Shown: positions 1-64,000 of the stretch, one piece after another
Numbering within the stretch: the first letter of the stretch is position 1
Layout: every line of letters starts with the position of its first letter
Source of the DNA: Alloacidobacterium dinghuense
GTDB lineage: Bacteria > Acidobacteriota > Terriglobia > Terriglobales > Acidobacteriaceae
Direction of reading: 5' to 3'
DNA: 64,000 nt
Assembly: GCF_014274465.1 (NCBI RefSeq)
Contig: NZ_CP060394.1
Coordinates: forward strand, 372,001 to 436,000
The notes under the pieces: generated by a model
What the model saw: only the letters and a program-made list of their open reading frames with translations
What the model was told of the DNA's origin: nothing
Database searches by the model: none
Made by a program: the position numbers and the translations under genes

Positions 1-419
1 TTGTCACTGGCCAAGGTTGCGGCTCGTACAGGCCGTGAATCAGAGACCACCAGATCGAATTGGGTAGTAGCGACGTCAATCGTGCTTCCAAGATTTAGAC
101 TGGCACGCTTCGCTTCGTCGACGGACTCGTGAAATTGTGTCACAGTCTCTTCGAGATGCGCGTCGATCACCTCCATCGTGTCGACGTCAGTTTCTGCAAT
201 CTCCTTATACAGGAGAAGCCCGAATTGAGTGCTTAGTGAACGAGCAATGGTCAGATCGTGAAGTGCTTTGACATCGTTGTTGATCAGGTTGCTGTACCAA
301 CCGTCGATTCTCTGCATTTCGATCGATGCATACGTCGCCCCTACGATAACCATGACGACCAGCGGGAGCAGGGCAATTAGAACCTTGGTCCGAATCTTGA
401 AGTTAGCCAGCAGACTCAT
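1..419 (-). CDS. Methyl-accepting chemotaxis / sensor protein, N-terminal fragment (cut by window edge)
   Basis: Reading leftward from the ATG at 419, the frame stays open to the window edge (139 codons). The protein begins MSLLANFKIRTKVL, followed by a single hydrophobic helix at about residues 11-32. A polar, helix-rich stretch then runs with no stop. This short cytoplasmic tail, one membrane helix and an extracytoplasmic four-helix bundle are typical of the 4HB_MCP sensor domain of chemoreceptors and some histidine kinases. A GGAG lies seven bases upstream of the ATG. The signalling half lies outside the window, so chemoreceptor versus kinase or cyclase cannot be decided. Confidence 0.62.
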   Translation of the reverse strand, partial: MSLLANFKIRTKVLIALLPLVVMVIVGATYASIEMQRIDGWYSNLINNDVKALHDLTIARSLSTQFGLLLYKEIAETDVDTMEVIDAHLEETVTQFHESVDEAKRASLNLGSTIDVATTQFDLVVSDSRPVRAATLASD

Positions 420-657
420 TGAAAGCTCCGATCTAGAGAATCGGAAGTGCTGCTCCCGACGATGGACCATTGTAGCTGCGAAAGAGGAGTTTCGACCTAT
501 TGAACTTCCGTTTACCAAAACTAAGGAGACTGCAACGGCCAATCATCGTTCAAGAAGAGCGTTTGAAGATATAAGATGGGCTGCTTCGACCTTGATTACG
601 TTGGACAAGTTGATTGCTGACGTGACAGCCGTGCTGATGAGGTTGCATGATGTCTAA

Positions 658-2523
658 ATGGGAATCAGATTACAGGGACCAGCGCCAATTTCACGCAGAC
701 GATTTCTTAAGACAGGTTCTCTTGCGGCTGGAGCGTTCGCCGGCAGATTATCCGGCCGTAATGCCTGGGGAGCAGAGACGACAATCGCGCCTCTCGCCGA
801 GTTTAGCTACGGCGACGTGTTGATTTCGAGCGACCTGCCCGAGTCGCAACTGATGAACACCCATGCGGTGTTAATGGAGCTGAGTGAAGACAGTCTACTG
901 AAGCCATTCAGGCAGATGTCTGGAATGCCGGCACCCGGCGAGGATCTCGGTGGATGGTACCAATACAATCCCGATTATGACTATCGCACAGGTTTTGATA
1001 CAGGGTTTGCGCCTGCGTGCACATTTGGACAATGGGTATCTGCGTTAGCTCGCGTCTTCGCCATTACTGGCGATCAGGCGACGCGAGACAAAGTACTGAG
1101 ATTAAACCAGCTATACGCGCAAACTATCACCGACGATTTCTACACTAAGAATCGCTTTCCAGCGTACACCTACGACAAGCTGTTGCTAGGATTGCTCGAT
1201 TCGCACACATACGTGAAGGATCCAGCAGCACTATCAATTCTAGAGCAAACAACGAATACAGCCTTGCCACACCTCCCTGGACATGCCGTAGAGCACGACG
1301 TCCCTTGGCGAACAGACAAGCCCAAGGACGATGCTTCATGGACATGGGACGAATCGTACACAATGCCGGAGAATCTCTTCCTGGCATACCAACGCGGCGC
1401 TGGGCGACGGTACTACGATCTCGGACTACAGTACCTTGATGACGAGACCTGGTTTGATCCGCTTTCGCGAAATGAAAACGTGCTGAAGGGCAGGCATGCG
1501 TATAGTTATGTGAACTCGCTAAGCTCGGCAATGATGGCTTACCTGGTTGCGGGAAGCGAAAAGCATCTGCACGCGGCGAAGAATGCTTTTGCGATGTTGC
1601 AGGAGCAGAGCTACGCAACAGGTGGGTGGGGGCCGGATGAGGCATTGCGTGCGCCTGACAGCAACGATGTATTCGACAGCTTGACGAACACCCACCACAG
1701 CTTTGAGACTCCCTGCGGTTCGTACGCCCACTTCAAGCTCACGCGGTATCTGTTGCGGGTAACCCGCGACTCTCGCTACGGCGACAGCATGGAGCGTGTG
1801 ATGTACAACACCGTGTTAGGAGCGAAACCTTTGCAGAGTGATGGTGAGAACTTTTACTATGCCGACTACAACTTTGATGGGAAGCGCGTCTATAAGCAGG
1901 CTCGCTGGGCATGCTGCTCGGGCACGCTGCCGCAGGTGGCAGCAGATTACCAAATCAACGCCTATTTCCGCGGCCCCCAAGCTGTATATGTGAATCTTTA
2001 TGTGCCTTCGACGCTGCGATGGGCCGAAAATGGGGCTAGTCTCTCAATCACGCAAGAGAGCAACTACCCGTATGAGGATCATGTAACTTTTACGGTTACA
2101 AGCTCAATGCCGACAGAATTAACGCTACACTTCCGCATTCCTGCATGGGCGGAGGGCTCGTCGATTTCAGTGAATGGGTTCAGGAAAACCGGGATCTCAG
2201 TTCCCGGAAAATTCGCAGCAATACGCCGCGAGTGGAAGACTGGTGACCGCATTGAGCTTGAACTCCCGCTGAAAATGCGATTGGAGATGATTGATGCGCG
2301 GCACGCTGAAACGGTAGCTCTGCTACAAGGACCGCTGGTGCTGATGGCTGTGAAGCAGGATCAGGACGGGCCATTGCCCAAGGTGACACGCGCAGAATTG
2401 CTCGCGGCCAAACGCATGAGCCAACGTGAGTGGCGGGTGGATTCGGCAAGTGGCCCAATGACGATGCTGTCCTTTACGTCATTAGGTGAGCGGCCCTATA
2501 CGACATATTTGAAGGTAAGTTGA
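658..2523 (+). CDS. Tat-exported GH127-like (DUF1680) beta-L-arabinofuranosidase family protein
   Basis: A 621-residue glycoside hydrolase of the GH127/DUF1680 type, expected to release beta-L-arabinofuranose from plant glycans outside the cytoplasm. The N-terminus carries a twin-arginine signal (SRRRFLK at about residues 12-18, then a hydrophobic Ala/Gly stretch). In characterised GH127 enzymes a Glu and three Cys bind zinc and one Cys is the nucleophile. Here E350 and C353 (ETPC) and C419-C420 (ACCSG) match them, but the first pair is spaced E-x-x-C instead of E-x-C, a possible subfamily difference. Full length for the family. The ribosome binding site is weak, but the Tat motif supports this start. 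The substrate is inferred from family only. Confidence 0.85.
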   Translation: MGIRLQGPAPISRRRFLKTGSLAAGAFAGRLSGRNAWGAETTIAPLAEFSYGDVLISSDLPESQLMNTHAVLMELSEDSLLKPFRQMSGMPAPGEDLGGWYQYNPDYDYRTGFDTGFAPACTFGQWVSALARVFAITGDQATRDKVLRLNQLYAQTITDDFYTKNRFPAYTYDKLLLGLLDSHTYVKDPAALSILEQTTNTALPHLPGHAVEHDVPWRTDKPKDDASWTWDESYTMPENLFLAYQRGAGRRYYDLGLQYLDDETWFDPLSRNENVLKGRHAYSYVNSLSSAMMAYLVAGSEKHLHAAKNAFAMLQEQSYATGGWGPDEALRAPDSNDVFDSLTNTHHSFETPCGSYAHFKLTRYLLRVTRDSRYGDSMERVMYNTVLGAKPLQSDGENFYYADYNFDGKRVYKQARWACCSGTLPQVAADYQINAYFRGPQAVYVNLYVPSTLRWAENGASLSITQESNYPYEDHVTFTVTSSMPTELTLHFRIPAWAEGSSISVNGFRKTGISVPGKFAAIRREWKTGDRIELELPLKMRLEMIDARHAETVALLQGPLVLMAVKQDQDGPLPKVTRAELLAAKRMSQREWRVDSASGPMTMLSFTSLGERPYTTYLKVS

Positions 2524-2566
2524 CCCTGCTTACTATTTGTCATGGTGCCGATTGAAGATTCCTGTC

Positions 2567-5026
2567 TCATGGCTCGAACGAGGGCGGCGCATCTTCGGCT
2601 TTGGTTCCCCATTGCTTATCCGGTGTTCCGCTCAGCTCAAATTCCAGCGTCCCGCCGTGCTCCACAAAATTCTCTGGCAGCCAGGTCTTCATCGTGCTCT
2701 CTCCATTCACCTTCAGGCTTTGCACGTAAGGTGCATTGGTTCCAGCACCGTGCGCTTTCACGACGATATCGCCTGCGGCGCGCCGGATGTGTATCGCCGT
2801 AAACAACGGACTCCCAAGCACTAGTTCCGCGCGCCCTGGAATCTCCGGATACATGCCCATCGCTGACCACACATACCACGACGACATCTCACCCAGGTCG
2901 TCATTGCCAGGCATGCCCTTTGGGGAGTTTGTCCAGATGGTGTTCAGTACCCGGCGCACAGCTTCCTGCGTCTTCCACGGCTGCCCCAGAAAATCGAATA
3001 GCCACGGCGTCTCAATGGAAGGCTCGTTGCTCAACTCTGCGTGCAGGCCGCCGGACTGTGTTACCGCCAGGCTGCCATCCGGGTTGTAGAAGAATGCATT
3101 CAAGCGCTGGCTCGCTTTTTCCATCCCGCCCAGCATTGTGAACAGCCCCTTCTCATTGAAGGGCACCATCCACAGGTACTGTGCGGCGCTGCCTTCCACG
3201 AAGCCATCGTCGGACGCGGGATCAAACTTCGGCCATGTGCCGTCGGCATTGCGATTCTGGATATAGCTACCCTCCGGCGTCGCCTGCGGGTTAAAAATGT
3301 TCTTCCAGTACTGCGCCCGCTCCAGGAACTGTCTGCGCGTTGTGTCATCGCCCATGCGGCGCGCCAGCTCCGACACAGCGAAATCCGCCGTAGCGTCTTC
3401 CAGAGTGTCTGCTGCCGGCCCCCAGGCATTTGCGCCTACGGGGATGTAATGCAGCTTTAACCATTGATCGAGAGAGGGTCGCTGCCCCACGCACTCGACT
3501 TCGCATCCCTCATTGCTCAGGTCATGTGCAGTTGGCACGATAGCCGCCTGTAACAGCGATTTGTAGGCGGCCTTCGTATCGAAGTTTGTGCCGCCGAAGG
3601 CCAGAATGTCGGCAATCGCCGGTGCTGCCGGGTCGCCGTTCATGACGTGGGTGATTCCCGAGTTATGCGTCCAGCGGTCCCACTCGCCTCCGTTCTGGTT
3701 CGCTTGGTTCAGTAATGATTGGGCGAAGTCTCCGGCTATCTCGGGCTCCAGCAAAGTCAGTAATTGTAACTGTGAACGGTACACATCCCAGCCGGAGAAG
3801 GTGCTGTACTGCGCCTTTTGCGGTGCAGCGACTGTGTGCACCTTTCCGTCCATGCCTGTGTAGTGGCCGTCTGCGTCGCTGTACAGGTTCTCGCCCATGA
3901 GTGTGTGGTAGAGAGCAGTGTAGAAGACCACCTGCTCGTCATGCGTGCCGCCTTCGATCTCGATGCGGCTCAGCGCATTCTTCCAGGCTACGTGTGCCGT
4001 CTCGCGCACTGTCTCAAACGTGGTTCCCGCAGGATTCTCTGCGCGCAAATTCGCCTCGGCATTTTCTTTGCTCACATACGAAATGCCAACGCTCACACCT
4101 ACGCTTGCAGACTTTGAAGTGTCGAGTACCATCCATCCGCCCGATCCCTTTCCTGGGGGGACGAATCCCTTTGGGCCGTAAGTCGTGCCACCGTGCGCTT
4201 CCTTCGACTTCGGTCGCGCGACCGAATCCTGCCAAGTGCCAATGCTCAAGAACGGCGCATCGAAATGCGCCACAAAATACAGCGTGTAGTAACTACGGCG
4301 GTCGGCGGTGCCGAGATATCCACAGAAGTTGCCGCTAGTCACTGATCCTGAAACTGTTCGGTTTGCCGCGTCAATCTTTACACGCGCGTCCGTGCTTCCG
4401 GTTTCGGAATACGCGGTACGCACGAGCATGACCGCCGGCTTGCCTGCGGGGTAAGTGAAGCGTCCCGACCCGGTGCGGAGCGTGGTCGTCAATTCCGTCG
4501 TCACGCCATTCGCGAGCTTAACCTTGTAATAGCCGACCTTTGCCGTCTCCTCGTCATGTGAAAATGTGCTGCCATAAATTTCTGCGCCTGCATCGTCTGC
4601 CGGCGATGAGGTCACCTCGCCGACATACGGCATAAACGGAATATCACCGCTGGCGCCGGCGCAACCCGTGCCCATCAGGTGCGTTAATGAAAATCCGCTG
4701 ATACGATTAGCCGAATACTCATAGCCGCCCGGAGCCGCGGGACGCCCACGGTCGTCGTGCATCGACCCGGGCACGCCCTGCACCTGCTGCCGCGGACGGT
4801 TCCGCGGTTCTTCCGGGCTCCACGCAAACATGCCCAGTGGCAATGTTACGCCTGGGTAGTCGTTGCCTCCATTCGTCGTCCCGATCAGCGGATTCACCAG
4901 CGCCGCCGGATCGCCTCCCACATTGTCACTTGCTTGCGTCCACGCAGTTGCCGCGCCCACCGCTAACAAGATCAACAACCCAGCCGACCACCCAATCCAC
5001 CGATCGCTCCACTCCACCTTGCGCAT
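2567..5026 (-). CDS. GH92 family alpha-mannosidase, secreted
   Basis: An 819-residue GH92 enzyme; the family are calcium-dependent exo-alpha-mannosidases (usually alpha-1,2) acting on yeast mannan or N-glycans. The GGNDYPGVTLPLG motif near the mature N-terminus, FVEGSAAQYLW with likely acid E611, and GNDDLGEMSSWYVW around D709/D710 are the expected signatures. A signal peptide (MRKVEW..., hydrophobic core to about residue 32) indicates export. A longer frame begins at a GTG at 5050, but GGGAG at 5032-5036 sits five bases before the ATG at 5026, so I prefer this start (ATG at 5029 is also possible). It is convergent with the GH127-like gene, which suggests separate transcription of two glycan-degrading enzymes. 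Confidence 0.9.
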   Translation of the reverse strand: MRKVEWSDRWIGWSAGLLILLAVGAATAWTQASDNVGGDPAALVNPLIGTTNGGNDYPGVTLPLGMFAWSPEEPRNRPRQQVQGVPGSMHDDRGRPAAPGGYEYSANRISGFSLTHLMGTGCAGASGDIPFMPYVGEVTSSPADDAGAEIYGSTFSHDEETAKVGYYKVKLANGVTTELTTTLRTGSGRFTYPAGKPAVMLVRTAYSETGSTDARVKIDAANRTVSGSVTSGNFCGYLGTADRRSYYTLYFVAHFDAPFLSIGTWQDSVARPKSKEAHGGTTYGPKGFVPPGKGSGGWMVLDTSKSASVGVSVGISYVSKENAEANLRAENPAGTTFETVRETAHVAWKNALSRIEIEGGTHDEQVVFYTALYHTLMGENLYSDADGHYTGMDGKVHTVAAPQKAQYSTFSGWDVYRSQLQLLTLLEPEIAGDFAQSLLNQANQNGGEWDRWTHNSGITHVMNGDPAAPAIADILAFGGTNFDTKAAYKSLLQAAIVPTAHDLSNEGCEVECVGQRPSLDQWLKLHYIPVGANAWGPAADTLEDATADFAVSELARRMGDDTTRRQFLERAQYWKNIFNPQATPEGSYIQNRNADGTWPKFDPASDDGFVEGSAAQYLWMVPFNEKGLFTMLGGMEKASQRLNAFFYNPDGSLAVTQSGGLHAELSNEPSIETPWLFDFLGQPWKTQEAVRRVLNTIWTNSPKGMPGNDDLGEMSSWYVWSAMGMYPEIPGRAELVLGSPLFTAIHIRRAAGDIVVKAHGAGTNAPYVQSLKVNGESTMKTWLPENFVEHGGTLEFELSGTPDKQWGTKAEDAPPSFEP

Positions 5027-5233
5027 CATCACTCCCAACAGGATCTGCACGCGGAAAATTCACCGCAGGCTCTGGTTGCATTGTAGATGGCAAGTATTTG
5101 AGGCAGTCAGCCTTGAGAATCGCTTCCAGCAAATAAGAACTTGAAAATCCCTAGCGCGAAAGCTTGTAATGGCCACGGACCTTGTATGGGCAGACTGCAC
5201 AAGTCCTGAAAATCATCGAGGAGAATCAAAACT

Positions 5234-6592
5234 ATGAATAAGGCGCTCTTTTCGCGGCGCGATTTTTTGCAGACTACTGCCGGCGTCGCGGGTGCTTCTC
5301 TGATCTCCGGATCCAACTTCCTTAGTGCCGAGCCAATTCCTTCCGCATCGCAAGCGGTTCCTGCAAGTGATCGGGTTCGTTTTGGAATCATCGGCGTTGG
5401 GATGGAAGGCTCAGGACTGCTGACAACAGCCGTGCAGCTTCGCGGAGTGGAGTGCGTAGCCGCAGCCGATCTATACGACGGCCGCCACGAACTCGCAAAG
5501 GAGATCGTCGGTAAACCAATCCGGACGACCCGCCGTTATCAGGAACTGCTCGATTCAAAAGATATCGACGCGGTCATTGTGGCTGTTCCCGATCATTGGC
5601 ACAAACAGGTAGTGGTTGATGCCCTGGCCGCAGGCAAGGATGTGTATTGTGAAAAGCCCATGTCCCACAATCCGGCGGATGGAGTGGCGATGGTCGCGGC
5701 TGCGAAGAAGACGGATCGAATTGTTCAGATAGGCGCGCAGCGCACGAGCTCAGTTCTTTGCGCGAAAGCGAAGGAACTCTATGAGAAGGGCGCGATAGGA
5801 GAGCTGAATCTGGTCGAAGCAACTTACGGGCGCAACGATCCCAATGGCGCCTGGGAATATCCTCCTCCACCGGACTTGTCGACCGAGAACCTGGATTGGA
5901 ATACATGGCTGGGAACAGCGCCGAAGATACCTTTGGATCCAAAGGTCTTCGCACGCTGGCGCTGCTGGAAGGAGTACGGAACGGGGGTTGCCGGAGACCT
6001 GCTCGTTCATCTGATCAGCGGCATGCAGTTTGTCCTGGGCATCAATGAGGCTCCGAAGCGAGTGTCGGCATTTGGAGGCATTTATCAATGGAAGGACGGA
6101 CGCAATATGCCGGACGTGCATCCCGTTCTCTTTGAATACGGCGGCATCCCTGTGTATATGCGGTTGACGCTCGCCTGTGAATCCACCGAAGTCACGCGCT
6201 TTCAGGGACACAAAGGTGCTATCGAACTCCGCGAGTTCAGTGTTACGTATATCCCGCAGGCTGGGGTCGATCTTTCTCCAAGTTACTACTCAGCATCGTT
6301 TCCAGCCAGCATGAGGAACGCCTACGTCAAGCAATGGCACGAGGAGCACGATCCCATACCTGGTCAGGAACCCGCACCGGAGTCGATCACTTTCAACGGA
6401 AACGACTATGACGACCTCAAGCCGCATCTCTGGAAGTTCTTCGAAGCGGTTCGGTCGCGCAAGCCGGTTGTGCAGGATGCAGTTTTCGGTCACCACGCAG
6501 CATTGGCTTGTCACCTTGCGAATGAGTCCTATTTCCGTAAGAATCCGGTGTGCTGGGATGAGACTTCTCAGACGATCAAATCGCTTGGATGA
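5234..6592 (+). CDS. Tat-exported Gfo/Idh/MocA family oxidoreductase
   Basis: A 452-residue NAD(P)-dependent sugar or glycoside dehydrogenase. A Tat signal (SRRDFLQ at residues 8-14) precedes a Rossmann motif (IGVGMEGSG, about residues 53-61). The family EKP signature is E140-K141-P142, followed by the alpha/beta C-terminal domain. Exported members of this family with bound cofactor oxidise or swap substrates in the periplasm. GAGGAG lies eleven bases before the ATG. The next gene encodes a DUF1080 protein; related pairs in Bacteroidota and Acidobacteria process 3-keto-glycosides, where the oxidoreductase makes the C3 ketone and the DUF1080 protein cleaves the bond. That role is inferred here from neighbourhood. 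Confidence 0.88.
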   Translation: MNKALFSRRDFLQTTAGVAGASLISGSNFLSAEPIPSASQAVPASDRVRFGIIGVGMEGSGLLTTAVQLRGVECVAAADLYDGRHELAKEIVGKPIRTTRRYQELLDSKDIDAVIVAVPDHWHKQVVVDALAAGKDVYCEKPMSHNPADGVAMVAAAKKTDRIVQIGAQRTSSVLCAKAKELYEKGAIGELNLVEATYGRNDPNGAWEYPPPPDLSTENLDWNTWLGTAPKIPLDPKVFARWRCWKEYGTGVAGDLLVHLISGMQFVLGINEAPKRVSAFGGIYQWKDGRNMPDVHPVLFEYGGIPVYMRLTLACESTEVTRFQGHKGAIELREFSVTYIPQAGVDLSPSYYSASFPASMRNAYVKQWHEEHDPIPGQEPAPESITFNGNDYDDLKPHLWKFFEAVRSRKPVVQDAVFGHHAALACHLANESYFRKNPVCWDETSQTIKSLG

Positions 6593-6672
6593 GTGGAACT
6601 CACCAGCAGAGTTCTCACGGCTCATCAAGTTCATTCCACAGGTCAAGCCAAGAGCAAAGGAGTTCTGATTTC

Positions 6673-7644
6673 GTGAAATTGCAGAGGATCGGCTTCATCA
6701 CAGTTACAGCCATTGCAATGATCTTTGCCGGCACCTTGATGCGTGCCCAGGCAGCGAGTTCCGGTAGCAGTTCGTCTTCAGCCGGGCCTTTTCTTGGACG
6801 GTGGGATCTTACCCTGAAGTCTCCAGATCGAGACTATCCTTCATGGCTGGAGATACGGCAGGAAGATGGCCAACTGAAGGCGCAGATGGTTGGCCGTTGG
6901 GGAAATGCAAGGCCCTTGCCCAAAGTTGAGGTGTCGGATGGCCAGCTTACCTTTGTTTCTCCAAAAGACGAAGAAGGCAGCAAGACAGACCTGGTATTTC
7001 AAGCTAGGCTGACAGGCAAAACGCTGACAGGCACAGTCAATGGTCCGGACGGGAAGACATGGCAATGGGTTGGGGTAAAGGCGCCTGCTCTTGTGAAAAC
7101 AGGCGAACCGAAGTGGGGTAAGCCAATTCAGTTATTCAATGGAAAAGACCTGACCGGATGGAAGATGAGCGCCCCTGGTCCGCCTGTGTGGACAGCGAAG
7201 GATGGAAACCTTGTCAGCCCCGGAAACGGTCCCGAGCTGATCAGCGACACGAAGTTCCAGGACTTCAAGCTGCATCTTGAATTTAACTGCGGCAAGGATT
7301 CGAACAGCGGAGTCTATATCCGTGGCCGCTACGAGGTGCAGATTGAGACTGAGTCGGAAGCAGAGCCGCCAAGTCACCATACGGGAGGAGTCTATGGTTT
7401 TCTTGCTCCGTCCCCGGAACTGGCTCGCACGCCGGATGTTTGGCAGACGTTCGATATCACTCTGATTGGGCGCAGAGTCACGGTTGTTCTGAACGGCAAG
7501 ACGGTCATCGATAACCAGGAGATCCCCGGTATTACAGGAGGCGCGGTGGACAGTCACGAAGGAATGCCCGGGCCGATCTACCTGCAAGGCAGCGAAAAGG
7601 GTCACGTCGCCTTTCGCAATATCGTGATTACGCCATCACAGTAA
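6673..7644 (+). CDS. DUF1080 (3-keto-disaccharide hydrolase family) secreted protein
   Basis: Roughly residues 155-320 form a DUF1080 concanavalin-like jelly roll (LFNGKDLTGWKM, NSGVYIRGRYEVQIE). Residues 40-130 form an extra beta-rich domain that I do not recognise. The longer frame begins at an ATG at 6589 that overlaps the upstream stop (ATGA). However, its first 28 codons are Ser/His-rich, whereas AAGGAG at 6657-6662 sits ten bases before a GTG at 6673 that starts a good signal peptide (MKLQRIGFITVTAIAMIFA). I therefore place the start at 6673. Characterised DUF1080 proteins hydrolyse 3-keto-glycosides. It is in tandem with the Gfo/Idh/MocA gene. Confidence 0.85.
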   Translation: MKLQRIGFITVTAIAMIFAGTLMRAQAASSGSSSSSAGPFLGRWDLTLKSPDRDYPSWLEIRQEDGQLKAQMVGRWGNARPLPKVEVSDGQLTFVSPKDEEGSKTDLVFQARLTGKTLTGTVNGPDGKTWQWVGVKAPALVKTGEPKWGKPIQLFNGKDLTGWKMSAPGPPVWTAKDGNLVSPGNGPELISDTKFQDFKLHLEFNCGKDSNSGVYIRGRYEVQIETESEAEPPSHHTGGVYGFLAPSPELARTPDVWQTFDITLIGRRVTVVLNGKTVIDNQEIPGITGGAVDSHEGMPGPIYLQGSEKGHVAFRNIVITPSQ

Positions 7645-7751
7645 GTGCCTTCGCATTGAGAATTCTGGAGAGTCCAGACAGGGTGGTGCAAACGACTCTT
7701 CAGACTCCTTGGATTAGGTTTCATCAGAGATAAGCAGTGTTGAGGGACTGA

Positions 7752-8846
7752 ATGACCCGGTTTTTGCAGGACATACTCCGCCAGCCTGATGAGCTGCTGC
7801 GAGTGATCGATCATCTGAACGGGACAGAACGAAAACTGCTTGAATCAGCGGCGGACGTGATACGTAGCGCTCGCCACGTCTACGTTACCGGAATCGGCGC
7901 CAGTTGGAACGCAGCGTTGAGTGCAGGATCGATCTTCCATGCCGGCGGTCTGCCTGTGTATATGCTCGACGCAGCAGAGTTGCTGCAGTTCAGCAAAATT
8001 CCTTCGGATGCAACGATCCTGGTTCTCTCTCGCAGCGGTCGAAGCATTGAGATTGTGAAATTGCTGGCCAAGGCCCGCGCGGCTGGCGCGACTGTGATCG
8101 GTGTAACCAATTTTGAAGATGGTCCATTGGCGAAGGAGGCCGAGATCCCCTTGGTGATTCCGGTCAAAGCTGACCACGGCATCTCTGTGAATACTTATTC
8201 TGCACTGGCGGTTGCGGCAGCATCCATAGCCAGTGCAGCGGTAAGTTCTTTCGATGAGGACATCGCAGCTGCGCTCTCCTCTACTGTTGCCGAGACGGCG
8301 AAGAGCATCACAGAGTGGCGGGACCTGCTGGCGGATACCTCGTGGCTCCTGCCGGGTGTGCCTTATTACTTCATGGCACGCGGCTCTAGCTTGGCAAGCG
8401 CTTATGAGGCCGGCCTTCTTTGGGAAGAGGGTGCGAAATTGCCGGCAACCGCGATGGGAACTGGTAGCTTTCGGCATGGACCGCAGGAAGTGATGATGAA
8501 GGACGTGCGAATCGCAATCTGGATCGACGGAGAGCAGATGCGCGACCAAGACCTGGCGGTAGCACATGACTTGCGAGACTTAGGCGCTTCGGTGATGCTG
8601 ACCGGTCACGACTTACCAAAAGACGCCGCGGACCTGATCTTTCAGCTTCCTCGATCACCTGTGCATTGGCAGTTCCTGACGGACGTTATCCCGGCACAAC
8701 TTGCGGCAGAGCGCCTGGCGCAGCTTGCCGGCGTCGATTGTGACTCATTCCGCTTTGCTTCCTACATCGTCGAAGATGATTACGGACTTCAGACCGGCGG
8801 AAGTACGTCTTCAACAAGGATGGAATCAAAAGTGAGTGAAACATAG
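7752..8846 (+). CDS. Double SIS-domain sugar isomerase/deaminase (AgaS / GlmS C-terminal-like)
   Basis: A 364-residue protein with two SIS phosphosugar-binding domains (about residues 30-165 and 195-345) and no glutaminase domain. GIGAS at 47-51 and SRSGRSIE at 93-100 form the phosphosugar pocket of the first domain. FRHGPQEV at 240-247 matches the conserved HGP turn of GlmS and AgaS. Proteins of this build isomerise or deaminate aminosugar phosphates such as glucosamine-6-phosphate. GAGGGA is five bases upstream of the ATG. The MFS gene downstream suggests import of the matching sugar. Exact substrate unknown. Confidence 0.82.
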   Translation: MTRFLQDILRQPDELLRVIDHLNGTERKLLESAADVIRSARHVYVTGIGASWNAALSAGSIFHAGGLPVYMLDAAELLQFSKIPSDATILVLSRSGRSIEIVKLLAKARAAGATVIGVTNFEDGPLAKEAEIPLVIPVKADHGISVNTYSALAVAAASIASAAVSSFDEDIAAALSSTVAETAKSITEWRDLLADTSWLLPGVPYYFMARGSSLASAYEAGLLWEEGAKLPATAMGTGSFRHGPQEVMMKDVRIAIWIDGEQMRDQDLAVAHDLRDLGASVMLTGHDLPKDAADLIFQLPRSPVHWQFLTDVIPAQLAAERLAQLAGVDCDSFRFASYIVEDDYGLQTGGSTSSTRMESKVSET

Positions 8847-8928
8847 TTGAGTTATCTATGAGGCAATTGGATCGGTTCGCACTGGACAGGAAGCACGTCT
8901 GCCAATGATCGGATTTTCAGGATAGTGT

Positions 8929-10194
8929 ATGGCTCGAAATCGATACATGGTCTTCCTGGTCCTGCTTACGTTCTTTGTCATATCTCTGCTCACGAATATC
9001 CTCGGGCCGATCGTGCCGGATATCATCAGTAACTTCCGTGTAAGTTTGACCGCCGCTGGATTTCTGGTTTTCTCTTTCTTCATTGCTTACGGAGTGATGT
9101 CGATCCCGGCTGGATTCCTGGTTGAGCGCTTCAGGGAAAAGCCTGTGATGATTTGGGCCTTTGTGGCCGCAGCGATTGGCTCCATCAGTTTTGCGCTCTT
9201 TCCGACCTATAAAGTGGCGGTGGTTTCTTTGTTTCTGATTGGCACGGGAATGGCGATTCTGCAGGTTGCTATCAATCCTTTACTGCGCGTCTCAGGCGGA
9301 GAAGAACACTTTGCCTTCAACGAAGTGCTGGCTCAGCTGTTCTTTGGTACCGCGTCGTTTATTAGTCCGCATATCTATTCCTATTTAGTACTGAACCTGC
9401 GTCCCAGCTTGCAGGATTCGAACCTGCTGCTCCTAGGGCTGAGAAAGATCACTCCTGCTGCGTTACCGTGGGTCTCCCTCTACTGGATCTTCAGCGCGAT
9501 TGCGGTTGCGATGGTTCTGGTGCTGTGCGTGTCGAGGTTTCCACGCGTCCAGCATACGGATGAGGAACGCCCTGGCACGCTCGAGATGTACAGAAGCCTG
9601 ATACGCAAGCGGCTGGTGTGGTTGTATTTCCTCGCCATCTTTGCCTACGTCGGTTGCGAACAGGGTTCAGCCAACTGGATTTCGCAGTTCCTCAGCCAGT
9701 ATCACGGCTTTGATCCTCATACTACCGGCGCTCGCGCGGTCTCGTGGTTCTGGGGGCTGATGACTTCCGGCTGTCTGGCCGGAGTGTTGCTGCTGAAGGT
9801 ATTCGATAGCCGGCGCGTGTTGATTGGAGCTTCCACTGGCGCTCTCTGCTTTCTTTCTCTGGCGCTTTTCGGTCCTGCCGGAATATCGGCTGTCGCCTTT
9901 CCACTGGTCGGTTTGTTCGCTTCGGTGATGTGGCCGATCCTGATTTCGCTGGCGCTCAATTCGGTTGCGCAGTACCACGGTTCTTTCACAGGCATTCTTG
10001 CGACTGGGATCATGGGCGGCGCTGTGATGCCAGCTGTCATCGGGCGAATTGGCGATCAATTTGGATTGAGAAATGGACTGATCCTTCTTTACCTGACCTT
10101 CGGCTTTATTTTCAGCGTTGGGTTCTGGGCGAAACCGCTCGTCAACAATGCGACGATTCGCTTAAAGAAGACAGATCTTTCCACTGCCGCTTGA
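8929..10194 (+). CDS. MFS sugar transporter (FucP / glucose-galactose porter type)
   Basis: A 421-residue inner-membrane transporter with twelve predicted hydrophobic helices and a short central loop (about residues 205-225). The segment ILQVAINPLL around residue 105-115 resembles the NP-containing helix of FucP/GluP proton-sugar symporters. It ends the sugar run that begins at the Gfo/Idh/MocA gene and lies 82 bases after the SIS gene, so it probably imports the sugar handled by that enzyme. The substrate is inferred from context. Confidence 0.82.
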   Translation: MARNRYMVFLVLLTFFVISLLTNILGPIVPDIISNFRVSLTAAGFLVFSFFIAYGVMSIPAGFLVERFREKPVMIWAFVAAAIGSISFALFPTYKVAVVSLFLIGTGMAILQVAINPLLRVSGGEEHFAFNEVLAQLFFGTASFISPHIYSYLVLNLRPSLQDSNLLLLGLRKITPAALPWVSLYWIFSAIAVAMVLVLCVSRFPRVQHTDEERPGTLEMYRSLIRKRLVWLYFLAIFAYVGCEQGSANWISQFLSQYHGFDPHTTGARAVSWFWGLMTSGCLAGVLLLKVFDSRRVLIGASTGALCFLSLALFGPAGISAVAFPLVGLFASVMWPILISLALNSVAQYHGSFTGILATGIMGGAVMPAVIGRIGDQFGLRNGLILLYLTFGFIFSVGFWAKPLVNNATIRLKKTDLSTAA

Positions 10195-10561
10195 AGTGCG
10201 AGGCCAGTTCAACAAGTTCAGGGAATTACTACGCCAATGCGACGTGTGGCTGCCGGAATAATTCTGCACCGAAAACAGGATTTAGGCTGCACCACTGGTG
10301 CAAGATAATTCCTGTATTCCACTTCTTGTAGACCTGCACACTTCAGTAACAACCAAAGAGACCAAAGACTTGTGATAAGGTGCTTTTGCCTCTCCCATAT
10401 TTCTTAGCGAGGCCACTTTGAGCACCATCTTGTCTACACCTACAGCTACGACGGCGCGCCGCCGATGCCGGTCATTCGGCAACTTGACTTCGCACAGTGG
10501 GGAGCAGTTCATCAGGTGCGCGAAGCCGATGTATCGTTCCTCAGGATCTTAGACAGAGAGA
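10195..10561. other. Intergenic stretch, 3' ends of convergent genes
   Basis: No complete gene seen. A short palindrome (TGCACCACTGGTGCA, about 10289-10303) may end MFS transcription but has no T-tract. From about 10407 to 10575 the plus strand has an open frame with natural-looking composition (HLVYTYSYDGAPPMPVIRQ...) that ends in a stop inside the convergent gene. It may be the tail of a lost gene. I could not assign it. Confidence 0.25.
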
Positions 10562-11254
10562 TCAGGCTTCTGTAGCTTGCATGGATGTCCGGTACGGGTC
10601 TTTTGACCACTTGTCAGCGGTGCTGCCCGGCAGCTTTAGCGAAATGCCGATCATCCAAACGATGCTGATAAAGCGGCCCACCGGAATGAAATAGCCAGCC
10701 GTGAAGGTCAGTACCGTGAGGGAAGCCAGTTCGCATGAGGTCGCGACCACGATGCCGAGCCACATAAGCCAATGCGGGATTTGTTTGTTGAGACCCGCAA
10801 CTACGGATACCCCGACGATAAAAAGCCCCAGGAAGACAGCAAAACCAGGCCCACCTCCATCGAAGGTCAGCGCCTGCAGTGCGGTCACCGCACCGCTGGC
10901 TTCCGCAACTCCGGGCCTGGTAAGAGACCAGCTCGTCAGGGCGGAGAAGGTCAGCATCGTGGTCGTTCCAATACCGCCGAAGGAAGCAATTTGTACTCCC
11001 ACAGCCCGAATGCCAAGCAACCGGAGACGGCTGACACAGGCAGCCATGAAGATGCCGAGTGAGAGCGCAGAAATTAATTCACAGAAGGAACCCCACTTGA
11101 TCGCCCAACTGTTCTTTGCCATGAAGCTAACGGCGGAAGAGTCATGAGGAATGTGGAAGGCCGCGCTCAGCTTCGAACCTCCGGCAAAGAGGAGCAGCAC
11201 ATAGACGATGGTAAGGAGCAAAAGAGATAAGCTTGTATGGCGTTTTCCCGACAT
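10562..11254 (-). CDS. Multi-pass membrane protein of unknown function
   Basis: About 230 residues with six to seven hydrophobic segments. I recognise no motif that assigns a function. The first ATG is at 11278, but GGAG seven bases before the ATG at 11254 (MSGKRHTSL) makes that the likelier start. It lies 39 bases downstream of the secreted protein gene on the same strand, so the two may share a transcript with the Spy-like gene further upstream. The C-terminal 25 residues are polar and cytoplasmic-looking. Confidence 0.65.
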   Translation of the reverse strand: MSGKRHTSLSLLLLTIVYVLLLFAGGSKLSAAFHIPHDSSAVSFMAKNSWAIKWGSFCELISALSLGIFMAACVSRLRLLGIRAVGVQIASFGGIGTTTMLTFSALTSWSLTRPGVAEASGAVTALQALTFDGGGPGFAVFLGLFIVGVSVVAGLNKQIPHWLMWLGIVVATSCELASLTVLTFTAGYFIPVGRFISIVWMIGISLKLPGSTADKWSKDPYRTSMQATEA

Positions 11255-11293
11255 GAGTGATCTCCGAATGATTCGCATCGATAACAGGTTTTT

Positions 11294-12271
11294 TTAGCGT
11301 GCTCCCGCTGTATCGGAAACAGAGGTAGGAGAGCGACTGTGGTAAACCCTGGCAAGCCACGCATCGAATTGCTTTCCCGGCAAGGTGATCGAACCTTGCA
11401 CGCGGCGCTGCTCTGAAGAGAGACTCACGATCTGTGGACGGAATGTCTGCGACAAACTGATTTGCAACAGATGCGGTTGCGCTAACACCGATGCGAGATA
11501 TGCCGACTGCGGGTTGTTATCAGTGCGAAGTGCGAAATCCACACGGGCTTTGGGTCCATAATGGATACCCACTGTTAGATCGTTCGCGCCGTCCAATATA
11601 TGTGCCCACGGAGCGTGCAATTGTTCAGCCGCAATATGTCTGGCAAGCATCGGCGATGACATGACGAGCACGTTCCAGGAATTTACATCCGGAGGCAACT
11701 GCGCCAGCCGGTTTAATAGGAGTGTGTCGGCTGACGCGTGTGCAGCATTGCGCTCCAACGCCTTCTTGACTAGCCACGGCGTTCCAAAGATCGCTATTCG
11801 GTCATTGAGAATCGCCATCCAGCGCGTATCCAGCATCTCTTGCTGTTCGCGCGCAAAGGGTTTCACAAGGAGTACCTTTTCACCCTCGTATTCGCTTGTT
11901 GCCAAGCCGTTCCGTGCTGCCGCGCGAAAGATGTATTCCCGATCGAAGCGACCTGCAACCAATAGCAGATGTTCTGTCAATTCTTCCCGTGAAGAAGATG
12001 CAGCGACCTCAATGACCTCATCGACTTCTCTATGAGCATCCACTCCAACCAAGGACACCCAATCGTAAAAATCGAGATTGTTGTTATGTGTGACTAGAAG
12101 CAAGCGGCCTTTTGAGCCTGGGTTGTGCGGGTCTTCGATACCCGCTACGATTTGGGCGCCGGCTGGAACTAGTGGCAGCAAGTTGCTGTCCAGAGGTGAA
12201 GCAAAGCCATGAATTGGAAGTGCGACAATCAAGGCCACGAAATAAGAGGATTTTCTAGGTAGCGAAAGCAT
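11294..12271 (-). CDS. Secreted protein of unknown function (Acidobacteria-type)
   Basis: 325 residues with a signal peptide (MLSLPRKSSYFVALIVALPIHGFA, cleavage near residue 24). The mature part contains no Cys and has alternating strand/helix character. Sequences such as LLPLVPAGAQIVAGIEDP resemble a group of hypothetical exported proteins common in Acidobacteria, which is my recollection and not a search result. GAGGACAACC precedes the ATG by a good distance. It lies nine bases downstream of the Spy-like gene, so it is probably the second gene of a Spy-like envelope-stress operon. Confidence 0.7.
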   Translation of the reverse strand: MLSLPRKSSYFVALIVALPIHGFASPLDSNLLPLVPAGAQIVAGIEDPHNPGSKGRLLLVTHNNNLDFYDWVSLVGVDAHREVDEVIEVAASSSREELTEHLLLVAGRFDREYIFRAAARNGLATSEYEGEKVLLVKPFAREQQEMLDTRWMAILNDRIAIFGTPWLVKKALERNAAHASADTLLLNRLAQLPPDVNSWNVLVMSSPMLARHIAAEQLHAPWAHILDGANDLTVGIHYGPKARVDFALRTDNNPQSAYLASVLAQPHLLQISLSQTFRPQIVSLSSEQRRVQGSITLPGKQFDAWLARVYHSRSPTSVSDTAGAR

Positions 12272-12280
12272 TGGTTGTCC

Positions 12281-12769
12281 TCACTCTCTGCCTGAAGCAC
12301 TGCCCAACCGGTCTGCCATTTTATCCAGTCGCAAGTGCCACCGTTTCTGAAGTTCATCTGCCTGGGTGCGCTGAACAGGGGTTAGCACCGATGTGTAGAT
12401 CTTCGAGCTCAGCTGTTCTTTCTCAATGAGCAGCTTTGCAATGGTTGCGCCCTGGCGAGAGGCAATTTCCTGGACTTTGTCTACATCCTGATTTTCCTCG
12501 ACTGTGGCTGCATCCATTTCTCTGACTTCGGCTGCAGCCTCGTGAACAAGCGCCGAGATTGTCGGACGTTCAGCCTGCCAGAGAGATTTGATCTGTGATA
12601 TTTGCGTGTTGCTCAAATCCAATTCGTGTGCCACGTAGCCGAGAGGACCGGGATGGCGTAATCCGCGACCACACCACCCGTGCCAGCCTCGTGTCTCTGC
12701 TCGAACAATGGTGATACCAGTTACAACGAGCGCTAAAATTATGCTTGCCCAGATTACTTTTCGCTTCAT
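12281..12769 (-). CDS. Spy/CpxP-like periplasmic protein (LTxxQ-type)
   Basis: About 162 residues from the ATG at 12769 (GAGG nine bases upstream; a longer frame from 12805 lacks a good site). A signal peptide (MKRKVIWASIILALVVTG) leads to an all-helical mature protein. It carries LDLSNTQISQI and LTPVQRTQADEL, matching the two LTxxQ-like repeats of Spy/CpxP periplasmic chaperones and metal-stress proteins. It is divergent from the OmpR/histidine-kinase pair with only 147 bases between start codons, the arrangement expected for a stress adaptor and its two-component system. GWHGWCGRGLRH near the mature start could bind metal (inference). Confidence 0.75.
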   Translation of the reverse strand: MKRKVIWASIILALVVTGITIVRAETRGWHGWCGRGLRHPGPLGYVAHELDLSNTQISQIKSLWQAERPTISALVHEAAAEVREMDAATVEENQDVDKVQEIASRQGATIAKLLIEKEQLSSKIYTSVLTPVQRTQADELQKRWHLRLDKMADRLGSASGRE

Positions 12770-12916
12770 ATCAGGCACCTCTTCGCCACATTTCGATTCC
12801 AGCACTCAAGGCCCAAGCGTGCGATAAAGATTGGTTAAGCAGGGTAAAGTTTTGTAAAGGCTGGCGCTGTGGTCAGGGGGTTTGGACTAGTATCGAATCT
12901 GCGGTAGCTGCGCAGA

Positions 12917-13606
12917 ATGGATCGAGTCCTTATCGTCGATGATGATGTCGAACTGTGCGAGCTCCTCTCCGAGCGTCTGAGCACCGAAGGTTTCGCAATT
13001 GAGACAGTGCAGGATGGTCCACACGGCCTTGAGCGGGCGCTATCACAGGAACATGCTCTTGTTGTCCTTGACCTGATGCTCCCCGGCATGGGCGGCCTCG
13101 ATCTATTGCGCCGCCTGCGAGCGCGGTCTCCTGTTCCCGTGTTGATCTTGACTGCCCGGGGTGATGACATTGAACGGATTCTCGGGTTGGAGGTTGGAGC
13201 GGACGATTATCTGCCTAAGCCATTCAACGCACGAGAACTCATTGCACGCATTCGCGCGATTCTGCGGCGCACTCATCGCGTCAACGCGGCAGCCGATCCA
13301 TTGATTGTCGGCGATATACGACTCGATCCCGCAAGGCACGAGGCCCGATTGCAAAGCTCTCTATTGAACCTGACCACCGTGGAATTTACGTTGCTCGAAA
13401 TGTTGTTGCTGCATGCCGGACATGTCGTGACCCGCGAGCAACTCACGGAGACTGTGCTCGGCCGCAAGCTCGGCCCTTTCGATCGTGTCATCGATGTGCA
13501 TATCAGCAATATCCGCAAGAAGCTTGGTTCGAACCATGGGGGTGAACGAATCAAAGCTGTCCGTGGCAGTGGCTATCTCCTCGTGGCGCGATCCGAGGCA
13601 GAATGA
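12917..13606 (+). CDS. OmpR/CpxR-type response regulator
   Basis: 229 residues. The receiver domain (1-120) has the acidic pair D8-D9, phospho-acceptor D52 (VVLDLMLPG), the conserved Thr (ILTARG) and K101 (YLPKPF). A winged-helix DNA-binding domain follows (about 130-225), with VIDVHISNIRKKLG as the recognition and wing segment. It overlaps the kinase gene by four bases (ATGA), so the two are co-translated. The Spy-like gene on the other strand is the obvious target. The ribosome binding site is weak. Confidence 0.93.
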   Translation: MDRVLIVDDDVELCELLSERLSTEGFAIETVQDGPHGLERALSQEHALVVLDLMLPGMGGLDLLRRLRARSPVPVLILTARGDDIERILGLEVGADDYLPKPFNARELIARIRAILRRTHRVNAAADPLIVGDIRLDPARHEARLQSSLLNLTTVEFTLLEMLLLHAGHVVTREQLTETVLGRKLGPFDRVIDVHISNIRKKLGSNHGGERIKAVRGSGYLLVARSEAE

Positions 13607-15024
13607 AGATCCCGATGCGTAGCCTTTTCCTAAAGATATTTCTCTGGTTCTGGGCGACAGCGATTGCTACAGGCATCGCGTTGATTATTACATTTGTCTT
13701 CGGCCCAGGAAGCGTTCCTTCGCGATGGCATTCGAGCTTGACGGACACTGCGCGATCATCCGGCATGATCGCGCTCGCAGAACTTGAACGGGGAGGCGTT
13801 CCAGCCGCATCGACTTACATCGAAAGGTTTGAACGCGATACGCAACTGCGAGCGTGTCTTTTTGATTTAAACGGACAACCCATCGCTGGAAAAGACTGCG
13901 GGACCTTTGCCGATATGAGGTCTCATGTAACAGCCACAGGAGCGTCCGACTTCGCTATCAAATACGGCATCGTTCGTGTTGCGTTGATACTCCCGGGCAG
14001 CGGCGCACGGGAGTATATTTTTGCCACTGAACTTCCTGCCGGACCTCGCGCCGCCTTGGGCGTCGATTGGGCAGCCATTGCCTTGCGATGGGGTGTCGCT
14101 TTGCTTGTCTCCGGAGGTATCTGTTACCTGCTCACCCGCTATCTCACTACGCCGATCCTGCACTTGCGAGAAGCATCTCAACAGCTGGCCGCCGGAGATT
14201 TAAGTACTCGTGCAACTGAGAAGATCGCGCGCCGGCACGACGAATTGGGAGCGCTGGTGCGCGACTTCAACGTCATGGCAGACCGCATCGCGGAGCTCGT
14301 CGCACGTCAACGTCAGCTCATCTACGATGTCTCTCATGAACTGCGCTCGCCATTAGCCAGGCTGAACGTGGCGCTCGATCTTGGACGCCGAAAAAAGGGG
14401 AACGATCCCGCCTTCGACCATATGGAACGTGACATCGAGCGGCTCAACGAGATGATCGGGCGATTGTTGACCATCGCGAGGCTTGATACCTCTGCAATCC
14501 CGGTTGAAATGGCAACAGTGAATGCAACCGAACTCGTATCTCAGATTGTTCATGACGCTGGATTCGAGTCGCAGAAACGGAATGTGGTTGTGACATTGAA
14601 AGCCCAGGAACAGCATTTCGTGCACGCGAATGCAGAGCTTCTGCACAGTGCGATCGAAAATGTAGTGCGAAATGCGATTCATTACACGGCAGACGGGACG
14701 ACAGTCGAAGTCGCCCTTCAACGCGAGGAAATGGATGGCTCATGTTTTGTCTCCTTGACCATCCGTGATTACGGGCCTGGAGTTTGTGAGTCTGATCTCG
14801 GCAACATATTCCAGCCCTTCTATCGGGTCGCGGATGCGCGGGATCGTAGATCGGGAGGTGCTGGCTTAGGTTTGGCGATTGCCGATCGGGTAATCCGAAG
14901 CCATAAAGGAACGATCCGTGCCGAAAACGCTATGCCACACGGCTTGCAAATCAATATCTCGTTGCCAGAGTTGTTAGAGGACAATGCTGCTCGCTTCATC
15001 GCTTCCGTGTTCTCGCCAAATTGA
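13603..15024 (+). CDS. HAMP-containing sensor histidine kinase (CpxA-type)
   Basis: 473 residues. A first membrane helix (about 8-30), a periplasmic sensor of about 130 residues and a second helix (about 160-182) lead to HAMP (about 183-235). The H-box is VSHELRSPLARLN with phospho-acceptor H245, followed by N-box (HSAIENVVRNAIHY) and G1/G2 boxes (DYGPGV, GGAGLGLAIADRV). The domain order and the divergent Spy-like gene resemble CpxA. What it senses is unknown. Confidence 0.92.
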   Translation: MKIPMRSLFLKIFLWFWATAIATGIALIITFVFGPGSVPSRWHSSLTDTARSSGMIALAELERGGVPAASTYIERFERDTQLRACLFDLNGQPIAGKDCGTFADMRSHVTATGASDFAIKYGIVRVALILPGSGAREYIFATELPAGPRAALGVDWAAIALRWGVALLVSGGICYLLTRYLTTPILHLREASQQLAAGDLSTRATEKIARRHDELGALVRDFNVMADRIAELVARQRQLIYDVSHELRSPLARLNVALDLGRRKKGNDPAFDHMERDIERLNEMIGRLLTIARLDTSAIPVEMATVNATELVSQIVHDAGFESQKRNVVVTLKAQEQHFVHANAELLHSAIENVVRNAIHYTADGTTVEVALQREEMDGSCFVSLTIRDYGPGVCESDLGNIFQPFYRVADARDRRSGGAGLGLAIADRVIRSHKGTIRAENAMPHGLQINISLPELLEDNAARFIASVFSPN

Positions 15025-15060
15025 CCTTTGAGAATGGGTGTCTTCCTAAGAGGTGATCTT

Positions 15061-15495
15061 ATGAGTGCGTCGAACACAATTTCAAGGATCGGTGCAGCTT
15101 TCTACATTATCTGGGCCTGCTTGCATCTTCTGGCCGCATATTCGGTATACGTGCTTGGTCGATCGTTGGATTCTTCAATGGTGCGAGGCCGAGTATTCCA
15201 AGATGCATGGAACCTCCTCTTCTTTTCGATCATTGCCATTTCCGTGGCTGCGACGTTGAACTGGCGGAACAGCGTGTGGGGGTATTGGATCAACTTCGCT
15301 ACTGTAGGCATCGCGGATACCGGCTTTATCTTCTTCGTCCTTGTTCCCGGTTATTCGCCCGTCTGGCCTAGCATTCTAGGCCCTGTATTTTGGGTGCTAG
15401 CGACGATTTTCTCGACAATCGCTCTACTGACAGGAACCAAAGGCGTGACATGGAGTTCCACGGGCGACATCACCGAGCCTAAGCACGCGCAATAG
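15061..15495 (+). CDS. Four-helix membrane protein of unknown function
   Basis: 144 residues from the ATG at 15061 (AAGAGGTGATCTT just upstream; an earlier start at 15028 lacks a site). Four hydrophobic segments (about 8-26, 50-66, 76-98, 108-126) joined by short loops. It starts 36 bases after the kinase gene and is followed 50 bases later by a DoxX protein, so all four may form one operon. No motif identifies a function. Confidence 0.68.
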   Translation: MSASNTISRIGAAFYIIWACLHLLAAYSVYVLGRSLDSSMVRGRVFQDAWNLLFFSIIAISVAATLNWRNSVWGYWINFATVGIADTGFIFFVLVPGYSPVWPSILGPVFWVLATIFSTIALLTGTKGVTWSSTGDITEPKHAQ

Positions 15496-15545
15496 TTGTG
15501 GTTCGTGATCGAATCGATGAAACCAGAGCGAAAGTAGGTGGAAAA

Positions 15546-15917
15546 ATGAATACTTTTCTGTGGGTAGTCCAAGCATTGCTTGCCGTGGTATTCCTGTTCG
15601 CTGGTGGGATGAAGTTCTTCGGCATCGAAAAGGTTCTCAAAGACGCGGCACCAGGACCCGGCAAGCTGAGCTTAACAAGGCCGATGTTGCATTTTATCGG
15701 CGTCTCCGAACTTGGCGGCAGTTTAGGCGTGATCCTGCCTACGTTGACAGGGGTAATGCCGCAACTGACGCCGGCAGCTGCAGCCGGTCTAACGGTCGTC
15801 ATGATCCTCGCCACGGGTTTTCATATTCAGCGCAAAGATCCAGCATCCAAGACCATCACAACGTTGGTCCTCTCGGCCTTATGTACATTCGTGGCATACA
15901 GTAATTCGGCTAAGTGA
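15546..15917 (+). CDS. DoxX-family membrane protein
   Basis: 123 residues from the ATG at 15546 (AGGTGG upstream); the frame extends back to a GTG at 15498 without a ribosome site. Four hydrophobic helices with the DoxX-type start FLWVVQALLAVVFLFAGGMKFFG. DoxX proteins are small membrane partners in redox and stress systems, often with unknown substrates. Several other DoxX-like genes occur in this window (22.4, 25.0 and a remnant at 58.4 kb). Confidence 0.8.
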   Translation: MNTFLWVVQALLAVVFLFAGGMKFFGIEKVLKDAAPGPGKLSLTRPMLHFIGVSELGGSLGVILPTLTGVMPQLTPAAAAGLTVVMILATGFHIQRKDPASKTITTLVLSALCTFVAYSNSAK

Positions 15918-16047
15918 ACGGAAGCTTCTCCAAAACGTACTTAACGAGACCGGCGGAAATAAGGCTGATGCGGCGCGTAGACTGGGAATTCAGCGAAGGC
16001 TTCTCTACGAAAAGATGAAAGCGCTTGGCATGGAATCGAGCGAATAA
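15916..16047 (+). pseudogene. Orphan Fis-type helix-turn-helix fragment (C-terminus of a sigma54-activator-like regulator)
   Basis: Overlapping the DoxX stop, a different frame reads ERKLLQNVLNETGGNKADAA, then RRLGIQRRLLYEKMKALG and a TAA. This is the classic HTH_8 (Fis) domain that ends NtrC-family response regulators. No receiver or AAA+ domain lies upstream; the DoxX gene occupies that place. It is therefore a truncated remnant, and a deletion or insertion joined the two genes. Confidence 0.7.
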
Positions 16048-16175
16048 CGGGGAGCACGTTTGCCCGAACTTCCGGCGATTCAGCAATGCGAATTGAATTG
16101 GCTCGTTTCTGGTTCTTCTTCGCTCCGCAGTCAACATCGGACACGTCGATGCAGCATCCAAATCGTTGATATATT

Positions 16176-16225
16176 TGGCGTCCCCGGAGGGATTCGAACC
16201 CTCGTTGCTGCCGTGAAAGCGCGGC
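16176..16225 (-). tRNA. tRNA-Glu (UUC) 3' half, truncated: putative attachment-site remnant
   Basis: On the minus strand the 3' portion of a tRNA is clear. It has the T arm GAGGG-TTCGAAT-CCCTC, the CCA end at 16176-16178, and an anticodon loop CTTTCAC (TTC anticodon, complement of 16215-16217). The anticodon stem carries two mismatches, and nothing upstream (higher coordinates) forms a D arm or a matching 5' acceptor strand. Integrases usually recombine in the 3' half of tRNA genes, so such a fragment is the expected scar of an attachment site. Confidence 0.7.
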
Positions 16226-16243
16226 CCCTGCACGACCTTAAAG

Positions 16244-16273
16244 GACTTACAAGAGGCGGACGACCTCTAAGTC
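16244..16273. repeat. Inverted repeat beside the tRNA fragment
   Basis: GACTTACAAGAGG pairs with CCTCTAAGTC across a seven-base loop, leaving a three-base bulge. It lies just outside the point where tRNA-Glu similarity stops, so it may be part of an attachment region or a former terminator. Function unproven. Confidence 0.35.
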
Positions 16274-16782
16274 GTTGGAAATCCCCGGTTGCGGGAGCAA
16301 GACCGTAGCGTAATCCGTAGTGCAACGCAGTCGAGATGAGGGGAGGATCACTATGATGAGACGGTGCTCCCTGCTTTGCAAGCTCCTCCGTGCGCTGCTG
16401 AGGGTCCATATTATTGAGGTCGACTCCAATCTCCTGTACGGCCGTTCTCACCTCAGCGTCCAGATGCTAGGTTCTGTGCCCGCCGAAAATGACATGTGCC
16501 TGCTGTGGGGGTTGGCGAGTTGATCGAATCAAGAATTCCCGCAGATTCGTAACTTTCTCAGTTTTGGCTAATCAGACGCACTGTGGATGAATGGATCGTC
16601 GGCGCTGTTATCGCTGAGGGAGATGATCCGCTAAGCGTCTGGATTTCTGAGGCTCGTACCCGGAAAAGCCTCTCGTCGCAGCTCGCCGATTTTCGGCAGG
16701 CACGTGGCGGAGAGCACTGTCGGTTCAGTTCACAAATACCCTTCTGAGGGCAAGGTATGAAAAACAGAACGTACCAACCTTT
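16274..16782. other. Gene-poor decayed stretch
   Basis: No frame here has convincing coding character. Short frames on both strands lack ribosome sites and recognisable motifs. It separates the tRNA scar from the SDR pseudogene and is best read as degraded DNA. Confidence 0.4.
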
Positions 16783-17040
<258 letters not shown>

Positions 17041-17112
17041 TTTTCCCTTGTAATTAGCGCTGATCCGGAGAAAAACTACAGGATAACGGAAGAAACGGTT
17101 GACAAAAAAGTC

Positions 17113-17879
17113 ATGAACGCGGAGCTTCCAGAACACGAAGAAGGAAGGATAGACGCGGAGAATCAAGCGCTCGCCACGGCGCGGGTCGTCCCGGCTGACC
17201 GCTCCCGTTCCGATTCAGGCTGGAAGCCGGCGCATGCAGGCGAGCCGAAAGACGAAGGGGCATTGAAAGAAGCAGTTCTGATACGCCGAATATGCGATGG
17301 CGAGAGCGAGCTTTTTGCGGAGCTTGTTCGTCCGTATCAAAAGATGGTTTATATCACCGCCATTTCTATTGTTAGGAATGAGTATGATGCGAGGAAATCG
17401 CGCAGGAGGCCCTTTTCAAGGCATTCAAGAATCTCAAGCAATTTCGAGGAGAGTGCAAGTTCAGTACGTGGATTACGCAGATCACGATGAATGAGGCACG
17501 TTTGCGACTGAGGCGGCTCAAGAGAGCTGGTGAGGAATCCATAGATTGCGGTATCGACAACGAAGAAGGAGACTACATACCAGTTGATTTTGCGGACTGG
17601 AGGGAAATACCTTCTGAGACCTTACACCGGAAGGAGTTGAGAGAAGCACTACGAGGCGCGATTTTTTCGTTGAAGCCGATGTACCGTGATGTGCTTATTC
17701 TTCGCGACGTTCAGCATATGAGTGTCGCGGAAACGGCAACAGTGTTGGGAATCAGCGAGGCGTCAGTGAAGACACGCTTGCTGCGAGCACGATTCCAGGT
17801 GAGAGATGTGTTGGCGCCGGGATTCGATGGCTATTGGAACGTGAGCGGTCATGGGTACAAACGCATCAGGCCGTTCTGA
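17113..17879 (+). pseudogene. ECF RNA polymerase sigma factor with one-base frameshift
   Basis: The first frame (17113-17490) carries a polar leader and region 2.1-2.2 (ICDGESELFAELVRPYQKMV). After ...RNEYDA the meaning continues one frame over as EEIAQEALFKAFKNLKQFRG, then CKFSTWITQITMNEARLRLR and a region 4 with LILRDVQHMSVAETATVLGI. The break lies at about 17388-17393, where a single missing G would restore one 255-codon gene. Restored, it is close in layout to the intact sigma at 21.8-22.4 kb. An anti-sigma gene follows directly. Sequencing error or genuine inactivation cannot be told apart here. Confidence 0.82.
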
Positions 17880-17909
17880 GGAGTTCAGCAGGTGAGAAAC
17901 GAGGGCCAA

Positions 17910-18185
17910 ATGCCGGACGAGAGGATCATAGTTGAGATCAGCTGTTTTGAAGTGTGGCGGCAAATCTCCAACTATGTGGATGACGATGTGGACCCCGAGA
18001 TGAAGGCACGGCTTGAGTTCCATTTTGACCGGTGCAGACATTGCAAGGCCATACTGAATGGCACACGGAACGTTATCGCTCTGGTAGGTGATGAGCAGAC
18101 ATTTGCATTCGATGATGCAATCAGTGAACGCCTGACGAACGCTCTATCCCGGAGAATTGCAAATCATTCTCGCGAAGGCGAGTGA
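17910..18185 (+). CDS. Zinc-finger anti-sigma factor (zf-HC2 type)
   Basis: 91 residues from the ATG at 17910 (GAGGG just upstream; a GTG at 17892 is the alternative). An N-terminal Cys (ISCFEVW) and HFDRCRHC form the H-x3-C-x2-C zinc-binding anti-sigma domain. No transmembrane segment follows, so it would be a soluble, possibly redox-responsive, anti-sigma factor. It pairs with the frameshifted sigma gene 31 bases upstream and is similar to the protein at 21557-21802 (shared DSTRNVI/NGTRNVI and FSERL/ISERL motifs). Confidence 0.8.
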   Translation: MPDERIIVEISCFEVWRQISNYVDDDVDPEMKARLEFHFDRCRHCKAILNGTRNVIALVGDEQTFAFDDAISERLTNALSRRIANHSREGE

Positions 18186-18690
18186 CACGAGCGTCGCTCG
18201 TAGTATTTTGCATCTCCCAGATCATCTCTTCGGGCATCTTCGGAGCTTCATCCAAATTATCAATGAAGCTGGTAATCACCCATCCGCGGTCTGTATCCCG
18301 CCTCCATGTCTCGAAATAACGGGTTCGCACCTGACGCCGGGTGCCGATTAGCCGGTCGCTCAGATTCAATACATGCCATCCCCAATCATAGGCTGTATCT
18401 GCGTGCAGAACGATTTTGATGATGAGGACCGCCATCTCCGCGCTGTAGTCGCGAAACAACCGCTTCAACCGCGCGCGGAAGACGTCCTTTGCATCGGAGT
18501 CGTAAAAACTGGGCAGACCAAAGGACATATCACAGAATAAGGAGTCATAAACCGACAACACCATTTCCTCGTCTGCTCTGTTAAAGCCCTCTCGAAAACG
18601 GCTCTTCGCCAGATTGATTGCATACGTGTCGTCCATAGCCACGGTACTGGCCCTCGGAGAAGTGCGTTTCCACAATTCCCAGCAATCCAT
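18121..18690 (-). CDS. NTF2/SnoaL-like fold protein
   Basis: About 189 residues from the ATG at 18690 (AAAGGTAAGA upstream; another ATG lies at 18636). The alternation of aromatic helices and strands, and the pattern ...FREGFNRADEEMVLSVYD... followed by VRTRYFETWRRDTDRGW, fits SnoaL-like/DUF4440 proteins, used as small enzymes or binding domains. Its 3' end overlaps the anti-sigma gene by 65 bases tail to tail. Function unknown. Confidence 0.6.
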   Translation of the reverse strand: MDCWELWKRTSPRASTVAMDDTYAINLAKSRFREGFNRADEEMVLSVYDSLFCDMSFGLPSFYDSDAKDVFRARLKRLFRDYSAEMAVLIIKIVLHADTAYDWGWHVLNLSDRLIGTRRQVRTRYFETWRRDTDRGWVITSFIDNLDEAPKMPEEMIWEMQNTTSDARVTRLRENDLQFSGIERSSGVH

Positions 18691-19020
18691 AAATCTTACC
18701 TTTATTTTCTTGTTTGTTGTCACCTTTGCTCGACCTGGAAATCGTATAGCCAGCTGGCCCTGATATCGAAGAGATTCTAGAAAGCCAACCAGCTTTCCTG
18801 GCCAGCGAACTTTTGTGGGTCGACGAGGTACAACGGCAATTCCTTGCTAGCGATCCTCGATCTGGCATCCAAGCTCTTTCACGAAACGAGGTTATGACCA
18901 TGCGCACACTTGTTGCTACCTATGTGAGCTCTCTGCCTATAAGCATAACCACAGCTCCTCCGCAGAATTCCACTTAGGCCATCGAGGAGTAGATCAAACC
19001 TCAAGGCCGCAGAGGATACG
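18691..19020. other. Intergenic stretch without a supported gene
   Basis: Probable promoter region of the leftward NTF2-like gene. No long frame with a ribosome site or recognisable domain was found on either strand. Confidence 0.4.
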
Positions 19021-19281
19021 ATGCGATCTGAGTTGGACTTTGCTGCAGGGGCATATGTTTCAAATGCCTTCCTGCTTACGAAGCCGGTTTCGAAAGCAAT
19101 CCGGAAATTACATAGACCAAGTACGCGCATACAAGACACCACGAATGATGTACTTGTGCGCTGCGGTTGTGATAACCCGATGGCAAACGGCCCATATGCT
19201 GGCTGCTGGCAGCCCTTGTGCTCGCATCACGCAAGCGCAGATCCAAATCACTCTGCACAATTTCGAGCAAACGCGGCGTGA
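19021..19281 (+). CDS. Small protein, possibly RNA polymerase omega-like (tentative)
   Basis: 86 residues beginning MRSELDFAAGAYVSNAFLLT, then KPVSKAIRKLHRPSTRIQDT. AGAGG lies five bases before the ATG. The first half recalls the N-terminus of RNA polymerase omega subunits (V-N-x-F-L-L/A-x-x-x-S-K-A-x-R-K-L), and I have an impression of near-identical acidobacterial proteins. The second half is Cys/His/Ala-rich and may be degenerate. A real omega gene would be expected elsewhere on the chromosome, so this may be an accessory copy or a remnant. Confidence 0.4.
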   Translation: MRSELDFAAGAYVSNAFLLTKPVSKAIRKLHRPSTRIQDTTNDVLVRCGCDNPMANGPYAGCWQPLCSHHASADPNHSAQFRANAA

Positions 19282-19368
19282 AGTGTTCTGATGGAGTTGT
19301 TCTGCTCTCTCAGAATTGGTTTATTCGATACTCGGCGCCCAGGAGTCCTTGGAGCGAGGGAGGTGGAT

Positions 19369-19884
19369 ATGTTGGATACCGTAGAGTTCGTTGGGGATGA
19401 GATCAGATTGTATGCAACGGCGAGTGATTTCTGCAAAACGTTTATTCAAGAGATGTAGCCTCTATCTGCTCGCGTTGCTGCTAGCCGGAAACGATGGCAA
19501 AGCTGAACGATGTTTCATCTCTGCGTTGGATGAGTGCGTGGAACAGACGGGTGTCGTCAGTGCGTGGGCGATCACATTCACACGGCGCGCAATCATTGAG
19601 CATGCAATACAAATGATTCAGCCCGTGCCGAGAAAGGCGATAGCTTTTCACTGATCCGTTCTCCAGCACAGAACAGTCCGTTCGCCGCAATTCGTGACCT
19701 GGGCGCTTTCGAGCGTTTTGTCTTCGTTATGTCGATTCTCGAAGGGTGGTCGGAGCAGGACTGCGCCCTTCGTCTGAGATGCTCGCGGCGAGATGTCATG
19801 ATTGCTCGCCTGCTAACGCTTAAGAGTGTAGGAAGCGCGGATGCTGCCTACACTGCTCAAACGGAAGCGACGATAATGGCCTAA
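19369..19884 (+). pseudogene. Sigma-like helix-turn-helix protein, broken by two frameshifts
   Basis: GGGAGGTGG precedes an ATG opening MLDTVEFVGDEIRLYATASD, closed by a stop after 29 codons. The next frame continues SLYLLALLLAGNDGKAERCF and then RRAIIEHAIQMIQPVP. A third frame continues FAAIRDLGAFERFVFVMSIL, then EGWSEQDCALRLRCSRRDVM. The same order of motifs is intact in the second half of the chimeric gene at 59.3-59.9 kb (LYLLSFLLMGNRKEARRCF, FERFVYVLSVLEGYTDREC). The last part resembles sigma region 4 (EG-D-C-S/A-L-L-x-C-S-R-R-D-V). Not functional as it stands. Confidence 0.68.
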
Positions 19885-19968
19885 TGGAAAAACGAGAAGA
19901 TAACGCACCGAGGCGCAAAGAATTGTCTCCGAAACCACTGGGGGAGAGACTCGATTGCCACCCCACCG

Positions 19969-20226
19969 ATGAGGGCACGGACCAGAATCGCCGAAGTCCG
20001 CGATTTGTGCGCGACAGCCTCGATTGGGTTCATGGGAATCGCCGCGGCACTAGTCTATTGGGATCTGTTACCAGAAGTCGCCTCGTGGCAAGGTTCCCCG
20101 AGACCGGCATTGCTTTGGGCGGATGATGGGCTACCGGACACGACCTACTACCGTCACTTTCCCCAGGAGTCAAATGAAACTCTAAAAGCAACGCAAGCGG
20201 CTACTAAGCCGCTTCCACTGGAATGA
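19969..20226 (+). CDS. Possible small membrane protein, uncertain
   Basis: An 86-codon frame with one hydrophobic helix (ATASIGFMGIAAALVYWDLL) and a polar tail. There is no convincing ribosome site and no family match that I know. It may be real or a chance frame in decayed DNA. Confidence 0.28.
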   Translation: MRARTRIAEVRDLCATASIGFMGIAAALVYWDLLPEVASWQGSPRPALLWADDGLPDTTYYRHFPQESNETLKATQAATKPLPLE

Positions 20227-20590
20227 CTTGACCGAATGGTGCCCGGCGTGACTCCGTGGAGGCGCATAAGACGTGGTAACAAGTCCACCCCCGCCGCTTC
20301 GGATTGTTCGAGGCTACGAGTGGCTCCGGGTGGAAGCTTACCTGCCATTTTGCGACATTCTCTGCCTGCTCGACCGCGATCTTCCATTCCCGGGCCTGTT
20401 CAGCCACGGTATGCGGAACGACAGGTACGGATATCGTCATCGAAAATGGCGGAAGCGAGTGTTCGGCAATCGCAACCGGAGGTCGCTTGCGAAGCAACTT
20501 ACGTCTCTGAACTCGATGGATGGTGTATCTGACAGGCTGGTCAACGCGTCAGATTCTCGCACAGGCTCTATCGTGAAAGGCGGTACTCAG
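20227..20590. other. Stretch upstream of the panE-like gene, no supported gene
   Basis: An open frame continues upstream from the panE-like gene to 20273 but has unlikely composition (Arg/Trp/Cys-rich), so I treat it as untranslated. A minus-strand frame (20204-20497) is open but has no recognised motif. Confidence 0.35.
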
Positions 20591-21523
20591 ATGTCATTGA
20601 AGATTGTAATTTTCGGGTCGGGAGGCGTCGGAGGATATTTTGGCGCCAGGCTAGCGGCTGCGGGCAATGATGTGACTTTCGTTGCCCGAGGTGCACATTT
20701 CGAAGCTATGCGGTCGCTTGGACTTCGCGTCGTTAACCCATTGGGGGACGTCTCTCTTCCTGAGGTGGAAGTTGTTAACAGAGTGGCTCAAATCAAATAC
20801 GCCGACTTCGTGTTTCTCACGGTCAAGCTCTGGGACACACAGCAGGCTATTCCAGAGCTCGTCCCCTTGGCGGAACGAGGCGCGGCGGTGATCTCTTTTC
20901 AGAACGGAGTTCAGAAGGAAGAAGTCTTGTTGAGGGTTCTTCCTAAACCGTCTGTGATGGGCGGTGTAAGCTACATTTCGGCTGCCATCCAAGAGCCCGG
21001 CGTCATCCGGCACTTCGGGCCAATTCAAAATCTCGTTTTTGGAGAATTTGACGGTGCAGGTTCACAGCGAGCCCTGGAACTCCTGAGCGCCTGCGAGAGT
21101 GCCCGCATCGGAGCCAGGATCAGCAATGAGATCGAACGGGAGATTTGGGAGAAGTTCGTTTTCCTCGTCGGCTTGTCAGCCACAACAGCCACCATGCGGC
21201 AACCGATCGGGGCGATCAGGACGAACGAACAGACGCGAGGCTTTCTACTCGATGTGATGCGCGAAACCGTAAATGTAGGGCGTGCTCGTGGCGTAACGCT
21301 TGCCAAGGACTATGCCGACCAGCAATTGGAGTTCTGCGATACCCTCCCAGCCGAAATGACAGCTTCGATGTATCAGGATCTCCTCCGCGGGAATCGTCTG
21401 GAGTTGCCCTGGCTGAGTGCATCAGTTGCAGAGTTGGGAGAGAAGATGGGTATACCCGTCCCTCGCAACAGAGCCGTGACCGACATCCTCGCACTCTACG
21501 TGGCCGGCCACAAATCGGACTAA
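20591..21523 (+). CDS. panE: 2-dehydropantoate 2-reductase family (PanE/ApbA-like)
   Basis: 310 residues. It reduces ketopantoate to pantoate with NADPH in coenzyme A synthesis, or acts as a related ketoacid reductase. The Rossmann motif GSGGVGGYFG is at residues 9-18, followed by ARLAAAGNDVTFVARG, and the ApbA C-terminal helical domain begins near residue 180. The ATG at 20591 is chosen because the dinucleotide-binding motif must lie at the N-terminus; AAAGGCGG lies upstream. Paralogues are common, so the biosynthetic role is not certain. Confidence 0.86.
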   Translation: MSLKIVIFGSGGVGGYFGARLAAAGNDVTFVARGAHFEAMRSLGLRVVNPLGDVSLPEVEVVNRVAQIKYADFVFLTVKLWDTQQAIPELVPLAERGAAVISFQNGVQKEEVLLRVLPKPSVMGGVSYISAAIQEPGVIRHFGPIQNLVFGEFDGAGSQRALELLSACESARIGARISNEIEREIWEKFVFLVGLSATTATMRQPIGAIRTNEQTRGFLLDVMRETVNVGRARGVTLAKDYADQQLEFCDTLPAEMTASMYQDLLRGNRLELPWLSASVAELGEKMGIPVPRNRAVTDILALYVAGHKSD

Positions 21524-21556
21524 TCACGGCCGCGTCGTCCTGAGGACCTGCGTTCT

Positions 21557-21802
21557 TCACGGCTCTATACGCATGAACTCGAGATCGATGCGCGCGTGAA
21601 GCCGCTCGCTGAAGCCAACCGGAAGTTCGAAGATGCGATCGTCGGCAGTCAGGATGATCACGTTGCGCGTGGAGTCCAGAACGGCCGAGCAGATCTCGCA
21701 GTGGTCCAGGTGCTTTTGCACCGTGTCCCTCGTTTCGTCGGGGAGCGCTCCATCCAGATATTCAGAAATGTAGTTCCAAACGTGCTTGCAATCTATGACC
21801 AT
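21557..21802 (-). CDS. Zinc-finger anti-sigma factor
   Basis: 81 residues from the ATG at 21802 (GAGGGGG upstream; a GTG at 21811 would leave no space for it). Cys near the start (MVIDCKHVW) plus HLDHCEIC gives the zf-HC2 anti-sigma motif; there is no membrane helix. The start lies nine bases inside the end of the upstream sigma gene, so translation is coupled. It should bind and silence that sigma factor, perhaps released on zinc loss or thiol oxidation. Confidence 0.85.
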   Translation of the reverse strand: MVIDCKHVWNYISEYLDGALPDETRDTVQKHLDHCEICSAVLDSTRNVIILTADDRIFELPVGFSERLHARIDLEFMRIEP

Positions 21803-22419
21803 GGGAGCCACCCCCTCTTCGATGATCGATTTACAGTCCTTAGCTGAGGGGCCAGTTGCTTTTGTAGCATCAAACGTGCACGATGCAATCGGACCTTAAC
21901 GCTGGGGATACTGACATTCAAAGCCTCTGCTGTCTCGCTAATCGTGAGTTCTTCCACATCGCGCAGAAGGAAAACCTGGCGATAGATGTCCGGAAGCTGC
22001 TCAACCGCCAGCTGAATCAGATTTCGAACCTCTTCCCGCTCCACGGCCTGTGATGGTATTTCGCGCCAGTCACGCAAGAGAGCAGGTGAGATGCTTTTAT
22101 CTTCGTCCGGAAGTTGATCGAGCGGCTCCATTCGGACAAGAGCCTGCCTCCGGAGGCGAGTTCTCGCCTCGTTGATCGCGATACTGATAAGCCACGTGCT
22201 GAATTTAGATTCAGCGCGAAATGATTCGAGCTTTCGAAACGCCCTAATGAAGGCCTCTTGCGCTACGTCCTCTGCCTCTGCCTCGTTCTTCATATACGAC
22301 AGAGCCATGACGTAGACACTGCGCTCGTAGGGACGGATCAATTCATGATATAGCTGAATTTCTCCCGCAAGAATAGCAGCGATTATTTCTGGCTCTGTCC
22401 AGTTCAAAACCACGTTCAC
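21793..22419 (-). CDS. ECF RNA polymerase sigma factor
   Basis: 208 residues. Region 2 spans about 18-90, with NEAEAEDVAQEAFIRAFRKL (2.2-2.3) and SKFSTWLISIAINEARTRLR (2.4). Region 4 spans about 135-190, with VFLLRDVEELTISETAEALN and SVKVRLHRARLMLQ. The start is a GTG that overlaps the stop of the DoxX gene (GTGA). It sits between a DoxX membrane protein and its anti-sigma factor, all overlapping. Intact counterpart of the broken sigma gene at 17.1 kb. Confidence 0.93.
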   Translation of the reverse strand: MNVVLNWTEPEIIAAILAGEIQLYHELIRPYERSVYVMALSYMKNEAEAEDVAQEAFIRAFRKLESFRAESKFSTWLISIAINEARTRLRRQALVRMEPLDQLPDEDKSISPALLRDWREIPSQAVEREEVRNLIQLAVEQLPDIYRQVFLLRDVEELTISETAEALNVSIPSVKVRLHRARLMLQKQLAPQLRTVNRSSKRGWLPWS

Positions 22420-22883
22420 TGCTCAACCGCTTTCAGCCGCTTGGCGACGAGAATATCAACTGTAAAGAAACCTGCCCCAAAGATCAGAACCATCAGCGAC
22501 GCAAACAGAAGGGTATAAGGATCCGCCGCGTAGAACTTTCTAGGGTTGGAAGAGATCGCAGAGAGCGCTTCATGGTCCGCGGTCCAGTAGGCAACGAACA
22601 TGTTGCACGCCAGCAGAAGTGCGACGGGGCGCGAAAAGAGGCCGAGCATAAGAAGAATACCTCCGACAAACTCAAGGGTGGAGACGAACAGGGCACTGAA
22701 AGCTGGGAACGGAATATTGAGACTGTCGAAGAACCCCGTAATTTTCGCCAAGTTGTGTAATTTTTCCCACCCAGTCTGGGCAAATTGAAATCCCCAGTAG
22801 AGGCGCACCAGCAGAAGCATCGCGGATTGAAAGGATGAAAACGCCGATGCGACGCGGCGATAAAGATGTAACAGATGAGCCAT
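22416..22883 (-). CDS. DoxX-family membrane protein, first gene of an ECF sigma operon
   Basis: 155 residues from the ATG at 22883 (GAGGAAACG just upstream). Four membrane helices with DoxX hallmarks: LLLVRLYWGFQFAQTGWEKL, EFVGGILLMLGLFSRPVALL and a final helix LLFASLMVLIFGAGFFTVD. The gene overlaps the sigma factor start by four bases. DoxX proteins are linked to thiol redox or metal stress, so this one may feed the sigma/anti-sigma switch or be part of its regulon (inference). Confidence 0.88.
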   Translation of the reverse strand: MAHLLHLYRRVASAFSSFQSAMLLLVRLYWGFQFAQTGWEKLHNLAKITGFFDSLNIPFPAFSALFVSTLEFVGGILLMLGLFSRPVALLLACNMFVAYWTADHEALSAISSNPRKFYAADPYTLLFASLMVLIFGAGFFTVDILVAKRLKAVEQ

Positions 22884-23048
22884 CGTTTCCTCGTGACGTG
22901 TATGCCTCGCTTGCGAGTAGCGAGAACATCGTTGTGCCTCGTTAGAAACGCGGGGAACGTTTTGGTTACAAGACATGTCAGAGGCGGGATGTGTAACCGT
23001 TTCGCGGCTCGTACGTCAGATGTTGGCCGTTTGGCAGGAGGAATCCCA

Positions 23049-23830
23049 ATGCAGCTTCGTCCCGTGTTCGCAATTTCGCTTGCTCTCCTGGCTGTCCCCC
23101 TGGAGTCGCATGGCCGCTTCTCCTGACAGTTCAATCAACGCCACGCCATCATCGGTGGCGATCGTGGAACTGTTTACCTTCGGAAGGATGTTCAAGTTGC
23201 CCGCCAGCCGACTCGCTCTTGCGGCAGATCAATTTGAAGCAGACGACTGCCGGGCAACTCATCGTTGGTATCAGCGAGCACGTGACCTATTGGAACAATC
23301 TCGGCAGGAAAGATCCTTACTCCTCGCGAGTGTTTACCGAAAGGCAGAGTGTTTACGCCTCGCGCCTCTCCCCGGAGGGATCTTACACACCACAAATGGT
23401 CTTGAATGGTCGCGACCAGTTCGTTGGGAGTGATGGCCCCGCGTTGGAGCGCGCTTTGCGCGACGATGCACGAAGAGAGCATCTCAAGCTCCGCATCGTC
23501 TCTTCTGCGCTTACTTCAGAGGGAATCGACGTGAAGTTTGCCTTCGCCGGAAATCCATCGAAGCCCCTCGGTGTCATCGCAGTTCTAGCGGATGATACGG
23601 ACCGATCCAACGTTCTGCGAGGAGAGAACAGCGGCAGGCAACTTCAACATGTCTCCGTTGCTCGCTCCCTGGCGCGCGTGGCTACGGTGAGGGATGAGGG
23701 TGAGCAACTTATCCACGTTTCGTTTCCGGAGGGGCTCTCAAGAAGTAGCGGCTCAGGCCATCACTTGATTCTTTTCGCTCAGGAGTCGCACCGGGGGGCA
23801 ATCCTCGGCGCTGCGACGATGCCTCTTTGA
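23049..23830 (+). pseudogene. DUF1223 secreted thioredoxin-like protein, frameshifted
   Basis: A signal peptide frame (MQLRPVFAISLALLAVPLES) runs into a stop. The next frame gives SSVAIVELFT and then, after one extra base near 23178, SEGCSSCPPADSLLRQI, followed by ISEHVTYWNNLGRKDPYSSR and SYTPQMVLNGRDQFVGSD. These are the conserved blocks of DUF1223 (YLFT-S-x-G-C-S-S-C-P-P). At least two single-base shifts separate signal, CxxC motif and body. The last frame alone (from 23219) lacks the CxxC motif. Confidence 0.82.
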
Positions 23831-23997
23831 GGAATGTGAGACGCGATGTAACCATCCTCTTCCTTAAGCTTCAAACATGCGGCAAGGTAAGGGCACTCAT
23901 TGAAATCCGAATGCACTCCTCCAAGCCATCTGCAGTAGGCAGTAATCAATATCACGAGGTATAGAGCCCTATGCCCAACCGACGAAAGGAACTCTTC

Positions 23998-24285
23998 ATG
24001 AAGAGCAACAATGTAAACCACCTCGTGCTGGCCGCGGCTTTCGCCGGCCTTCTTGGCGGCACCACTGCCCGTCTCAACGCCCAACCTGTTTCCGGACACT
24101 CGGAAGCGACCGCCAGCTCCTCCGCATTTGCCGGTGTCGCGGTAGCAGCCGATCAGAAGGACCTGCCCAAGCACGCCTGCAAGGGACAGAACGATTGCAA
24201 GGGCCAGGGCGGCGGCGACAAGCAGCACGCTGGTAAGAATGCCTGCAAGGGTCAAGGCGCCTGCGCCACAGACGGTTCGAAGTAA
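23998..24285 (+). CDS. bufA: Bufferin-type metallophore precursor peptide (BufA)
   Basis: 95 residues from the ATG at 23998 (AAAGGAACTC upstream). A long Sec signal (SNNVNHLVLAAAFAGLLGGT) is followed by a low-complexity linker and a Cys/Lys/Gly-rich core with two repeats, KHACKGQNDCKGQGG and KNACKGQGACATDG. This is the build of BufA bufferin precursors, copper-chelating RiPPs whose Cys are modified by a DUF692 (MNIO) enzyme and a partner protein. Downstream are remnants of exactly those genes. Without them the peptide would stay unmodified unless another copy acts in trans. Confidence 0.82.
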   Translation: MKSNNVNHLVLAAAFAGLLGGTTARLNAQPVSGHSEATASSSAFAGVAVAADQKDLPKHACKGQNDCKGQGGGDKQHAGKNACKGQGACATDGSK

Positions 24286-24293
24286 CCTCAACT

Positions 24294-24331
24294 CGTGTAG
24301 GAGATCCAACTCTCGACGGATCTCCTACACG
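24294..24331. terminator. Perfect 14-bp hairpin between bufA and the maturase remnant
   Basis: CGTGTAGGAGATCC and its exact complement GGATCTCCTACACG flank a ten-base loop. There is no clean T-tract, so it may attenuate or protect the bufA transcript rather than fully terminate it, giving more precursor than maturase. Role inferred. Confidence 0.65.
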
Positions 24332-24363
24332 CGCCTCTCGCTGGATTCAGAATCGGAGTAATC

Positions 24364-24958
24364 ATGTCTGCCAATCGTTTCTACGGCGTCGGCATCGGCC
24401 TAAGAGTTCCACATTACGACCACATTCTCTCCAAGAAGCCGGTGGTTGACTGGCTGGAGATCATCTCGGAAAACTACATGGTCGATGGCGCGGACGCCAC
24501 TTACGGCGGAAGAGGCACAAGCGATAAGACCAGAGTCGAAGCTGTCTTTGCAACCGCATCTCCAACTGCTGGAATTGAGCTATCCGGTCGACAGCCTTGT
24601 GCTCGCCGTCAAGAAGCATGCCCCAGAGACCGAGATCGTGAGCAACGCTGCGAGTCGACGCGAATCGCAGAACCGCCCGAAGCTGCCTATGATGACGCGG
24701 GAACGAGTCTGGTTAGCAGTTCATCGCTTTGAAGACTCTGTCTACTATCGCCGAATTGGTCGAGAAACATTCCTGTTGTTGAGCGCTTTGCGTTCCGGCG
24801 CGTCCGTCTCCGAGGCTGTGACACTGGCCTTCGAGAAGACGAAGCTCAACGCCAAAGAGCAAGCCACCGTGTTGCGCGAGAGCTTCGCGCACGCCTCTGA
24901 ATTGGGGTGGTTTTGCCCTCCCCAGGTCGAGGACGATTCTGAGGCCCTTGTCATGTGA
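24364..24958 (+). pseudogene. bufB-bufC remnant: DUF692 (MNIO) N-terminus joined out of frame to BufC C-terminus
   Basis: The first frame starts [20 protein letters not shown] and runs to [11 protein letters not shown], the unmistakable N-terminal strand of DUF692/MNIO enzymes. After about 24490 this frame becomes meaningless. A second frame then gives [20 protein letters not shown], followed by [20 protein letters not shown] and ASELGWFCPP, the C-terminal winged part of BufC/DUF2063-type partner proteins. Most of bufB (iron-binding and catalytic residues) and the N-terminal half of bufC are missing, roughly 1 kb by family size. Clear deletion fusion. Confidence 0.78.
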
Positions 24959-24978
24959 CCCCAACGAGGGAGAGTGTG

Positions 24979-25410
24979 ATGACCGAAGAGATGGACCTGT
25001 GGTTGAGGAGTATAGCGCTGCCCTATGCGCTTCTGCGTATCGCATTGGGCTTGAACATTTGCCTGCATGGCGTCGTTCGTTGGAGAGTCGGTCTCAGGAA
25101 CTTCGCAGAGTCCCTGCTTCCGATGTTCCAGAAGACCGCCCTGCCTGTGTGGTCTGTGTACGGCTTCGGCTATGTGTTGCCGATTGTCGAGGCAGTGATA
25201 GGCGCCTGCGTACTCTTCGGTTTCCAGACTCGTCGCGCTTTAATTTCGGGTTCGGTTCTAATGCTTGTCTTAATGTTCGGCTCTACATTGCGCCAAGACT
25301 GGCCGACGGTCGGAGTACAACTCACGTATTCCTTGGTCTATTCTCTTCTGCTGGCGGGGATTCGATTCAATTCCTACAGCATAGATCGCCAGCTGAGTCG
25401 TTCACTGTAG
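24979..25410 (+). CDS. DoxX-family membrane protein of the bufferin operon (BufD-like)
   Basis: 143 residues from the ATG at 24979 (GGGAGAGTGTG upstream). Four hydrophobic helices: LRIALGLNICLHGVVRW, VYGFGYVLPIVEAVIGACVL, ISGSVLMLVLMFGSTL and QLTYSLVYSLLLAGI. It follows the bufC remnant by 20 bases. Bufferin operons often end with a DoxX gene, which fits. It appears intact although its neighbours are not. Confidence 0.78.
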   Translation: MTEEMDLWLRSIALPYALLRIALGLNICLHGVVRWRVGLRNFAESLLPMFQKTALPVWSVYGFGYVLPIVEAVIGACVLFGFQTRRALISGSVLMLVLMFGSTLRQDWPTVGVQLTYSLVYSLLLAGIRFNSYSIDRQLSRSL

Positions 25411-26020
25411 AGGATCCGGGACTATTCTCCGCGACAGTCATCGCGTGGTTATCCGTCACTCACAGCTCTTTACCAATTCGGTTAGGTATTAATGCCCGCG
25501 GGTGGGAAGATGCTCGCTAGACTTCCATCGGTCTCGACGATCGAGTCGATTCCCGCAAACGAATGGCACGGGCCTTCGGCTTGAGCTCACTTCGCCTTGC
25601 CACAATGCTGGCGGAGGGCCTCTAACGCAGCTGCACTTAGAGACAGTACCTAAGCAGACAACACAAGCCTCACACCTTCCCTCACCACTCAGTCCCTTAA
25701 TCAGGACGTTGGCTGCCGGCGTCGTAAACAAGGCACGTCGGGACGCGGTACTCTTTGATGATCCCACCAATAAGAATGCTAATAGGCACTTAACGCCCTG
25801 CGTGGCTGCTCATTGTTAGAGTTGTTCGCTCCAGAAAAGTTACAAGCACGTCGGAAATAGCTACCAGTCCCCAGGGTCTACTTAGTGACTTATAAAAATC
25901 GTAATTATGAATGGTGTTTCTTGTAACTAATCACATACTGACCACTCTTATAACCACACGGCTAGGTGCAGAGATACTTACTCGACATCTTGTCGTGCAG
26001 CGCCTCAAAGGAGTCCGACA
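25411..26020. other. Long intergenic region, no supported gene
   Basis: Frames on both strands at about 25489-25819 lack ribosome sites and recognisable domains. From about 25870 the sequence becomes AT-rich and presumably holds the promoter of the secreted protein that follows; GGAG occurs seven bases before its ATG. Confidence 0.45.
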
Positions 26021-27442
26021 ATGGTTCCCGCTCTTCGTAGGTCCTTCCCCATCGGTAAAGACCTGAATGTGACCGCCATGCGATCACGCATTATCTCGTC
26101 CACTAAAGTATTCATCGTTGCAGGCGCAACGATGATGAGTAGTCTCATCCCTGCCGCAGCTTTCGGACAGGCCCAAGTTGTCTCGAAGCCACCTGTATCT
26201 CCGGAAGCGATGGCCATACACCGTCTTGCGAAACGACCAGTTGCAAAGTCGGCAGTCAGGACAGATGCCGCCGCTTCGGTAGCCGGGAGTTCGTCTAACT
26301 TTAACTCTGAACAAGGCCCTGGCCCCGGCCCACGTGGCCCGGGGCCAGGATGCGATCTCTTTCCTGCTCCCGCGTCTACCGGTGCCGCCGTCGGTCTGTC
26401 ATACTTTGGCCCGTCGCCCTCCACGGTCAATCCGAGTTTGGTCGGGCCGGTCCAACTCCTAAATACGGGCAAGGTCGACGCGGTCAACGGTACAATCACG
26501 ATCCCCCTGTACAAGGGCACTCTCAAAGGCACCAAGAAGACTATCTGGTACATCCTTACTGATGTTTCCGACCAAGGAATCGCCAACGAACTGGGGTTGA
26601 ACTTCTCAGCGAAGTTGGGTTTCGCCGAGAATGCCGCTAGAACCGGTACACTCGATGGCAATGGAAACATCGTGTTCGACAAAGGGACGGTTGACTTTAG
26701 CCCGCAACGGAACATTGTTCCTGGACCTGCTGGTCAGGAATTTCCCCCGAAGTCATTTGCACCTGGAGAAATTGGAGACAAAAACTATAGCCCATATGTG
26801 ACCATCACCAACGCTGGCAACGTTGTCTACAACGCTCCAATGGTGGCGTTTAATGTAGACGCGAGCCAGATCAATTTCCCCGACGGACACGTCGACTATT
26901 CGAAGGTACATGATCAGGTTGTTGCGATCGACCCATACAACATGACCGTCACCCTCAACCTCATCAACGGCTTCAGCTTTGGAAGGCCGGTGTGGTACCT
27001 CTCCATGGATGCGAGCATTCCTCTCGCAGCCGCGATAGAACACAACACCTACGCACCTTTGATGGACAAGCTTCTGTTGGGTCACGACGACAGCTTCTCC
27101 AGCCCGATCGAGCGAATCTTTATTGCAACTAACGGAGCGGAGGACGGTAGCTGCAACAACCCCCTGCGCCAAGGTCTCTCTGCAGATCTCGCCGACGGAT
27201 ACAGACCGAACAACACACTCGGCGGTATTCCCACGATCGCACTGGACTACAGCCCGGCGTGGGATGCCAATCTTTACGAGTGGACGGAGGACGCTATCAA
27301 TCGCGGATATCGCGGTCAACTTCGCGAGGAGTTTCAGATATTGACCTTCGTCCAGGATGGTTTGTTAACTGGTCCAGGTGGGAAGCCGTTCGGCAGCGCC
27401 GGCTTCTCCATCAACTGCCCAATCGTCCAGAGATTGGATTGA
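26021..27442 (+). CDS. Large secreted protein of unknown function with GPGPGP linker
   Basis: 473 residues. A long leader (about 1-50, hydrophobic IISSTKVFIVAGATMMSSLI) is followed by a disordered stretch and the low-complexity linker GPGPGPRGPGPG near residue 100. A large beta-rich domain without Cys pairs follows: DAVNGTITIPLYKGTLKGTK, IWYILTDVSDQGIANELGLN, GTVDFSPQRNIVPG, SFGRPVWYLSMDAS. I have seen this domain in hypothetical bacterial secreted proteins but know no function. It stands alone, with its own terminator-like hairpin downstream. Confidence 0.78.
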   Translation: MVPALRRSFPIGKDLNVTAMRSRIISSTKVFIVAGATMMSSLIPAAAFGQAQVVSKPPVSPEAMAIHRLAKRPVAKSAVRTDAAASVAGSSSNFNSEQGPGPGPRGPGPGCDLFPAPASTGAAVGLSYFGPSPSTVNPSLVGPVQLLNTGKVDAVNGTITIPLYKGTLKGTKKTIWYILTDVSDQGIANELGLNFSAKLGFAENAARTGTLDGNGNIVFDKGTVDFSPQRNIVPGPAGQEFPPKSFAPGEIGDKNYSPYVTITNAGNVVYNAPMVAFNVDASQINFPDGHVDYSKVHDQVVAIDPYNMTVTLNLINGFSFGRPVWYLSMDASIPLAAAIEHNTYAPLMDKLLLGHDDSFSSPIERIFIATNGAEDGSCNNPLRQGLSADLADGYRPNNTLGGIPTIALDYSPAWDANLYEWTEDAINRGYRGQLREEFQILTFVQDGLLTGPGGKPFGSAGFSINCPIVQRLD

Positions 27443-27462
27443 TCAACAACCCTGTTCCCCAT

Positions 27463-27503
27463 GGGATTGTTCAGACATGACATCATCAGGTTTGAACAAT
27501 CCC
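27463..27503 (+). terminator. Hairpin downstream of the large secreted protein
   Basis: Perfect 11-bp arms GGGATTGTTCA and TGAACAATCCC around a 19-base loop, followed by a pyrimidine-rich run (TCCTTTCCTTTC), 21 bases after the stop codon. A long loop for an intrinsic terminator, but position and tail fit. Confidence 0.65.
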
Positions 27504-27678
27504 TCCTTTCCTTTCAACGATCCATATGACTTCGATCTCTTTGAGAGGTTCGATTAGCGCTCAAACGCCAGCCTCGAGCATCTTACTTCACCGCAAAGTG
27601 AATAAGAGTAGCGGCGCATTGTAACTTTTCTTAAAGCTGCTTGTCAGATATGCATTCCATAGGAGGGGGTGCCTCGTC

Positions 27679-28290
27679 ATGTCCGATTTTGCATTTCTGT
27701 CCGGTAGAGCCCCAAAGGCCGCCAGAGTTCATCTCAATCGAGCTTGGGGATCCTTGCTCGCCATCACCTGCGCGTTGGTTCTGGGAGCATCCGCCTTTGG
27801 CCAGACTCCGGTTGTTGGCGCTAAGGCACCTGACTTTACGCTCTCGACTCCAACAGGAAAGGCCGTTAAGCTGTCGGCTGAGCAGAGTGGACACGATCTC
27901 GTTCTGGTGATTTTGCGAGGTTTCCCAGGCTATGAGTGCCCTTACTGTGTAAAGCAGGTTCATGATTTCGCGGATCATGCCTCAGACTTCAAAGAGAAGA
28001 ACACGAGAGTGCTTTTGGTCTACCCAGGACCGCCTGCCGATCTGGATCAACATGCGAAGGAGTTTCTTGAAAAACAGGCCGAGTTACCATCCAATGTTGT
28101 TCTCGTAGCGGATCCAGACTATAAGGTCACTAATTTGTATGGACTGCGTTGGGACGCGCCGCACGAGACGGCGTATCCGTCTACGTTCGTTCTCGACAAA
28201 AAGGGAATAGTCACCTTTGAGAAGATCAGCCATAGCCACGGCGATCGCCTGTCTGCACAGGATGCCATTGACCACCTTTCCACGAATTAA
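27679..28290 (+). CDS. Secreted peroxiredoxin / thioredoxin-like protein (AhpC-TSA fold)
   Basis: 203 residues. A cleavable or anchoring leader (about 20-41, GSLLAITCALVLGASAFGQ) precedes an AhpC/TSA-type thioredoxin fold: VGAKAPDFTLSTPTGKAVKL, the active site GYECPYC with C87 and C90, and YPSTFVLDKKGIVTF. The CxxC places it among thiol oxidoreductases or atypical peroxiredoxins of the envelope. GGAGGGGG lies upstream. The DsbD gene 60 bases later could supply its electrons (inference). Confidence 0.85.
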   Translation: MSDFAFLSGRAPKAARVHLNRAWGSLLAITCALVLGASAFGQTPVVGAKAPDFTLSTPTGKAVKLSAEQSGHDLVLVILRGFPGYECPYCVKQVHDFADHASDFKEKNTRVLLVYPGPPADLDQHAKEFLEKQAELPSNVVLVADPDYKVTNLYGLRWDAPHETAYPSTFVLDKKGIVTFEKISHSHGDRLSAQDAIDHLSTN

Positions 28291-28296
28291 CGTGGG

Positions 28297-28324
28297 GGCT
28301 GCGTCGAGAATTTCCGGCGCAGCC
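28297..28324 (+). terminator. Intrinsic terminator after the peroxiredoxin-like gene
   Basis: GGCTGCG and CGCAGCC flank a 14-base loop and are followed by TTTTCTT. It lies just after the stop and before dsbD, suggesting partial uncoupling of the two genes. Confidence 0.7.
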
Positions 28325-28350
28325 TTTTCTTCAAGCGCCGCAGGTCGAAC

Positions 28351-30474
28351 ATGCAAAGCTTTCACCATCGTCTTCTACTTCTCCTCTCAGTCCTTATAGC
28401 TCTTGCCCCATTTTGCCAAGCTCAATTACGGGAATCGGGAACCGGTGCACCCGGGCCAGTGAAAGCACAGCACCTAACTGCGGAGTTGATCTCCGATGCC
28501 GGGACAATCGCGCCTGGTGGTAGAAGCCGAGTCGCTTTGGCGCTGACTCTTGAGCCCGGTTGGCATGTTTACTGGGTCTACGCTGGAGACTCCGGCGAGC
28601 CTCCGCAAGTGCAATGGTCGGTGCCGTCAGGATTTTCCATTGGGCCAATGCAGTATCCCGCGCCTTCGAGACTACCGCTTGGCCCGTTGATGGACTATGG
28701 ATACGAGGGTACGGCCGTATTTCCGTTCAACGTTTCGACCTCCCCGCAAGCTCCACTCGGGAACGCTGACCTTAAAGCGCACGTACGATGGCTTGTCTGC
28801 AGAGAAGTGTGCGTTCCTGGAAAGGCGTACCTCGGTCTCAATCTCAACGTAATTCCGCAGGCATCTTCAGAAACCAACAAGCTCATCGATGCCGCTGTGG
28901 GCGCAGAGCCAGTCAAGGTGCCGACAGCGGTTAAGATCGGCGTGACTGCGACTCGTGACACGTTGATGCTCAACGTAGTCACTGGCAAGAAAGAGATTTC
29001 GGCGGAATATTATCCGCTTGATGACGATTCGATCCGGAACGCAGCAGATCAGAAGATCGAGCCCATAGCCGACGGCATAAGGCTCGTGACAGAGCGAGCC
29101 GACATCTCCGATATGCTGCCGAAAGAGCTTAAGGGCGTCCTGAAGCTGAGTGATGGACGGTCATACATGCTTGATGTGCCAGTCGGATCAGCGACTGCGC
29201 ACTCAGGTGCTGGCGATGAACGAGGGCTTCTTCTCGCAGTCGTGCTTGCCTTCGCGGGCGGAATCATCCTGAATCTGATGCCGTGTGTTTTCCCGGTGCT
29301 TTTCCTCAAGGCACTGGCTCTTGTAGGCCGTGCCGGCGAGAGTAGGACACGTCAGCGAGCGCATGGGATGGCATATACAGCCGGCATCCTCTGCTCATTT
29401 TGGTTAATCGTAGGCGCGCTGCTTACGCTCAGAGCTCTAGGCAAACAGGCTGGATGGGGATTTCAACTTCAGTCCCCAGGCTTTGTTGTCGCTATGACCT
29501 GCCTGCTGTTTTTTATGGCGCTCTCGTTAGCAGGCATGTTTGACCTCGGTCTGACTTGGACGAGCGCCGGAGACGACCTCGCCCGCAAAGGCGGTTATTT
29601 CGGCTCGTTCTTCACGGGTGTCCTCGCAACGGTGGTAGCAACACCTTGCACTGCACCGCTGATGGGAGCTGCCATTGGGTTTGCGCTGTCTCAAAATGCA
29701 CTCGTGACCTTCGCGGTCTTCACGTCCCTCGCCTTTGGCTTAGCGTTACCATATTTCGCGCTGACCTTTGTTCCTGGATGGGCAAGTAAGTTGCCGCGCC
29801 CTGGCCGCTGGATGGAGACCTTGAAGCAATTCACTTCCGTGCCCCTTTTCCTTACCGTGGTTTGGTTGATTTGGATCTATGGCCGTCTCAGCGGAAGCAC
29901 AACCGGAGACAGCACCGATCATGTCGCCCGACTGCTGGTCGGATTGCTGATCCTCGCTATCGGAGGATGGATACTCGGACGTTGGCCTGCCCGACGTTGG
30001 GGATATATCGCCGTTGCAGTGACGGCGGCAGCAGCTCTCGCTTTTCCTTTGGTCACGGCTCAACCTGATCGCCTGCGGTGGAGCCCCTTCTCTAATGCTG
30101 CCCTCGAAGAGGCGCAGAGCCAAGGCAAGCCGGTCTTCGTTGATTTCACGGCAGCCTGGTGCCTCTCATGCCAGGTAAATGAAAAGGCGGTTTTGCAAGA
30201 TCGCGTCGTCGAGCAGGAGCTCCTTCGTCGACACTACGTCCTTCTACGCGCTGACTGGACTCGCTACGATCCGGAGATCACGAGCGAACTCAGCCGTGTT
30301 GGGCGTAGCGGAGTCCCGACCTATGTAATCATTTCGGGACCGTGGGAAAGAGCAACGCACGTTCTGCCTGAGCTGCTTACACGCGGCGTTGTCCTCGATG
30401 CGATCCGCCAGGCCGGAATACAGCAAAATAGTCAGATGCCGGCTCCGCTGCCTGGCGGAAAGACTGGAAGCTAA
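28351..30474 (+). CDS. dsbD: Protein-disulfide reductase DsbD family
   Basis: 707 residues. It carries electrons from cytoplasmic thioredoxin across the membrane to periplasmic thiol proteins. The order is signal peptide, N-terminal periplasmic beta domain (about 30-285, including the CREVCVPG segment), membrane domain (about 290-570) with reactive C312 (NLMPCVFP) and C433 (ATPCTAPLMG), and C-terminal thioredoxin domain with C604-LS-C607 (AAWCLSCQ). All three Cys-bearing parts are present, so the relay looks complete. The next gene starts two bases after its stop. Confidence 0.92.
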   Translation: MQSFHHRLLLLLSVLIALAPFCQAQLRESGTGAPGPVKAQHLTAELISDAGTIAPGGRSRVALALTLEPGWHVYWVYAGDSGEPPQVQWSVPSGFSIGPMQYPAPSRLPLGPLMDYGYEGTAVFPFNVSTSPQAPLGNADLKAHVRWLVCREVCVPGKAYLGLNLNVIPQASSETNKLIDAAVGAEPVKVPTAVKIGVTATRDTLMLNVVTGKKEISAEYYPLDDDSIRNAADQKIEPIADGIRLVTERADISDMLPKELKGVLKLSDGRSYMLDVPVGSATAHSGAGDERGLLLAVVLAFAGGIILNLMPCVFPVLFLKALALVGRAGESRTRQRAHGMAYTAGILCSFWLIVGALLTLRALGKQAGWGFQLQSPGFVVAMTCLLFFMALSLAGMFDLGLTWTSAGDDLARKGGYFGSFFTGVLATVVATPCTAPLMGAAIGFALSQNALVTFAVFTSLAFGLALPYFALTFVPGWASKLPRPGRWMETLKQFTSVPLFLTVVWLIWIYGRLSGSTTGDSTDHVARLLVGLLILAIGGWILGRWPARRWGYIAVAVTAAAALAFPLVTAQPDRLRWSPFSNAALEEAQSQGKPVFVDFTAAWCLSCQVNEKAVLQDRVVEQELLRRHYVLLRADWTRYDPEITSELSRVGRSGVPTYVIISGPWERATHVLPELLTRGVVLDAIRQAGIQQNSQMPAPLPGGKTGS

Positions 30475-30476
30475 AG

Positions 30477-31091
30477 ATGACCCGAAACACAGCGGCTACG
30501 GACATCCCAGACACCATCCAATTCGTGCTGGAAATTGACAAGCTGAAAGGCGTCTTGAGAAAGGTTCGGCCCATTTGGGAAGAGCGCTACGAGAATACAG
30601 CCGAGCACAGCTGGCAGATCGCGTTGTTCGCTATGTCGATGGCGCGCACGCTTGAGCTAAAGATCGATGTCACCCGCGTCGTCGCGATGCTGCTCGTACA
30701 TGATCTTGGCGAGATCGACGCTGGCGACAAGTTCGTATTTGCTCAAGGCGGGTGGGAGGAAAGGAAGGCTGCAGAACTCAAGGCTTTGGAGCGCATCTGT
30801 GGCCTGGCACCCAAGAAGACAGGCGACTTCCTCCTGGGGCTATGGAAAGAATTCGATGCGGGAGAATCGGATGAGGCTCGCTTCGCCAAGGCTATCGACC
30901 GCTGCATGCCTGTCCTCTTGAACCTCAACAAAAAAGGTGGAAGCTGGCTGGAACACGGCGTGAGTTACGAGAGGGTAGTCGAACGGGTGGGCCCTGAGAT
31001 CGAGAGTGGTTGTCTTGAGCTGTGGGAATATCTGAAGCCTCAGTTGGAAGCGGGGCGCCGCAAGGGCTTCTTTGCGGCGTCCACATCCTAG
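30477..31091 (+). CDS. HD-domain phosphohydrolase (YfbR / HDDC2-like)
   Basis: 204 residues. ENTAEHSW with H44 and LLVHDLGEID with H75-D76 and E79 give the HD metal-binding set, with a later Asp (AIDRC) completing it. The size and the EHS-x-HD-x2-E order match the YfbR/HDDC2 group of deoxynucleotide 5'-phosphatases. Start two bases after dsbD implies co-transcription; a functional link to thiol redox is not obvious. Confidence 0.86.
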   Translation: MTRNTAATDIPDTIQFVLEIDKLKGVLRKVRPIWEERYENTAEHSWQIALFAMSMARTLELKIDVTRVVAMLLVHDLGEIDAGDKFVFAQGGWEERKAAELKALERICGLAPKKTGDFLLGLWKEFDAGESDEARFAKAIDRCMPVLLNLNKKGGSWLEHGVSYERVVERVGPEIESGCLELWEYLKPQLEAGRRKGFFAASTS

Positions 31092-31119
31092 GAAGGCCCC
31101 AACAGCGAGCCAAACAAAG

Positions 31120-31424
31120 CTACTCTTTAAAAAGATGCGTCGCATGTGTGATCGCGCCACCGGCACGCATCGCCGCAGCGATGACCGCCGTTTCAGCAAG
31201 CATCGCATCCGTCGCACCTTCTTTGCGCGCCGCCTGGACATGCAGCTCGATACAGTATGGGCACTGCGTAGTCAGCGCGACTGCGACCGCCATTAACTGC
31301 TTGTTTAGTACATCGATCGCGCCCGGTGCAAACGCCGCTTTGTCGAAATTCCAAAAGGCCTTCATTGCATCCGAAGCGTTTTCATCGAGCTGCTTCAGCT
31401 TCGCAAGATTTGAGTGTTATACAT
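31120..31424 (-). pseudogene. AhpD-like / carboxymuconolactone decarboxylase family, one-base frameshift near the start
   Basis: GAGGAG precedes an ATG at 31424 (MYN), then the frame must shift by one base at about 31411-31415 to give SNLAKLKQLDENASDAMKAF and the CPYC-x3-H active motif (TTQCPYCIELHV). Without the shift a TAA stops the frame upstream of the homology; the next in-frame ATG is at 31365. The protein is very close to the intact 101-residue one at 48.6-48.9 kb. A shortened protein from 31365 would keep the CxxC. Confidence 0.75.
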
Positions 31425-31670
31425 CTTCACTATCTCCTCGTGAGATTGGAATCAAATTTAGCCGAAAAGCTCATCCCACGGAGAAGACCCGAAACGGTTG
31501 ATATCCTTTTCAGTCTTTACGCGCTATGGCCAATCGACTATCGCTCGAACTCTGACGAGCCATTCTGCGCGAAGGTTACACTGGGTGCGTGATCGAGTTC
31601 GGCCTCCCCGCAGAGCGCTTGAGCTGTCGAAGCCGCGATAAAACAGGCGGAAGTGGAACGTGTCCTGAGA

Positions 31671-31967
31671 CTAGAGTTTCTCGGCGACGATATCCACGGG
31701 CTTGATATCGGGGTGAGAGACAAACAACTCTTGAGCACGTGCGAAAAGCGCCTTGGCTATCTCACCGTTGACATGAGCGTTTCTTCCATCCTCATCCTTG
31801 AAGGTATCGAATATGCCGAACGTTGCGGGCGCGACCTTGAATGCGAACCACGTTGTTGTCCCTGTTTCTGCCTCGACTAGAGGGCCGGCAGACCGCAAGA
31901 ACTGTTCTACTTCTGCCTCTTTGCCTGGGCGGGCCTGCAACGTTGCTAGTATTCCGACTTTGTTCAT
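31671..31967 (-). CDS. ABM-domain protein (antibiotic biosynthesis monooxygenase family)
   Basis: 98 residues, the usual single-domain ABM size. [40 protein letters not shown] and [14 protein letters not shown] match the dimeric ferredoxin-like fold of putative quinol monooxygenases. AAGGAGAGTCTAC precedes the ATG. Family members oxidise quinols or act in oxidative detoxification; the exact activity is unknown. Confidence 0.85.
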
Positions 31968-31984
31968 GTAGACTCTCCTTCGTT

Positions 31985-32136
31985 AATTGCGCGATCCCGA
32001 TCGGTTTAAACTGCGCCTCGCTCGGATAATCGCTGTTGCCGGAGCCAGGATAATCAGGAGCGACAAGATGGAACTGGTCGGCCAGCTTCGGGATTAAATC
32101 GCGATACATGTTCGACGAACTAGGGGGGAGCGACAA
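31985..32136 (-). pseudogene. Alpha/beta hydrolase fragment
   Basis: The frame reads [20 protein letters not shown], then [20 protein letters not shown]. This is the early core of haloalkane-dehalogenase-like alpha/beta hydrolases (oxyanion loop side, PD-x-PG-x-G-x-S). The nucleophile elbow, Asp and His are absent on both sides. It directly abuts the ABM gene, with which such hydrolases are often paired. Confidence 0.68.
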
Positions 32137-32159
32137 AGCTGATCACTTCCGGTTGGCCG

Positions 32160-33225
32160 ATGAAATGCAGTTTGTATCAGGACTTCGGATGCGGCAAACT
32201 GATGTGGACAGCCGATGGCCGTTCGATCATCTTTGCCTCCGATAAAGACGCACTTCCCGCCCTTTTTCGAGTCTCCGCCAGGGGTGGTCCTGTTCAGCGC
32301 GAACTGATTTTTCCGGCGCTGGGAAGCTTTACAAAAGACGGGCTCCGCTTCGTCTATTCCGAACAAACCAGTGTTGATCCTCCGGCAATCTGGCGCGCTG
32401 ACCTGGATGCTGCGGGTGGACGGACGCTGGAAGTGAAAAAAGTGATTGGCACCCAATACCCCGAATTGGACGCCCAGCCATCGCCGGACGGTACCCGTCT
32501 GGTTTGGATGTCAATGCGAGCAGGCCATGAAGAGATCTGGACTAGCGATGCGTCGGGCCGAGACCCGGTGCAACTCACGCATGTGGAAAGGCACTCCGGC
32601 ACGCCGCGCTGGTCCCCGGACGGGAAATGGGTCGCCTTTGATACCTATCTTCCGCACGGCCCACAAATCTTCGTGATCGACGCGGAGGGGAGAAACCTGC
32701 ACGCGATCACGTCTGGCGCCGATGAAAACTGCGTGCCTAGTTGGTCCCCACGACGGCAAATTCATCTACTTCGCATCGAACCGCACCGGAGCGTGGCAAG
32801 TATGGAAACATTCCCTGGAGAGCGGCACCGAGATGCAGTTGACGAAAAATGGTGGCTTCGACCCGCAGGAATCCTACGATGGCAGCGAGGTGTACTACTC
32901 GCGGTTCTATGAAGCGGGAATCTGGAAGGTTCCTGCGCATGGCGGGAACGAGTCCAGAGCTGTTGAGGGGAAGCCGCAAGTCGGCTACTGGGGGCACTTC
33001 GCGGTCACCAGAGCGGGGTTGTATTTTCTGGACGCGGAGGCTGAACCCGGTCCTGCAATCGAATTCCTGAATTTTGCGACGGGCCGGAATTCAAGCGTCT
33101 TCTCCTTTAACGAGCGGCCCGCGGGCCTCCAACCAAGCCTGAGTGCGACTACCGACGGCAAGACGCTCTATTTCGCGCAATACGACCAACAGAGCGTGAT
33201 CAAGATGATGCAGTTTACGCATTAA
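32160..33225 (+). pseudogene. TolB/PD40 beta-propeller protein, 5'-truncated and frameshifted
   Basis: Repeats of the WD40-like PD40 type: KLMWTADGRSIIFASDKDAL, PSPDGTRLVWMSMRAGHEEI, PRWSPDGKWVAFDTYLPHG. After NCVPSWSP the frame shifts by one base (near 32748) to DGKFIYFASNRTGAWQVWKH and later blades up to a TAA at 33225. The start lies at the broken hydrolase; the N-terminal part, often a CadC-type winged helix in Acidobacteria, is missing. Two defects make function unlikely. Confidence 0.78.
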
Positions 33226-33407
33226 GGTGCGCACCCGCACCCGGGTGGGCGAATCAAAGGATGGCCGCACTTGTGCAGTGAAAACGCCTGGACGAAGCAC
33301 GAGTCCAGCCAACGCACATAGCCTTAAGCGTTTTTTTGGAAGTGCGTCTAGTCCAGTAAGACCTGGGATTTTTCGATTTCTGGTAATTTCTTTTTGCGGT
33401 CGATGCC

Positions 33408-33560
33408 CTAGCGGTATCCGATGTCCTTTGCGAGATGGGCATAGGTACGAGTCTGTCCGCGAGGGATGTTGCGGAGTGACTGCCAGACTTGATCCGTACA
33501 TTTCGTCTCCACCCCGGGCCACACAGAGACTTGCCTGAGTGACCGGTTTTCTCGACGCGC
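33408..33560 (-). pseudogene. MGMT (O6-alkylguanine-DNA alkyltransferase) fragment
   Basis: The frame contains DQVWQSLRNIPRGQTRTYAH and LAKDIGYR, the start of the MGMT/Ogt DNA-binding domain (x-VW-x-L-x-x-IP-x-G-x-T-x-(S/T)-Y). It then hits a stop before the PCHR active site, which I do not see nearby. A remnant of a DNA repair gene. Confidence 0.62.
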
Positions 33561-33961
33561 CCGTCTTATATGAGCGCTTCGTTGATGAGAATGGGGCCTC
33601 AATCCGAAGGTTACGTAAGCTTCCATTTCGGGCGGCCGGAGACGCGTGCTGTGTGAAGAGATCCGCGATGTACATCAAGAGCAGGCTCTTCGCGATGCTC
33701 TAGTCGGATGCGGCCTCGCGAGAGTGCATGCGAATGATAGACCGATTAACGTTAGGCGCAAGCTACGTGGCCGATGAAAGCGCTCCGTCCAAACAAAATC
33801 ATACGACGTACGTCTGAAACTTTTTTCACCAAGTGTTGTAACTTTCGCAGCCCCCGTCATTCTCACCTTCGCGCAGAGTTATGGGGTCATCTCGAGCGTT
33901 GTTTCTGAACCGTAACGAGGCTCCTGCGCCCCGGGGTTTGCCCCAAAAGGAGTCAGCAGTA
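33561..33961. other. Intergenic region upstream of the lactonase-like gene
   Basis: No gene seen. The last 150 bases presumably carry the promoter and leader of the secreted propeller protein; AAAAGGAG is at about 33945-33952. Confidence 0.4.
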
Positions 33962-35095
33962 ATGTTGAAGTCAGTACCTGGTCTTTTGGCCGTTGCGCTC
34001 TGTCTCGGAGCTTCTGCAGCTACGATGTATGCCGCCGAGACAATCGGAGGTGGCAGCACTTCCGTCTTCGTCATGACGAACGATAAGGTTAAGAACGAAA
34101 TCCTGACATATCAACGTGGTTTCGATGGGCAATTCGCCCTCAGACGCCGCGTCGCAACTGGTGGCCGCGGCAGCGGTGGCCAAACCGACCCGCTTCAGTC
34201 GCAAGGCGCTCTGACTATTAGCGGTGATCACACTCTTTTGCTTGCAGTAAACTCAGCCAGCGGAAGAGTCTCAAGCTTTCATCTTCTCAACGGTGTCCCC
34301 GTATTCATCGACCAGGAGTATTCGGATGGTGCCTTTCCGATTGCAGTGACGGAGCACAACGGCACCGTTTACGTCCTGAATGCAGGTGGCAGTGGTGCGG
34401 TGGTTGCTTTCAACGCAGACGGTCTCGGACGACTTCACGAGATACAAAACTCATCCACTTTTCTCACCAGCCTGAACTCAGGCGCCTCCTCGATCTCGGT
34501 AAGCCCCAACGGTCAGTGGCTCATCGTGATCGAAAAGGCGACAAACAGCATTGACGTATTCCCCGTTCATCCAGACGGCTCGCTCGGTGCGGTTGTCAAC
34601 AACAAGAGCGTTACTCCGGGAGTTTTCGCTACCCTGTTCACTCCGACTGGGCAACTGATCGTTTCCGAGAATCAGCCTAACAATGGAACCGACACGTCAA
34701 GCATTTCCTCATACACTATCAACGCAAACGGCTCACTCACTCCAGTCAGTCAGAGCCTTCCCACATTTGGCAACGGTAACTGCTGGAACGCCATCACTCC
34801 CAATGGCAAATGGGTATACGTCGATAACGCCGGCACGTTCACCGTGGCGGGATTCTCGATTGCTTCGAGCAGCGCGTTGACGCCCATTGCCAACACGATT
34901 CTCAGGACGCTACCTGATGGAGCGACCAACCTCGACATGGCCATCAGCGGCGACGGAGAGTACTTGTTTAACCTTCAGTCAGGCGCTGGTGTCATCGGTG
35001 TTTACACCATCAATCCCGACGGAACTCTCAACCAACTTGGTGACATCGAGGGCCTCCCGAAGACTGCCGGCTTCAACGGTATTGCTGCTCTCTAA
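33962..35095 (+). CDS. Secreted lactonase-family beta-propeller protein
   Basis: 377 residues from the ATG at 33962 (AAAAGGAG nine bases upstream; the frame continues back to 33881 without a site). Signal peptide MLKSVPGLLAVALCLGASAA, then seven repeats of the lactonase_2 / 6-phosphogluconolactonase type: VFVMTNDKVKNEILTYQRG, SISVSPNGQWLIVIEKATNS, IDVFPVHPDGSLGAVVNNKS, IGVYTINPDGTLNQLG. Similar exported propellers are frequent in Acidobacteria; most have no proven substrate. A strong hairpin follows. Confidence 0.85.
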   Translation: MLKSVPGLLAVALCLGASAATMYAAETIGGGSTSVFVMTNDKVKNEILTYQRGFDGQFALRRRVATGGRGSGGQTDPLQSQGALTISGDHTLLLAVNSASGRVSSFHLLNGVPVFIDQEYSDGAFPIAVTEHNGTVYVLNAGGSGAVVAFNADGLGRLHEIQNSSTFLTSLNSGASSISVSPNGQWLIVIEKATNSIDVFPVHPDGSLGAVVNNKSVTPGVFATLFTPTGQLIVSENQPNNGTDTSSISSYTINANGSLTPVSQSLPTFGNGNCWNAITPNGKWVYVDNAGTFTVAGFSIASSSALTPIANTILRTLPDGATNLDMAISGDGEYLFNLQSGAGVIGVYTINPDGTLNQLGDIEGLPKTAGFNGIAAL

Positions 35096-35111
35096 TCAAA
35101 ACTCCGAAACC

Positions 35112-35149
35112 ACGCCCGCGCGGATTGCTCAACATCTTAGCGCGGGCGT
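35112..35149 (+). terminator. Hairpin after the lactonase-like gene
   Basis: Perfect 10-bp GC-rich arms ACGCCCGCGC and GCGCGGGCGT around an 18-base loop, starting 17 bases after the stop. There is no long T-tract. Likely terminator. Confidence 0.65.
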
Positions 35150-35436
35150 CTCAACATTCTCCGTCTGATATCCAATTGGCGCGATTGTGATGGCGCTCCT
35201 GATCTCCGCAAGAGGAGGATCCGAATCGAGCCCCATTCCATGCGGCCCAATTCGCTTTGATTTCGGCGACTGCACCGGCGACGGCAGAATTGAGCGTCAT
35301 TCGCTGGTCGTTTACGGGAACGCTCAAATGAGTGTTATCAATGGAAAGGCCAACATTGTTGTCACTCGCATTCCGATCGCCGCGCTGATTTCGGGGTCGA
35401 ACAGGACCGGCAATCTGCTGAGACCTGCGGCATCTA
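35150..35436. other. Stretch with an uncertain frame upstream of the membrane protein
   Basis: A 105-codon frame (35187-35504) with a non-biased composition (IPCGPIRFDFGDCTGDGRIE) and no ribosome site overlaps the next gene. I do not support it as a gene. Confidence 0.3.
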
Positions 35437-36012
35437 GTGATAGTTACAGGGGCGGCCTTCGCCTGGAGTCTTGTAATTTTTCCTGTATCCTCGCGCGGAC
35501 TTAATCGTCAAATGCAGGTGGCCATCGATCGAGCAGTGGTCGCCTCGCGGCGATCTGATATAACTGAGCCCTCAAGCGACCGGGGCGTCCCCCGCTGGGC
35601 TGTCGGTCTAACGAGCCTTCTTTTCATCGCGTTGCAAAGCGTTTGCACCATTGTCATGGCGCTCAGCGGCGTGCGACTCGTCATTGGATTGGGAGCTCTT
35701 GCGGCAGTTGCTGCGGGCGCCAAGGGACCGGCAACGGGATTTCATCAGGACGCAATACGCATTCCCATGATGGTGCTTGCTGTCCTCGGGTCTTGCATCA
35801 ATCTGTACATGATCTGGAGAATTCGATCACTCCGCAAACGGCCTTCTTCTCAATGGAGACAGCAGCCAATTTCTAGCCGGCGCCTCTGGGGAGAGAGAGT
35901 GCAAATCACACTCGCCGTTGTCTCTCTCCCATCACTATGTCTTCCGTTTGGTCGGATAGAGAAGCATCCGATCATTGAGTGTCGAACAGGTTTGCCTGGG
36001 TATTGGCGATAG
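35437..36012 (+). CDS. Membrane protein of unknown function
   Basis: 191 codons from a GTG, with helices VTGAAFAWSLVIFPV, WAVGLTSLLFIALQSVCTIV, GVRLVIGLGALAAVAAGA, IPMMVLAVLGSCINLYMIW and a weak C-terminal one. Hydrophobic segments separated by basic cytoplasmic loops look real. The C-terminal 40 residues overlap a decayed gene on the other strand and may be spurious. The start is uncertain (an ATG at 35515 would drop the first helix). Confidence 0.5.
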   Translation: MIVTGAAFAWSLVIFPVSSRGLNRQMQVAIDRAVVASRRSDITEPSSDRGVPRWAVGLTSLLFIALQSVCTIVMALSGVRLVIGLGALAAVAAGAKGPATGFHQDAIRIPMMVLAVLGSCINLYMIWRIRSLRKRPSSQWRQQPISSRRLWGERVQITLAVVSLPSLCLPFGRIEKHPIIECRTGLPGYWR

Positions 36013-36019
36013 GGCTGTT

Positions 36020-36197
36020 CTCGATCCTGCACCTTCATCTTCTCGGCCGGAAGAATTCGCAAGAGATGGACAGGAGCACGTTCCGTAGGTCCCAGATGTT
36101 CTTCATAGTCGCGTGGCTCGAGAAACGTCTTGCGCTCATGAATCTCCGCAAACTTTCCCTTAGGTTCTCCAGTCAGTATGCGAAGGTTGGCTCCCAA
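36020..36197 (-). pseudogene. SRAP (YedK/HMCES) family C-terminal fragment
   Basis: The frame gives NLRILTGEPKGKFAEIHERK, then TFLEPRDYEEHLGP and LLRILPAEKMKV. These are the T-GE-x3-x-x-x-IH-x-R-M and (W)L-x3...LL-x-(P)-AE-x-M blocks of SRAP abasic-site proteins. The catalytic Cys2 and the first half are absent. Second broken DNA-repair remnant within 3 kb. Confidence 0.65.
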
Positions 36198-36606
36198 ACC
36201 TACCGCGCGAAACTGATATCAATTGACGAGAACTTACGGTCTGATTGACTTGCCTCGATTTTCTCAACCATTCATAGCTGAGGATTTTAGAGTTGTGATT
36301 GGCCCTGATTTTCCACGCCGATCTGAGAGTTAGTCGCCGGCGGTTATGAGTTGAACCGCCGCCGAAGCGTGGACCGGCTTCGCGCCAAATCGCCAAAGCG
36401 ATCATCGAGGGGTCCGACGTCCGCGTCGAAAGTCCAAGTCGTCATCTCGGACCTTGTCGCCTACTCTAGTTGCTTGTATCAGCGAGAGTACCGTTTCAGT
36501 ACTGCGCAACGCTATTGCAGCGACAGGGCACAGCTTTCCAACGGAATAGATGTTTGATAACATCTATTGTGGGCATCTCTTTTTTGGGCACGCCTTGGAG
36601 CAAACA
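36198..36606. other. Intergenic region upstream of tetR
   Basis: No gene seen. It carries the palindromic operator at 36545-36568 and, presumably, the tetR promoter. Confidence 0.45.
36545..36568. promoter_or_regulatory. Palindromic operator 1 (TetR autoregulation site)
   Basis: Perfect 10-bp arms AATAGATGTT and AACATCTATT with a four-base centre (TGAT), located 38 bases before the tetR start codon. The same palindrome recurs at 38283, 39598 and 39668, each near a gene start in the next 3 kb. Most simply the binding site of the TetR protein encoded just downstream. Confidence 0.82.
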
Positions 36607-37167
36607 ATGAGAAAGTCTCGCCAAGAAGCAGCGGAGACCCGCGAACGGATCGTTAAGGTCGCCGCTCGCGAGTTCAATGAAAGCGGAATCCAGAGCACCG
36701 GCCTGACCGAGATTATGGCTGCCGCCGGTCTCACCCATGGCGGCTTCTATAAGCATTTCTCATCGAAGGACCAGCTTGTCGCTGAAGCTGTCGAGGCCGC
36801 TCTTGAACGTATTGCGGATTCGATGCAGAGTCCAAAAGCCAATCGCTCCCTAGAAGAAACGGTTGGAGAGTACCTGTCGAAGAAACACCGCGACAATTCC
36901 GAAGAAGCATGCCCGCTGGCATCTTTGGGCTCCGAGTTGCGCCTCGCCGATCAAGCTACTCGCCAAATAGCCTCGAAGGGCGTTGAGCAAGTCATCACGA
37001 TCATCGCGTCCCATCTTCCTGAACTCCCCCCGAAAGAAGCGAAGGCTCGTGCTCATGCGATCGTAGCCGCGATGGTTGGCGGCATGATGCTGTCTCGCAT
37101 CGTGAGCGATCCGAAGCTCTCCGACAGTCTTCTGCGTGACACCAAAGCCTTCGTTCTGAAGCATTAA
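36607..37167 (+). CDS. TetR/AcrR family transcriptional regulator
   Basis: 186 residues from the ATG at 36607 (GGAG six bases upstream). The N-terminal TetR helix-turn-helix spans about 9-55 (TRERIVKVAAREFNESGIQS, TEIMAAAGLTHGGFYKHFSS). The C-terminal ligand domain resembles TetR_C regulators of efflux and reductase genes (YLSKKHRDNSEEACPLASLG). Conserved Cys in EEACPLA could sense electrophiles (inference). Its operator-like palindrome precedes it and three more lie in its neighbourhood. Confidence 0.9.
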   Translation: MRKSRQEAAETRERIVKVAAREFNESGIQSTGLTEIMAAAGLTHGGFYKHFSSKDQLVAEAVEAALERIADSMQSPKANRSLEETVGEYLSKKHRDNSEEACPLASLGSELRLADQATRQIASKGVEQVITIIASHLPELPPKEAKARAHAIVAAMVGGMMLSRIVSDPKLSDSLLRDTKAFVLKH

Positions 37168-37261
37168 CTTCACAGACCGGGAGAGCTAAGGCTATTACGA
37201 GAATAAATTTTCCTCAACGCAGATGCGGAAACGCAGCACCTGTGAAGTGAAGCAGCATGTC

Positions 37262-38075
37262 TCACTTCTTTGTTAGAACCGCGGACAGGAGCCCAAGACG
37301 CCTCTCGCGCAGGTTGCGGGCCAGGTTGCCGACCAATTCCTGGAAATCGGTACCCATCACAATGCCGAGGCTCGGTCCGGTCGGCAGACGGGCCATCGCC
37401 TCCTTGAACCAGTCGAGAGCGCTTTGGGTGTCGTCTCGCCAGAGGATGGTCTTGAATCCAGCTTGTTCAAGTTCCGTGCGTGTGTCGTGTTCGCTGAGCA
37501 GGAAACTGGTCGAGGCATCGCGCCCAAGGGACGGGATAGAGGACATCGCCGTCGCGCAGAACCAGATCGTAGGTTGCAAATCGTCCGCCGGGCGTAAGCA
37601 TGCGGCCCACCTCGCTATAGAGCGCGGAACGGTGCTCAATGTTCATCGCCACGTGCTGTAGGAACACTACATCGAAATTCCCGTCGGCGAAGGGCAGATC
37701 TAAAGCATTACCTACCTGGAACGTAAGGCGGTCTAACATTCCGGTGCGCGGTGTCAGGTAGTTGGCTGCGTCGATAAAGGCAGAACTCAAGTCGACACCC
37801 GTAACTTTACAGCCGAAAGTGGCGGTGAGATAGCGCGCGGGTCCGCCGATGCCACAACCAAGATCCAACACGCGGGTTGCGGGCTCGATGTCAGCAACCG
37901 TGGCAAGATCGGCCGTGGCGAGGATACCGCGAGTGTGGAACTGGTCGAGTTGAGCGAGTTGAGCGATGGTCACTGTTTGATCCTCGGGCGCGAAGCTCGC
38001 GAGGGCCGATTTGATGCGGTCGGTGAGGCCAGTACCACTGTAGTGTTCCTGTACCTTGGTAGTCGTATCGGTCAT
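37262..38075 (-). pseudogene. SAM-dependent methyltransferase (UbiE-like) with a one-base frameshift
   Basis: GGAG seven bases before the ATG at 38075 starts MTDTTTKVQEHYSGTGLTDR. SAM motif I is DLGCGIGGPA at 71-80, followed by GNALDLPFADGNFDVVFLQH. After LYPVPWA, at about 37529, one extra base moves the continuation DASTSFLLSEHDTRTELEQ to another frame, which runs to a stop at 37262. Repaired, it would be about 270 residues, normal for the family. It may be an artefact; otherwise the C-terminal substrate lid is lost. Confidence 0.8.
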
Positions 38076-38282
38076 GAAGGTTCTCCAGAAAGCATGGCTG
38101 ATTGCGTTGATTGCCTTACGAGGCAGCCGCATCACCGGCGACCGCGCAAATCAACTTGGGCTAAGGGCATTTCATGGTTCGTACTATGCAGGACCGGAAT
38201 CTACATTTGTCCCTCGCTCAGGACTCTTATCCATTATTTGGATGATATTAAGCCTCCAAATGCTTTCCTTTTTTGAATCCAG

Positions 38283-38304
38283 TTAGATTGTTGACAACAT
38301 CTAA
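38283..38304. promoter_or_regulatory. Palindromic operator 2 (upstream of the NmrA-like gene)
   Basis: TTAGATTGTT-GAC-AACATCTAA, an operator-1-like palindrome with one inserted base, 33 bases before the NmrA-like start codon. It suggests control of this reductase by the neighbouring TetR protein. Confidence 0.72.
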
Positions 38305-38337
38305 AATGTGGGCGCATCGAAGCGCAAAAGGAGGAGT

Positions 38338-39237
38338 ATGTCGAAGATGTTTTTGGTAACGGGATCGACTGGGTTGACGGGAAGCAAAACCGTGAAGTTC
38401 CTGGTCGAGGCAGGAGCCCGCGTGCGAGCATTCGTTCACAACGAGGATGAGCGTTCGGCGGCTTTGGCCGCTCAGGGTGCCGAAATTATGAGGGGTGATT
38501 TGCTGGATTTCGAAGCCGTCCGCTCTGCACTTGAAGGAACTCAGGGCGCATATTTTGTTTACCCCATCAGGTCCGGCATCCTGCAGGCGTCGGCCTATTT
38601 CGCTCAGGCAGCGAAGGAGGCTGGCATCCAGATCGTGGTGAATATGTCCCAGATTTCGGCGCGCCGGGAGGCCAAAAGTCACGCTGCCCAGGATCACTGG
38701 ATTTCGGAACAGGTCTTTAACTGGTCCGGCGTGCCTACGACGCATCTTCGTCCAACCCTATTCGCGGAATGGGCTCTCTACTGGATCGATCAAATCAAGA
38801 CGGGAATCTTACGGTTGCCCTTCGGGACCGGAAAGCATGCGCCGATCGCGGGGGAAGATCAGGCCCGGGTGATAGCGAAAATTCTGCTCACCCCGCAAGA
38901 GCATAAGGGACAGGTGTACCGGCTCTATGGAGAGAAAGAGTACAGCTTCCCCGAAATTGCGGCCGAGATCGGTAAGGTCATCGGCAAACCCCTGGGCTAT
39001 GAACAAGTGGATGCCTGGACACTAAAGAAGTTGAATGCCAACATCCCTCGTCGAGATTACCAAGGCCGAGAACAAGTTGTTACCGATACACTCTGGCAGC
39101 ACTTCGAGGAGATTGCGAAAGACCACCAGAATGGAGTGTTTGCTGGAACAAACGATCTGGTCGAGAAGATCGGAGGACAACGACCAATCGGGCTGCCTGA
39201 ATACCTTGAGGCGCACCGAAGCGCGTTTCTGTCTTAA
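38338..39237 (+). CDS. NmrA-like NAD(P)-binding reductase
   Basis: 299 residues. TGSTGLTGSKTVKFLVEAGA (residues 8-27) is the Rossmann motif, followed by VRAFVHNEDERSAAL and GDLLDFEAVRSALEGTQGAY, typical of atypical SDRs of the NmrA/quinone oxidoreductase type. There is no Ser-Tyr-Lys triad. AAAGGAGG lies just before the ATG. With its operator it probably handles quinones or electrophiles as part of the TetR regulon (inference). Confidence 0.87.
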   Translation: MSKMFLVTGSTGLTGSKTVKFLVEAGARVRAFVHNEDERSAALAAQGAEIMRGDLLDFEAVRSALEGTQGAYFVYPIRSGILQASAYFAQAAKEAGIQIVVNMSQISARREAKSHAAQDHWISEQVFNWSGVPTTHLRPTLFAEWALYWIDQIKTGILRLPFGTGKHAPIAGEDQARVIAKILLTPQEHKGQVYRLYGEKEYSFPEIAAEIGKVIGKPLGYEQVDAWTLKKLNANIPRRDYQGREQVVTDTLWQHFEEIAKDHQNGVFAGTNDLVEKIGGQRPIGLPEYLEAHRSAFLS

Positions 39238-39597
39238 ATTCACAAATAAAGGGAGCTGACTTTTGTCGGCTCCCTAGTGTGCCATTTAGATTGTCATCTT
39301 GGTGGCCGCTCTGTTAGGCGCAGCTACCATCGCTAGCCTTCTCTTGCGTACGTCGCTTGATTTCGCGAGCCGTAGGATTGACCAAATTGAAGCGGTCCTG
39401 GCAGTGAAGTGCGAGCATGTGTGTCGGCTATTGGAGCGATCAGGATGACACAGAGAGGCATCCGACTACCTGAGGAAGACTCTGACACTTTCTCGATGAG
39501 CATGTTTATCAGATAGTTTTATTCGTTCCGTCCCTCCGTCCTGAAGTCGCAGTTGGCCGAACGCAGTGCGGCCAGGTCTCAAGTCCCACCGCCTAGA
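39238..39597. other. Intergenic region with a hairpin, no gene seen
   Basis: After the hairpin at 39251-39274 no supported frame is found. The stretch ends at two operator-like palindromes. Confidence 0.4.
39251..39274 (+). terminator. Hairpin after the NmrA-like gene
   Basis: GGGAGCTGAC and GTCGGCTCCC (one mismatch) around a TTTT loop, 13 bases after the stop. The following sequence is not T-rich, so termination is probable rather than certain. Confidence 0.55.
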
Positions 39598-39619
39598 TTA
39601 GAGGTCATATAACATCTAA
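39598..39619. promoter_or_regulatory. Palindromic operator 3 (imperfect)
   Basis: TTAGAGGTCATATAACATCTAA: the right half AACATCTAA is identical to operators 1 and 2; the left half has two differences. It lies about 50 bases from operator 4, so the two may act together at one promoter. Confidence 0.55.
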
Positions 39620-39667
39620 ACAAAGAAGTGTAATCCTTGGCGGTCCTCCAAAAAAGTATGCGCCGTT

Positions 39668-39687
39668 TAGATGTTACAAAACATCTA
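39668..39687. promoter_or_regulatory. Palindromic operator 4 (upstream of the outer-membrane-factor fragment)
   Basis: Perfect TAGATGTT-ACAA-AACATCTA palindrome, 31 bases before the start of the truncated outer-membrane-factor gene. This is likely the ancestral repressor site of the RND efflux operon, now separated from the intact genes by about 1.7 kb. Confidence 0.75.
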
Positions 39688-39718
39688 TATAGTCGAGATC
39701 CTACAGAGAGCGAATCGA

Positions 39719-39970
39719 ATGACAAGCCTACTCACCGCAATCCGTATCCGCTTCGAGCCTGCGCCGAAACACCTATCGGCGCTCCATCTGGCGTTGCCCC
39801 TAATCATTCTTCTCGTGGTGGGGTGCTCAGTTGAGCCGAAGTACCGTCCACCTCAATCCCGGCTGCAGCCCTTTCATAATGCACCTTCAGTCGAAGGAAG
39901 AAAGGCCGGCGTCGCCACTAGACTCCCGGTGGACAGGATTTCACGATCCAGAGCTTACGCGTATTGCTGA
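39719..39970 (+). pseudogene. Outer membrane factor (OprM/NodT-like) 5' fragment, duplicate of the gene at 41.4 kb
   Basis: The frame encodes a lipoprotein leader ending LIILLVVGC and then SVEPKYRPPQSRLQPFHNAP, matching TVGPKYRPPSVQLQPFHNAP of the intact gene. DNA similarity continues through the region encoding DSWWTGFRDPELTRI (here frameshifted) and stops abruptly at about 39967. The SDR gene begins 53 bases later. So the original first gene of the pump operon was cut here. Confidence 0.8.
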
Positions 39971-40022
39971 CCATAGCTAGCTGTGTCATTGTGCGTATCC
40001 GCATTTCTAAGGAGAGAGGACT

Positions 40023-40767
40023 ATGAGCAAGCTGGAAGGAAAATTTGCACTCATTACGGGCGGTAATGGCGGCATCGGCCTGGCGACAGCAAAACAGTTT
40101 GTCAAGGAAGGAGCCTATGTCTTTATTACAGGACGGCGGCAAGCAGAGTTGGATGTTGCAGTGAAGGAGATCGGCAGAAACGTCACCGCGGTACAAGGAG
40201 ACGTCTCGAACCTTTCCGATCTTGATCGCCTCTTTGCACAAATCCGGACGGACAAAGGCAGGCTTGATGTTATTTTTGCCAACGCCGGTATTGCACAGTA
40301 CGCGGCATTCGGCCAGATTACGGAGGAGCATTACGATTCGATATTCGACATCAACGTAAAAGGCGTGCTCTTCACGGTACAGAAAGCGCTGTCATTATTG
40401 CCGGACAGTGCTTCGGTCATTCTGAATGCATCGGTCGTGGGCAGCAAGGGAATGTCCTCAAATAGTGTCTATAGCGCTACTAAGGCCGCTATTCGCTCAT
40501 TCGCACGAACCTGGACAACGGATCTGAAGAGCCGTCGGATTCGCGTGAATGCGATAAGTCCAGGCATTATCGAAACGCCGGGATTAAAAAATCTGTTGGA
40601 TTCTGCGCCGGCGGGACAAGAGCGTCGAAAAGCCATTCCCAATGCTGTCCTGAAGGCTCGGAACGCCAGATGAGATAGCGAAAGTAGTTGTGTTTCTCGC
40701 GTCGGATGATAGCAGTTTCGTCACCGGAATTGAGCTATTCGTCGATGGTCGATTCGCACAAGTTTAG
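40023..40767 (+). CDS. Classical SDR oxidoreductase, frameshifted near the C-terminus
   Basis: Cofactor motif TGGNGGIG (12-19), NAG motif (87-89), S137 and Y150-x3-K154 form a complete catalytic set. A shift of two deleted or one added base at about 40645-40655 ends the frame at 40673. The expected ending [20 protein letters not shown] and FVDGRFAQV follows in another frame to a TAG at 40767. The truncated product (216 residues) keeps the active site and might fold. GGAGAGAGG precedes the ATG. It lies between the two copies of the outer-membrane-factor 5' end. Confidence 0.82.
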
Positions 40768-40889
40768 ATCGCCTTCGATTCGCCCTGTCAGAGTTCGTGG
40801 TCTGCTCATTGACGGCGTGATTTCGGATGGGCGAACAATTTTAACCTCTTCGTGTGACAACCAAGCGCAAGAGGACATTGGGTGATGAC

Positions 40890-41414
40890 ATGACACCAGA
40901 ACAGACTCTTGTTGATGCAGCACTGCGCAGTTGGCGATCCAATATGGACCGGGCGAGCAAATTCTTCGGCTCGTTAACTCCAGAGGAATTGGAACTTGAA
41001 GTCGCGCCTGCTCGAAACCGCCTGATCTACATCTGGGGCCATCTGACTGCGTTGAATGACGCGATTCTTCCGCTGTTTGTGTTTGGTCAAAGGCGATATC
41101 CAGAGTTGGATGACACATTCATTTCAGCTGTTGACCATGCCGTTTTGCAGATTCCCAGCGGCCCGGAGCTCAAGCAAATCTGGGCGGAATTGGATCTGGT
41201 CCTCTGGGCGGAATTCCAAAAACTTTCCCCATCTGAGTGGTTGCAACGGCATCAGAGCATTTTTCCCGAAGACTTCGTCCGGGAACCGCACCGCAACAGG
41301 TACGCAAGCTTGCTCGGCAGGACTGCTCATTTGGCTTATCACTATGGCCAGGCGATCCTTGCAAAGCGTCGCCCCCGTCAAGGTGTGAAAAGCACCGAAA
41401 GGCTTTCGGGATGA
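40890..41414 (+). CDS. DinB-like four-helix protein
   Basis: 174 residues from the ATG at 40890 (GGTGATGAC upstream; GTG at 40854 possible). The four-helix pattern with RLIYIWGHLTALNDAILPLF and a C-terminal AHLAYHYGQAIL gives two of the three metal-binding His positions of the DinB superfamily, which includes thiol-dependent transferases and many proteins of unknown role. Its stop overlaps the start of the outer-membrane-factor gene (ATGA), so it is now the leading gene of the pump operon. Confidence 0.75.
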   Translation: MTPEQTLVDAALRSWRSNMDRASKFFGSLTPEELELEVAPARNRLIYIWGHLTALNDAILPLFVFGQRRYPELDDTFISAVDHAVLQIPSGPELKQIWAELDLVLWAEFQKLSPSEWLQRHQSIFPEDFVREPHRNRYASLLGRTAHLAYHYGQAILAKRRPRQGVKSTERLSG

Positions 41415-42892
41415 AGCACGGGCTGGTTCAATTAGCTGAACGTCGCAGAGTCTTTGATGGCGTTCCACGAGCCTTCCATGCTATGGCGCTATTCTCTGTT
41501 ATCTTGCTGACCGGGTGCACGGTTGGACCGAAATATCGACCGCCATCGGTGCAGCTTCAGCCGTTTCACAATGCGCCTGCAATTGCAGATCGCGGGACCG
41601 GCTCGGCGGCTCCGCCACTAGACTCCTGGTGGACGGGATTTCGCGATCCAGAGCTAACGCGCATTGTCCAGCGCGCGCTTGACCAGAACCTTGACCTGCA
41701 GGCCGCAATGACCCGGGTGCTACAGGCACGTGCAGTCGCGAAAGAGGCAGGCGCGAAACGGCTCCCATCCGGAACTCTGAATGCTCAAGCAGAGGCTTTA
41801 AGACAATCTCTCGAGGGTAGAATAGGCCGTTATTCAACCATTCTTCCAAATTTCAATCGGAACCAGGCTTATTACGACCTCAATATCGGCGCGACGTGGG
41901 AGGCCGATATTTTTGGAAGCCTGAAGCGTAGCGCCGAAGCAGCCACGGCTGAAGCTCAAGCAGCTGAGGCGCAACACATGGGGACACGAGTCTCAATCGC
42001 TGCTGATGCTGCGGATGCCTATTTCCAGATTCGAGGGGCGCAATTACGAATACAGGTCGCTCAAGAGCAGATCAAGACCGACGATCATCTCGTTCGGCTT
42101 GTTCGGCAGAGAAAAGAAGCCGGGATTGCATCGGATCGAGAGTTCGCTCAGGCCGAAGCTCTCCTCTCACAAGCAAAGGCCACTGTCCCAGCCCTCGCAA
42201 TCATTCTCGAATCGCAGCTGAATCGACTCGACGTTCTGCTGGGAGTTCAGCCGGGCACATATGCGGCAGAACTCACGACACCAACCGATATTCCTGTCGT
42301 CCCAGCGATATCAACAGCAGGTCCCGCGTCAGATCTTCTTCGGCGTCGCCCGGACATTATTGCGGCCGAACGGCAACTTGCAGCCTCAAACGCTCGTATT
42401 GGCCAGGCCCTCGCAGAATACTATCCGAAGGTTTCACTTGCTGGACTCATAGGGAATGAAAGCATCGCTCCTGGAAATCTATTCAAGGAGAAAACCTTCC
42501 AGCCTTCTGCAGTGGCTGGTCTCCGATGGAGACTCTTTGATTTTGGACGCGTTGATGCAGAAGTAAAGCAGGCGCGTGGCGCGAATGCCGAGGCGCTTCT
42601 CCTCTATCGCAATTCCGTTCTTCGCGGCGCCGAGGATGTCGAAGACGCATTCAGCGCTCTTTCTCAATCCGAAGCTCGTCGCGACGAGACTCTTAAAGAG
42701 ATCACCGCTCTGCAACGCGTTCGGGATCTTTCTCAGCAGTCTTACACCGTTGGGGTAATCCCCCTTACCGATGTGCTGGATGCTGACAGGCAACTGCTTG
42801 TCGCGAAGGACGACCTCGCGGTCTCACGAGAATCCGCAGCACGATCAGCGGTGGCGTCCTTTCGCGCATTAGGTGGCGGATGGACTCCATAG
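41411..42892 (+). CDS. RND efflux outer membrane lipoprotein (NodT/OprM family)
   Basis: 493 residues from the ATG at 41411. The lipobox LLTGC (C36) is followed by TVGPKYRPP, the first OEP domain DSWWTGFRDPELTRIVQRAL, the long helical hairpin, and the second repeat SYTVGVIPLTDVLDADRQLL. It forms the trimeric exit duct for the pump encoded next. It overlaps the DinB-like gene by four bases; no operator-like site precedes it, unlike its truncated copy at 39.7 kb. Confidence 0.92.
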   Translation: MKHGLVQLAERRRVFDGVPRAFHAMALFSVILLTGCTVGPKYRPPSVQLQPFHNAPAIADRGTGSAAPPLDSWWTGFRDPELTRIVQRALDQNLDLQAAMTRVLQARAVAKEAGAKRLPSGTLNAQAEALRQSLEGRIGRYSTILPNFNRNQAYYDLNIGATWEADIFGSLKRSAEAATAEAQAAEAQHMGTRVSIAADAADAYFQIRGAQLRIQVAQEQIKTDDHLVRLVRQRKEAGIASDREFAQAEALLSQAKATVPALAIILESQLNRLDVLLGVQPGTYAAELTTPTDIPVVPAISTAGPASDLLRRRPDIIAAERQLAASNARIGQALAEYYPKVSLAGLIGNESIAPGNLFKEKTFQPSAVAGLRWRLFDFGRVDAEVKQARGANAEALLLYRNSVLRGAEDVEDAFSALSQSEARRDETLKEITALQRVRDLSQQSYTVGVIPLTDVLDADRQLLVAKDDLAVSRESAARSAVASFRALGGGWTP

Positions 42893-42959
42893 TTGTTCCG
42901 TGCGGAGGAAGTCTCAGCGATGGATCTATGTCATTCCCATACGCAGGAGCAAATCGAAT

Positions 42960-44042
42960 ATGACCGTAAAGCCTTTCGGACTCCTTCTGATTTCCTCAAT
43001 CTCTGTGGCTTTGGCCGGCTGCAATAAGCAAGAACAAGATCCCAGAACTCAACCTCCGCTTGTCCGGCTGGCCACCGTGCATTCAGCTTCGGCGAGCGAC
43101 CAGTTCTTTACCGGCGTCGTGACGGCCCGCGTTCAAAGCGACCTCGGCTTTCGAGTTTCGGGAAAGGTGACGCAAAGACTGGTGGACGTTGGTCAGGTCG
43201 TTCACGTGGGACAGCCCCTCATGCGGATTGATGTCACGGACTATGCTCACGCCGTAACCAATCAAGAGGAGCAAGTTCGAGCCGCCAAAGCCAAAGCTGA
43301 TCAGACAGCTGCGGACGAGGCGCGCTATCGACCGCTAGTTGCAAGTGGTGCTGTTTCCGCCTCGACTTATGACCAAGTCAAGGCGGCTGCCGACTCCGCA
43401 CGAGCCGAGCTCGAAGCCTTTGAAGCCCAAGCGAAGATCGCGCGCGACCAGGGTGACTATTCGGTTCTGGTTGCAGATTCAGATGGAACTGTCGTGGATA
43501 CATTGGCAGAGCCGGGGCAAGTAGTGGCTGCTGGCCAAACCGTCATCAAATTGGCCCACGCCGGACCGCGTGAAGCGGCCGTCTATTTGCCAGAAACGCT
43601 ACGTCCCCGCCTTGGCTCGTCGGTCCGCGCGATTTTATATGGATCTTCGGAAAGCGTCCCCGCTAACCTACGGCAGCTATCCGACGCCGCGGACCCATCT
43701 ACCCGGACCTTTGAGGCGCGCTACGTCCTCAAAGGGACGGATGCCAAAGCTCCTCTTGGAGCGACAGTCACCGTTCAGATTCCACTGGCCGATGCGTCCG
43801 ACACAGTTGCGGTACCAAATACAGCGATCACGGACCGGGGCAACGGGCCCGGCGTTTGGATGGTGAATAGGAACAGTTCGACAGTCTCATTCCAGCCAGT
43901 CAAAATCGTGCGCCTCGGTGAAGAGGAGACATACATCGATGACGGCATTCGTCCTGGAGAGACGATCGTCGCGCTCGGCGCTCATCTGCTGAGTGAGGGG
44001 CAACGTGTGCGAATTGCAGAAAATGAGGTGGCTACTCGATGA
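42960..44042 (+). CDS. RND efflux periplasmic adaptor (membrane fusion lipoprotein)
   Basis: 360 residues from the ATG at 42960 (AGGAGCAAATCG upstream). Lipobox LAGC with C21. Barrel-sandwich halves FRVSGKVTQRLVDVGQVVHV and DGTVVDTLAEPGQVVAAGQT flank an alpha-hairpin (about 95-160); a beta-barrel and membrane-proximal domain complete the HlyD/AcrA architecture. It links the inner-membrane pump to the outer duct; overlaps the pump gene by four bases. Confidence 0.92.
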   Translation: MTVKPFGLLLISSISVALAGCNKQEQDPRTQPPLVRLATVHSASASDQFFTGVVTARVQSDLGFRVSGKVTQRLVDVGQVVHVGQPLMRIDVTDYAHAVTNQEEQVRAAKAKADQTAADEARYRPLVASGAVSASTYDQVKAAADSARAELEAFEAQAKIARDQGDYSVLVADSDGTVVDTLAEPGQVVAAGQTVIKLAHAGPREAAVYLPETLRPRLGSSVRAILYGSSESVPANLRQLSDAADPSTRTFEARYVLKGTDAKAPLGATVTVQIPLADASDTVAVPNTAITDRGNGPGVWMVNRNSSTVSFQPVKIVRLGEEETYIDDGIRPGETIVALGAHLLSEGQRVRIAENEVATR

Positions 44043-47000
44043 GTGACTTCGAATTCAAGGCCCCGAACATCGAGAATCCCGACGAACAAAAAGGGTTCAA
44101 CCTTTCGGCGCTAGCGGTTCGCGAAAAGTCAGTTACTACTTTCTTCCTGCTTGCGATCATCATAGCGGGTGTCGTCGCGTATCTGAGGCTCGGCCGTGCG
44201 GAAGACCCAACCTTCACGGTTAAGGTATTCACTGTCACTGCGGCGTGGCCGGGCGCCACGGCGCAAGAGATGCAAGATTTGGTAGCTGAGCCGCTAGAGA
44301 AGCGGATGCAGGAGCTCAAGTATTACTACCACGTAGACACTTTCACCAGGCCAGGATTGGCGTTCCTCACGGTCACGCTTCAGGATTACACTCCACCGGA
44401 CCAGGTTCAGGAGGAGTTCTACCAAGGCCGTAAGAAAATTCAGGACGAAGCTTCGAAGCTACCGCACGGAGTTCTCACCCCAGTACTGAATGACGAGTAC
44501 ACGGATGTCATATTTTCGGTCTATGCCCTCAAATCAAAGGGCATGCCTCTGCGCCAACTGACTCGGGAGGCAGAGATTCTTCGGCAAGACCTCTTGCATG
44601 TCCAAGGGGTCAAAAAGGTAAACATTCTCGGAGAACAACCCGAACGAATCTTCGTGCAATTCTCTTACGACCGAATTGCTACTCTTGGAGTCAAGGCTGA
44701 GGACATCTTTGATGCTCTTGTTAAGCAGAATACTGTCACGCCAGCGGGATCAATCGATACGAGCAATCAACGAGTTTACGTTCGTCTCGATGGTGCACTT
44801 GACAGCTTGAAGAAGATTCAAGATACCCCGGTAGTCTCAAATGGCAAGGTATTCAAGCTCTCCGAGATCGCGGCGGTGACTCGGGGCTACGAGGATCCGG
44901 CTCAGTTCGTCGTGCATCACAACGGCGATCCCGCGATGATGCTCGATGTTGTTATGAAAGACCAATACAACGGTCTGGACCTCGGTAGAGCCCTTGCCGC
45001 GGAGCAACAAAAAATCGACAGAAATCTACCGGCCGGCATCACGTTCGTTAAAGTCATTGACCAATCGCAAGTCATTAAGAACGCGATTGACGAGTTCCAG
45101 ATCAAATTCTTCGTCGCCCTCCTGGTGGTTATGGTCGTCAGCCTCTTCAGCTTGGGATGGCGCGTCGGGATCGTGGTAGCAGCCGCTGTTCCGCTTACAC
45201 TCTCCGCGACTCTCGTTGCGATGTTGGCCGGAGGTATCAACCTCGACCGTATCTCTCTTGGAGCGCTCATCCTCGCCCTCGGGCTTCTTGTAGATGATGC
45301 AATCATCGCCATCGAGACCATGGTGGTGAAAATGGAGGAGGGTTGGGACAGGATAAACGCCGCGAGCTACGCGTGGAGCCATACAGCAGCACCAATGCTT
45401 GCTGGAACCCTAGTGACCATTATTGGTCTCATGCCTATTGGCTTCGCTCAATCCAGCCCTGGTGAATATGTCAGAAATCTTTTCTGGGTAGTGTTCATTG
45501 CGCTTCTAATCTCCTGGATTGTAGCAGTGACATTTACGCCTTTTCTTGGGGTCAATATGCTGCCCAACATCCCGCGCATGGAGGGTGGCTATGCTGAGAT
45601 ATATGAGACTGCAAACTATCAACGCTTTCGCCGCCTTGTCATCAAAGCAGTCAGCCACAAGTATTTGGTCGCGGCGTCAGTAGTTGTCTTATTCGTCGGC
45701 GGAGTATTTGGGATGGGATTGCTCGAACAGCAATTCTTTCCGAATTCCGATCGCACCGAGATCCTAGTAGACGTCACCATGCCGCAAGGCGCAAGCATCG
45801 AGGCCACTGAGGGCGCAGTGAAGAAGCTCGAGGATTGGCTAAAGAAGCAGCCCGAGGCCCAGATTGTGACCTCCTATGCGGGTGGTGGAGCTCCGCGGTT
45901 CTTCCTCGCTTACAACCCCGAATTACCCGATCCGAACTTTGCAAAAATGATCGTCTCTACAGCGGATGAGCGAGCGCAGTCGCAGCTCTTAACACATCTG
46001 CGTCAGCAGCTTGCCGCAGATTTGGTTCCCGAAGCACGCGTTCGCGCTTCGCGCTTCGTGTTTGGACCCTATTCTCCGTGGCCCGTAGCATTCCGCGTAT
46101 CTGGACCAGACATTGCGAGAGTCCGCGACATCTCTAATCAGCTGCTGTCAAAAATGCAAACCAATCCGCACACCCGCCAGGCGAATCTTGACTGGGGAGA
46201 GCGCGCACCCACTGTCCACTTCGTGCTCGATCAAGATCGGCTCCTTTTAATCGGTCTAACGTCGGAACAAGCGAGCCAGCAGATTCAATTCCTCACCACT
46301 GGATTCACGGTCACGCAAGTCCGCGAGGACATCAGGGCCGTGGACGTAGTCGCCCGTACCTCAGGAGAGAACCGACTTGATCCGATCAAACTCATGAACA
46401 TGACGCTTCAGAGTCAAGACGGGCGCCCAGTGCCGCTTAGCCAAGTGGGCAGAGTTGAAATCCGTCCGGAAGATCCGATCCTAAAGCGACGGGACCGTAT
46501 GCTAACCATCACGGTGGAATGTGACATCGATGACGTCTTACAACCTCCAGAGGTGACGGCAGAACTAGCCAAATCCTTCCAAACAATCATCGACAAGCTC
46601 CCCCCCGGATATTCAATCGAGGTTGGCGCCAGCGTGGAAGAGGCGGCCAAGGCGAACGCGGCCCTGGCGGCCGTCTTCCCAATCATGATCGTTTGCATGA
46701 TCGTTGTCGTCATTCTCCAGGTCCGCTCGTTGTCGGCTCTGGCCATGACGTTGCTCACCGCACCATTGGGGTTGGTCGGTGTAGTACCGATTCTTCTGAT
46801 CTTCCATCAGCCCTTCGGATTCGACGCCATCCTGGGCTTGATCGCTCTGGGTGGCATCCTTATGCGCAACACGCTAATTCTGATTGGCCAGATTAAGACG
46901 AATCGCGGGGAAGGACTCGATCCGTTCCATGCTCTTGTCGAAGCGACGGTGCAGCGGTCCAGGCCGGTCGTTCTTACCGCCTTGGCCGCAGTGCTCGCGT

Positions 47001-47173
47001 TCATTCCTCTGACCTTCTCAGCCTTTTGGGGGTCTCTCGCGTACACCCTCATTGGAGGTACGGCAGTGGGAACCGTGCTTACTCTGGTCTTCCTTCCGGC
47101 GCTCTATTCCATCTGGTTCAAGGTAAAGCCAGCGGTGCGCGTAAAGAACGAAGCCGAACAACTAGTGCATTAA
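44039..47173 (+). CDS. RND-family efflux permease
   Basis: 1044 residues, full length. Twelve membrane helices and two large periplasmic loops; proton-relay helix LILALGLLVDDAIIAIETMV in the first half and ALGGILMRNTLILIGQIK in the second. Conserved AEDPTFTVKVFTVTAAWPGA near the N-terminus is typical of a group of RND pumps with short N-terminal extensions rather than of AcrB itself. Drives proton-coupled export of drugs or small hydrophobic compounds. A bidirectional terminator follows. Confidence 0.94.
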   Translation: MSDFEFKAPNIENPDEQKGFNLSALAVREKSVTTFFLLAIIIAGVVAYLRLGRAEDPTFTVKVFTVTAAWPGATAQEMQDLVAEPLEKRMQELKYYYHVDTFTRPGLAFLTVTLQDYTPPDQVQEEFYQGRKKIQDEASKLPHGVLTPVLNDEYTDVIFSVYALKSKGMPLRQLTREAEILRQDLLHVQGVKKVNILGEQPERIFVQFSYDRIATLGVKAEDIFDALVKQNTVTPAGSIDTSNQRVYVRLDGALDSLKKIQDTPVVSNGKVFKLSEIAAVTRGYEDPAQFVVHHNGDPAMMLDVVMKDQYNGLDLGRALAAEQQKIDRNLPAGITFVKVIDQSQVIKNAIDEFQIKFFVALLVVMVVSLFSLGWRVGIVVAAAVPLTLSATLVAMLAGGINLDRISLGALILALGLLVDDAIIAIETMVVKMEEGWDRINAASYAWSHTAAPMLAGTLVTIIGLMPIGFAQSSPGEYVRNLFWVVFIALLISWIVAVTFTPFLGVNMLPNIPRMEGGYAEIYETANYQRFRRLVIKAVSHKYLVAASVVVLFVGGVFGMGLLEQQFFPNSDRTEILVDVTMPQGASIEATEGAVKKLEDWLKKQPEAQIVTSYAGGGAPRFFLAYNPELPDPNFAKMIVSTADERAQSQLLTHLRQQLAADLVPEARVRASRFVFGPYSPWPVAFRVSGPDIARVRDISNQLLSKMQTNPHTRQANLDWGERAPTVHFVLDQDRLLLIGLTSEQASQQIQFLTTGFTVTQVREDIRAVDVVARTSGENRLDPIKLMNMTLQSQDGRPVPLSQVGRVEIRPEDPILKRRDRMLTITVECDIDDVLQPPEVTAELAKSFQTIIDKLPPGYSIEVGASVEEAAKANAALAAVFPIMIVCMIVVVILQVRSLSALAMTLLTAPLGLVGVVPILLIFHQPFGFDAILGLIALGGILMRNTLILIGQIKTNRGEGLDPFHALVEATVQRSRPVVLTALAAVLAFIPLTFSAFWGSLAYTLIGGTAVGTVLTLVFLPALYSIWFKVKPAVRVKNEAEQLVH

Positions 47174-47336
47174 CATCGCCCCCTACCTATCTGAATAATG
47201 CACTGGGTGACTACAGATTATCGCCGAGGAGGTTCAACTGTTGAGAAGAAGGCGATTGCACAATCTAGAACTGATGAGATCTCCTCCGCCTCGCGCAAGG
47301 GTTCGTGTCAGATTCCGCGGTGCGCTGATCCGGGAA

Positions 47337-47361
47337 AAAGGCGCGAAAGAATCGCGCCTTT
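47337..47361. terminator. Bidirectional terminator between the RND pump and the secreted protein gene
   Basis: AAAGGCGCGA and TCGCGCCTTT, perfect 10-bp arms around a five-base loop, with T-rich and A-rich flanks. It can stop rightward pump transcripts and leftward transcripts of the 47.4-47.8 kb gene. Confidence 0.85.
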
Positions 47362-47370
47362 CTTTAAGAT

Positions 47371-47766
47371 TCATTTTGTGCTGCTGGCAGAAGTGCTCGA
47401 AGAGGCATCGACTTGATCGAATCGGACCGTTTGGTTTCTCCATTCGATTTCCTGGACAATGTTTCCGTTGGTAAAGCGAATTGCCGTGTCATTATATGGT
47501 GACTTCTCCTGAATCACCGTTGCAGGGGCGGTGGCGATTGTCTCCCTTTCCTTCATAATGCTGACTCTGACAGATGAACCGGTGCCTTCCCATTGAACGC
47601 GATAGTCCCCTGGCTGTATCTGCGTTCCGTTCACAATCACGGTATCTTCAAACGTGATGTTAGCCCAATTCTTCGAGGCAGCTGGTAACGCTAAGGGCAT
47701 CATCAGCATGAATGAGATTAATAACGAGAGTAGTAACGAGTGTAGTAAAGTATGCTTCGATTTCAT
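47371..47766 (-). CDS. Small secreted beta-rich protein of unknown function
   Basis: 131 residues from the ATG at 47766 (AAGGAGCACAG upstream; earlier in-frame starts lack a site). Signal peptide MKSKHTLLHSLLLSLLISFM, then beta-rich ITFEDTVIVNGTQIQPGDYR and VQWEGTGSSVRVSIMKERET. The motif (I/V)NG-x-x-(I/L)-x-PG-(D/N)-Y recalls the protein at 56.4-56.8 kb and many small acidobacterial exported proteins. Function unknown. Confidence 0.72.
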   Translation of the reverse strand: MKSKHTLLHSLLLSLLISFMLMMPLALPAASKNWANITFEDTVIVNGTQIQPGDYRVQWEGTGSSVRVSIMKERETIATAPATVIQEKSPYNDTAIRFTNGNIVQEIEWRNQTVRFDQVDASSSTSASSTK

Positions 47767-47966
47767 TCTGTGCTCCTTCATGAAACTTGGTATGATCGCC
47801 GCCTGTCGCGACAAAGTATCCACTTCGGCATAGCGGCAAGAAATGGATCAAAAGATAAGCAATAGCCATCTGCAATCTCATATCGCCTCTGGCTGCGATG
47901 CGGCTGGCCAGCAGTTAAACGTAGTAAACATTTGTGACTCTATCGAGTCTCTCTTTCACTAGGGAA

Positions 47967-48150
47967 AGTGTGGCTGCGACATTGGTCCAGGTATTTGTTG
48001 GAACAACGGAGCAATGCGGGACATGATCCTCTTCAATCTCTGGCAGCGCTTCTGCACTGCTCAGGAAGCATTTCTAAAGATGAGATGAGACGCATTGTGC
48101 CGGAGAGTATCGTTAAGATGTCTTCTAATCTCAGATTGATCGACGCGCCC
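47967..48150. repeat. AhpD/AraC divergent control region, copy a (both genes decayed)
   Basis: Aligned with copies at 50.6, 53.8 and 59.9 kb. The minus strand still starts an AhpD-type protein (MSRIAPL, ATG at 48024) but soon breaks. The plus side reads TTGATCGACGCGCCCTC where the others have ATGGATCGACT; the start codon is changed. The intergenic part is 111 bases, with GAGACGCATTGTGCCGGAGA corresponding to the inverted-repeat region of the others. Confidence 0.75.
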
Positions 48151-48617
48151 TCTTCGACAGCTACCCTGACTCGACCTTCGGTTCGAGGAGTCGGCTGCGA
48201 ATCAATTGAGAATCTAGCCTCAGAGAGGCGTGCATATATTAAGTGCATGCTCCCACGCCGCACTGTTTATCGCGAAGGATTCGGTCATCAGTGCCGCTTT
48301 GATTAGATCCTATTCGGGTCCGGCGACATACTTCTTTAGCAGATGAGACGGCAAGTAGCAGATGTCTTTTATGGGAGAGTGTGGTTTCCGACCATCGCCG
48401 AAAACCACGCAGACGTCACCCAGCCATTGGTCATAAAGTGGAGATCGTGACACTGAACACCGCGCGAAAGCTCCCCCCGGCACTCCAAGGTTCTTGTTCC
48501 AAGAGCCGGCAGATATCAACGGTCTCAAACAGCCACCCAGACATCGAGCTTGAGCCCCATGCCTCGTTGAGACATGGGGTTCACTAACATCGTTGCTTCG
48601 CGCGACATTTGCTCTCG
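48151..48617. other. Decayed stretch, no supported gene
   Basis: Presumably former araC coding sequence at the left end, then unassigned DNA. A hairpin CCCCATG ... CATGGGG (48555-48579) may terminate the leftward AhpD-like gene. Confidence 0.4.
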
Positions 48618-48923
48618 TTAATCTTTAAACAAGTGCGTCGCGTGTGTGATCGATGCGCCCGCACGCATCGCGGCGGCCACTATTGCTGCTTCCGTCAGCA
48701 TAGCGTCGCTTGCTCCGGCCTGACGCGCTGCCCTCACATGCAATTCGATGCAGTATGGACATTGCGTAGTCAGCGCAACGGAGACTGCCATCAACTGCTT
48801 GTGCAAAACGTCGATGGCACCGTCTTTGAACGTCTCTTTATCGAAGGCCCAAAAGGCCTTCATCGTTTCAGGTGCATTCTCATCCAGCTTCTTCAGCCGA
48901 GTCAGATTCTTCATGTCAAACAT
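48618..48923 (-). CDS. AhpD-like alkylhydroperoxidase / carboxymuconolactone decarboxylase family protein
   Basis: 101 residues, the standard single-domain size. The catalytic motif is TTQCPYCIELH with C55, C58 and H62. MKNLTRLKKLDENAPETMKA resembles CMD proteins that reduce peroxides with a CxxC pair or act as related hydrolases. GGAG lies seven bases upstream of the ATG. A frameshifted close copy lies at 31.1-31.4 kb. Confidence 0.88.
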   Translation of the reverse strand: MFDMKNLTRLKKLDENAPETMKAFWAFDKETFKDGAIDVLHKQLMAVSVALTTQCPYCIELHVRAARQAGASDAMLTEAAIVAAAMRAGASITHATHLFKD

Positions 48924-49335
48924 GTGAGTAACTCCATTCGGTTTTGTGTAGAGGCGCTGCTCACGGTAAGAGGTACGGAGAGCGCGTTTGGTTAAACGTC
49001 TCAGGGCTTCAGGAGTGATTCCCTAAAACGCACGGGAATAGCGAAATTCGATCCGTCAAAGTCACGTACCATTTCATTCTTTTCTTACTGCGGGCGAACA
49101 GAACTTTATGCCCTCAACAACGTGGCCGACGCCGATGTCCACGCCCTCATGCTTTGCTGTCAAAGACAGGGTTGTGGGTAGGGTGCGCCCGGCGCCGGAC
49201 CACGGTCCACGTGGACTCTCTGAACTCCGCATCACGCAATTCAGAGCAGGCGTGACTCTGGAAAACTCCTGCTTCAGCGGATAGAACGACAGCGCTAGCA
49301 GAACCACAACTTTCACCACGAAAGCAACTTTCTGG
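48924..49335. other. Region between the AhpD-like gene and the DUF417 gene
   Basis: On the minus strand a frame (49074 to about 49320) begins VVKVVVLLALSFYPLK, signal-like, and continues with a polar tail (HEGVDIGVGHVVEGIKFCSP). It directly follows the DUF417 gene and might be a short secreted protein, but has no ribosome site or family I know. Confidence 0.3.
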
Positions 49336-49914
49336 CTATTCGGATTTGTTTTCGGAAAGGATGGCCTTCTTGCCGAAATAGCTAACCAGGTAAAAGGACA
49401 CTCCGAGGGATATAACATCCTTGAAAAGGAACAGGCCCAAGAAACTCATGTACCTCATCCCGTGAATCCCAGGTACGGAAATAATCGCGCCAGGGGTGGT
49501 CATGATCATAGTGCTGGTTGTAAAGAAGATGACAATTCCGACGAGTCCCCCAAAGATGCCGGCCTTGGGTCTAAAGTAGCCCGCGATAATCAAGACGGCG
49601 GAAAGCCACTCGGTAAGGCCGATAAGGTCCGATCCGACATATGGACCGAATAACTTAAAGTGCCACCAGATCAGAAAGCTGTTGGAAACCAGGGGGATGA
49701 TGCCTTCGGCGCCGGGCCGCGTCATCTTGTAAGCTCCGGCCCAAAGCAGCATAACGATCATACCGATACTCATGATAAGGAAGGGGAGATTGCGCTTACT
49801 TATCCATGCGGCCAATCTGATCAAATTGCTTTGAGCTTGTTCCAAGAGATTAGTAGATGGCACCAGATTTTGCTTCTCTGAGCCGACTGCTTGGGTAGAC
49901 GTGATGTCACTCAT
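49336..49914 (-). CDS. DUF417 (YkgB family) membrane protein
   Basis: 193 residues from the ATG at 49914 (GGAGGAAGTGAC upstream). A polar N-terminus, then four helices; IMSIGMIVMLLWAGAYKMTR, SFLIWWHFKLFGPYVGSDLI and TTSTMIMTTPGAIISVPGIHG are typical of the YkgB/RclC family. In E. coli the family member RclC is induced by reactive chlorine species. With the AhpD-like genes on both sides, a role in oxidant or electrophile stress is likely but inferred. Confidence 0.86.
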   Translation of the reverse strand: MSDITSTQAVGSEKQNLVPSTNLLEQAQSNLIRLAAWISKRNLPFLIMSIGMIVMLLWAGAYKMTRPGAEGIIPLVSNSFLIWWHFKLFGPYVGSDLIGLTEWLSAVLIIAGYFRPKAGIFGGLVGIVIFFTTSTMIMTTPGAIISVPGIHGMRYMSFLGLFLFKDVISLGVSFYLVSYFGKKAILSENKSE

Positions 49915-50092
49915 TGTCACTTCCTCCTTGCTAAGGTTCATGTGTTTACACGTGGGCGTCTGTCGATAGGCACTTTTGAATACACAAACGGTTGCCCATC
50001 GGCGTGGAACAGAAATGAATTTTGTCCGTTCAACGATGGCTTTCAATCGTCTTAGGCACGAGTAATTCTTTGAGCGTTGACCTGCCTTAGAG

Positions 50093-50626
50093 CTAGACCT
50101 CAACGACAGGGGAGTCGATTTCCGTATCGGCCAAGCGATTGGCATAGTTAGTCAATGTATTGAGCGCGACATTCGCAACGACTTCCAACATGAGTCCGTC
50201 GTCGATCCCGGCCTTGCGGGCACGGTCGAGATTCTCGTCTGAAACAAGGCCACGTTGACGGATGATGTTTTGCGTGAAGTGGATCAAAGCACGCTCGAAG
50301 GGATCATCGCTCTTCCCAAAGCGTGCTTTGCGGGCATCCGCTGCGCTGAGACCGACACCCTCTGCTAATGCCGTGTGAGCGGAAAGGCAGTATTGGCACG
50401 AGTTCTCTTGTGCTATAGCCAGTGCGAGGATTTCGCGTTGACGACCGGTGAGGCGGCCGGGCGAAAGGGCTTTTGACAGTGACAGGTATCCATCCAGCGC
50501 GACGGGCGCATTTGCCAACAGGGCAAACACATTTGGGACATTCCCGACGCTCGCTTTTATATGAGAAAGTGTGGCAGCAACTTTGGTGTCGGTGTTGGCC
50601 GGAACAACAAGAGCAATGCGGGACAT
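50093..50626 (-). CDS. Carboxymuconolactone decarboxylase / AhpD-family peroxidase-like protein
   Basis: 177 residues from the ATG at 50626 (GGAGAAGATG upstream). ALAIAQENSCQYCLSAHTAL holds C77, C80 and H84, the thiol motif of AhpD-like proteins. The N-terminus MSRIALVVPANTDTKVAATL is the sequence that recurs, truncated, at the three other copies of the control region. The promoter is the 110-bp divergent region shared with a broken araC gene, so this gene is probably activated by an AraC regulator when its ligand is present. Confidence 0.9.
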   Translation of the reverse strand: MSRIALVVPANTDTKVAATLSHIKASVGNVPNVFALLANAPVALDGYLSLSKALSPGRLTGRQREILALAIAQENSCQYCLSAHTALAEGVGLSAADARKARFGKSDDPFERALIHFTQNIIRQRGLVSDENLDRARKAGIDDGLMLEVVANVALNTLTNYANRLADTEIDSPVVEV

Positions 50627-50760
50627 CATCTTCTCCAATCTCCGGCAGCGCTTCTGCACTGCTCAGGAATCATTTCTGGAGATAAGACGATACGCATTAT
50701 CGCATGGAGTATCGTTGAAATATCTTATAGTCTCGAATGGGTCGACTGGTCCCCTTCTTC
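50566..50760. repeat. AhpD/AraC divergent control region, copy b (AhpD side intact)
   Basis: 110 bases separate the AhpD start (50626) and the araC start (ATG at 50737). An inverted repeat CGATAC-N15-GTATCG and the motif ATATCTTATAGTCTCGAATG just before the araC start are shared with copies c and d. Confidence 0.85.
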
Positions 50761-51118
50761 GAAAAGCTTTCTTTCACGGCTCGGATGTTTTATTCGGGAC
50801 TCTTGTACGGCAGCACGGGAAACCGTAAGCGAACCTGCCGATCATCTTCATCTGCTCAAGAAAGGACGACTGAAGATGACCCGGCCAGATGACCGTCAAA
50901 TGGCCATTGATACGCCGAGGATCTTGTTTTTTCCGCGCCCTCGCCCCCATCGTCTTCAGCCCAGTTCAAGAGGGCGTATGCGCCACCATCGAATTCAGCA
51001 CCGGAATGTTGAACCCTCTCATCGCATCGATGCCAAAACCACTCGTGCTCTCGGTTGATGCCCTTCCAGGACTTGAAGCGACACTGCAGCTCTTGTGGCA
51101 GGAGCAATTACCGCCCGA
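50737..51118 (+). pseudogene. AraC-family regulator, frameshifted and 3'-truncated
   Basis: The first frame reads MGRLVPFFEKLSFTARMFYS then derails. Other frames continue HLHLLKKGRLKMTRPDDRQM and CATIEFSTGMLNPLIASMPK, each matching the intact AraC protein at 53.9-54.8 kb. It stops at the end of the oxidoreductase gene; the cupin remainder and the whole helix-turn-helix are missing. Confidence 0.8.
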
Positions 51119-51125
51119 GCGCAAA

Positions 51126-52511
51126 TCAACGATTCAAGCTCCTAAGCGCGGTCTTAGCGGCGTGGTAGCCGGCCATTCCGTGGACACCGCCGCCAGGGGG
51201 AGTCGATGCTCCACAGAGAAAAAGATGAGACAGGGGAGTCCGATAGAGCAAGCGTGTAGGACGGAAGAGAATCTGACGGATATCCATGACGCCTCCCAGG
51301 AAGTCGCCTCCAATCAAGTTTGGGTTCCATCGCTCAAGTGCTGCGGGTGAGGAAACGGATCGGGCCAAAATGCAATCTCGAAAATCCGGAGCAAATCGTG
51401 TGATCTGGTTTTCGATGCATTCCGTACAGTCTCTTGTGCTTCCGTTAGGTACATGGCAGTAGGCCCAGGCGGTATGCTGACCCGCCGGGGCTCGGCTCGG
51501 GTCAAAGAGCGATGGTTGACCAAGAAGAACGAAGGGCCGCGCGGAGGTAAAAGTTCGCTCCGATTCGACGATCTCTTCAAGCGAGCCCCCAATGTGAACG
51601 GTCGCAGCTCGCGAGCATTCGGGAGCAGTCCAGGGAATAGGCGCTCGCAGAGCATAGTCAATCTTGAAAGCGCCAGCGCCATAGCGGAAGCGCTCCAAGA
51701 GCTTGCAGTAATGCGGGGGCAGTTGAGAGCCTGCGATGCGAAGAAGTTGCCGGGGAGTGATGTTGGCGAGAACGAGGCCGGATTGTGGAAGCTCTACAAC
51801 TTCATGATTGGTCTCGATGTGCCCGCCAAGATCTTGCAGATGACGCGCGAGGGCATCTGGGAGGGTTTGAGCACCGCCGCGTAAGATAGGCCAGCCAAGG
51901 GCATGACCAGCAGCCATGAGGGTTAAAGCGACGGCGGCTGAAGCCGGGGCTGCTAATGAAAGCACGGAATGAGTCGCCATACCGGCCAAAAGAGCTCGGG
52001 CGCGCGTTCCAGCGAAACGAGAGCGCGCAAGAGATGCTGCGGAGAGAAGTGCCGACGAGCCGAAGCGTGCGAGCACCAGCGGGTGGCGTGGAATATGCTG
52101 AATCGGCCCCAGAATATCTTCAGATAGTTCTGCAAATTCAGAAGCCAGGGGAGCTATTAAGGACCGGTAGCTGCTTTGGTCACATTCATCTAGAGTATCG
52201 ACGGTAGCTTCAATGGAATGTTCAAGCATCACGGCCGTTCCATCGTCGAGCGGATGAGCACAGGGGGCCGTTGGTTCAATCCAGGGAATATTGATGGGAA
52301 GCGAGCGAAAGAAGGGGCTTGCTACGCCCATTGGATAGGCAGAGGATCCTAGATCCTGGCGGAAATTCGGTAGCGTGGTCTCCGCAGTCGAACACGCGCC
52401 ACCGATCTGGTTATTGCGTTCAAGAACAGTGGTAGCAATGCCGGCGGCAGCGAGAACGATTGCGGCCGAAAGGCCGTTCGGGCCGGAGCCGATAATGGTC
52501 GCGGTTTGCAC
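51126..52511 (-). CDS. FAD-dependent oxidoreductase (phytoene dehydrogenase-like)
   Basis: 461 residues starting at a GTG (GGAGG ten bases upstream). The N-terminal dinucleotide motif GSGPNGLSAAIVLAAAG (8-24) and ERNNQIGGACSTAE are typical of CrtI-type flavoproteins. The C-terminal FLCGASTPPGGGVHGMAGYH is the matching FAD-binding end. No carotenoid genes lie nearby, so the substrate is open. The 3' end truncates the araC pseudogene, so its arrival may have broken the AhpD/AraC pair. Confidence 0.88.
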   Translation of the reverse strand: MQTATIIGSGPNGLSAAIVLAAAGIATTVLERNNQIGGACSTAETTLPNFRQDLGSSAYPMGVASPFFRSLPINIPWIEPTAPCAHPLDDGTAVMLEHSIEATVDTLDECDQSSYRSLIAPLASEFAELSEDILGPIQHIPRHPLVLARFGSSALLSAASLARSRFAGTRARALLAGMATHSVLSLAAPASAAVALTLMAAGHALGWPILRGGAQTLPDALARHLQDLGGHIETNHEVVELPQSGLVLANITPRQLLRIAGSQLPPHYCKLLERFRYGAGAFKIDYALRAPIPWTAPECSRAATVHIGGSLEEIVESERTFTSARPFVLLGQPSLFDPSRAPAGQHTAWAYCHVPNGSTRDCTECIENQITRFAPDFRDCILARSVSSPAALERWNPNLIGGDFLGGVMDIRQILFRPTRLLYRTPLSHLFLCGASTPPGGGVHGMAGYHAAKTALRSLNR

Positions 52512-52735
52512 AAGTTAACCGCCTCCTTTGCTCGGCTAGCTTGTAACTACACTCCATATTTGAACACTTAATTGCGTCAGGTCAGGGTATCGCTGGATGA
52601 AAGCCGACAGCCCAGGTAGATAGGTCTTGCCCGTTCGAACACCGAGGATTCGTGGCTGAGCAACTCGACAGCATTGGCACGGCTTACCATTTTGTTGACA
52701 TCCTCACCGCTTGAGCCACGGCCAATGTTCTGTTG

Positions 52736-53356
52736 TCAGGGAATCCAGAGTTCGTTCTTCTTCAACGAACGGCGAAGCATATGCCGCGCTCGCACGAGTC
52801 TTAATTTCACATTCGTCTCGGTAATGCCGAGAGTTGCTGCAGCTTCTTTTATTCGACGGTTTTTTCCGTACCGGTGATCGATCACGCTGCGCATGTGACA
52901 CGGAAGCCTTCGCACTGCATCACCTAAGATCTGTTGTGTTTGACTAATCATGCACCGTTGCTCAGGGTTCGGTTTAGGATCTCGGACTTGCGGGGTTTTA
53001 ATTTCTTGAGCGTCCTCGGTTAGCACCTCTGATGTCGTCTTCGACAGGGTTTTGCGCTTTCTAAGGAGCATCAGAGATCTGTTAATTCCGATTCTTATCA
53101 TCCAAGTAGAGAACTTGCTCTTTCCCCGAAAGCTGTGGAGGTGCTTATATGCGCTTAGGAACGTATCTTGAAGAACGTCCTCTGTATCTTCCTGTTGTCG
53201 GACGATGCTGAATATCCTATGTTTCAGCATTGCGTTATAGCGCAGGCACAATTCGCCAAACGCCTCGTGGTCTCCAGACTTAGCTTGGGAGAGCAACTGG
53301 TCGTCGGAGAGTTGTGGTTGTTGCAGCGTTGCATCTGCGAGGATATTAGTACTCAT
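52736..53356 (-). CDS. ECF RNA polymerase sigma factor
   Basis: 206 residues. Region 2 (about 22-90): DTEDVLQDTFLSAYKHLHSF and SKFSTWMIRIGINRSLMLLR. Region 4 (about 140-195): RRLPCHMRSVIDHRYGKNRR and AATLGITETNVKLRLVRARH. AAGGA lies five bases before the ATG. No anti-sigma gene adjoins it, but a small membrane protein lies upstream on the same strand and might play that part (inference). Confidence 0.9.
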   Translation of the reverse strand: MSTNILADATLQQPQLSDDQLLSQAKSGDHEAFGELCLRYNAMLKHRIFSIVRQQEDTEDVLQDTFLSAYKHLHSFRGKSKFSTWMIRIGINRSLMLLRKRKTLSKTTSEVLTEDAQEIKTPQVRDPKPNPEQRCMISQTQQILGDAVRRLPCHMRSVIDHRYGKNRRIKEAAATLGITETNVKLRLVRARHMLRRSLKKNELWIP

Positions 53357-53467
53357 GACAATCCTTACGGTTGATACGTTCTTGCAAACTTCATTGACCG
53401 GAAGGCAGTCTCAGCCACCTCCGCCAGAGAATTACCTATTCGCTTTTGTGGTCTCAAGATCTGCAGG

Positions 53468-53650
53468 TTAAGCCAGCCAGAGATAGACAAGTACGCCTAC
53501 TAACACGATTAGAATGGGCCAGAGAATTACACCGGCGTTGTTCCCAGTTTTTTGGCAACTCGTATCGGGGTCGAGGTAATGAATCGCCGATGTTATCTCT
53601 GCATTTGTAAGGTGTTCGAAAGGTCCCATTAGTTTGTGGTGTTCATGCAT
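53468..53650 (-). CDS. Small single-helix membrane protein
   Basis: 60 residues: a His-rich start (MHEHHKLMGPFEHL), a soluble segment and a C-terminal membrane helix (GVILWPILIVLVGVLVYLWL). GAGGAGC lies about seven bases before the ATG. It precedes the ECF sigma gene on the same strand. The length and helix resemble tail-anchored small stress proteins; no family recognised. Confidence 0.6.
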   Translation of the reverse strand: MHEHHKLMGPFEHLTNAEITSAIHYLDPDTSCQKTGNNAGVILWPILIVLVGVLVYLWLA

Positions 53651-53777
53651 GAGAAGCTCCTCAGATCAAAGCTGTAGTGGTGACGGTTAGCTCCGTGCTA
53701 CTAGTAAAAGAATCGTGGACCCAGTGAATGAGCTACTGAAGGCGCACAGATACCTCGCACATCAGACGACTCATCGC

Positions 53778-53960
53778 AAGGGTGGCAGCAACTTTGGTCT
53801 TGGTGTTGGCTGGAACAACAGGAGCAATGCGGGACATACTTCTCCAATCTCTGGCAGCACTTGTGCACTGCACAGTAAGCATTTCTGGAGATAAGACGAT
53901 ACGCATTGTCGTAGAGAGTATCGTTGAGATATCTTATAGTATTAAATGGATCGACTCGCT
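53778..53960. repeat. AhpD/AraC divergent control region, copy c (AraC side intact)
   Basis: 109 bases between an AhpD start (ATG at 53836, reading MSRIAPVVPANTKTKVAATL before breaking) and the intact araC gene at 53946. The inverted repeat is at 53897-53902 and 53918-53923 (CGATAC / GTATCG). TATAGT lies six bases before the araC ATG, with no ribosome site, hinting at leaderless translation. Confidence 0.85.
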
Positions 53961-54779
53961 CCCTTCTTCGAAAGGTTTTCTCTGGCGGCTCAGATGTTCT
54001 ATTCGGGACTCCTGTGCGGAAGCACCGGGGATCAGGTAAGCGAACATGCCGGTCATCTTCATGTGCTCAAGAAAGGAAGACTGAAGATCACCCGTCCAGA
54101 TGCCCGTCAGATAGTCATTGATACGCCGAGTATCCTGTTTTTTCCACGTCCTCGCATCCATCGCCTTCACGGCCCAATGCAAGAAGGAGCCGAGCTCGTA
54201 TGCGCGACGATCGAATTTGGCGCCGGAATGTTGAACCCTATCATTGCGTCGCTTCCAGAGCCGCTCGTGCTTCCGCTTGACGCCCTTCCCGAACTTGCGC
54301 CGACGCTGCAACTTTTGTTCACGGAAGCGTTCGCAGAATCGCCAGGCCGTCAGGCTGCCCTAGATCGATTATTCGAATATCTCTTTGTGCTTCTCATACG
54401 ATCGGCAATGAATGCGCGCCTCATTGACAGCGGGATTTTGATGGGGCTCAGTGATTCGCGTCTTAGCAGGGCAATTGAGGCCATGCATCAATACCCTGGA
54501 ACTTCGTGGTCGCTGGAGCACCTGGCTCAATTTGCTGGTATGTCCCGTGCGCGCTTTGCTGTCCATTTTCGGCAGGTTGTCGGCATGACACCATTTGATT
54601 ACCTGACAAATTGGCGGCTGGGGGTTGCCCAAACCATGTTGCGTAAAGGCAATTCATTGAAACTGATTGCGGCCGCAGTGGGGTATGCAAATGCGACGGC
54701 TCTAACGCGAGTCTTTACGCAGCGTCTCGGAATGTCGCCTTCTGCGTGGCTCGCTCGCAGTCAGATACACAAAGATTGA
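53946..54779 (+). CDS. AraC-family transcriptional regulator (cupin_6 type)
   Basis: 277 residues. N-terminal cupin_6-like ligand domain (about 1-175; HLHVLKKGRLKITRPDARQI, TPSILFFPRPRIHRL). Two helix-turn-helix motifs follow in the C-terminal 100 residues (SLEHLAQFAGMSRARFAVHF and LIAAAVGYANATALTRVFTQ). In related pairs this regulator activates the divergent AhpD-like or reductase gene. Here the divergent gene is a remnant, so it may control the copies at 48-50.6 and 59.9 kb through the shared sequence. Confidence 0.92.
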   Translation: MDRLAPFFERFSLAAQMFYSGLLCGSTGDQVSEHAGHLHVLKKGRLKITRPDARQIVIDTPSILFFPRPRIHRLHGPMQEGAELVCATIEFGAGMLNPIIASLPEPLVLPLDALPELAPTLQLLFTEAFAESPGRQAALDRLFEYLFVLLIRSAMNARLIDSGILMGLSDSRLSRAIEAMHQYPGTSWSLEHLAQFAGMSRARFAVHFRQVVGMTPFDYLTNWRLGVAQTMLRKGNSLKLIAAAVGYANATALTRVFTQRLGMSPSAWLARSQIHKD

Positions 54780-54971
54780 ACCAACGTCTTGCCAACCAGA
54801 GATTTCACCCGACGATCTCTCCCTCAATCCCCGCTGGACCCAATTGGCGCCTTCAGGCAAACGACCGCATATTATTTTCAAAACCGTTTCGACACCATTT
54901 TTGAGAATCGATAATTGTGCGCGGAACTAGATGAGAATATTGTCGAGTATCTCGAGTCCGATCACAGACAG

Positions 54972-55002
54972 CAAGCCCGCGCTTAGTTGAGTCGCGGGCT
55001 TG
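54972..55002. terminator. Bidirectional terminator between araC and the secreted protein gene
   Basis: Perfect arms CAAGCCCGCG and CGCGGGCTTG with an 11-base loop, between two convergent genes. GC-rich stem; no long T-tract. Confidence 0.75.
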
Positions 55003-55022
55003 TGCCTCCTGGATATGCCGGA

Positions 55023-55613
55023 TTACTTTCCTGCCGAAGCAAAAGTAGCGCCAGCAACTGGAGCAAGTGCGAACACCAATTCGGTTTGTTTCTTCAGGTG
55101 AACGTCCTTCCCATTCGCGCTCAACGTACCCGAACTCGAGTCGGCGACATTGCTGCTCAATGCATATCCGTGCCTGCTCGAAGGTTCCTGATACACCTTC
55201 AAGTCCGGATTCAACGAGGGATGCATCAAGTCATTTTCATCCGTTCCATCTGGATAAACACCTACAATTGTGGACTTAATGGTGATCTGCTGACCGTTTA
55301 CCAACTGCGCCCGATCAAAGGTCAGGACGACCCTTGAAATCCCGTCGTTGCCCGAGGGCTGTACTTCGTCAATGTGTCCAATCAGCAGTGTGTTGTGCGG
55401 CAACTTTGTGTCGCCAGCAATGTGAACGGACTCAGTTAATCTGGCTTTCACCGTATCACCTTGCTTAACAGTTCTTGCGTCGACGTTCTGAAGCAGCACA
55501 GCATCGGCTGCAACTAGCTGGCTTACATTCTGTATTTCGCTCTCCGCTGCAGCAACAGTAGTCAGCGCCAAAGCCGTCGTGATAATTCCGAAATACTTCC
55601 TGATTCTCTTCAT
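55023..55613 (-). CDS. Secreted protein of unknown function, Acidobacteria-type
   Basis: 197 residues from the ATG at 55613 (GGGAGTG upstream; the frame runs back to 55778 without a site). Signal peptide MKRIRKYFGIITTALALTTV, then a beta-rich domain: VKQGDTVKARLTESVHIAGD, KLPHNTLLIGHIDEVQPSGN, VVLTFDRAQLVNGQQITIKS. The G-T-L-L-x-G-x-(I/V)-x-(E/K)-V pattern resembles outer beta-barrel cores of TrbI/VirB10-like proteins. Exact role unknown. Confidence 0.7.
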   Translation of the reverse strand: MKRIRKYFGIITTALALTTVAAAESEIQNVSQLVAADAVLLQNVDARTVKQGDTVKARLTESVHIAGDTKLPHNTLLIGHIDEVQPSGNDGISRVVLTFDRAQLVNGQQITIKSTIVGVYPDGTDENDLMHPSLNPDLKVYQEPSSRHGYALSSNVADSSSGTLSANGKDVHLKKQTELVFALAPVAGATFASAGK

Positions 55614-56374
55614 ATGAAAGAACACTCCCGTACCGTTTGATCTGTTCTGCTTTTGAAATGAGCTGTAGCGAGCGACTCGCAGGCAGGCATCATTGTGCGC
55701 TGGTACTGCTATCTCGTACGGCAGAACTCTAAATGATGTCCATGAGGAGCTATTGGTTACAGGCTTAGGAGCAAGCACAAGATATGTCGCACTGTAAGTC
55801 AGTCCGAAATGTATGCGTTAGCGTCCAAGAAAAAATTGTGATCACGAGTTGGACTGCTATCTCGAGAAATGTTAGGGCGAGGGATGCAACAAAGTGTGAA
55901 TTTCCTCGTGCTGGGACCCGAGTCTTTGCATTTTCTATGGTCATTTAACAGGATGGGACAACTTGGAACTGTGTGAGTGTTGCGTGTGTGTGTGTTGCCC
56001 CGAAAGGATAATCATCAGGATCCCAAACGTATTCGTTCTGTTTGCTAATGTGCCAAAGAGACGCAGGATGGGTTCTTGGGACTGATTCACGCACCACACA
56101 GTGCGCTTTCACCCATATGAGAATAACTACAGTTAGACGGATCGTACGCATCGTCTTTCTAACTCCAACTTAGCCGAAGCAGAAGTCGTTAGTGTGAACA
56201 CGCTCTAGTTTTGCGTTGACTGCAAGAAATGTATCCACGGCAAATGTGGCGCATCTTAAACAACGAGGGTATTAAGTTTGAATACACGGTTTAGTGAGGG
56301 CGGTACGCGTAGAAAACGACAGGACGGTAGGTTGCCACTGTTCACTTTGAAGCTTTGAAAAGGAGATTTTGGAA
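55614..56374. other. Long intergenic region, possible small frame
   Basis: A minus-strand frame (55945-56151, 68 codons) starts MRTIRLTVVILIWVKAHC, signal-like, with GGAG twelve bases upstream. It might be a small exported peptide but the evidence is thin. The rest holds promoters for the divergent secreted proteins; no other gene seen. Confidence 0.35.
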
Positions 56375-56827
56375 ATGAAGAAGTTCACCGTCACCGCCTT
56401 ACTTACGCTGGCCGGACTTGTCTCGGCCGGAAGCGCCTTTGCGCAGTTCAAGCATGAAGTGAGGGTTTACGTTCCTTTTGAGTTCAGTGTCGGCAACAAG
56501 ATGCTCCCCGCCGGCAATTACGTCTTTGATTCGGAGTCAACGCCAACAGCGGACAACCACGCGCTTCTGGTTCGGAATATCGATCATCCGCAGTATCATG
56601 CAATGAGGCTAGGAGACGGCGGCTCATGGGAACAAACGCCTCTCTACAAAGCGGATACGGAACGCCTGGTTTTCGACACCTATGGCGGCCAATATTTCCT
56701 GCGTGAAGTACGCGGCCCGGTAGGAATCCTGAATCTAGAATTCCCCACTACGAAAGGTGAGAAGGCCGCCGAGCGCACCACGGCAGCGTCGAACGCAACC
56801 CAGACCACCATCGTTGCAGGCCAGTAA
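56375..56827 (+). CDS. Small secreted protein of unknown function (VPFEFSVGNKMLPAGNY type)
   Basis: 150 residues; AAAGGAG ten bases before the ATG at 56375 (a TTG at 56369 is less likely). Signal peptide MKKFTVTALLTLAGLVSAGS is followed by VRVYVPFEFSVGNKMLPAGN and a beta-rich remainder; the Ser/Thr-rich tail looks unstructured. I know this motif from numerous short exported acidobacterial proteins of no proven function. Its own terminator follows. Confidence 0.82.
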   Translation: MKKFTVTALLTLAGLVSAGSAFAQFKHEVRVYVPFEFSVGNKMLPAGNYVFDSESTPTADNHALLVRNIDHPQYHAMRLGDGGSWEQTPLYKADTERLVFDTYGGQYFLREVRGPVGILNLEFPTTKGEKAAERTTAASNATQTTIVAGQ

Positions 56828-56847
56828 ATAGCCGGTTCTGCACGGGG

Positions 56848-56867
56848 GGCGCGGATCACTCCGCGCC
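56848..56867 (+). terminator. Intrinsic terminator
   Basis: GGCGCGG and CCGCGCC around a six-base loop, then TCTTTCATTT. Just 20 bases after the stop of the small secreted protein gene. Confidence 0.82.
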
Positions 56868-57174
56868 TCTTTCATTTGTGGTGGCAACTCTCTAACCGCA
56901 ACGCGTCTATATTCTCTAGGTCGAGTAGGGTTATGGCGCTAAGCGGGCTTGAGCCTGAGAATTTGACGTGTCACCCAGTCAAGATCACTTATTTAACTAC
57001 CCAAACAAAGCTTCAATGGAATCCCGCGGGCATGGTATGGGCCTTACTGTAAATGCGTAGTACATAAAGAATGTTCCTGGCCGCAAGAGCGACGTGTCCG
57101 ACTGCCAATGGATTCTGCATTCGGTGGGATTGCTGAAGGCCATTTTCCTTAGCCGGTCTCTTTGCCTTTCTTGG
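56868..57174. other. Intergenic stretch without a supported gene
   Basis: Frames are short and lack ribosome sites. It separates two convergent genes. Confidence 0.5.
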
Positions 57175-58191
57175 CTACTGTGCTTCGGGCGGCACCGTAT
57201 CGAGCGCACCGCTGAAGTAGCTCTCGCGGAAACGGAGACGCGCGCTTGGATAATCAGGGACACTGACGCGGATGGAGTGCATTCCGGGCGAGGGATTGCC
57301 GTCCGGACCGGATTTAGGCTGGAAGCTTAACAGATAGTAGTTGTGAATGTGATTTGTGAGTTGAAGCATACCTGCATCGAAGCCGTTGCGTGTGGTGAAG
57401 TTGATGTACTCGCCTCCTGAGAGTGCGGCCAGTTCATGCGATACGTTCTTCTTAAGAGCGCTGACGGCCATCACGAGCAGGCCAAAGGGACCGGAGCCTT
57501 CGCCGTAGTGGAGATCATTTAGGATTTCGGTCTTGCCCGGTGAGAAGGCCACCGAGTTGACGACGGTGTTGGTGCGGCCCAGCGCGGCGATCACCTCCGC
57601 GGCCTTGGTCTTGCTGTCGTGATCGCGTGTCTCGCTGACCAACAGGATGACGTGGCGATTGTGGTCGTCGCGGGCTTCCAGAAGTTTGGTTGCGTAGGCG
57701 ACGGCGTCAAAGGTGGCTGCGGCAGAGTCATCACATGGAGTGAGCTGCGCGAGGGCATCCGCTGTCACGGCGGTATCGCTTGAGAAGTTGCCGAGCAGCG
57801 TGGGGTTTTCCCCGTAAGAGACGACGGCGATCTGGTGTGGTGCTCCGCCGGCGATTGAGTCGATCATGGTAGCGAGCCCGGCGATGTGCGCCGACTCCAT
57901 CACAGCCGAGCGGCTGCATTGCACGAGCACGACCATCGTGAGGCCGAGCGAACCGGTGTCCTCGTCGACGCGGATGGTCTGCGGAACGCCGTTGTCCTCG
58001 ACGACGAACTGCTCCGGCTTAAGCTCGTAGATCAACTCGCCGTGTTTGGTCTGGACGGTGGTGGGGACGAGAACTACGTTGGACTGCGTGCGGAGCGTAT
58101 AAGGCTGCGAGTTCTGCGCGTGAATGTTCAGAGTCAGGGGCAACGCCAGGAGCACGAGCTGTTGAAGAATCCGAAGTCTCAAAGGGTACAC
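57175..58191 (-). CDS. VWFA-related secreted protein with altered metal site
   Basis: About 339 residues from a GTG at 58191 (start uncertain; the frame stays open to 58293). Signal-like LRILQQLVLLALPLTLNIHA, then the acidobacterial VWFA-type blocks TLRTQSNVVLVPTTVQTKHG, LKPEQFVVEDNGVPQTIRVD and MVVLVQCSRSAVMES. The last should be the MIDAS motif D-x-S-x-S but reads Q-C-S-R-S, so metal binding through the canonical Asp is lost. A HNYYLLSFQPKSGPDGNPSP segment ends the domain. The gene is next to a truncated DoxX gene, so the 5' end may have been rearranged. Confidence 0.75.
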   Translation of the reverse strand: MYPLRLRILQQLVLLALPLTLNIHAQNSQPYTLRTQSNVVLVPTTVQTKHGELIYELKPEQFVVEDNGVPQTIRVDEDTGSLGLTMVVLVQCSRSAVMESAHIAGLATMIDSIAGGAPHQIAVVSYGENPTLLGNFSSDTAVTADALAQLTPCDDSAAATFDAVAYATKLLEARDDHNRHVILLVSETRDHDSKTKAAEVIAALGRTNTVVNSVAFSPGKTEILNDLHYGEGSGPFGLLVMAVSALKKNVSHELAALSGGEYINFTTRNGFDAGMLQLTNHIHNYYLLSFQPKSGPDGNPSPGMHSIRVSVPDYPSARLRFRESYFSGALDTVPPEAQ

Positions 58192-58289
58192 CCAGGCAGA
58201 GCGCAGTTCGCTTCTTGTGAATCCCGAACAACATCCTGTCTTAGTAGACAGAAGGACACTGCAAACAGAACTGCATCCTTCATGAGGAA

Positions 58290-58514
58290 GCAACGTTTCC
58301 GACCCACGGGATGAGGCGCAGGCACGCCGATTGCATGCAGGACGACAGCGAAGGCTTCAAGCCCCTTGGACAGCTTGGCGAAGCCGTGCTGCATGAAGCC
58401 ATAGCTAACAATCAGCCGGAGCGGAATGGTAGACCAGCGAGCTAGAGAAGCTCGATTGAGGAACGCAAAGCGGTTGCTCAATCCCTGTTCTAGCGGTTTG
58501 CGAATGACATTCAT
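58290..58514 (-). pseudogene. DoxX-family N-terminal fragment
   Basis: MNVIRKPLEQGLS is followed by IPLRLIVSYGFMQHGFAKLS and KGLEAFAVVLHAIGVPAPH, the first half of DoxX proteins. Homology stops at about 58310, where the frame runs into the upstream region of the VWFA-like gene. The remaining membrane helices are gone. Confidence 0.72.
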
Positions 58515-58692
58515 GTTCAATTGCTCTCTTTTGAAATCGCGCTGGGGATCGGCTCCCCGCGAAGAGACGCCGATCAACTCCTAGCTGCCCACAATTGCCA
58601 TAGGGTCCACTACTGTAATTCAGGCGTGCTTTTACCGAGGGCGAAAGAACTCAGCTGCCCTATAGCAACTGGTATGGCTACAAATCTCGGTG

Positions 58693-59181
58693 TTATCCCG
58701 CTTTTCTCTCTGCGGCTGACACAGCGTTGGGCTTCTTGCGCATATAAACAAGTGCACCGCCTTTCTCAAAGCAAACCTCGTCCATTAATGCTTTCATCAA
58801 ATAGATCCCACGCCCGAAAGTTCGCAGCCGATTTTCGGATGCGGTTGGATCGTGCAGAGTACCAGTGTCAAACCCTCGTCCCTCGTCCTGAACTGCAATA
58901 GAGACCTCTCCGTCTGAAGAGCAACGGCAGGTCACGTAAACGTGCTTGCGATGGTCCTCCCCGTTGCCGTGGACTACGGCATTTTCCACAGCCTCACTTA
59001 GCGCTATCTCAATGTCCGTTTCACTCCCGTCCTTCCTTCGAAACTTCGCGATGAAATCCATGAGTCGGTCTATGAATGGCGAGATAGTCTCGATTTGACT
59101 CGGGAAGTACTGACGCAACTCAACTAAGAAAATGCCATTAGATGTGCTACGTAGGAGAGACACTGTGTGTATTTGAGCCAT
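58693..59181 (-). CDS. Anti-sigma regulatory factor / serine kinase-like ATPase (HATPase_c_2, RsbW-like)
   Basis: 162 residues from the ATG at 59181 (GGAG nine bases upstream). GHKL ATPase signatures: ALSEAVENAVVHGNGEDHRK (E63 and N67 of the N-box), VQDEGRGFD (G1) and RTFGRGIYLMKALMDEV (G2). Proteins of this build phosphorylate or sequester anti-anti-sigma partners. No STAS or PP2C gene adjoins it, so its partner is unknown. Confidence 0.88.
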   Translation of the reverse strand: MAQIHTVSLLRSTSNGIFLVELRQYFPSQIETISPFIDRLMDFIAKFRRKDGSETDIEIALSEAVENAVVHGNGEDHRKHVYVTCRCSSDGEVSIAVQDEGRGFDTGTLHDPTASENRLRTFGRGIYLMKALMDEVCFEKGGALVYMRKKPNAVSAAERKAG

Positions 59182-59290
59182 ATCTTCCAACTCCATTTGA
59201 AGGTTGCAGGTAGATATCCGGTTAAATTGCGACTATCGTCTTGCCGTTTGGTCATGGTGAACTTTTATAGATTCGCCACTCTCACACGGC

Positions 59291-59932
59291 TTACTTCTGA
59301 CGCAGTGTCCCTTCGCTATCGACCTCTGCCATATGCTGAAGAGCACGACTCCGTGTCTGCTCTATTTCTTGTAGCGAGCTGTTTAAGAGAACTGAACACT
59401 CCCGGTCGGTATATCCTTCGAGAACAGAGAGCACATATACGAAGCGTTCAAAGTCCCCAAGCGCGAGGACATTCGCAAACGGACCATACTGCAAGGCGTT
59501 ATTGGAAAGGTTGTGGTCGGTTGCCGAACGCAAAACACTGCCTCCTGGTCTTGGGGGACCAGCGTGAGGCGATTGTATTTGGATTGCGTTGTGTACTATG
59601 ATGCTGCGAGCCCAGGACGTAGCCCACTTCTTGAAGACGCGGTTTTCGTCTACGCAGCCGGCAACACCGGCCACGAAACATCGCCTTGCCTCCTTTCGAT
59701 TTCCCATTAGCAAGAAGGAGAGGAGGTAAAGACTGCTTATACTCCCTATCCGCAGCTTGCGAAACACTTCAACCGTTGCATTGTCGCTCTTCAGGATCGT
59801 TTGGGGGACAGAAGCATTTCCTAATGTGGCGAGAGTGTTGGGAATTTTGCCGAGGCTCCCTTGGATCTGAGAAAGCGTCGCGGCAACGTGGTTGTCGATG
59901 TTTGGTGCGATAACGGGAGCGATAGGGGACAT
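59291..59932 (-). CDS. Chimeric protein: AhpD-type N-terminus fused to sigma-like helix-turn-helix C-terminus
   Basis: 213 residues from the ATG at 59932 (GGAGAAGAGT upstream). Residues 1-42 (MSPIAPVIAPNIDNHVAATL, then SQIQGSLGKIPNTLATLGN) match the start of the AhpD-like protein at 50.6 kb. From about residue 60 the sequence matches the broken gene at 19.4-19.9 kb: LYLLSFLLMGNRKEARRCF, SIIVHNAIQ and FERFVYVLSVLEGYTDRECS, the last resembling sigma region 4. No CxxC remains. The frame is intact, so the fusion could be expressed from the AhpD promoter; a gene fusion by recombination at the shared control region is the simplest origin. Confidence 0.72.
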   Translation of the reverse strand: MSPIAPVIAPNIDNHVAATLSQIQGSLGKIPNTLATLGNASVPQTILKSDNATVEVFRKLRIGSISSLYLLSFLLMGNRKEARRCFVAGVAGCVDENRVFKKWATSWARSIIVHNAIQIQSPHAGPPRPGGSVLRSATDHNLSNNALQYGPFANVLALGDFERFVYVLSVLEGYTDRECSVLLNSSLQEIEQTRSRALQHMAEVDSEGTLRQK

Positions 59933-60050
59933 ACTCTTCTCCAAGCCCGGCAGCGCTTCTGCTCTACGAAGGAAACGTCTCTTAACATAGGATGAGACGG
60001 GTTGTCACACCGAGTCTCGGTGAGATATCTTATAGTCTCAAATGGATCGA
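59876..60050. repeat. AhpD/AraC divergent control region, copy d
   Basis: 109 bases between the chimeric gene start (59932) and an araC-type start (ATG at 60042, MDRLERSD, then broken). Here the inverted repeat is GAGAC / GTCTC instead of CGATAC / GTATCG, so pairing is kept while bases differ. The box ATATCTTATAGTCTCAAATG is identical to copy c apart from three bases. Confidence 0.8.
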
Positions 60051-60203
60051 CTCGAACGTTCCGACATTGAGTGCAGAGCCGTTACGGATCATGGACCACC
60101 ATTGAATGATCAAGTACTCTTGAGTGCCGGTCGCTCGAAGCAGATCCTCCGTCTGCTTGCCGGCCCGTGTAAACGTGACCCGCGCTGAATCCCCAGGCAA
60201 TTA

Positions 60204-60679
60204 GTGCTGAATAACGGTCTACTTGGAAGTCGATCGACCGTAATCCGACCCCCAAGGAACATCAGCCGTTTTCGGCAGGGACGACGTGAAATCCGAGTTG
60301 CGCGAGTTAGGGCCTTTGTTGCAGCCCTTATATTAGTGGCCCATCTGGTCTGGCTTGCTCTGGTAATTTTCGGATCGCTCTTGACACGCGGCCGGCCAAT
60401 GTGGAGTGCGCTGCAAATTCTCGCGCTGCTCTGGGGCATTGTCGCGGAAGTGAGCCTGTGGCCATGTCCTCTGACTTTGGCGGAACAGTACTTTGAGGAC
60501 CGGATCGGTACGCCTTTGTACCAGGGCGGTTTCCTGCTGCACTACCTGGACGCGATCGTGTACCCCAATCTCCTAGCTGGGTAGTAACGAGTGCAGGGGT
60601 GGCCGTATGCGCTCTCAATCTCGGAATCTATTGCTGGCGATTCCGAAAGTCCCGTGCTGCTCGAAGGTTGCCGCATTGA
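60204..60679 (+). pseudogene. DUF2784 membrane protein, frameshifted
   Basis: The frame includes LVAHLVWLALVIFGSLLTRG, ALLWGIVAEVSLWPCPLTLA and QGGFLLHYLDAIVYPNL, hallmarks of DUF2784 proteins. At about 60570 one base shift moves the final helix (VVTSAGVAVCALNLGIYCWR) to another frame ending at 60679. The start is not clear. Truncated by a single helix if untouched. Confidence 0.72.
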
Positions 60680-60740
60680 GCCACCACGATTGGTGGGTCT
60701 GTTTGGTTCACTTTAAGCAGGGACCGCATTTCCCCAATCT

Positions 60741-62363
60741 TCAATGACCTCCCGTTGGCGCTCCCCCTACTTTGAACCTGCGTACGAGAATTACGAGAGG
60801 AATCATGATGAGGGTCAACCAGGCAAACACCCTGAAGCAGTCCATGAAAGCAAGGAACTCACTCTGGTGTAGAAGCTGTTGATAGACAATTCCTAGTGTG
60901 GCTGGCTCGGCGTCAGCGCTGGTAGAGCCAAACTGCATCAGGCGATTTACCAACTCTGCAGCGTTTTGTTGCAGCGCTTGTGAACTACTGCCAAGGTGCG
61001 ATCCCAGGTTCAATTGATGAAGATCGGCCCTTCGTTCCGCCGCTGTAGTGACAAAGGCTATACCAAAACTCCCACCCCAATTGCGGAACAGATTGGTGAG
61101 ACTGGATGCCTTGTTATTTTGATCCGGACGCAACTGTGAGTACGCGATGATATTGACCGGAACCAGAAAGAGGCCGTACCCGACTCCTTGCAGCGCCCGT
61201 ATCCAACCGAAGTGGGCACCGTTCGTATCGAGATTCATGTCGCTGTATACGAACATGGCTGCGGCAATAAAGGACAGGCTCATCAGAATCAGGGTCTTCG
61301 CCGAGACCAGATGACGCTGCAAAAGCTGCGCTGAGATCGGCGCCAGGACGGTGATAACCAGCGCGCCTGGACCAAGTACGAGGCCAGCATCGATCGCTCG
61401 ATATCCGTAAAGAGATTGAAGCAATTGTGGGATGAGAGTGGTGGTCCCAAAGAGTCCGATCCCGAATACGAAGAACAGGCTGCTGGCGATTGCAAAATTG
61501 CGATTGTTGAGAAGTCGGAAATCGATGATCGGTTCCTTGACATAGAGCTCCCACAGTACAGTCCCTATCCAGCCGAACACCGCGATGACAATCATACTTG
61601 TAATAAAGCTGCTTCCAAACCAGTCATCGATCTGGCCGCGGTCAAGCGACACCTCGAGAGCACCGGAGGCCAGCGTGATGAGCACGATTCCAATCGTGTC
61701 AATCGACATGCGGCCAGCTGCTTTTGCGGCGAGACGCTCCTCTGTAAAGGCGGCAGGATCGTGAATCAGCTTGTTCGACAAATAGAGTGAAAGAATTCCG
61801 ACTGGCACATTGATAAAGAAGATCCACCGCCAGTTGTAATTATCTGTAATCCAGCCGCCAAGGACTGGCCCGATAGCCGGCGCTGTAACAATCACTACTG
61901 TAAAGAGCGCAAAGGCGGCCGCGCGTTTTGCAGGCGGAAAAGTATCGACCAGGATGGCCTGTGCTACCGGAGCCAAACCACCTCCGCCTACGCCCTGAAC
62001 GATACGCCAGAGGAGCATGAAGCCCAATGAAGGAGCAACACCGCAGAAGAAAGACGAGATCGTAAACAGGACTACGCATAAGAGGTAATAGGTCTTTCGT
62101 CCGAACAGCCTGCTTAACCATGCTGTCATGGGTAGTACGACAGCATTTGCGACGAGATAGGTAGTGAGAATCCAGGTCACCTCATCGTAGCTGCGCCCTA
62201 ACCCGCCACCAATGTAGGGCAGGGCTACGTTGGCGATGGACGTATCGAGCAGTTCCATGAATGCAGCGATTGTCACCGTGACTGCAATAAACCAGGGGTT
62301 GACCGTGCGAACGCCAGATTGCTCGGCAACAGTTGAATCTATGTTTGTATTAAGAGTCTTCAT
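60741..62363 (-). CDS. DHA2-family MFS drug exporter (EmrB/QacA type)
   Basis: 540 residues from the ATG at 62363 (AGGACGTTCC upstream; a GTG at 62378 overlapping the upstream stop is possible). Fourteen membrane helices. Motif D1-like MELLDTSIANVALPYIGGGL in helix 1, ATYLVANAVVLPMTAWLS-type helix 2 and motif C (TAPAIGPVLGGWI) mark proton-coupled exporters. Works with the HlyD-type adaptor upstream. Confidence 0.93.
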   Translation of the reverse strand: MKTLNTNIDSTVAEQSGVRTVNPWFIAVTVTIAAFMELLDTSIANVALPYIGGGLGRSYDEVTWILTTYLVANAVVLPMTAWLSRLFGRKTYYLLCVVLFTISSFFCGVAPSLGFMLLWRIVQGVGGGGLAPVAQAILVDTFPPAKRAAAFALFTVVIVTAPAIGPVLGGWITDNYNWRWIFFINVPVGILSLYLSNKLIHDPAAFTEERLAAKAAGRMSIDTIGIVLITLASGALEVSLDRGQIDDWFGSSFITSMIVIAVFGWIGTVLWELYVKEPIIDFRLLNNRNFAIASSLFFVFGIGLFGTTTLIPQLLQSLYGYRAIDAGLVLGPGALVITVLAPISAQLLQRHLVSAKTLILMSLSFIAAAMFVYSDMNLDTNGAHFGWIRALQGVGYGLFLVPVNIIAYSQLRPDQNNKASSLTNLFRNWGGSFGIAFVTTAAERRADLHQLNLGSHLGSSSQALQQNAAELVNRLMQFGSTSADAEPATLGIVYQQLLHQSEFLAFMDCFRVFAWLTLIMIPLVILVRRFKVGGAPTGGH

Positions 62364-62374
62364 GGAACGTCCTG

Positions 62375-63616
62375 TCACCGCACGCGAACTGTTGCTTCGA
62401 CTGACATGCCTGGACGGAGATCATGTTGCGGATCCTGGCCCTGATCGATGTGGACACGGATTGGAAAACGCTGCACGATCTTCACGTAATTGCCGCTTGC
62501 GTTTTCCGGCGGAAATAGGCTGAAGAGCGGCCCTGAAGCGCCGGCCATATCTTCAACTACTCCCTTGTAATCTCGTCCGAAGGTATCTACATGAATGGTC
62601 ACAGGCTGGCCTGGGCGCATGCGCCGCAGCTGGGTCTCCTTGAAGTTTGCTGTGATCCAGATGTCATCGACTGGAACGACTGTCAGAAGCGACTGGCCCG
62701 GCTGTACACGATGTCCCAATTCAACCGTCTTGTGACCGACGACTCCGCTGACGGGGGCATAGATTTTCGTATAGCTCAGGTTTAGCTCGGCTGTCCGTAC
62801 GTCCGCCCGAGCCTGGTCTAGCTCGCCTTGAGCGGACTCCAATTGCGCTCGCACGTCCGAAGCCTGTTGCGGCGCCGTGTGGGCGCTGGTCACTTGAGCC
62901 TCACGTTGGGCTACGAGGCTCCTGGCCTGCGCGATCTTTTGCCCGGCCGCTGCTACCGCTGCGCGGTCCGAATCGAGGCTCTGCGCGCTTGCAGTTGCGT
63001 CCGTCGCCCTCGCGTCATAGTAGGAGCGGGAGATTTCACGCTTTTCGGCAAGCGCCGCATAGCGAACACGGTCACGTTCGGCGCGGTCGGCGACAGCTTG
63101 GTCCTGCTGAACCCGGTGCTGAGCAGCGGTCAACTCCGCTTCAGCTGCGGCAACACTCGCGATCGCTTCCTGCCTTGCGGCCTCAGCAAGGTGCAGTTGG
63201 CTGTACGCGCTTGCGTCAGTAATGGGTACCTGCAGTTGCGACGCGTGCAGTTGTCCTTCCTTTGTTTCAAGAGTCGCCTTCGCGTGAGCGAGCGCAGCCT
63301 CATAATCCCGGGGATCGAGCTCAAGTAACAAGGTGCCAGCCGTAACGAAGCGGTCATTTTCGACGAGCGGATTAACGTAAGTCACGGTTCCGGTGATGCG
63401 CGTGCTGAGTTGCGCAAAATGCCCGTCGACTTGCGCATCGTCGGTGGATTCAAAATGACGGGCATACAACCAGTAGCCCAAGGCCCCGAGCAGGCCTACA
63501 GCAGCCAGAGCGATTACCCATACCTTCTTCGAGACTTTTCGGGTCGGCGCTGTTTCCTGTTTCTTGTTCGGTGAGGCGGTCGTCTCCATCTCCTCGAGTT
63601 TCACTGCTGTAGCCAT
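62375..63616 (-). CDS. EmrA/HlyD-type membrane fusion protein
   Basis: 413 residues from the ATG at 63616 (GGAGG six bases upstream). One membrane anchor (about 30-50; VWVIALAAVGLLGALGYWLY), then barrel-sandwich HFAQLSTRITGTVTYVNPLV, a long alpha-hairpin with Ala/Gln-rich heptads and the return strand SYTKIYAPVSGVVGHKTVEL. C-terminal beta-barrel VDDIWITANFKETQLRRMRP. It links the EmrB-type pump to the outer-membrane factor encoded upstream. Confidence 0.93.
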   Translation of the reverse strand: MATAVKLEEMETTASPNKKQETAPTRKVSKKVWVIALAAVGLLGALGYWLYARHFESTDDAQVDGHFAQLSTRITGTVTYVNPLVENDRFVTAGTLLLELDPRDYEAALAHAKATLETKEGQLHASQLQVPITDASAYSQLHLAEAARQEAIASVAAAEAELTAAQHRVQQDQAVADRAERDRVRYAALAEKREISRSYYDARATDATASAQSLDSDRAAVAAAGQKIAQARSLVAQREAQVTSAHTAPQQASDVRAQLESAQGELDQARADVRTAELNLSYTKIYAPVSGVVGHKTVELGHRVQPGQSLLTVVPVDDIWITANFKETQLRRMRPGQPVTIHVDTFGRDYKGVVEDMAGASGPLFSLFPPENASGNYVKIVQRFPIRVHIDQGQDPQHDLRPGMSVEATVRVR

Positions 63617-63656
63617 ATCTGCCTCCTTGTCGGCATTGCTGCGTAGTGGTTCGGAC

Positions 63657-64000
63657 TCACTGTTGTTTGAAGAAACCTGGCAGGCGGCTCTCAGCAGTGC
63701 CGAGTGCCCTGGCGAGCGCAATCTTCGCTACATTGAAAGAGAAAAGGCTCGCGATATAGTTCTCGTTGGCGGTTACCTGGGCTTCCTGCGCCTCGAGTAC
63801 CTCAAGGTAGTTTGTTACGCCACTGTTGTAGCGGTCTTCTGATTGTTCGAGTGCTTTTTGCGCAAGCCTCTGATTCGCCTGGGCAACTTTCACAGCCGAT
63901 TCAGAGGACTGAGCGTCCAGGCGAGCGACGCGAACATCGTAATCAGCTCGGCCTTGGAGGTCGCGGTACTCCGCGCGCCGCTGCGTCAATACGGCCTCGG
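63657..64000 (-). CDS. Outer membrane factor (TolC/NodT-like), C-terminal part, cut by window edge
   Basis: 114 codons remain, open to the window edge. The helical repeat AVKVAQANQRLAQKALEQSE, DRYNSGVTNYLEVLEAQEAQ and VAKIALARALGTAE is the second OEP domain of outer membrane factors. With the two genes downstream it completes an EmrAB-type tripartite efflux operon. Confidence 0.88.
   Translation of the reverse strand, partial: EAVLTQRRAEYRDLQGRADYDVRVARLDAQSSESAVKVAQANQRLAQKALEQSEDRYNSGVTNYLEVLEAQEAQVTANENYIASLFSFNVAKIALARALGTAESRLPGFFKQQ

Follow-up and report, generated by a model that had tools for sequence, protein, structure and literature searches.

Among the closest described systems, the AraC-family regulator RclR of Pseudomonas aeruginosa is reported to activate the adjacent AhpD-family gene rclX (with 117-bp promoter pieces used) and to mediate induction of the RclX peroxidase by HOCl and HOSCN (PMC7950407). 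For Escherichia coli RclR, a review reports Cys21 and Cys89 as the pair forming an activating disulfide (PMC7464077). Divergent pairs of a CMD gene and an AraC-type gene also occur on proteobacterial plasmids, where the gap as annotated measures 107 bp in Comamonas, 99 bp in Variovorax, 92 bp in Aquabacterium and 134 bp in Cupriavidus. No paper on RclR operators or on an acidobacterial RclR was recognised among the literature matches listed.

Here we describe a related arrangement in Alloacidobacterium dinghuense (Acidobacteriaceae), in a 64,000-nucleotide stretch of contig NZ_CP060394.1 (hereafter the window; coordinates are window positions unless given in Mb or as lying beyond it). Like the P. 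aeruginosa RclR–RclX pair, the locus places an AraC-family regulator beside an AhpD-family peroxidase gene, a likeness at the level of family and arrangement; unlike that pair, it comprises six control regions, two regulators, variable partner genes and leader fusions. With E. coli RclR–RclABC it shares a Cupin_6 AraC regulator, the same two cysteine positions, a DUF417 protein (RclC, the target in E. coli) and a divergent arrangement, whereas identity over the regulator is 30%, neither RclA nor RclB was noticed near the copies here, and the sequence before E. coli rclR showed no AGTNTC-type repeat with a 21-bp spacing. The plasmid pairs consist of the same two genes, their regulators are 41–48% identical to the type found here, and pairs of half-sites with a 21-bp spacing can be placed before them, weaker in some. 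We read the locus as a known kind of oxidant switch that has been multiplied in an island common, in rearranged form, to another genus, and place the probability of this reading at about 0.62. The features of the four control-region copies in the window (a to d) are as follows.

47371–47766, minus strand: small secreted protein gene downstream of copy a, with its own start and its own GGAG motif; the only Pfam match is DUF2911, below cut-off
47959–48024, minus strand: AhpD stub of copy a, frameshifted, 21 codons then stop
48087–48132, plus strand: predicted half-sites of copy a (48087–48092 inverted, 48106–48111 and 48127–48132), one mismatch
48135–48175, plus strand: remnant of the araC start of copy a, with start codon ATT
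48618–48923, minus strand: small CMD/AhpD-type peroxidase gene, intact
49336–49914, minus strand: DUF417 (RclC-like) membrane protein gene downstream of the copy b AhpD gene (PF04224, 4.2e-18)
50093–50629, minus strand: AhpD/CMD peroxidase gene of copy b, intact, 178 aa, motif CQYC
50689–50734, plus strand: predicted operator of copy b (50689–50694 inverted, 50708–50713 and 50729–50734), no mismatches
50737–51134, plus strand: araC pseudogene of copy b, frameshifted and cut near residue 139 (from tblastn pieces)
53733–53837, minus strand: AhpD stub of copy c, 34 codons, the final 13 or so unrelated
53898–53943, plus strand: predicted operator of copy c (53898–53903 inverted, 53917–53922 and 53938–53943), one mismatch
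53946–54779, plus strand: RclR-like AraC regulator gene of copy c, intact, 277 aa, with Cys24 and Cys86
59291–59932, minus strand: fusion in copy d of AhpD codons 1–42 to a protein weakly similar to sigma-70 region 4, in frame, 213 aa
59994–60039, plus strand: predicted operator of copy d (59994–59999 inverted, 60013–60018 and 60034–60039), no mismatches
60042–60055, plus strand: araC stub of copy d, first 4–5 codons only

Repeat finding and alignment placed a block of about 190 bp in four places (47966–48155, 50567–50819, 53778–54028 and 59873–60066), and chance likeness is excluded because the copies match each other with blastn E values of 6e-152 to 9e-17. An earlier note on this DNA had described the same AhpD/AraC arrangement occurring four times at constant spacing, and both points held (start-to-start gaps of 110, 110, 108 and 109 bases in a, b, c and d). 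Aligning the four copies, as that note had proposed, showed the middle of the gap to be similar and not random: pairwise identities were 71–85% over the 54 bases before araC, 63–88% over the ribosome-binding-site half of the gap, 66–91% over the AhpD ends and 40–82% over the first 60 bases of araC. The middle is therefore about as conserved as the AhpD end, as had been claimed, and more conserved than the araC end, with which the claim had equated it. The states of decay described for the four copies were also borne out, with the amendment that araC in copy d is a stub too, similarity ending about 12–14 bases past the start of its ATG. Two further copies lie beyond the window (f at 142.7 kb and e at 5.228 Mb), bringing the genome total to six; the sensor gene is retained in two of these (c and f) and lost in the other four, which still stand ahead of other genes. 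In copy e, the AhpD start is joined to a relative of the small secreted protein downstream of copy a, and relatives of the small peroxidase gene at 48618–48923 are found close to copies in three further genomes (L040, L041 and L044). A relic at 5.22 Mb consists of the C-terminal part of an araC beside half a DUF417 gene, its control region gone; a tyrosine integrase gene adjoins it.

The regulator of copy c combines a Cupin_6 domain with a helix–turn–helix region (HTH_18, 1.3e-20), has the C-terminal double helix–turn–helix that characterizes the AraC/XylS family, and, as a predicted structure, resembles the DNA-binding domain of AraC (2k9s; TM by target 0.84). Its best NCBIfam match is RclR (E = 6.9e-32), as it is for the copy f regulator, although their scores (110.9 bits for c and 113 bits for f) fall far short of the 400-bit cut-off of the RclR equivalog NF040475; on sequence grounds, the copy c protein looks like an RclR-type regulator of the reactive-chlorine kind. 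Its sole cysteines, Cys24 and Cys86, occupy the alignment positions of Cys21 and Cys89 in E. coli RclR and are invariant in 14 of 14 acidobacterial proteins; beside Cys24, residues 20–23 and 26–29 of the predicted structure have pLDDT values below 50. The regulators of copies c and f would probably sense reactive chlorine or related oxidants via these two cysteines. Turning to the partner genes, the AhpD protein of copy b scores 39.3 bits against ahpD_dom (cut-off 27.8) with CXXC present as CQYC, and an AhpD core with CXXC lies divergent from an rclR-like gene in copy b and in G365, G208, G323_C2 and G251. The DUF417 protein has RclC as its best NCBIfam match, at 52.2 bits against the NF040476 cut-off of 275, and contains the DUF417 domain itself. 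By homology, the AhpD-type and DUF417 partner genes are members of the RclX and RclC families, respectively.

Within the gap, three AGTNTC-type half-sites (two in direct orientation with a 21-bp spacing and one inverted) form a footprint that is conserved across genera. Over 25 copies, the 8-base segment at −29 found its best match at a lag of 21 (136 of 200 letters, with 102 for the runner-up, among lags 6–26). Upstream of 13 RclR-like genes elsewhere, chosen by protein similarity and several of them related to each other, a 6-base repeat matching at 5 or more of 6 positions was present at lag 21 in 7 (the other 6 falling below 5/6), compared with at most 3 of 13 at 23 other lags, and in 3 of 13 compared with at most 1 at other lags if a GT core was required; the upstream sequence taken for six of these genes ended at the first matched residue instead of a start codon. 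These genes came from 14 plasmid regions, of which L132 was omitted because its regulator accession is the same as that of L123. Among intact copies, the gap from −60 to −6 is 60% identical, compared with 48% at third codon positions and 82% at codon positions 1 and 2. An exact search of the genome contigs for the araC-side motif gave 12 stretches, four of them in Acidobacteriaceae/Acidobacteriales and all four with an RclR-like gene; the remaining eight are presumed to be chance. A further operator candidate at 6315 of the window (one mismatch) was rejected, being within a coding region and at chance level. The suggestion that the gap carries operators is thus supported by operator-like sequence, and we infer from its pattern that the regulator may bind DNA at these half-sites, with the direct pair reaching the araC start and the inverted site lying distal.

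The same conservation might instead reflect a leftward leader that acts as RNA, for example through a helix hiding the AhpD ribosome-binding site, and not as a protein-binding operator. A possible TCTCC–GGAGA pairing was predicted in nine leaders, with 4 of 20 pairs changed on both sides, but the covariation term was only −0.36 and several pairs were broken; moreover, the best-kept part adjoins araC and is retained in the DUF417-type copies, whose leftward leader is different, and Rfam gave no match at gathering scores in 46–62 kb of the window. We consider such an RNA role very unlikely, and propose that the element serves as the divergent control region for an AraC-family regulator of RclR type with a cupin domain. 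This regulator would activate the leftward gene, which typically encodes an AhpD-type peroxidase and/or a DUF417 protein of the RclC kind. It would probably also dampen its own expression, given that the proximal half-site (AATCTC in copy a) overlaps the araC start; counting against this self-repression, P. aeruginosa RclR is reported not to regulate its own gene (PMC7950407).

A search of other acidobacterial genomes, also proposed in the earlier note, recovered the control region in relatives, with 25 copies examined in 14 genomes (source genome included). The blastn search returned 25 of 398 genomes at E ≤ 0.01, 13 of which had 20–33-base matches only and were left out; a profile search returned 15 of 398 (a place in G237 with E = 0.008 was left out); and the 14 genomes matched in an order-level search of 298 had all been found already. 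The region around the copies looks like an island common to another Acidobacteriaceae genus in rearranged form, with 10 matches outside the control regions (74–93% identical) in reshuffled order, and would have been exchanged between genera. Copy d shares 84.5% identity with a copy in another genus, compared with 75% with b and 73% with c, and on the core tree, most forks of which are unresolved, the source genome's copies need five changes compared with a shuffled mean of 4.3. Repeated duplication around the element, if meant as a recent event in place, is therefore unsupported, as copies from the same genome do not group together. The scatter of several copies over a single genome, and the integrase gene beside the 5.22 Mb relic, would also fit a block of about 190 bp that is mobile in its own right, as a miniature transposon is, and inserts ahead of genes. 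We give this hardly any credence: it is weakened because the copy ends vary, the fixed ends and terminal inverted repeats of an insertion sequence or miniature transposon were not seen (repeats of at least 40 bases were considered, and none occurs in 44–64 kb of the window), and 25 of 25 examined copies are flanked by araC, AhpD or DUF417 sequence.

Loss of araC followed a pattern across genomes. Every one of the 9 araC-less copies (of 24) is in a genome that also holds an intact araC, and stubs account for 9 of the 16 copies in multi-copy genomes compared with none of the 8 in single-copy genomes (Fisher P = 0.009; G255, at a contig end, is excluded from the stub counts). In-frame fusions of the AhpD leader to other genes occur in d, e, G323_3, G182 and G022_2, the DUF417 part of the last having been broken later; fusion is in frame in 4 of 5 junction types (P = 0.045), in-frame cases being easier to notice.

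The araC-less copies might be decaying, functionless remains of duplicated or transferred modules, with the likeness of their gaps due to ancestry only. At the 17 best-kept operator positions, copies a and e differ at four, equal to their surroundings (74% identity); AhpD is broken in a and c, as are the partner genes of G323_1, G022_2 and G097_2; the 5.22 Mb relic has no control region; and five long stubs conserve the araC start (241 of 254 cells) nearly as well as the operator (85 of 85; P = 0.04, or 0.11 at a looser threshold). However, b and d retain 17 and 16 of the 17 positions despite a dead or absent araC (a, c and e retain 15 each, so that c, with araC intact, misses as many as a and e), and differ from each other at 1 of 17 compared with 25% over 207 bases. 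AhpD and DUF417 are intact in b, the fusions in d and e are long, open and in frame, and the restriction of araC-less copies to genomes with an intact araC likewise speaks against debris. Stubs as a whole retain 147 of 153 cells at the best-kept positions, which is partly ascertainment, as the copies were found by similarity to the same region. We judge debris an unlikely account of the araC-less copies overall; copies a and e may be debris.

In our preferred reading, of an oxidant switch multiplied in a rearranged island, the module would have come to lie in several copies within an island also present, rearranged, in another Acidobacteriaceae genus, and surplus araC copies would have decayed where another remained intact. 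Leftward deletions would then have linked the promoter, ribosome-binding site and first AhpD codons to genes for DUF417, sigma-like and secreted proteins. The araC-less copies would be controlled in trans, with the remaining regulators, c and f, serving several operators; the earlier note had envisaged one AraC protein used across 12 kb, whereas the genome holds two intact ones. More tentatively, the stretch from the operator to the first AhpD codons could be a ready-made expression leader, and the oxidant regulon could grow by leader capture and loss of surplus regulators, the two sensors serving orphan operators in trans; the joining of the DUF417, sigma-like and secreted protein genes to the AhpD leader by deletions is a possible part of that reading.

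Together, these results recast what had been a puzzling repeat as a testable oxidant-response circuit of Acidobacteriota. They also provide a concrete candidate for the operator of RclR-type regulators, namely a direct repeat with a 21-bp spacing, whose presence can be checked in further genera. The copies, some whole and others with the regulator lost, the partner swapped or the leader fused, form a natural series that provides a stepwise view of regulon growth by switch copying, and suggests a stress circuit that has grown by copying its own switch.

The divergent control region between a leftward AhpD start and a rightward araC start occurs four times in the window (copies a, b, c and d, at about 48.0, 50.6, 53.8 and 59.9 kb); repeat finding and alignment placed all four where the earlier note had them, with near-constant start-to-start gaps of 110, 110, 108 and 109 bases, respectively. 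Identity between b and c is 82% across 543 bases, and 73–80% across 155–229 bases for the remaining five pairs; the intergenic part is kept about as well as the AhpD end, as claimed, and is better kept than araC. The decay states first described (AhpD intact and araC broken in b, the reverse in c, AhpD fused in d, both broken in a) also held, with the addition that araC of d is itself reduced to a stub of 4–5 codons. A DNA profile (R1) made from 19 copies matched the own genome six times: at a–d, at e (C1:5227555-5227651 in own-genome coordinates) and at f (C1:142736-142831), where an unbroken araC (83% identity to c) stands opposite a DUF417 gene. Across the whole genome, Pfam Cupin_6 matched (E ≤ 1e-5) c and f only; the genome therefore has two intact regulators alongside six control regions, rather than the one AraC protein previously proposed to use the four. 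A relic at 5.22 Mb, in which the C-terminal part of araC adjoins half of a DUF417 gene, has no control region, and a tyrosine integrase gene (locus L052, 7119-8357) directly adjoins it. A second small CMD peroxidase lies at window 31123-31410, 75% identical to that at 48618-48923.

By sequence comparison, the AhpD/araC arrangement appears to be a known kind of oxidant-response pair, because of its best family matches, aligned cysteines and counterpart gene pairs. RclR was the best NCBIfam match for the regulators of c, f and G022_1, a copy in a related family genome, at 111–113 bits (equivalog cut-off 400, which places them outside the RclR equivalog), and both DUF417 proteins examined matched RclC best (52 and 61 bits; cut-off 275). 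Cys24 and Cys86, the sole cysteines of the c protein, are invariant in 14 aligned acidobacterial sequences and align with Cys21 and Cys89 of Escherichia coli RclR, whose activation is described in a review as oxidation of these two cysteines to a disulfide (PMC7464077); in Pseudomonas aeruginosa, RclR is reported to activate the neighbouring AhpD-family gene rclX, in work with promoter fragments of 117 bp (PMC7950407). On a Comamonas plasmid a CMD gene and an AraC gene (product 48% identical to c) diverge across a 107-bp gap, and Variovorax, Aquabacterium and Cupriavidus plasmids have a divergent CMD/AraC pair too. On an Acidisarcina polymorpha plasmid (locus L119) an alpha/beta hydrolase gene lies opposite the AraC gene (52% identical to c), whereas on two other plasmids DUF417 is downstream of araC rather than opposite. 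At the start of the L119 AraC gene, AGTATC is repeated perfectly at a spacing of 21 bp.

R1 matched 15 of 398 family genomes at E ≤ 0.01; with one of these (G237, E 0.008) left out, the set comprises 25 copies from 14 genomes, two of the matches being weak (G182_C1, 3.7e-7; G251, 2.3e-6). The profile search found no copy in three other genomes of the genus, two of them only 59% and 77% complete. The gene opposite araC varied as follows.

Gene opposite araC in the 25 copies (G numbers, related family genomes; suffixes, their copies)
Intact AhpD: 5/25
AhpD frameshifted, internally deleted or a stub: 4/25 (G323_1, G323_2, a, c)
AhpD leader fused to DUF417: 3/25 (G182, G323_3 and G022_2, the last broken further on)
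AhpD leader fused to a sigma-like protein: 1/25 (d)
AhpD leader fused to a secreted protein: 1/25 (e)
DUF417-type gene with its own start: 10/25, one frameshifted (G097_2)
Apparently interrupted frame, which we take from its motif to be short-chain-dehydrogenase-like: 1/25 (G022_1)

The three DUF417 fusions share a junction near AhpD codon 22, as expected from deletion within an AhpD–DUF417 operon like that of b. A ribosome-binding motif of the GGAGAAG type is conserved on the AhpD side. The fused frame of e consists of MSHG followed by the secreted protein, read from that protein's Met onward. Downstream of a the secreted protein has a GGAG motif of its own; e lacks it, so the AhpD motif would serve the protein there. 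The fusion in d runs through 42 AhpD codons and roughly 24 more residues before it reaches an SLYLL stretch, which three own-genome relatives of the fusion partner carry 20–30 residues past their likely starts. The name 'sigma-like' for this partner is a weak one, because its Pfam Sigma70_r4_2 score (19.7 bits) is under the cut-off of 25.7 and one relative had no Pfam match. Its own-genome relatives include open ones at C1:5205648, 3245751 and 1342369 and a broken one at window 19391-19854. Four of the five junction types (c, d, e, the DUF417 type and the internal deletion of G323_2) keep the reading frame (p = 0.045), which is weak evidence since junctions of this kind are more readily noticed.

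The proposal that the gap carries operators stood as far as an operator-like footprint is concerned, and its use by the regulator is probable. Three half-sites, roughly (A/C)GTNTC, recur in the 25 copies: a direct pair with starts at −29 and −8, counted from the araC ATG, and an inverted one at about −48. When the segment at −29 was compared at lags of 6–26, lag 21 matched best, with 136 of 200 letters against 102 for the runner-up, lag 11; AraC itself uses direct half-sites separated by roughly two turns of the helix. Mean identity among the 15 copies with intact araC was 60% across the gap (−60 to −6), versus 48% at third and 82% at first and second codon positions of the araC start. An outside test used 13 plasmid RclR-like genes, picked from the entries that named no clinical source in listings of 418 and 125 records and non-independent because several are related: a 6-base repeat (at least 5/6) occurred at lag 21 in 7 of the 13, versus at most 3 at 23 other lags (12–35), exact repeats in 4 versus at most 1, and repeats with a required GT core in 3 versus at most 1, while a stricter consensus (0–1 mismatches) matched 4 of the 13 versus 3–4.5% of random pieces. 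A few bases ahead of araC, a TATAGT-like sequence overlaps with the proximal half-site, suggesting that the araC transcript may be near-leaderless and self-repressed.

With the G255 copy (cut by a contig end) excluded, 15 of 24 copies keep a whole araC (271–292 aa) and the other 9 have a stub; these stubs account for 9 of 16 copies in multi-copy genomes versus 0 of 8 in single-copy genomes (p = 0.009). At the 17 positions where intact copies are conserved at 90% or more, the stubs retain 147 of 153 cells. Against operator retention, detection itself favours copies that have the operator; the five long stubs keep the araC start nearly as well (241/254); a and e differ at 4 of the 17 positions, about as much as elsewhere; and c, with araC intact, matches 15, no better than a and e. 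Given this counter-evidence, we claim operator retention for b (17/17) and d (16/17), whereas a and e may or may not have kept theirs.

The repeated duplication around the element that the earlier note had, taken as recent and in place, is not supported by gap trees, which are mostly unresolved and do not group copies by genome. A stretch of about 14.5 kb on a single contig of G323, which is a genome of a different genus, shares 19 matches of at least 180 bases (71–93% identical) with 31–60 kb of the window, 9 among control regions and 10 elsewhere (74–93%), in differing order and orientation: signs of a shared, rearranged island. We read these reordered matches as an island probably exchanged and rearranged between genera, rather than descended. 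Window 57048-58267 and 36546-39327 are 93% and 90% identical to G323:C3 at about 495-509 kb, with the order changed. In G323 (locus L040, 8277-10569), three control-region copies sit inside 2.3 kb, two with araC sides facing, and a detached araC 3' part lies 3.7 kb from them. The sequences establish homology, footprint, fusions and the pattern of araC loss; the element is probably an RclR-like oxidant switch in several copies, one that would sense oxidants, bind DNA and exert control in trans.
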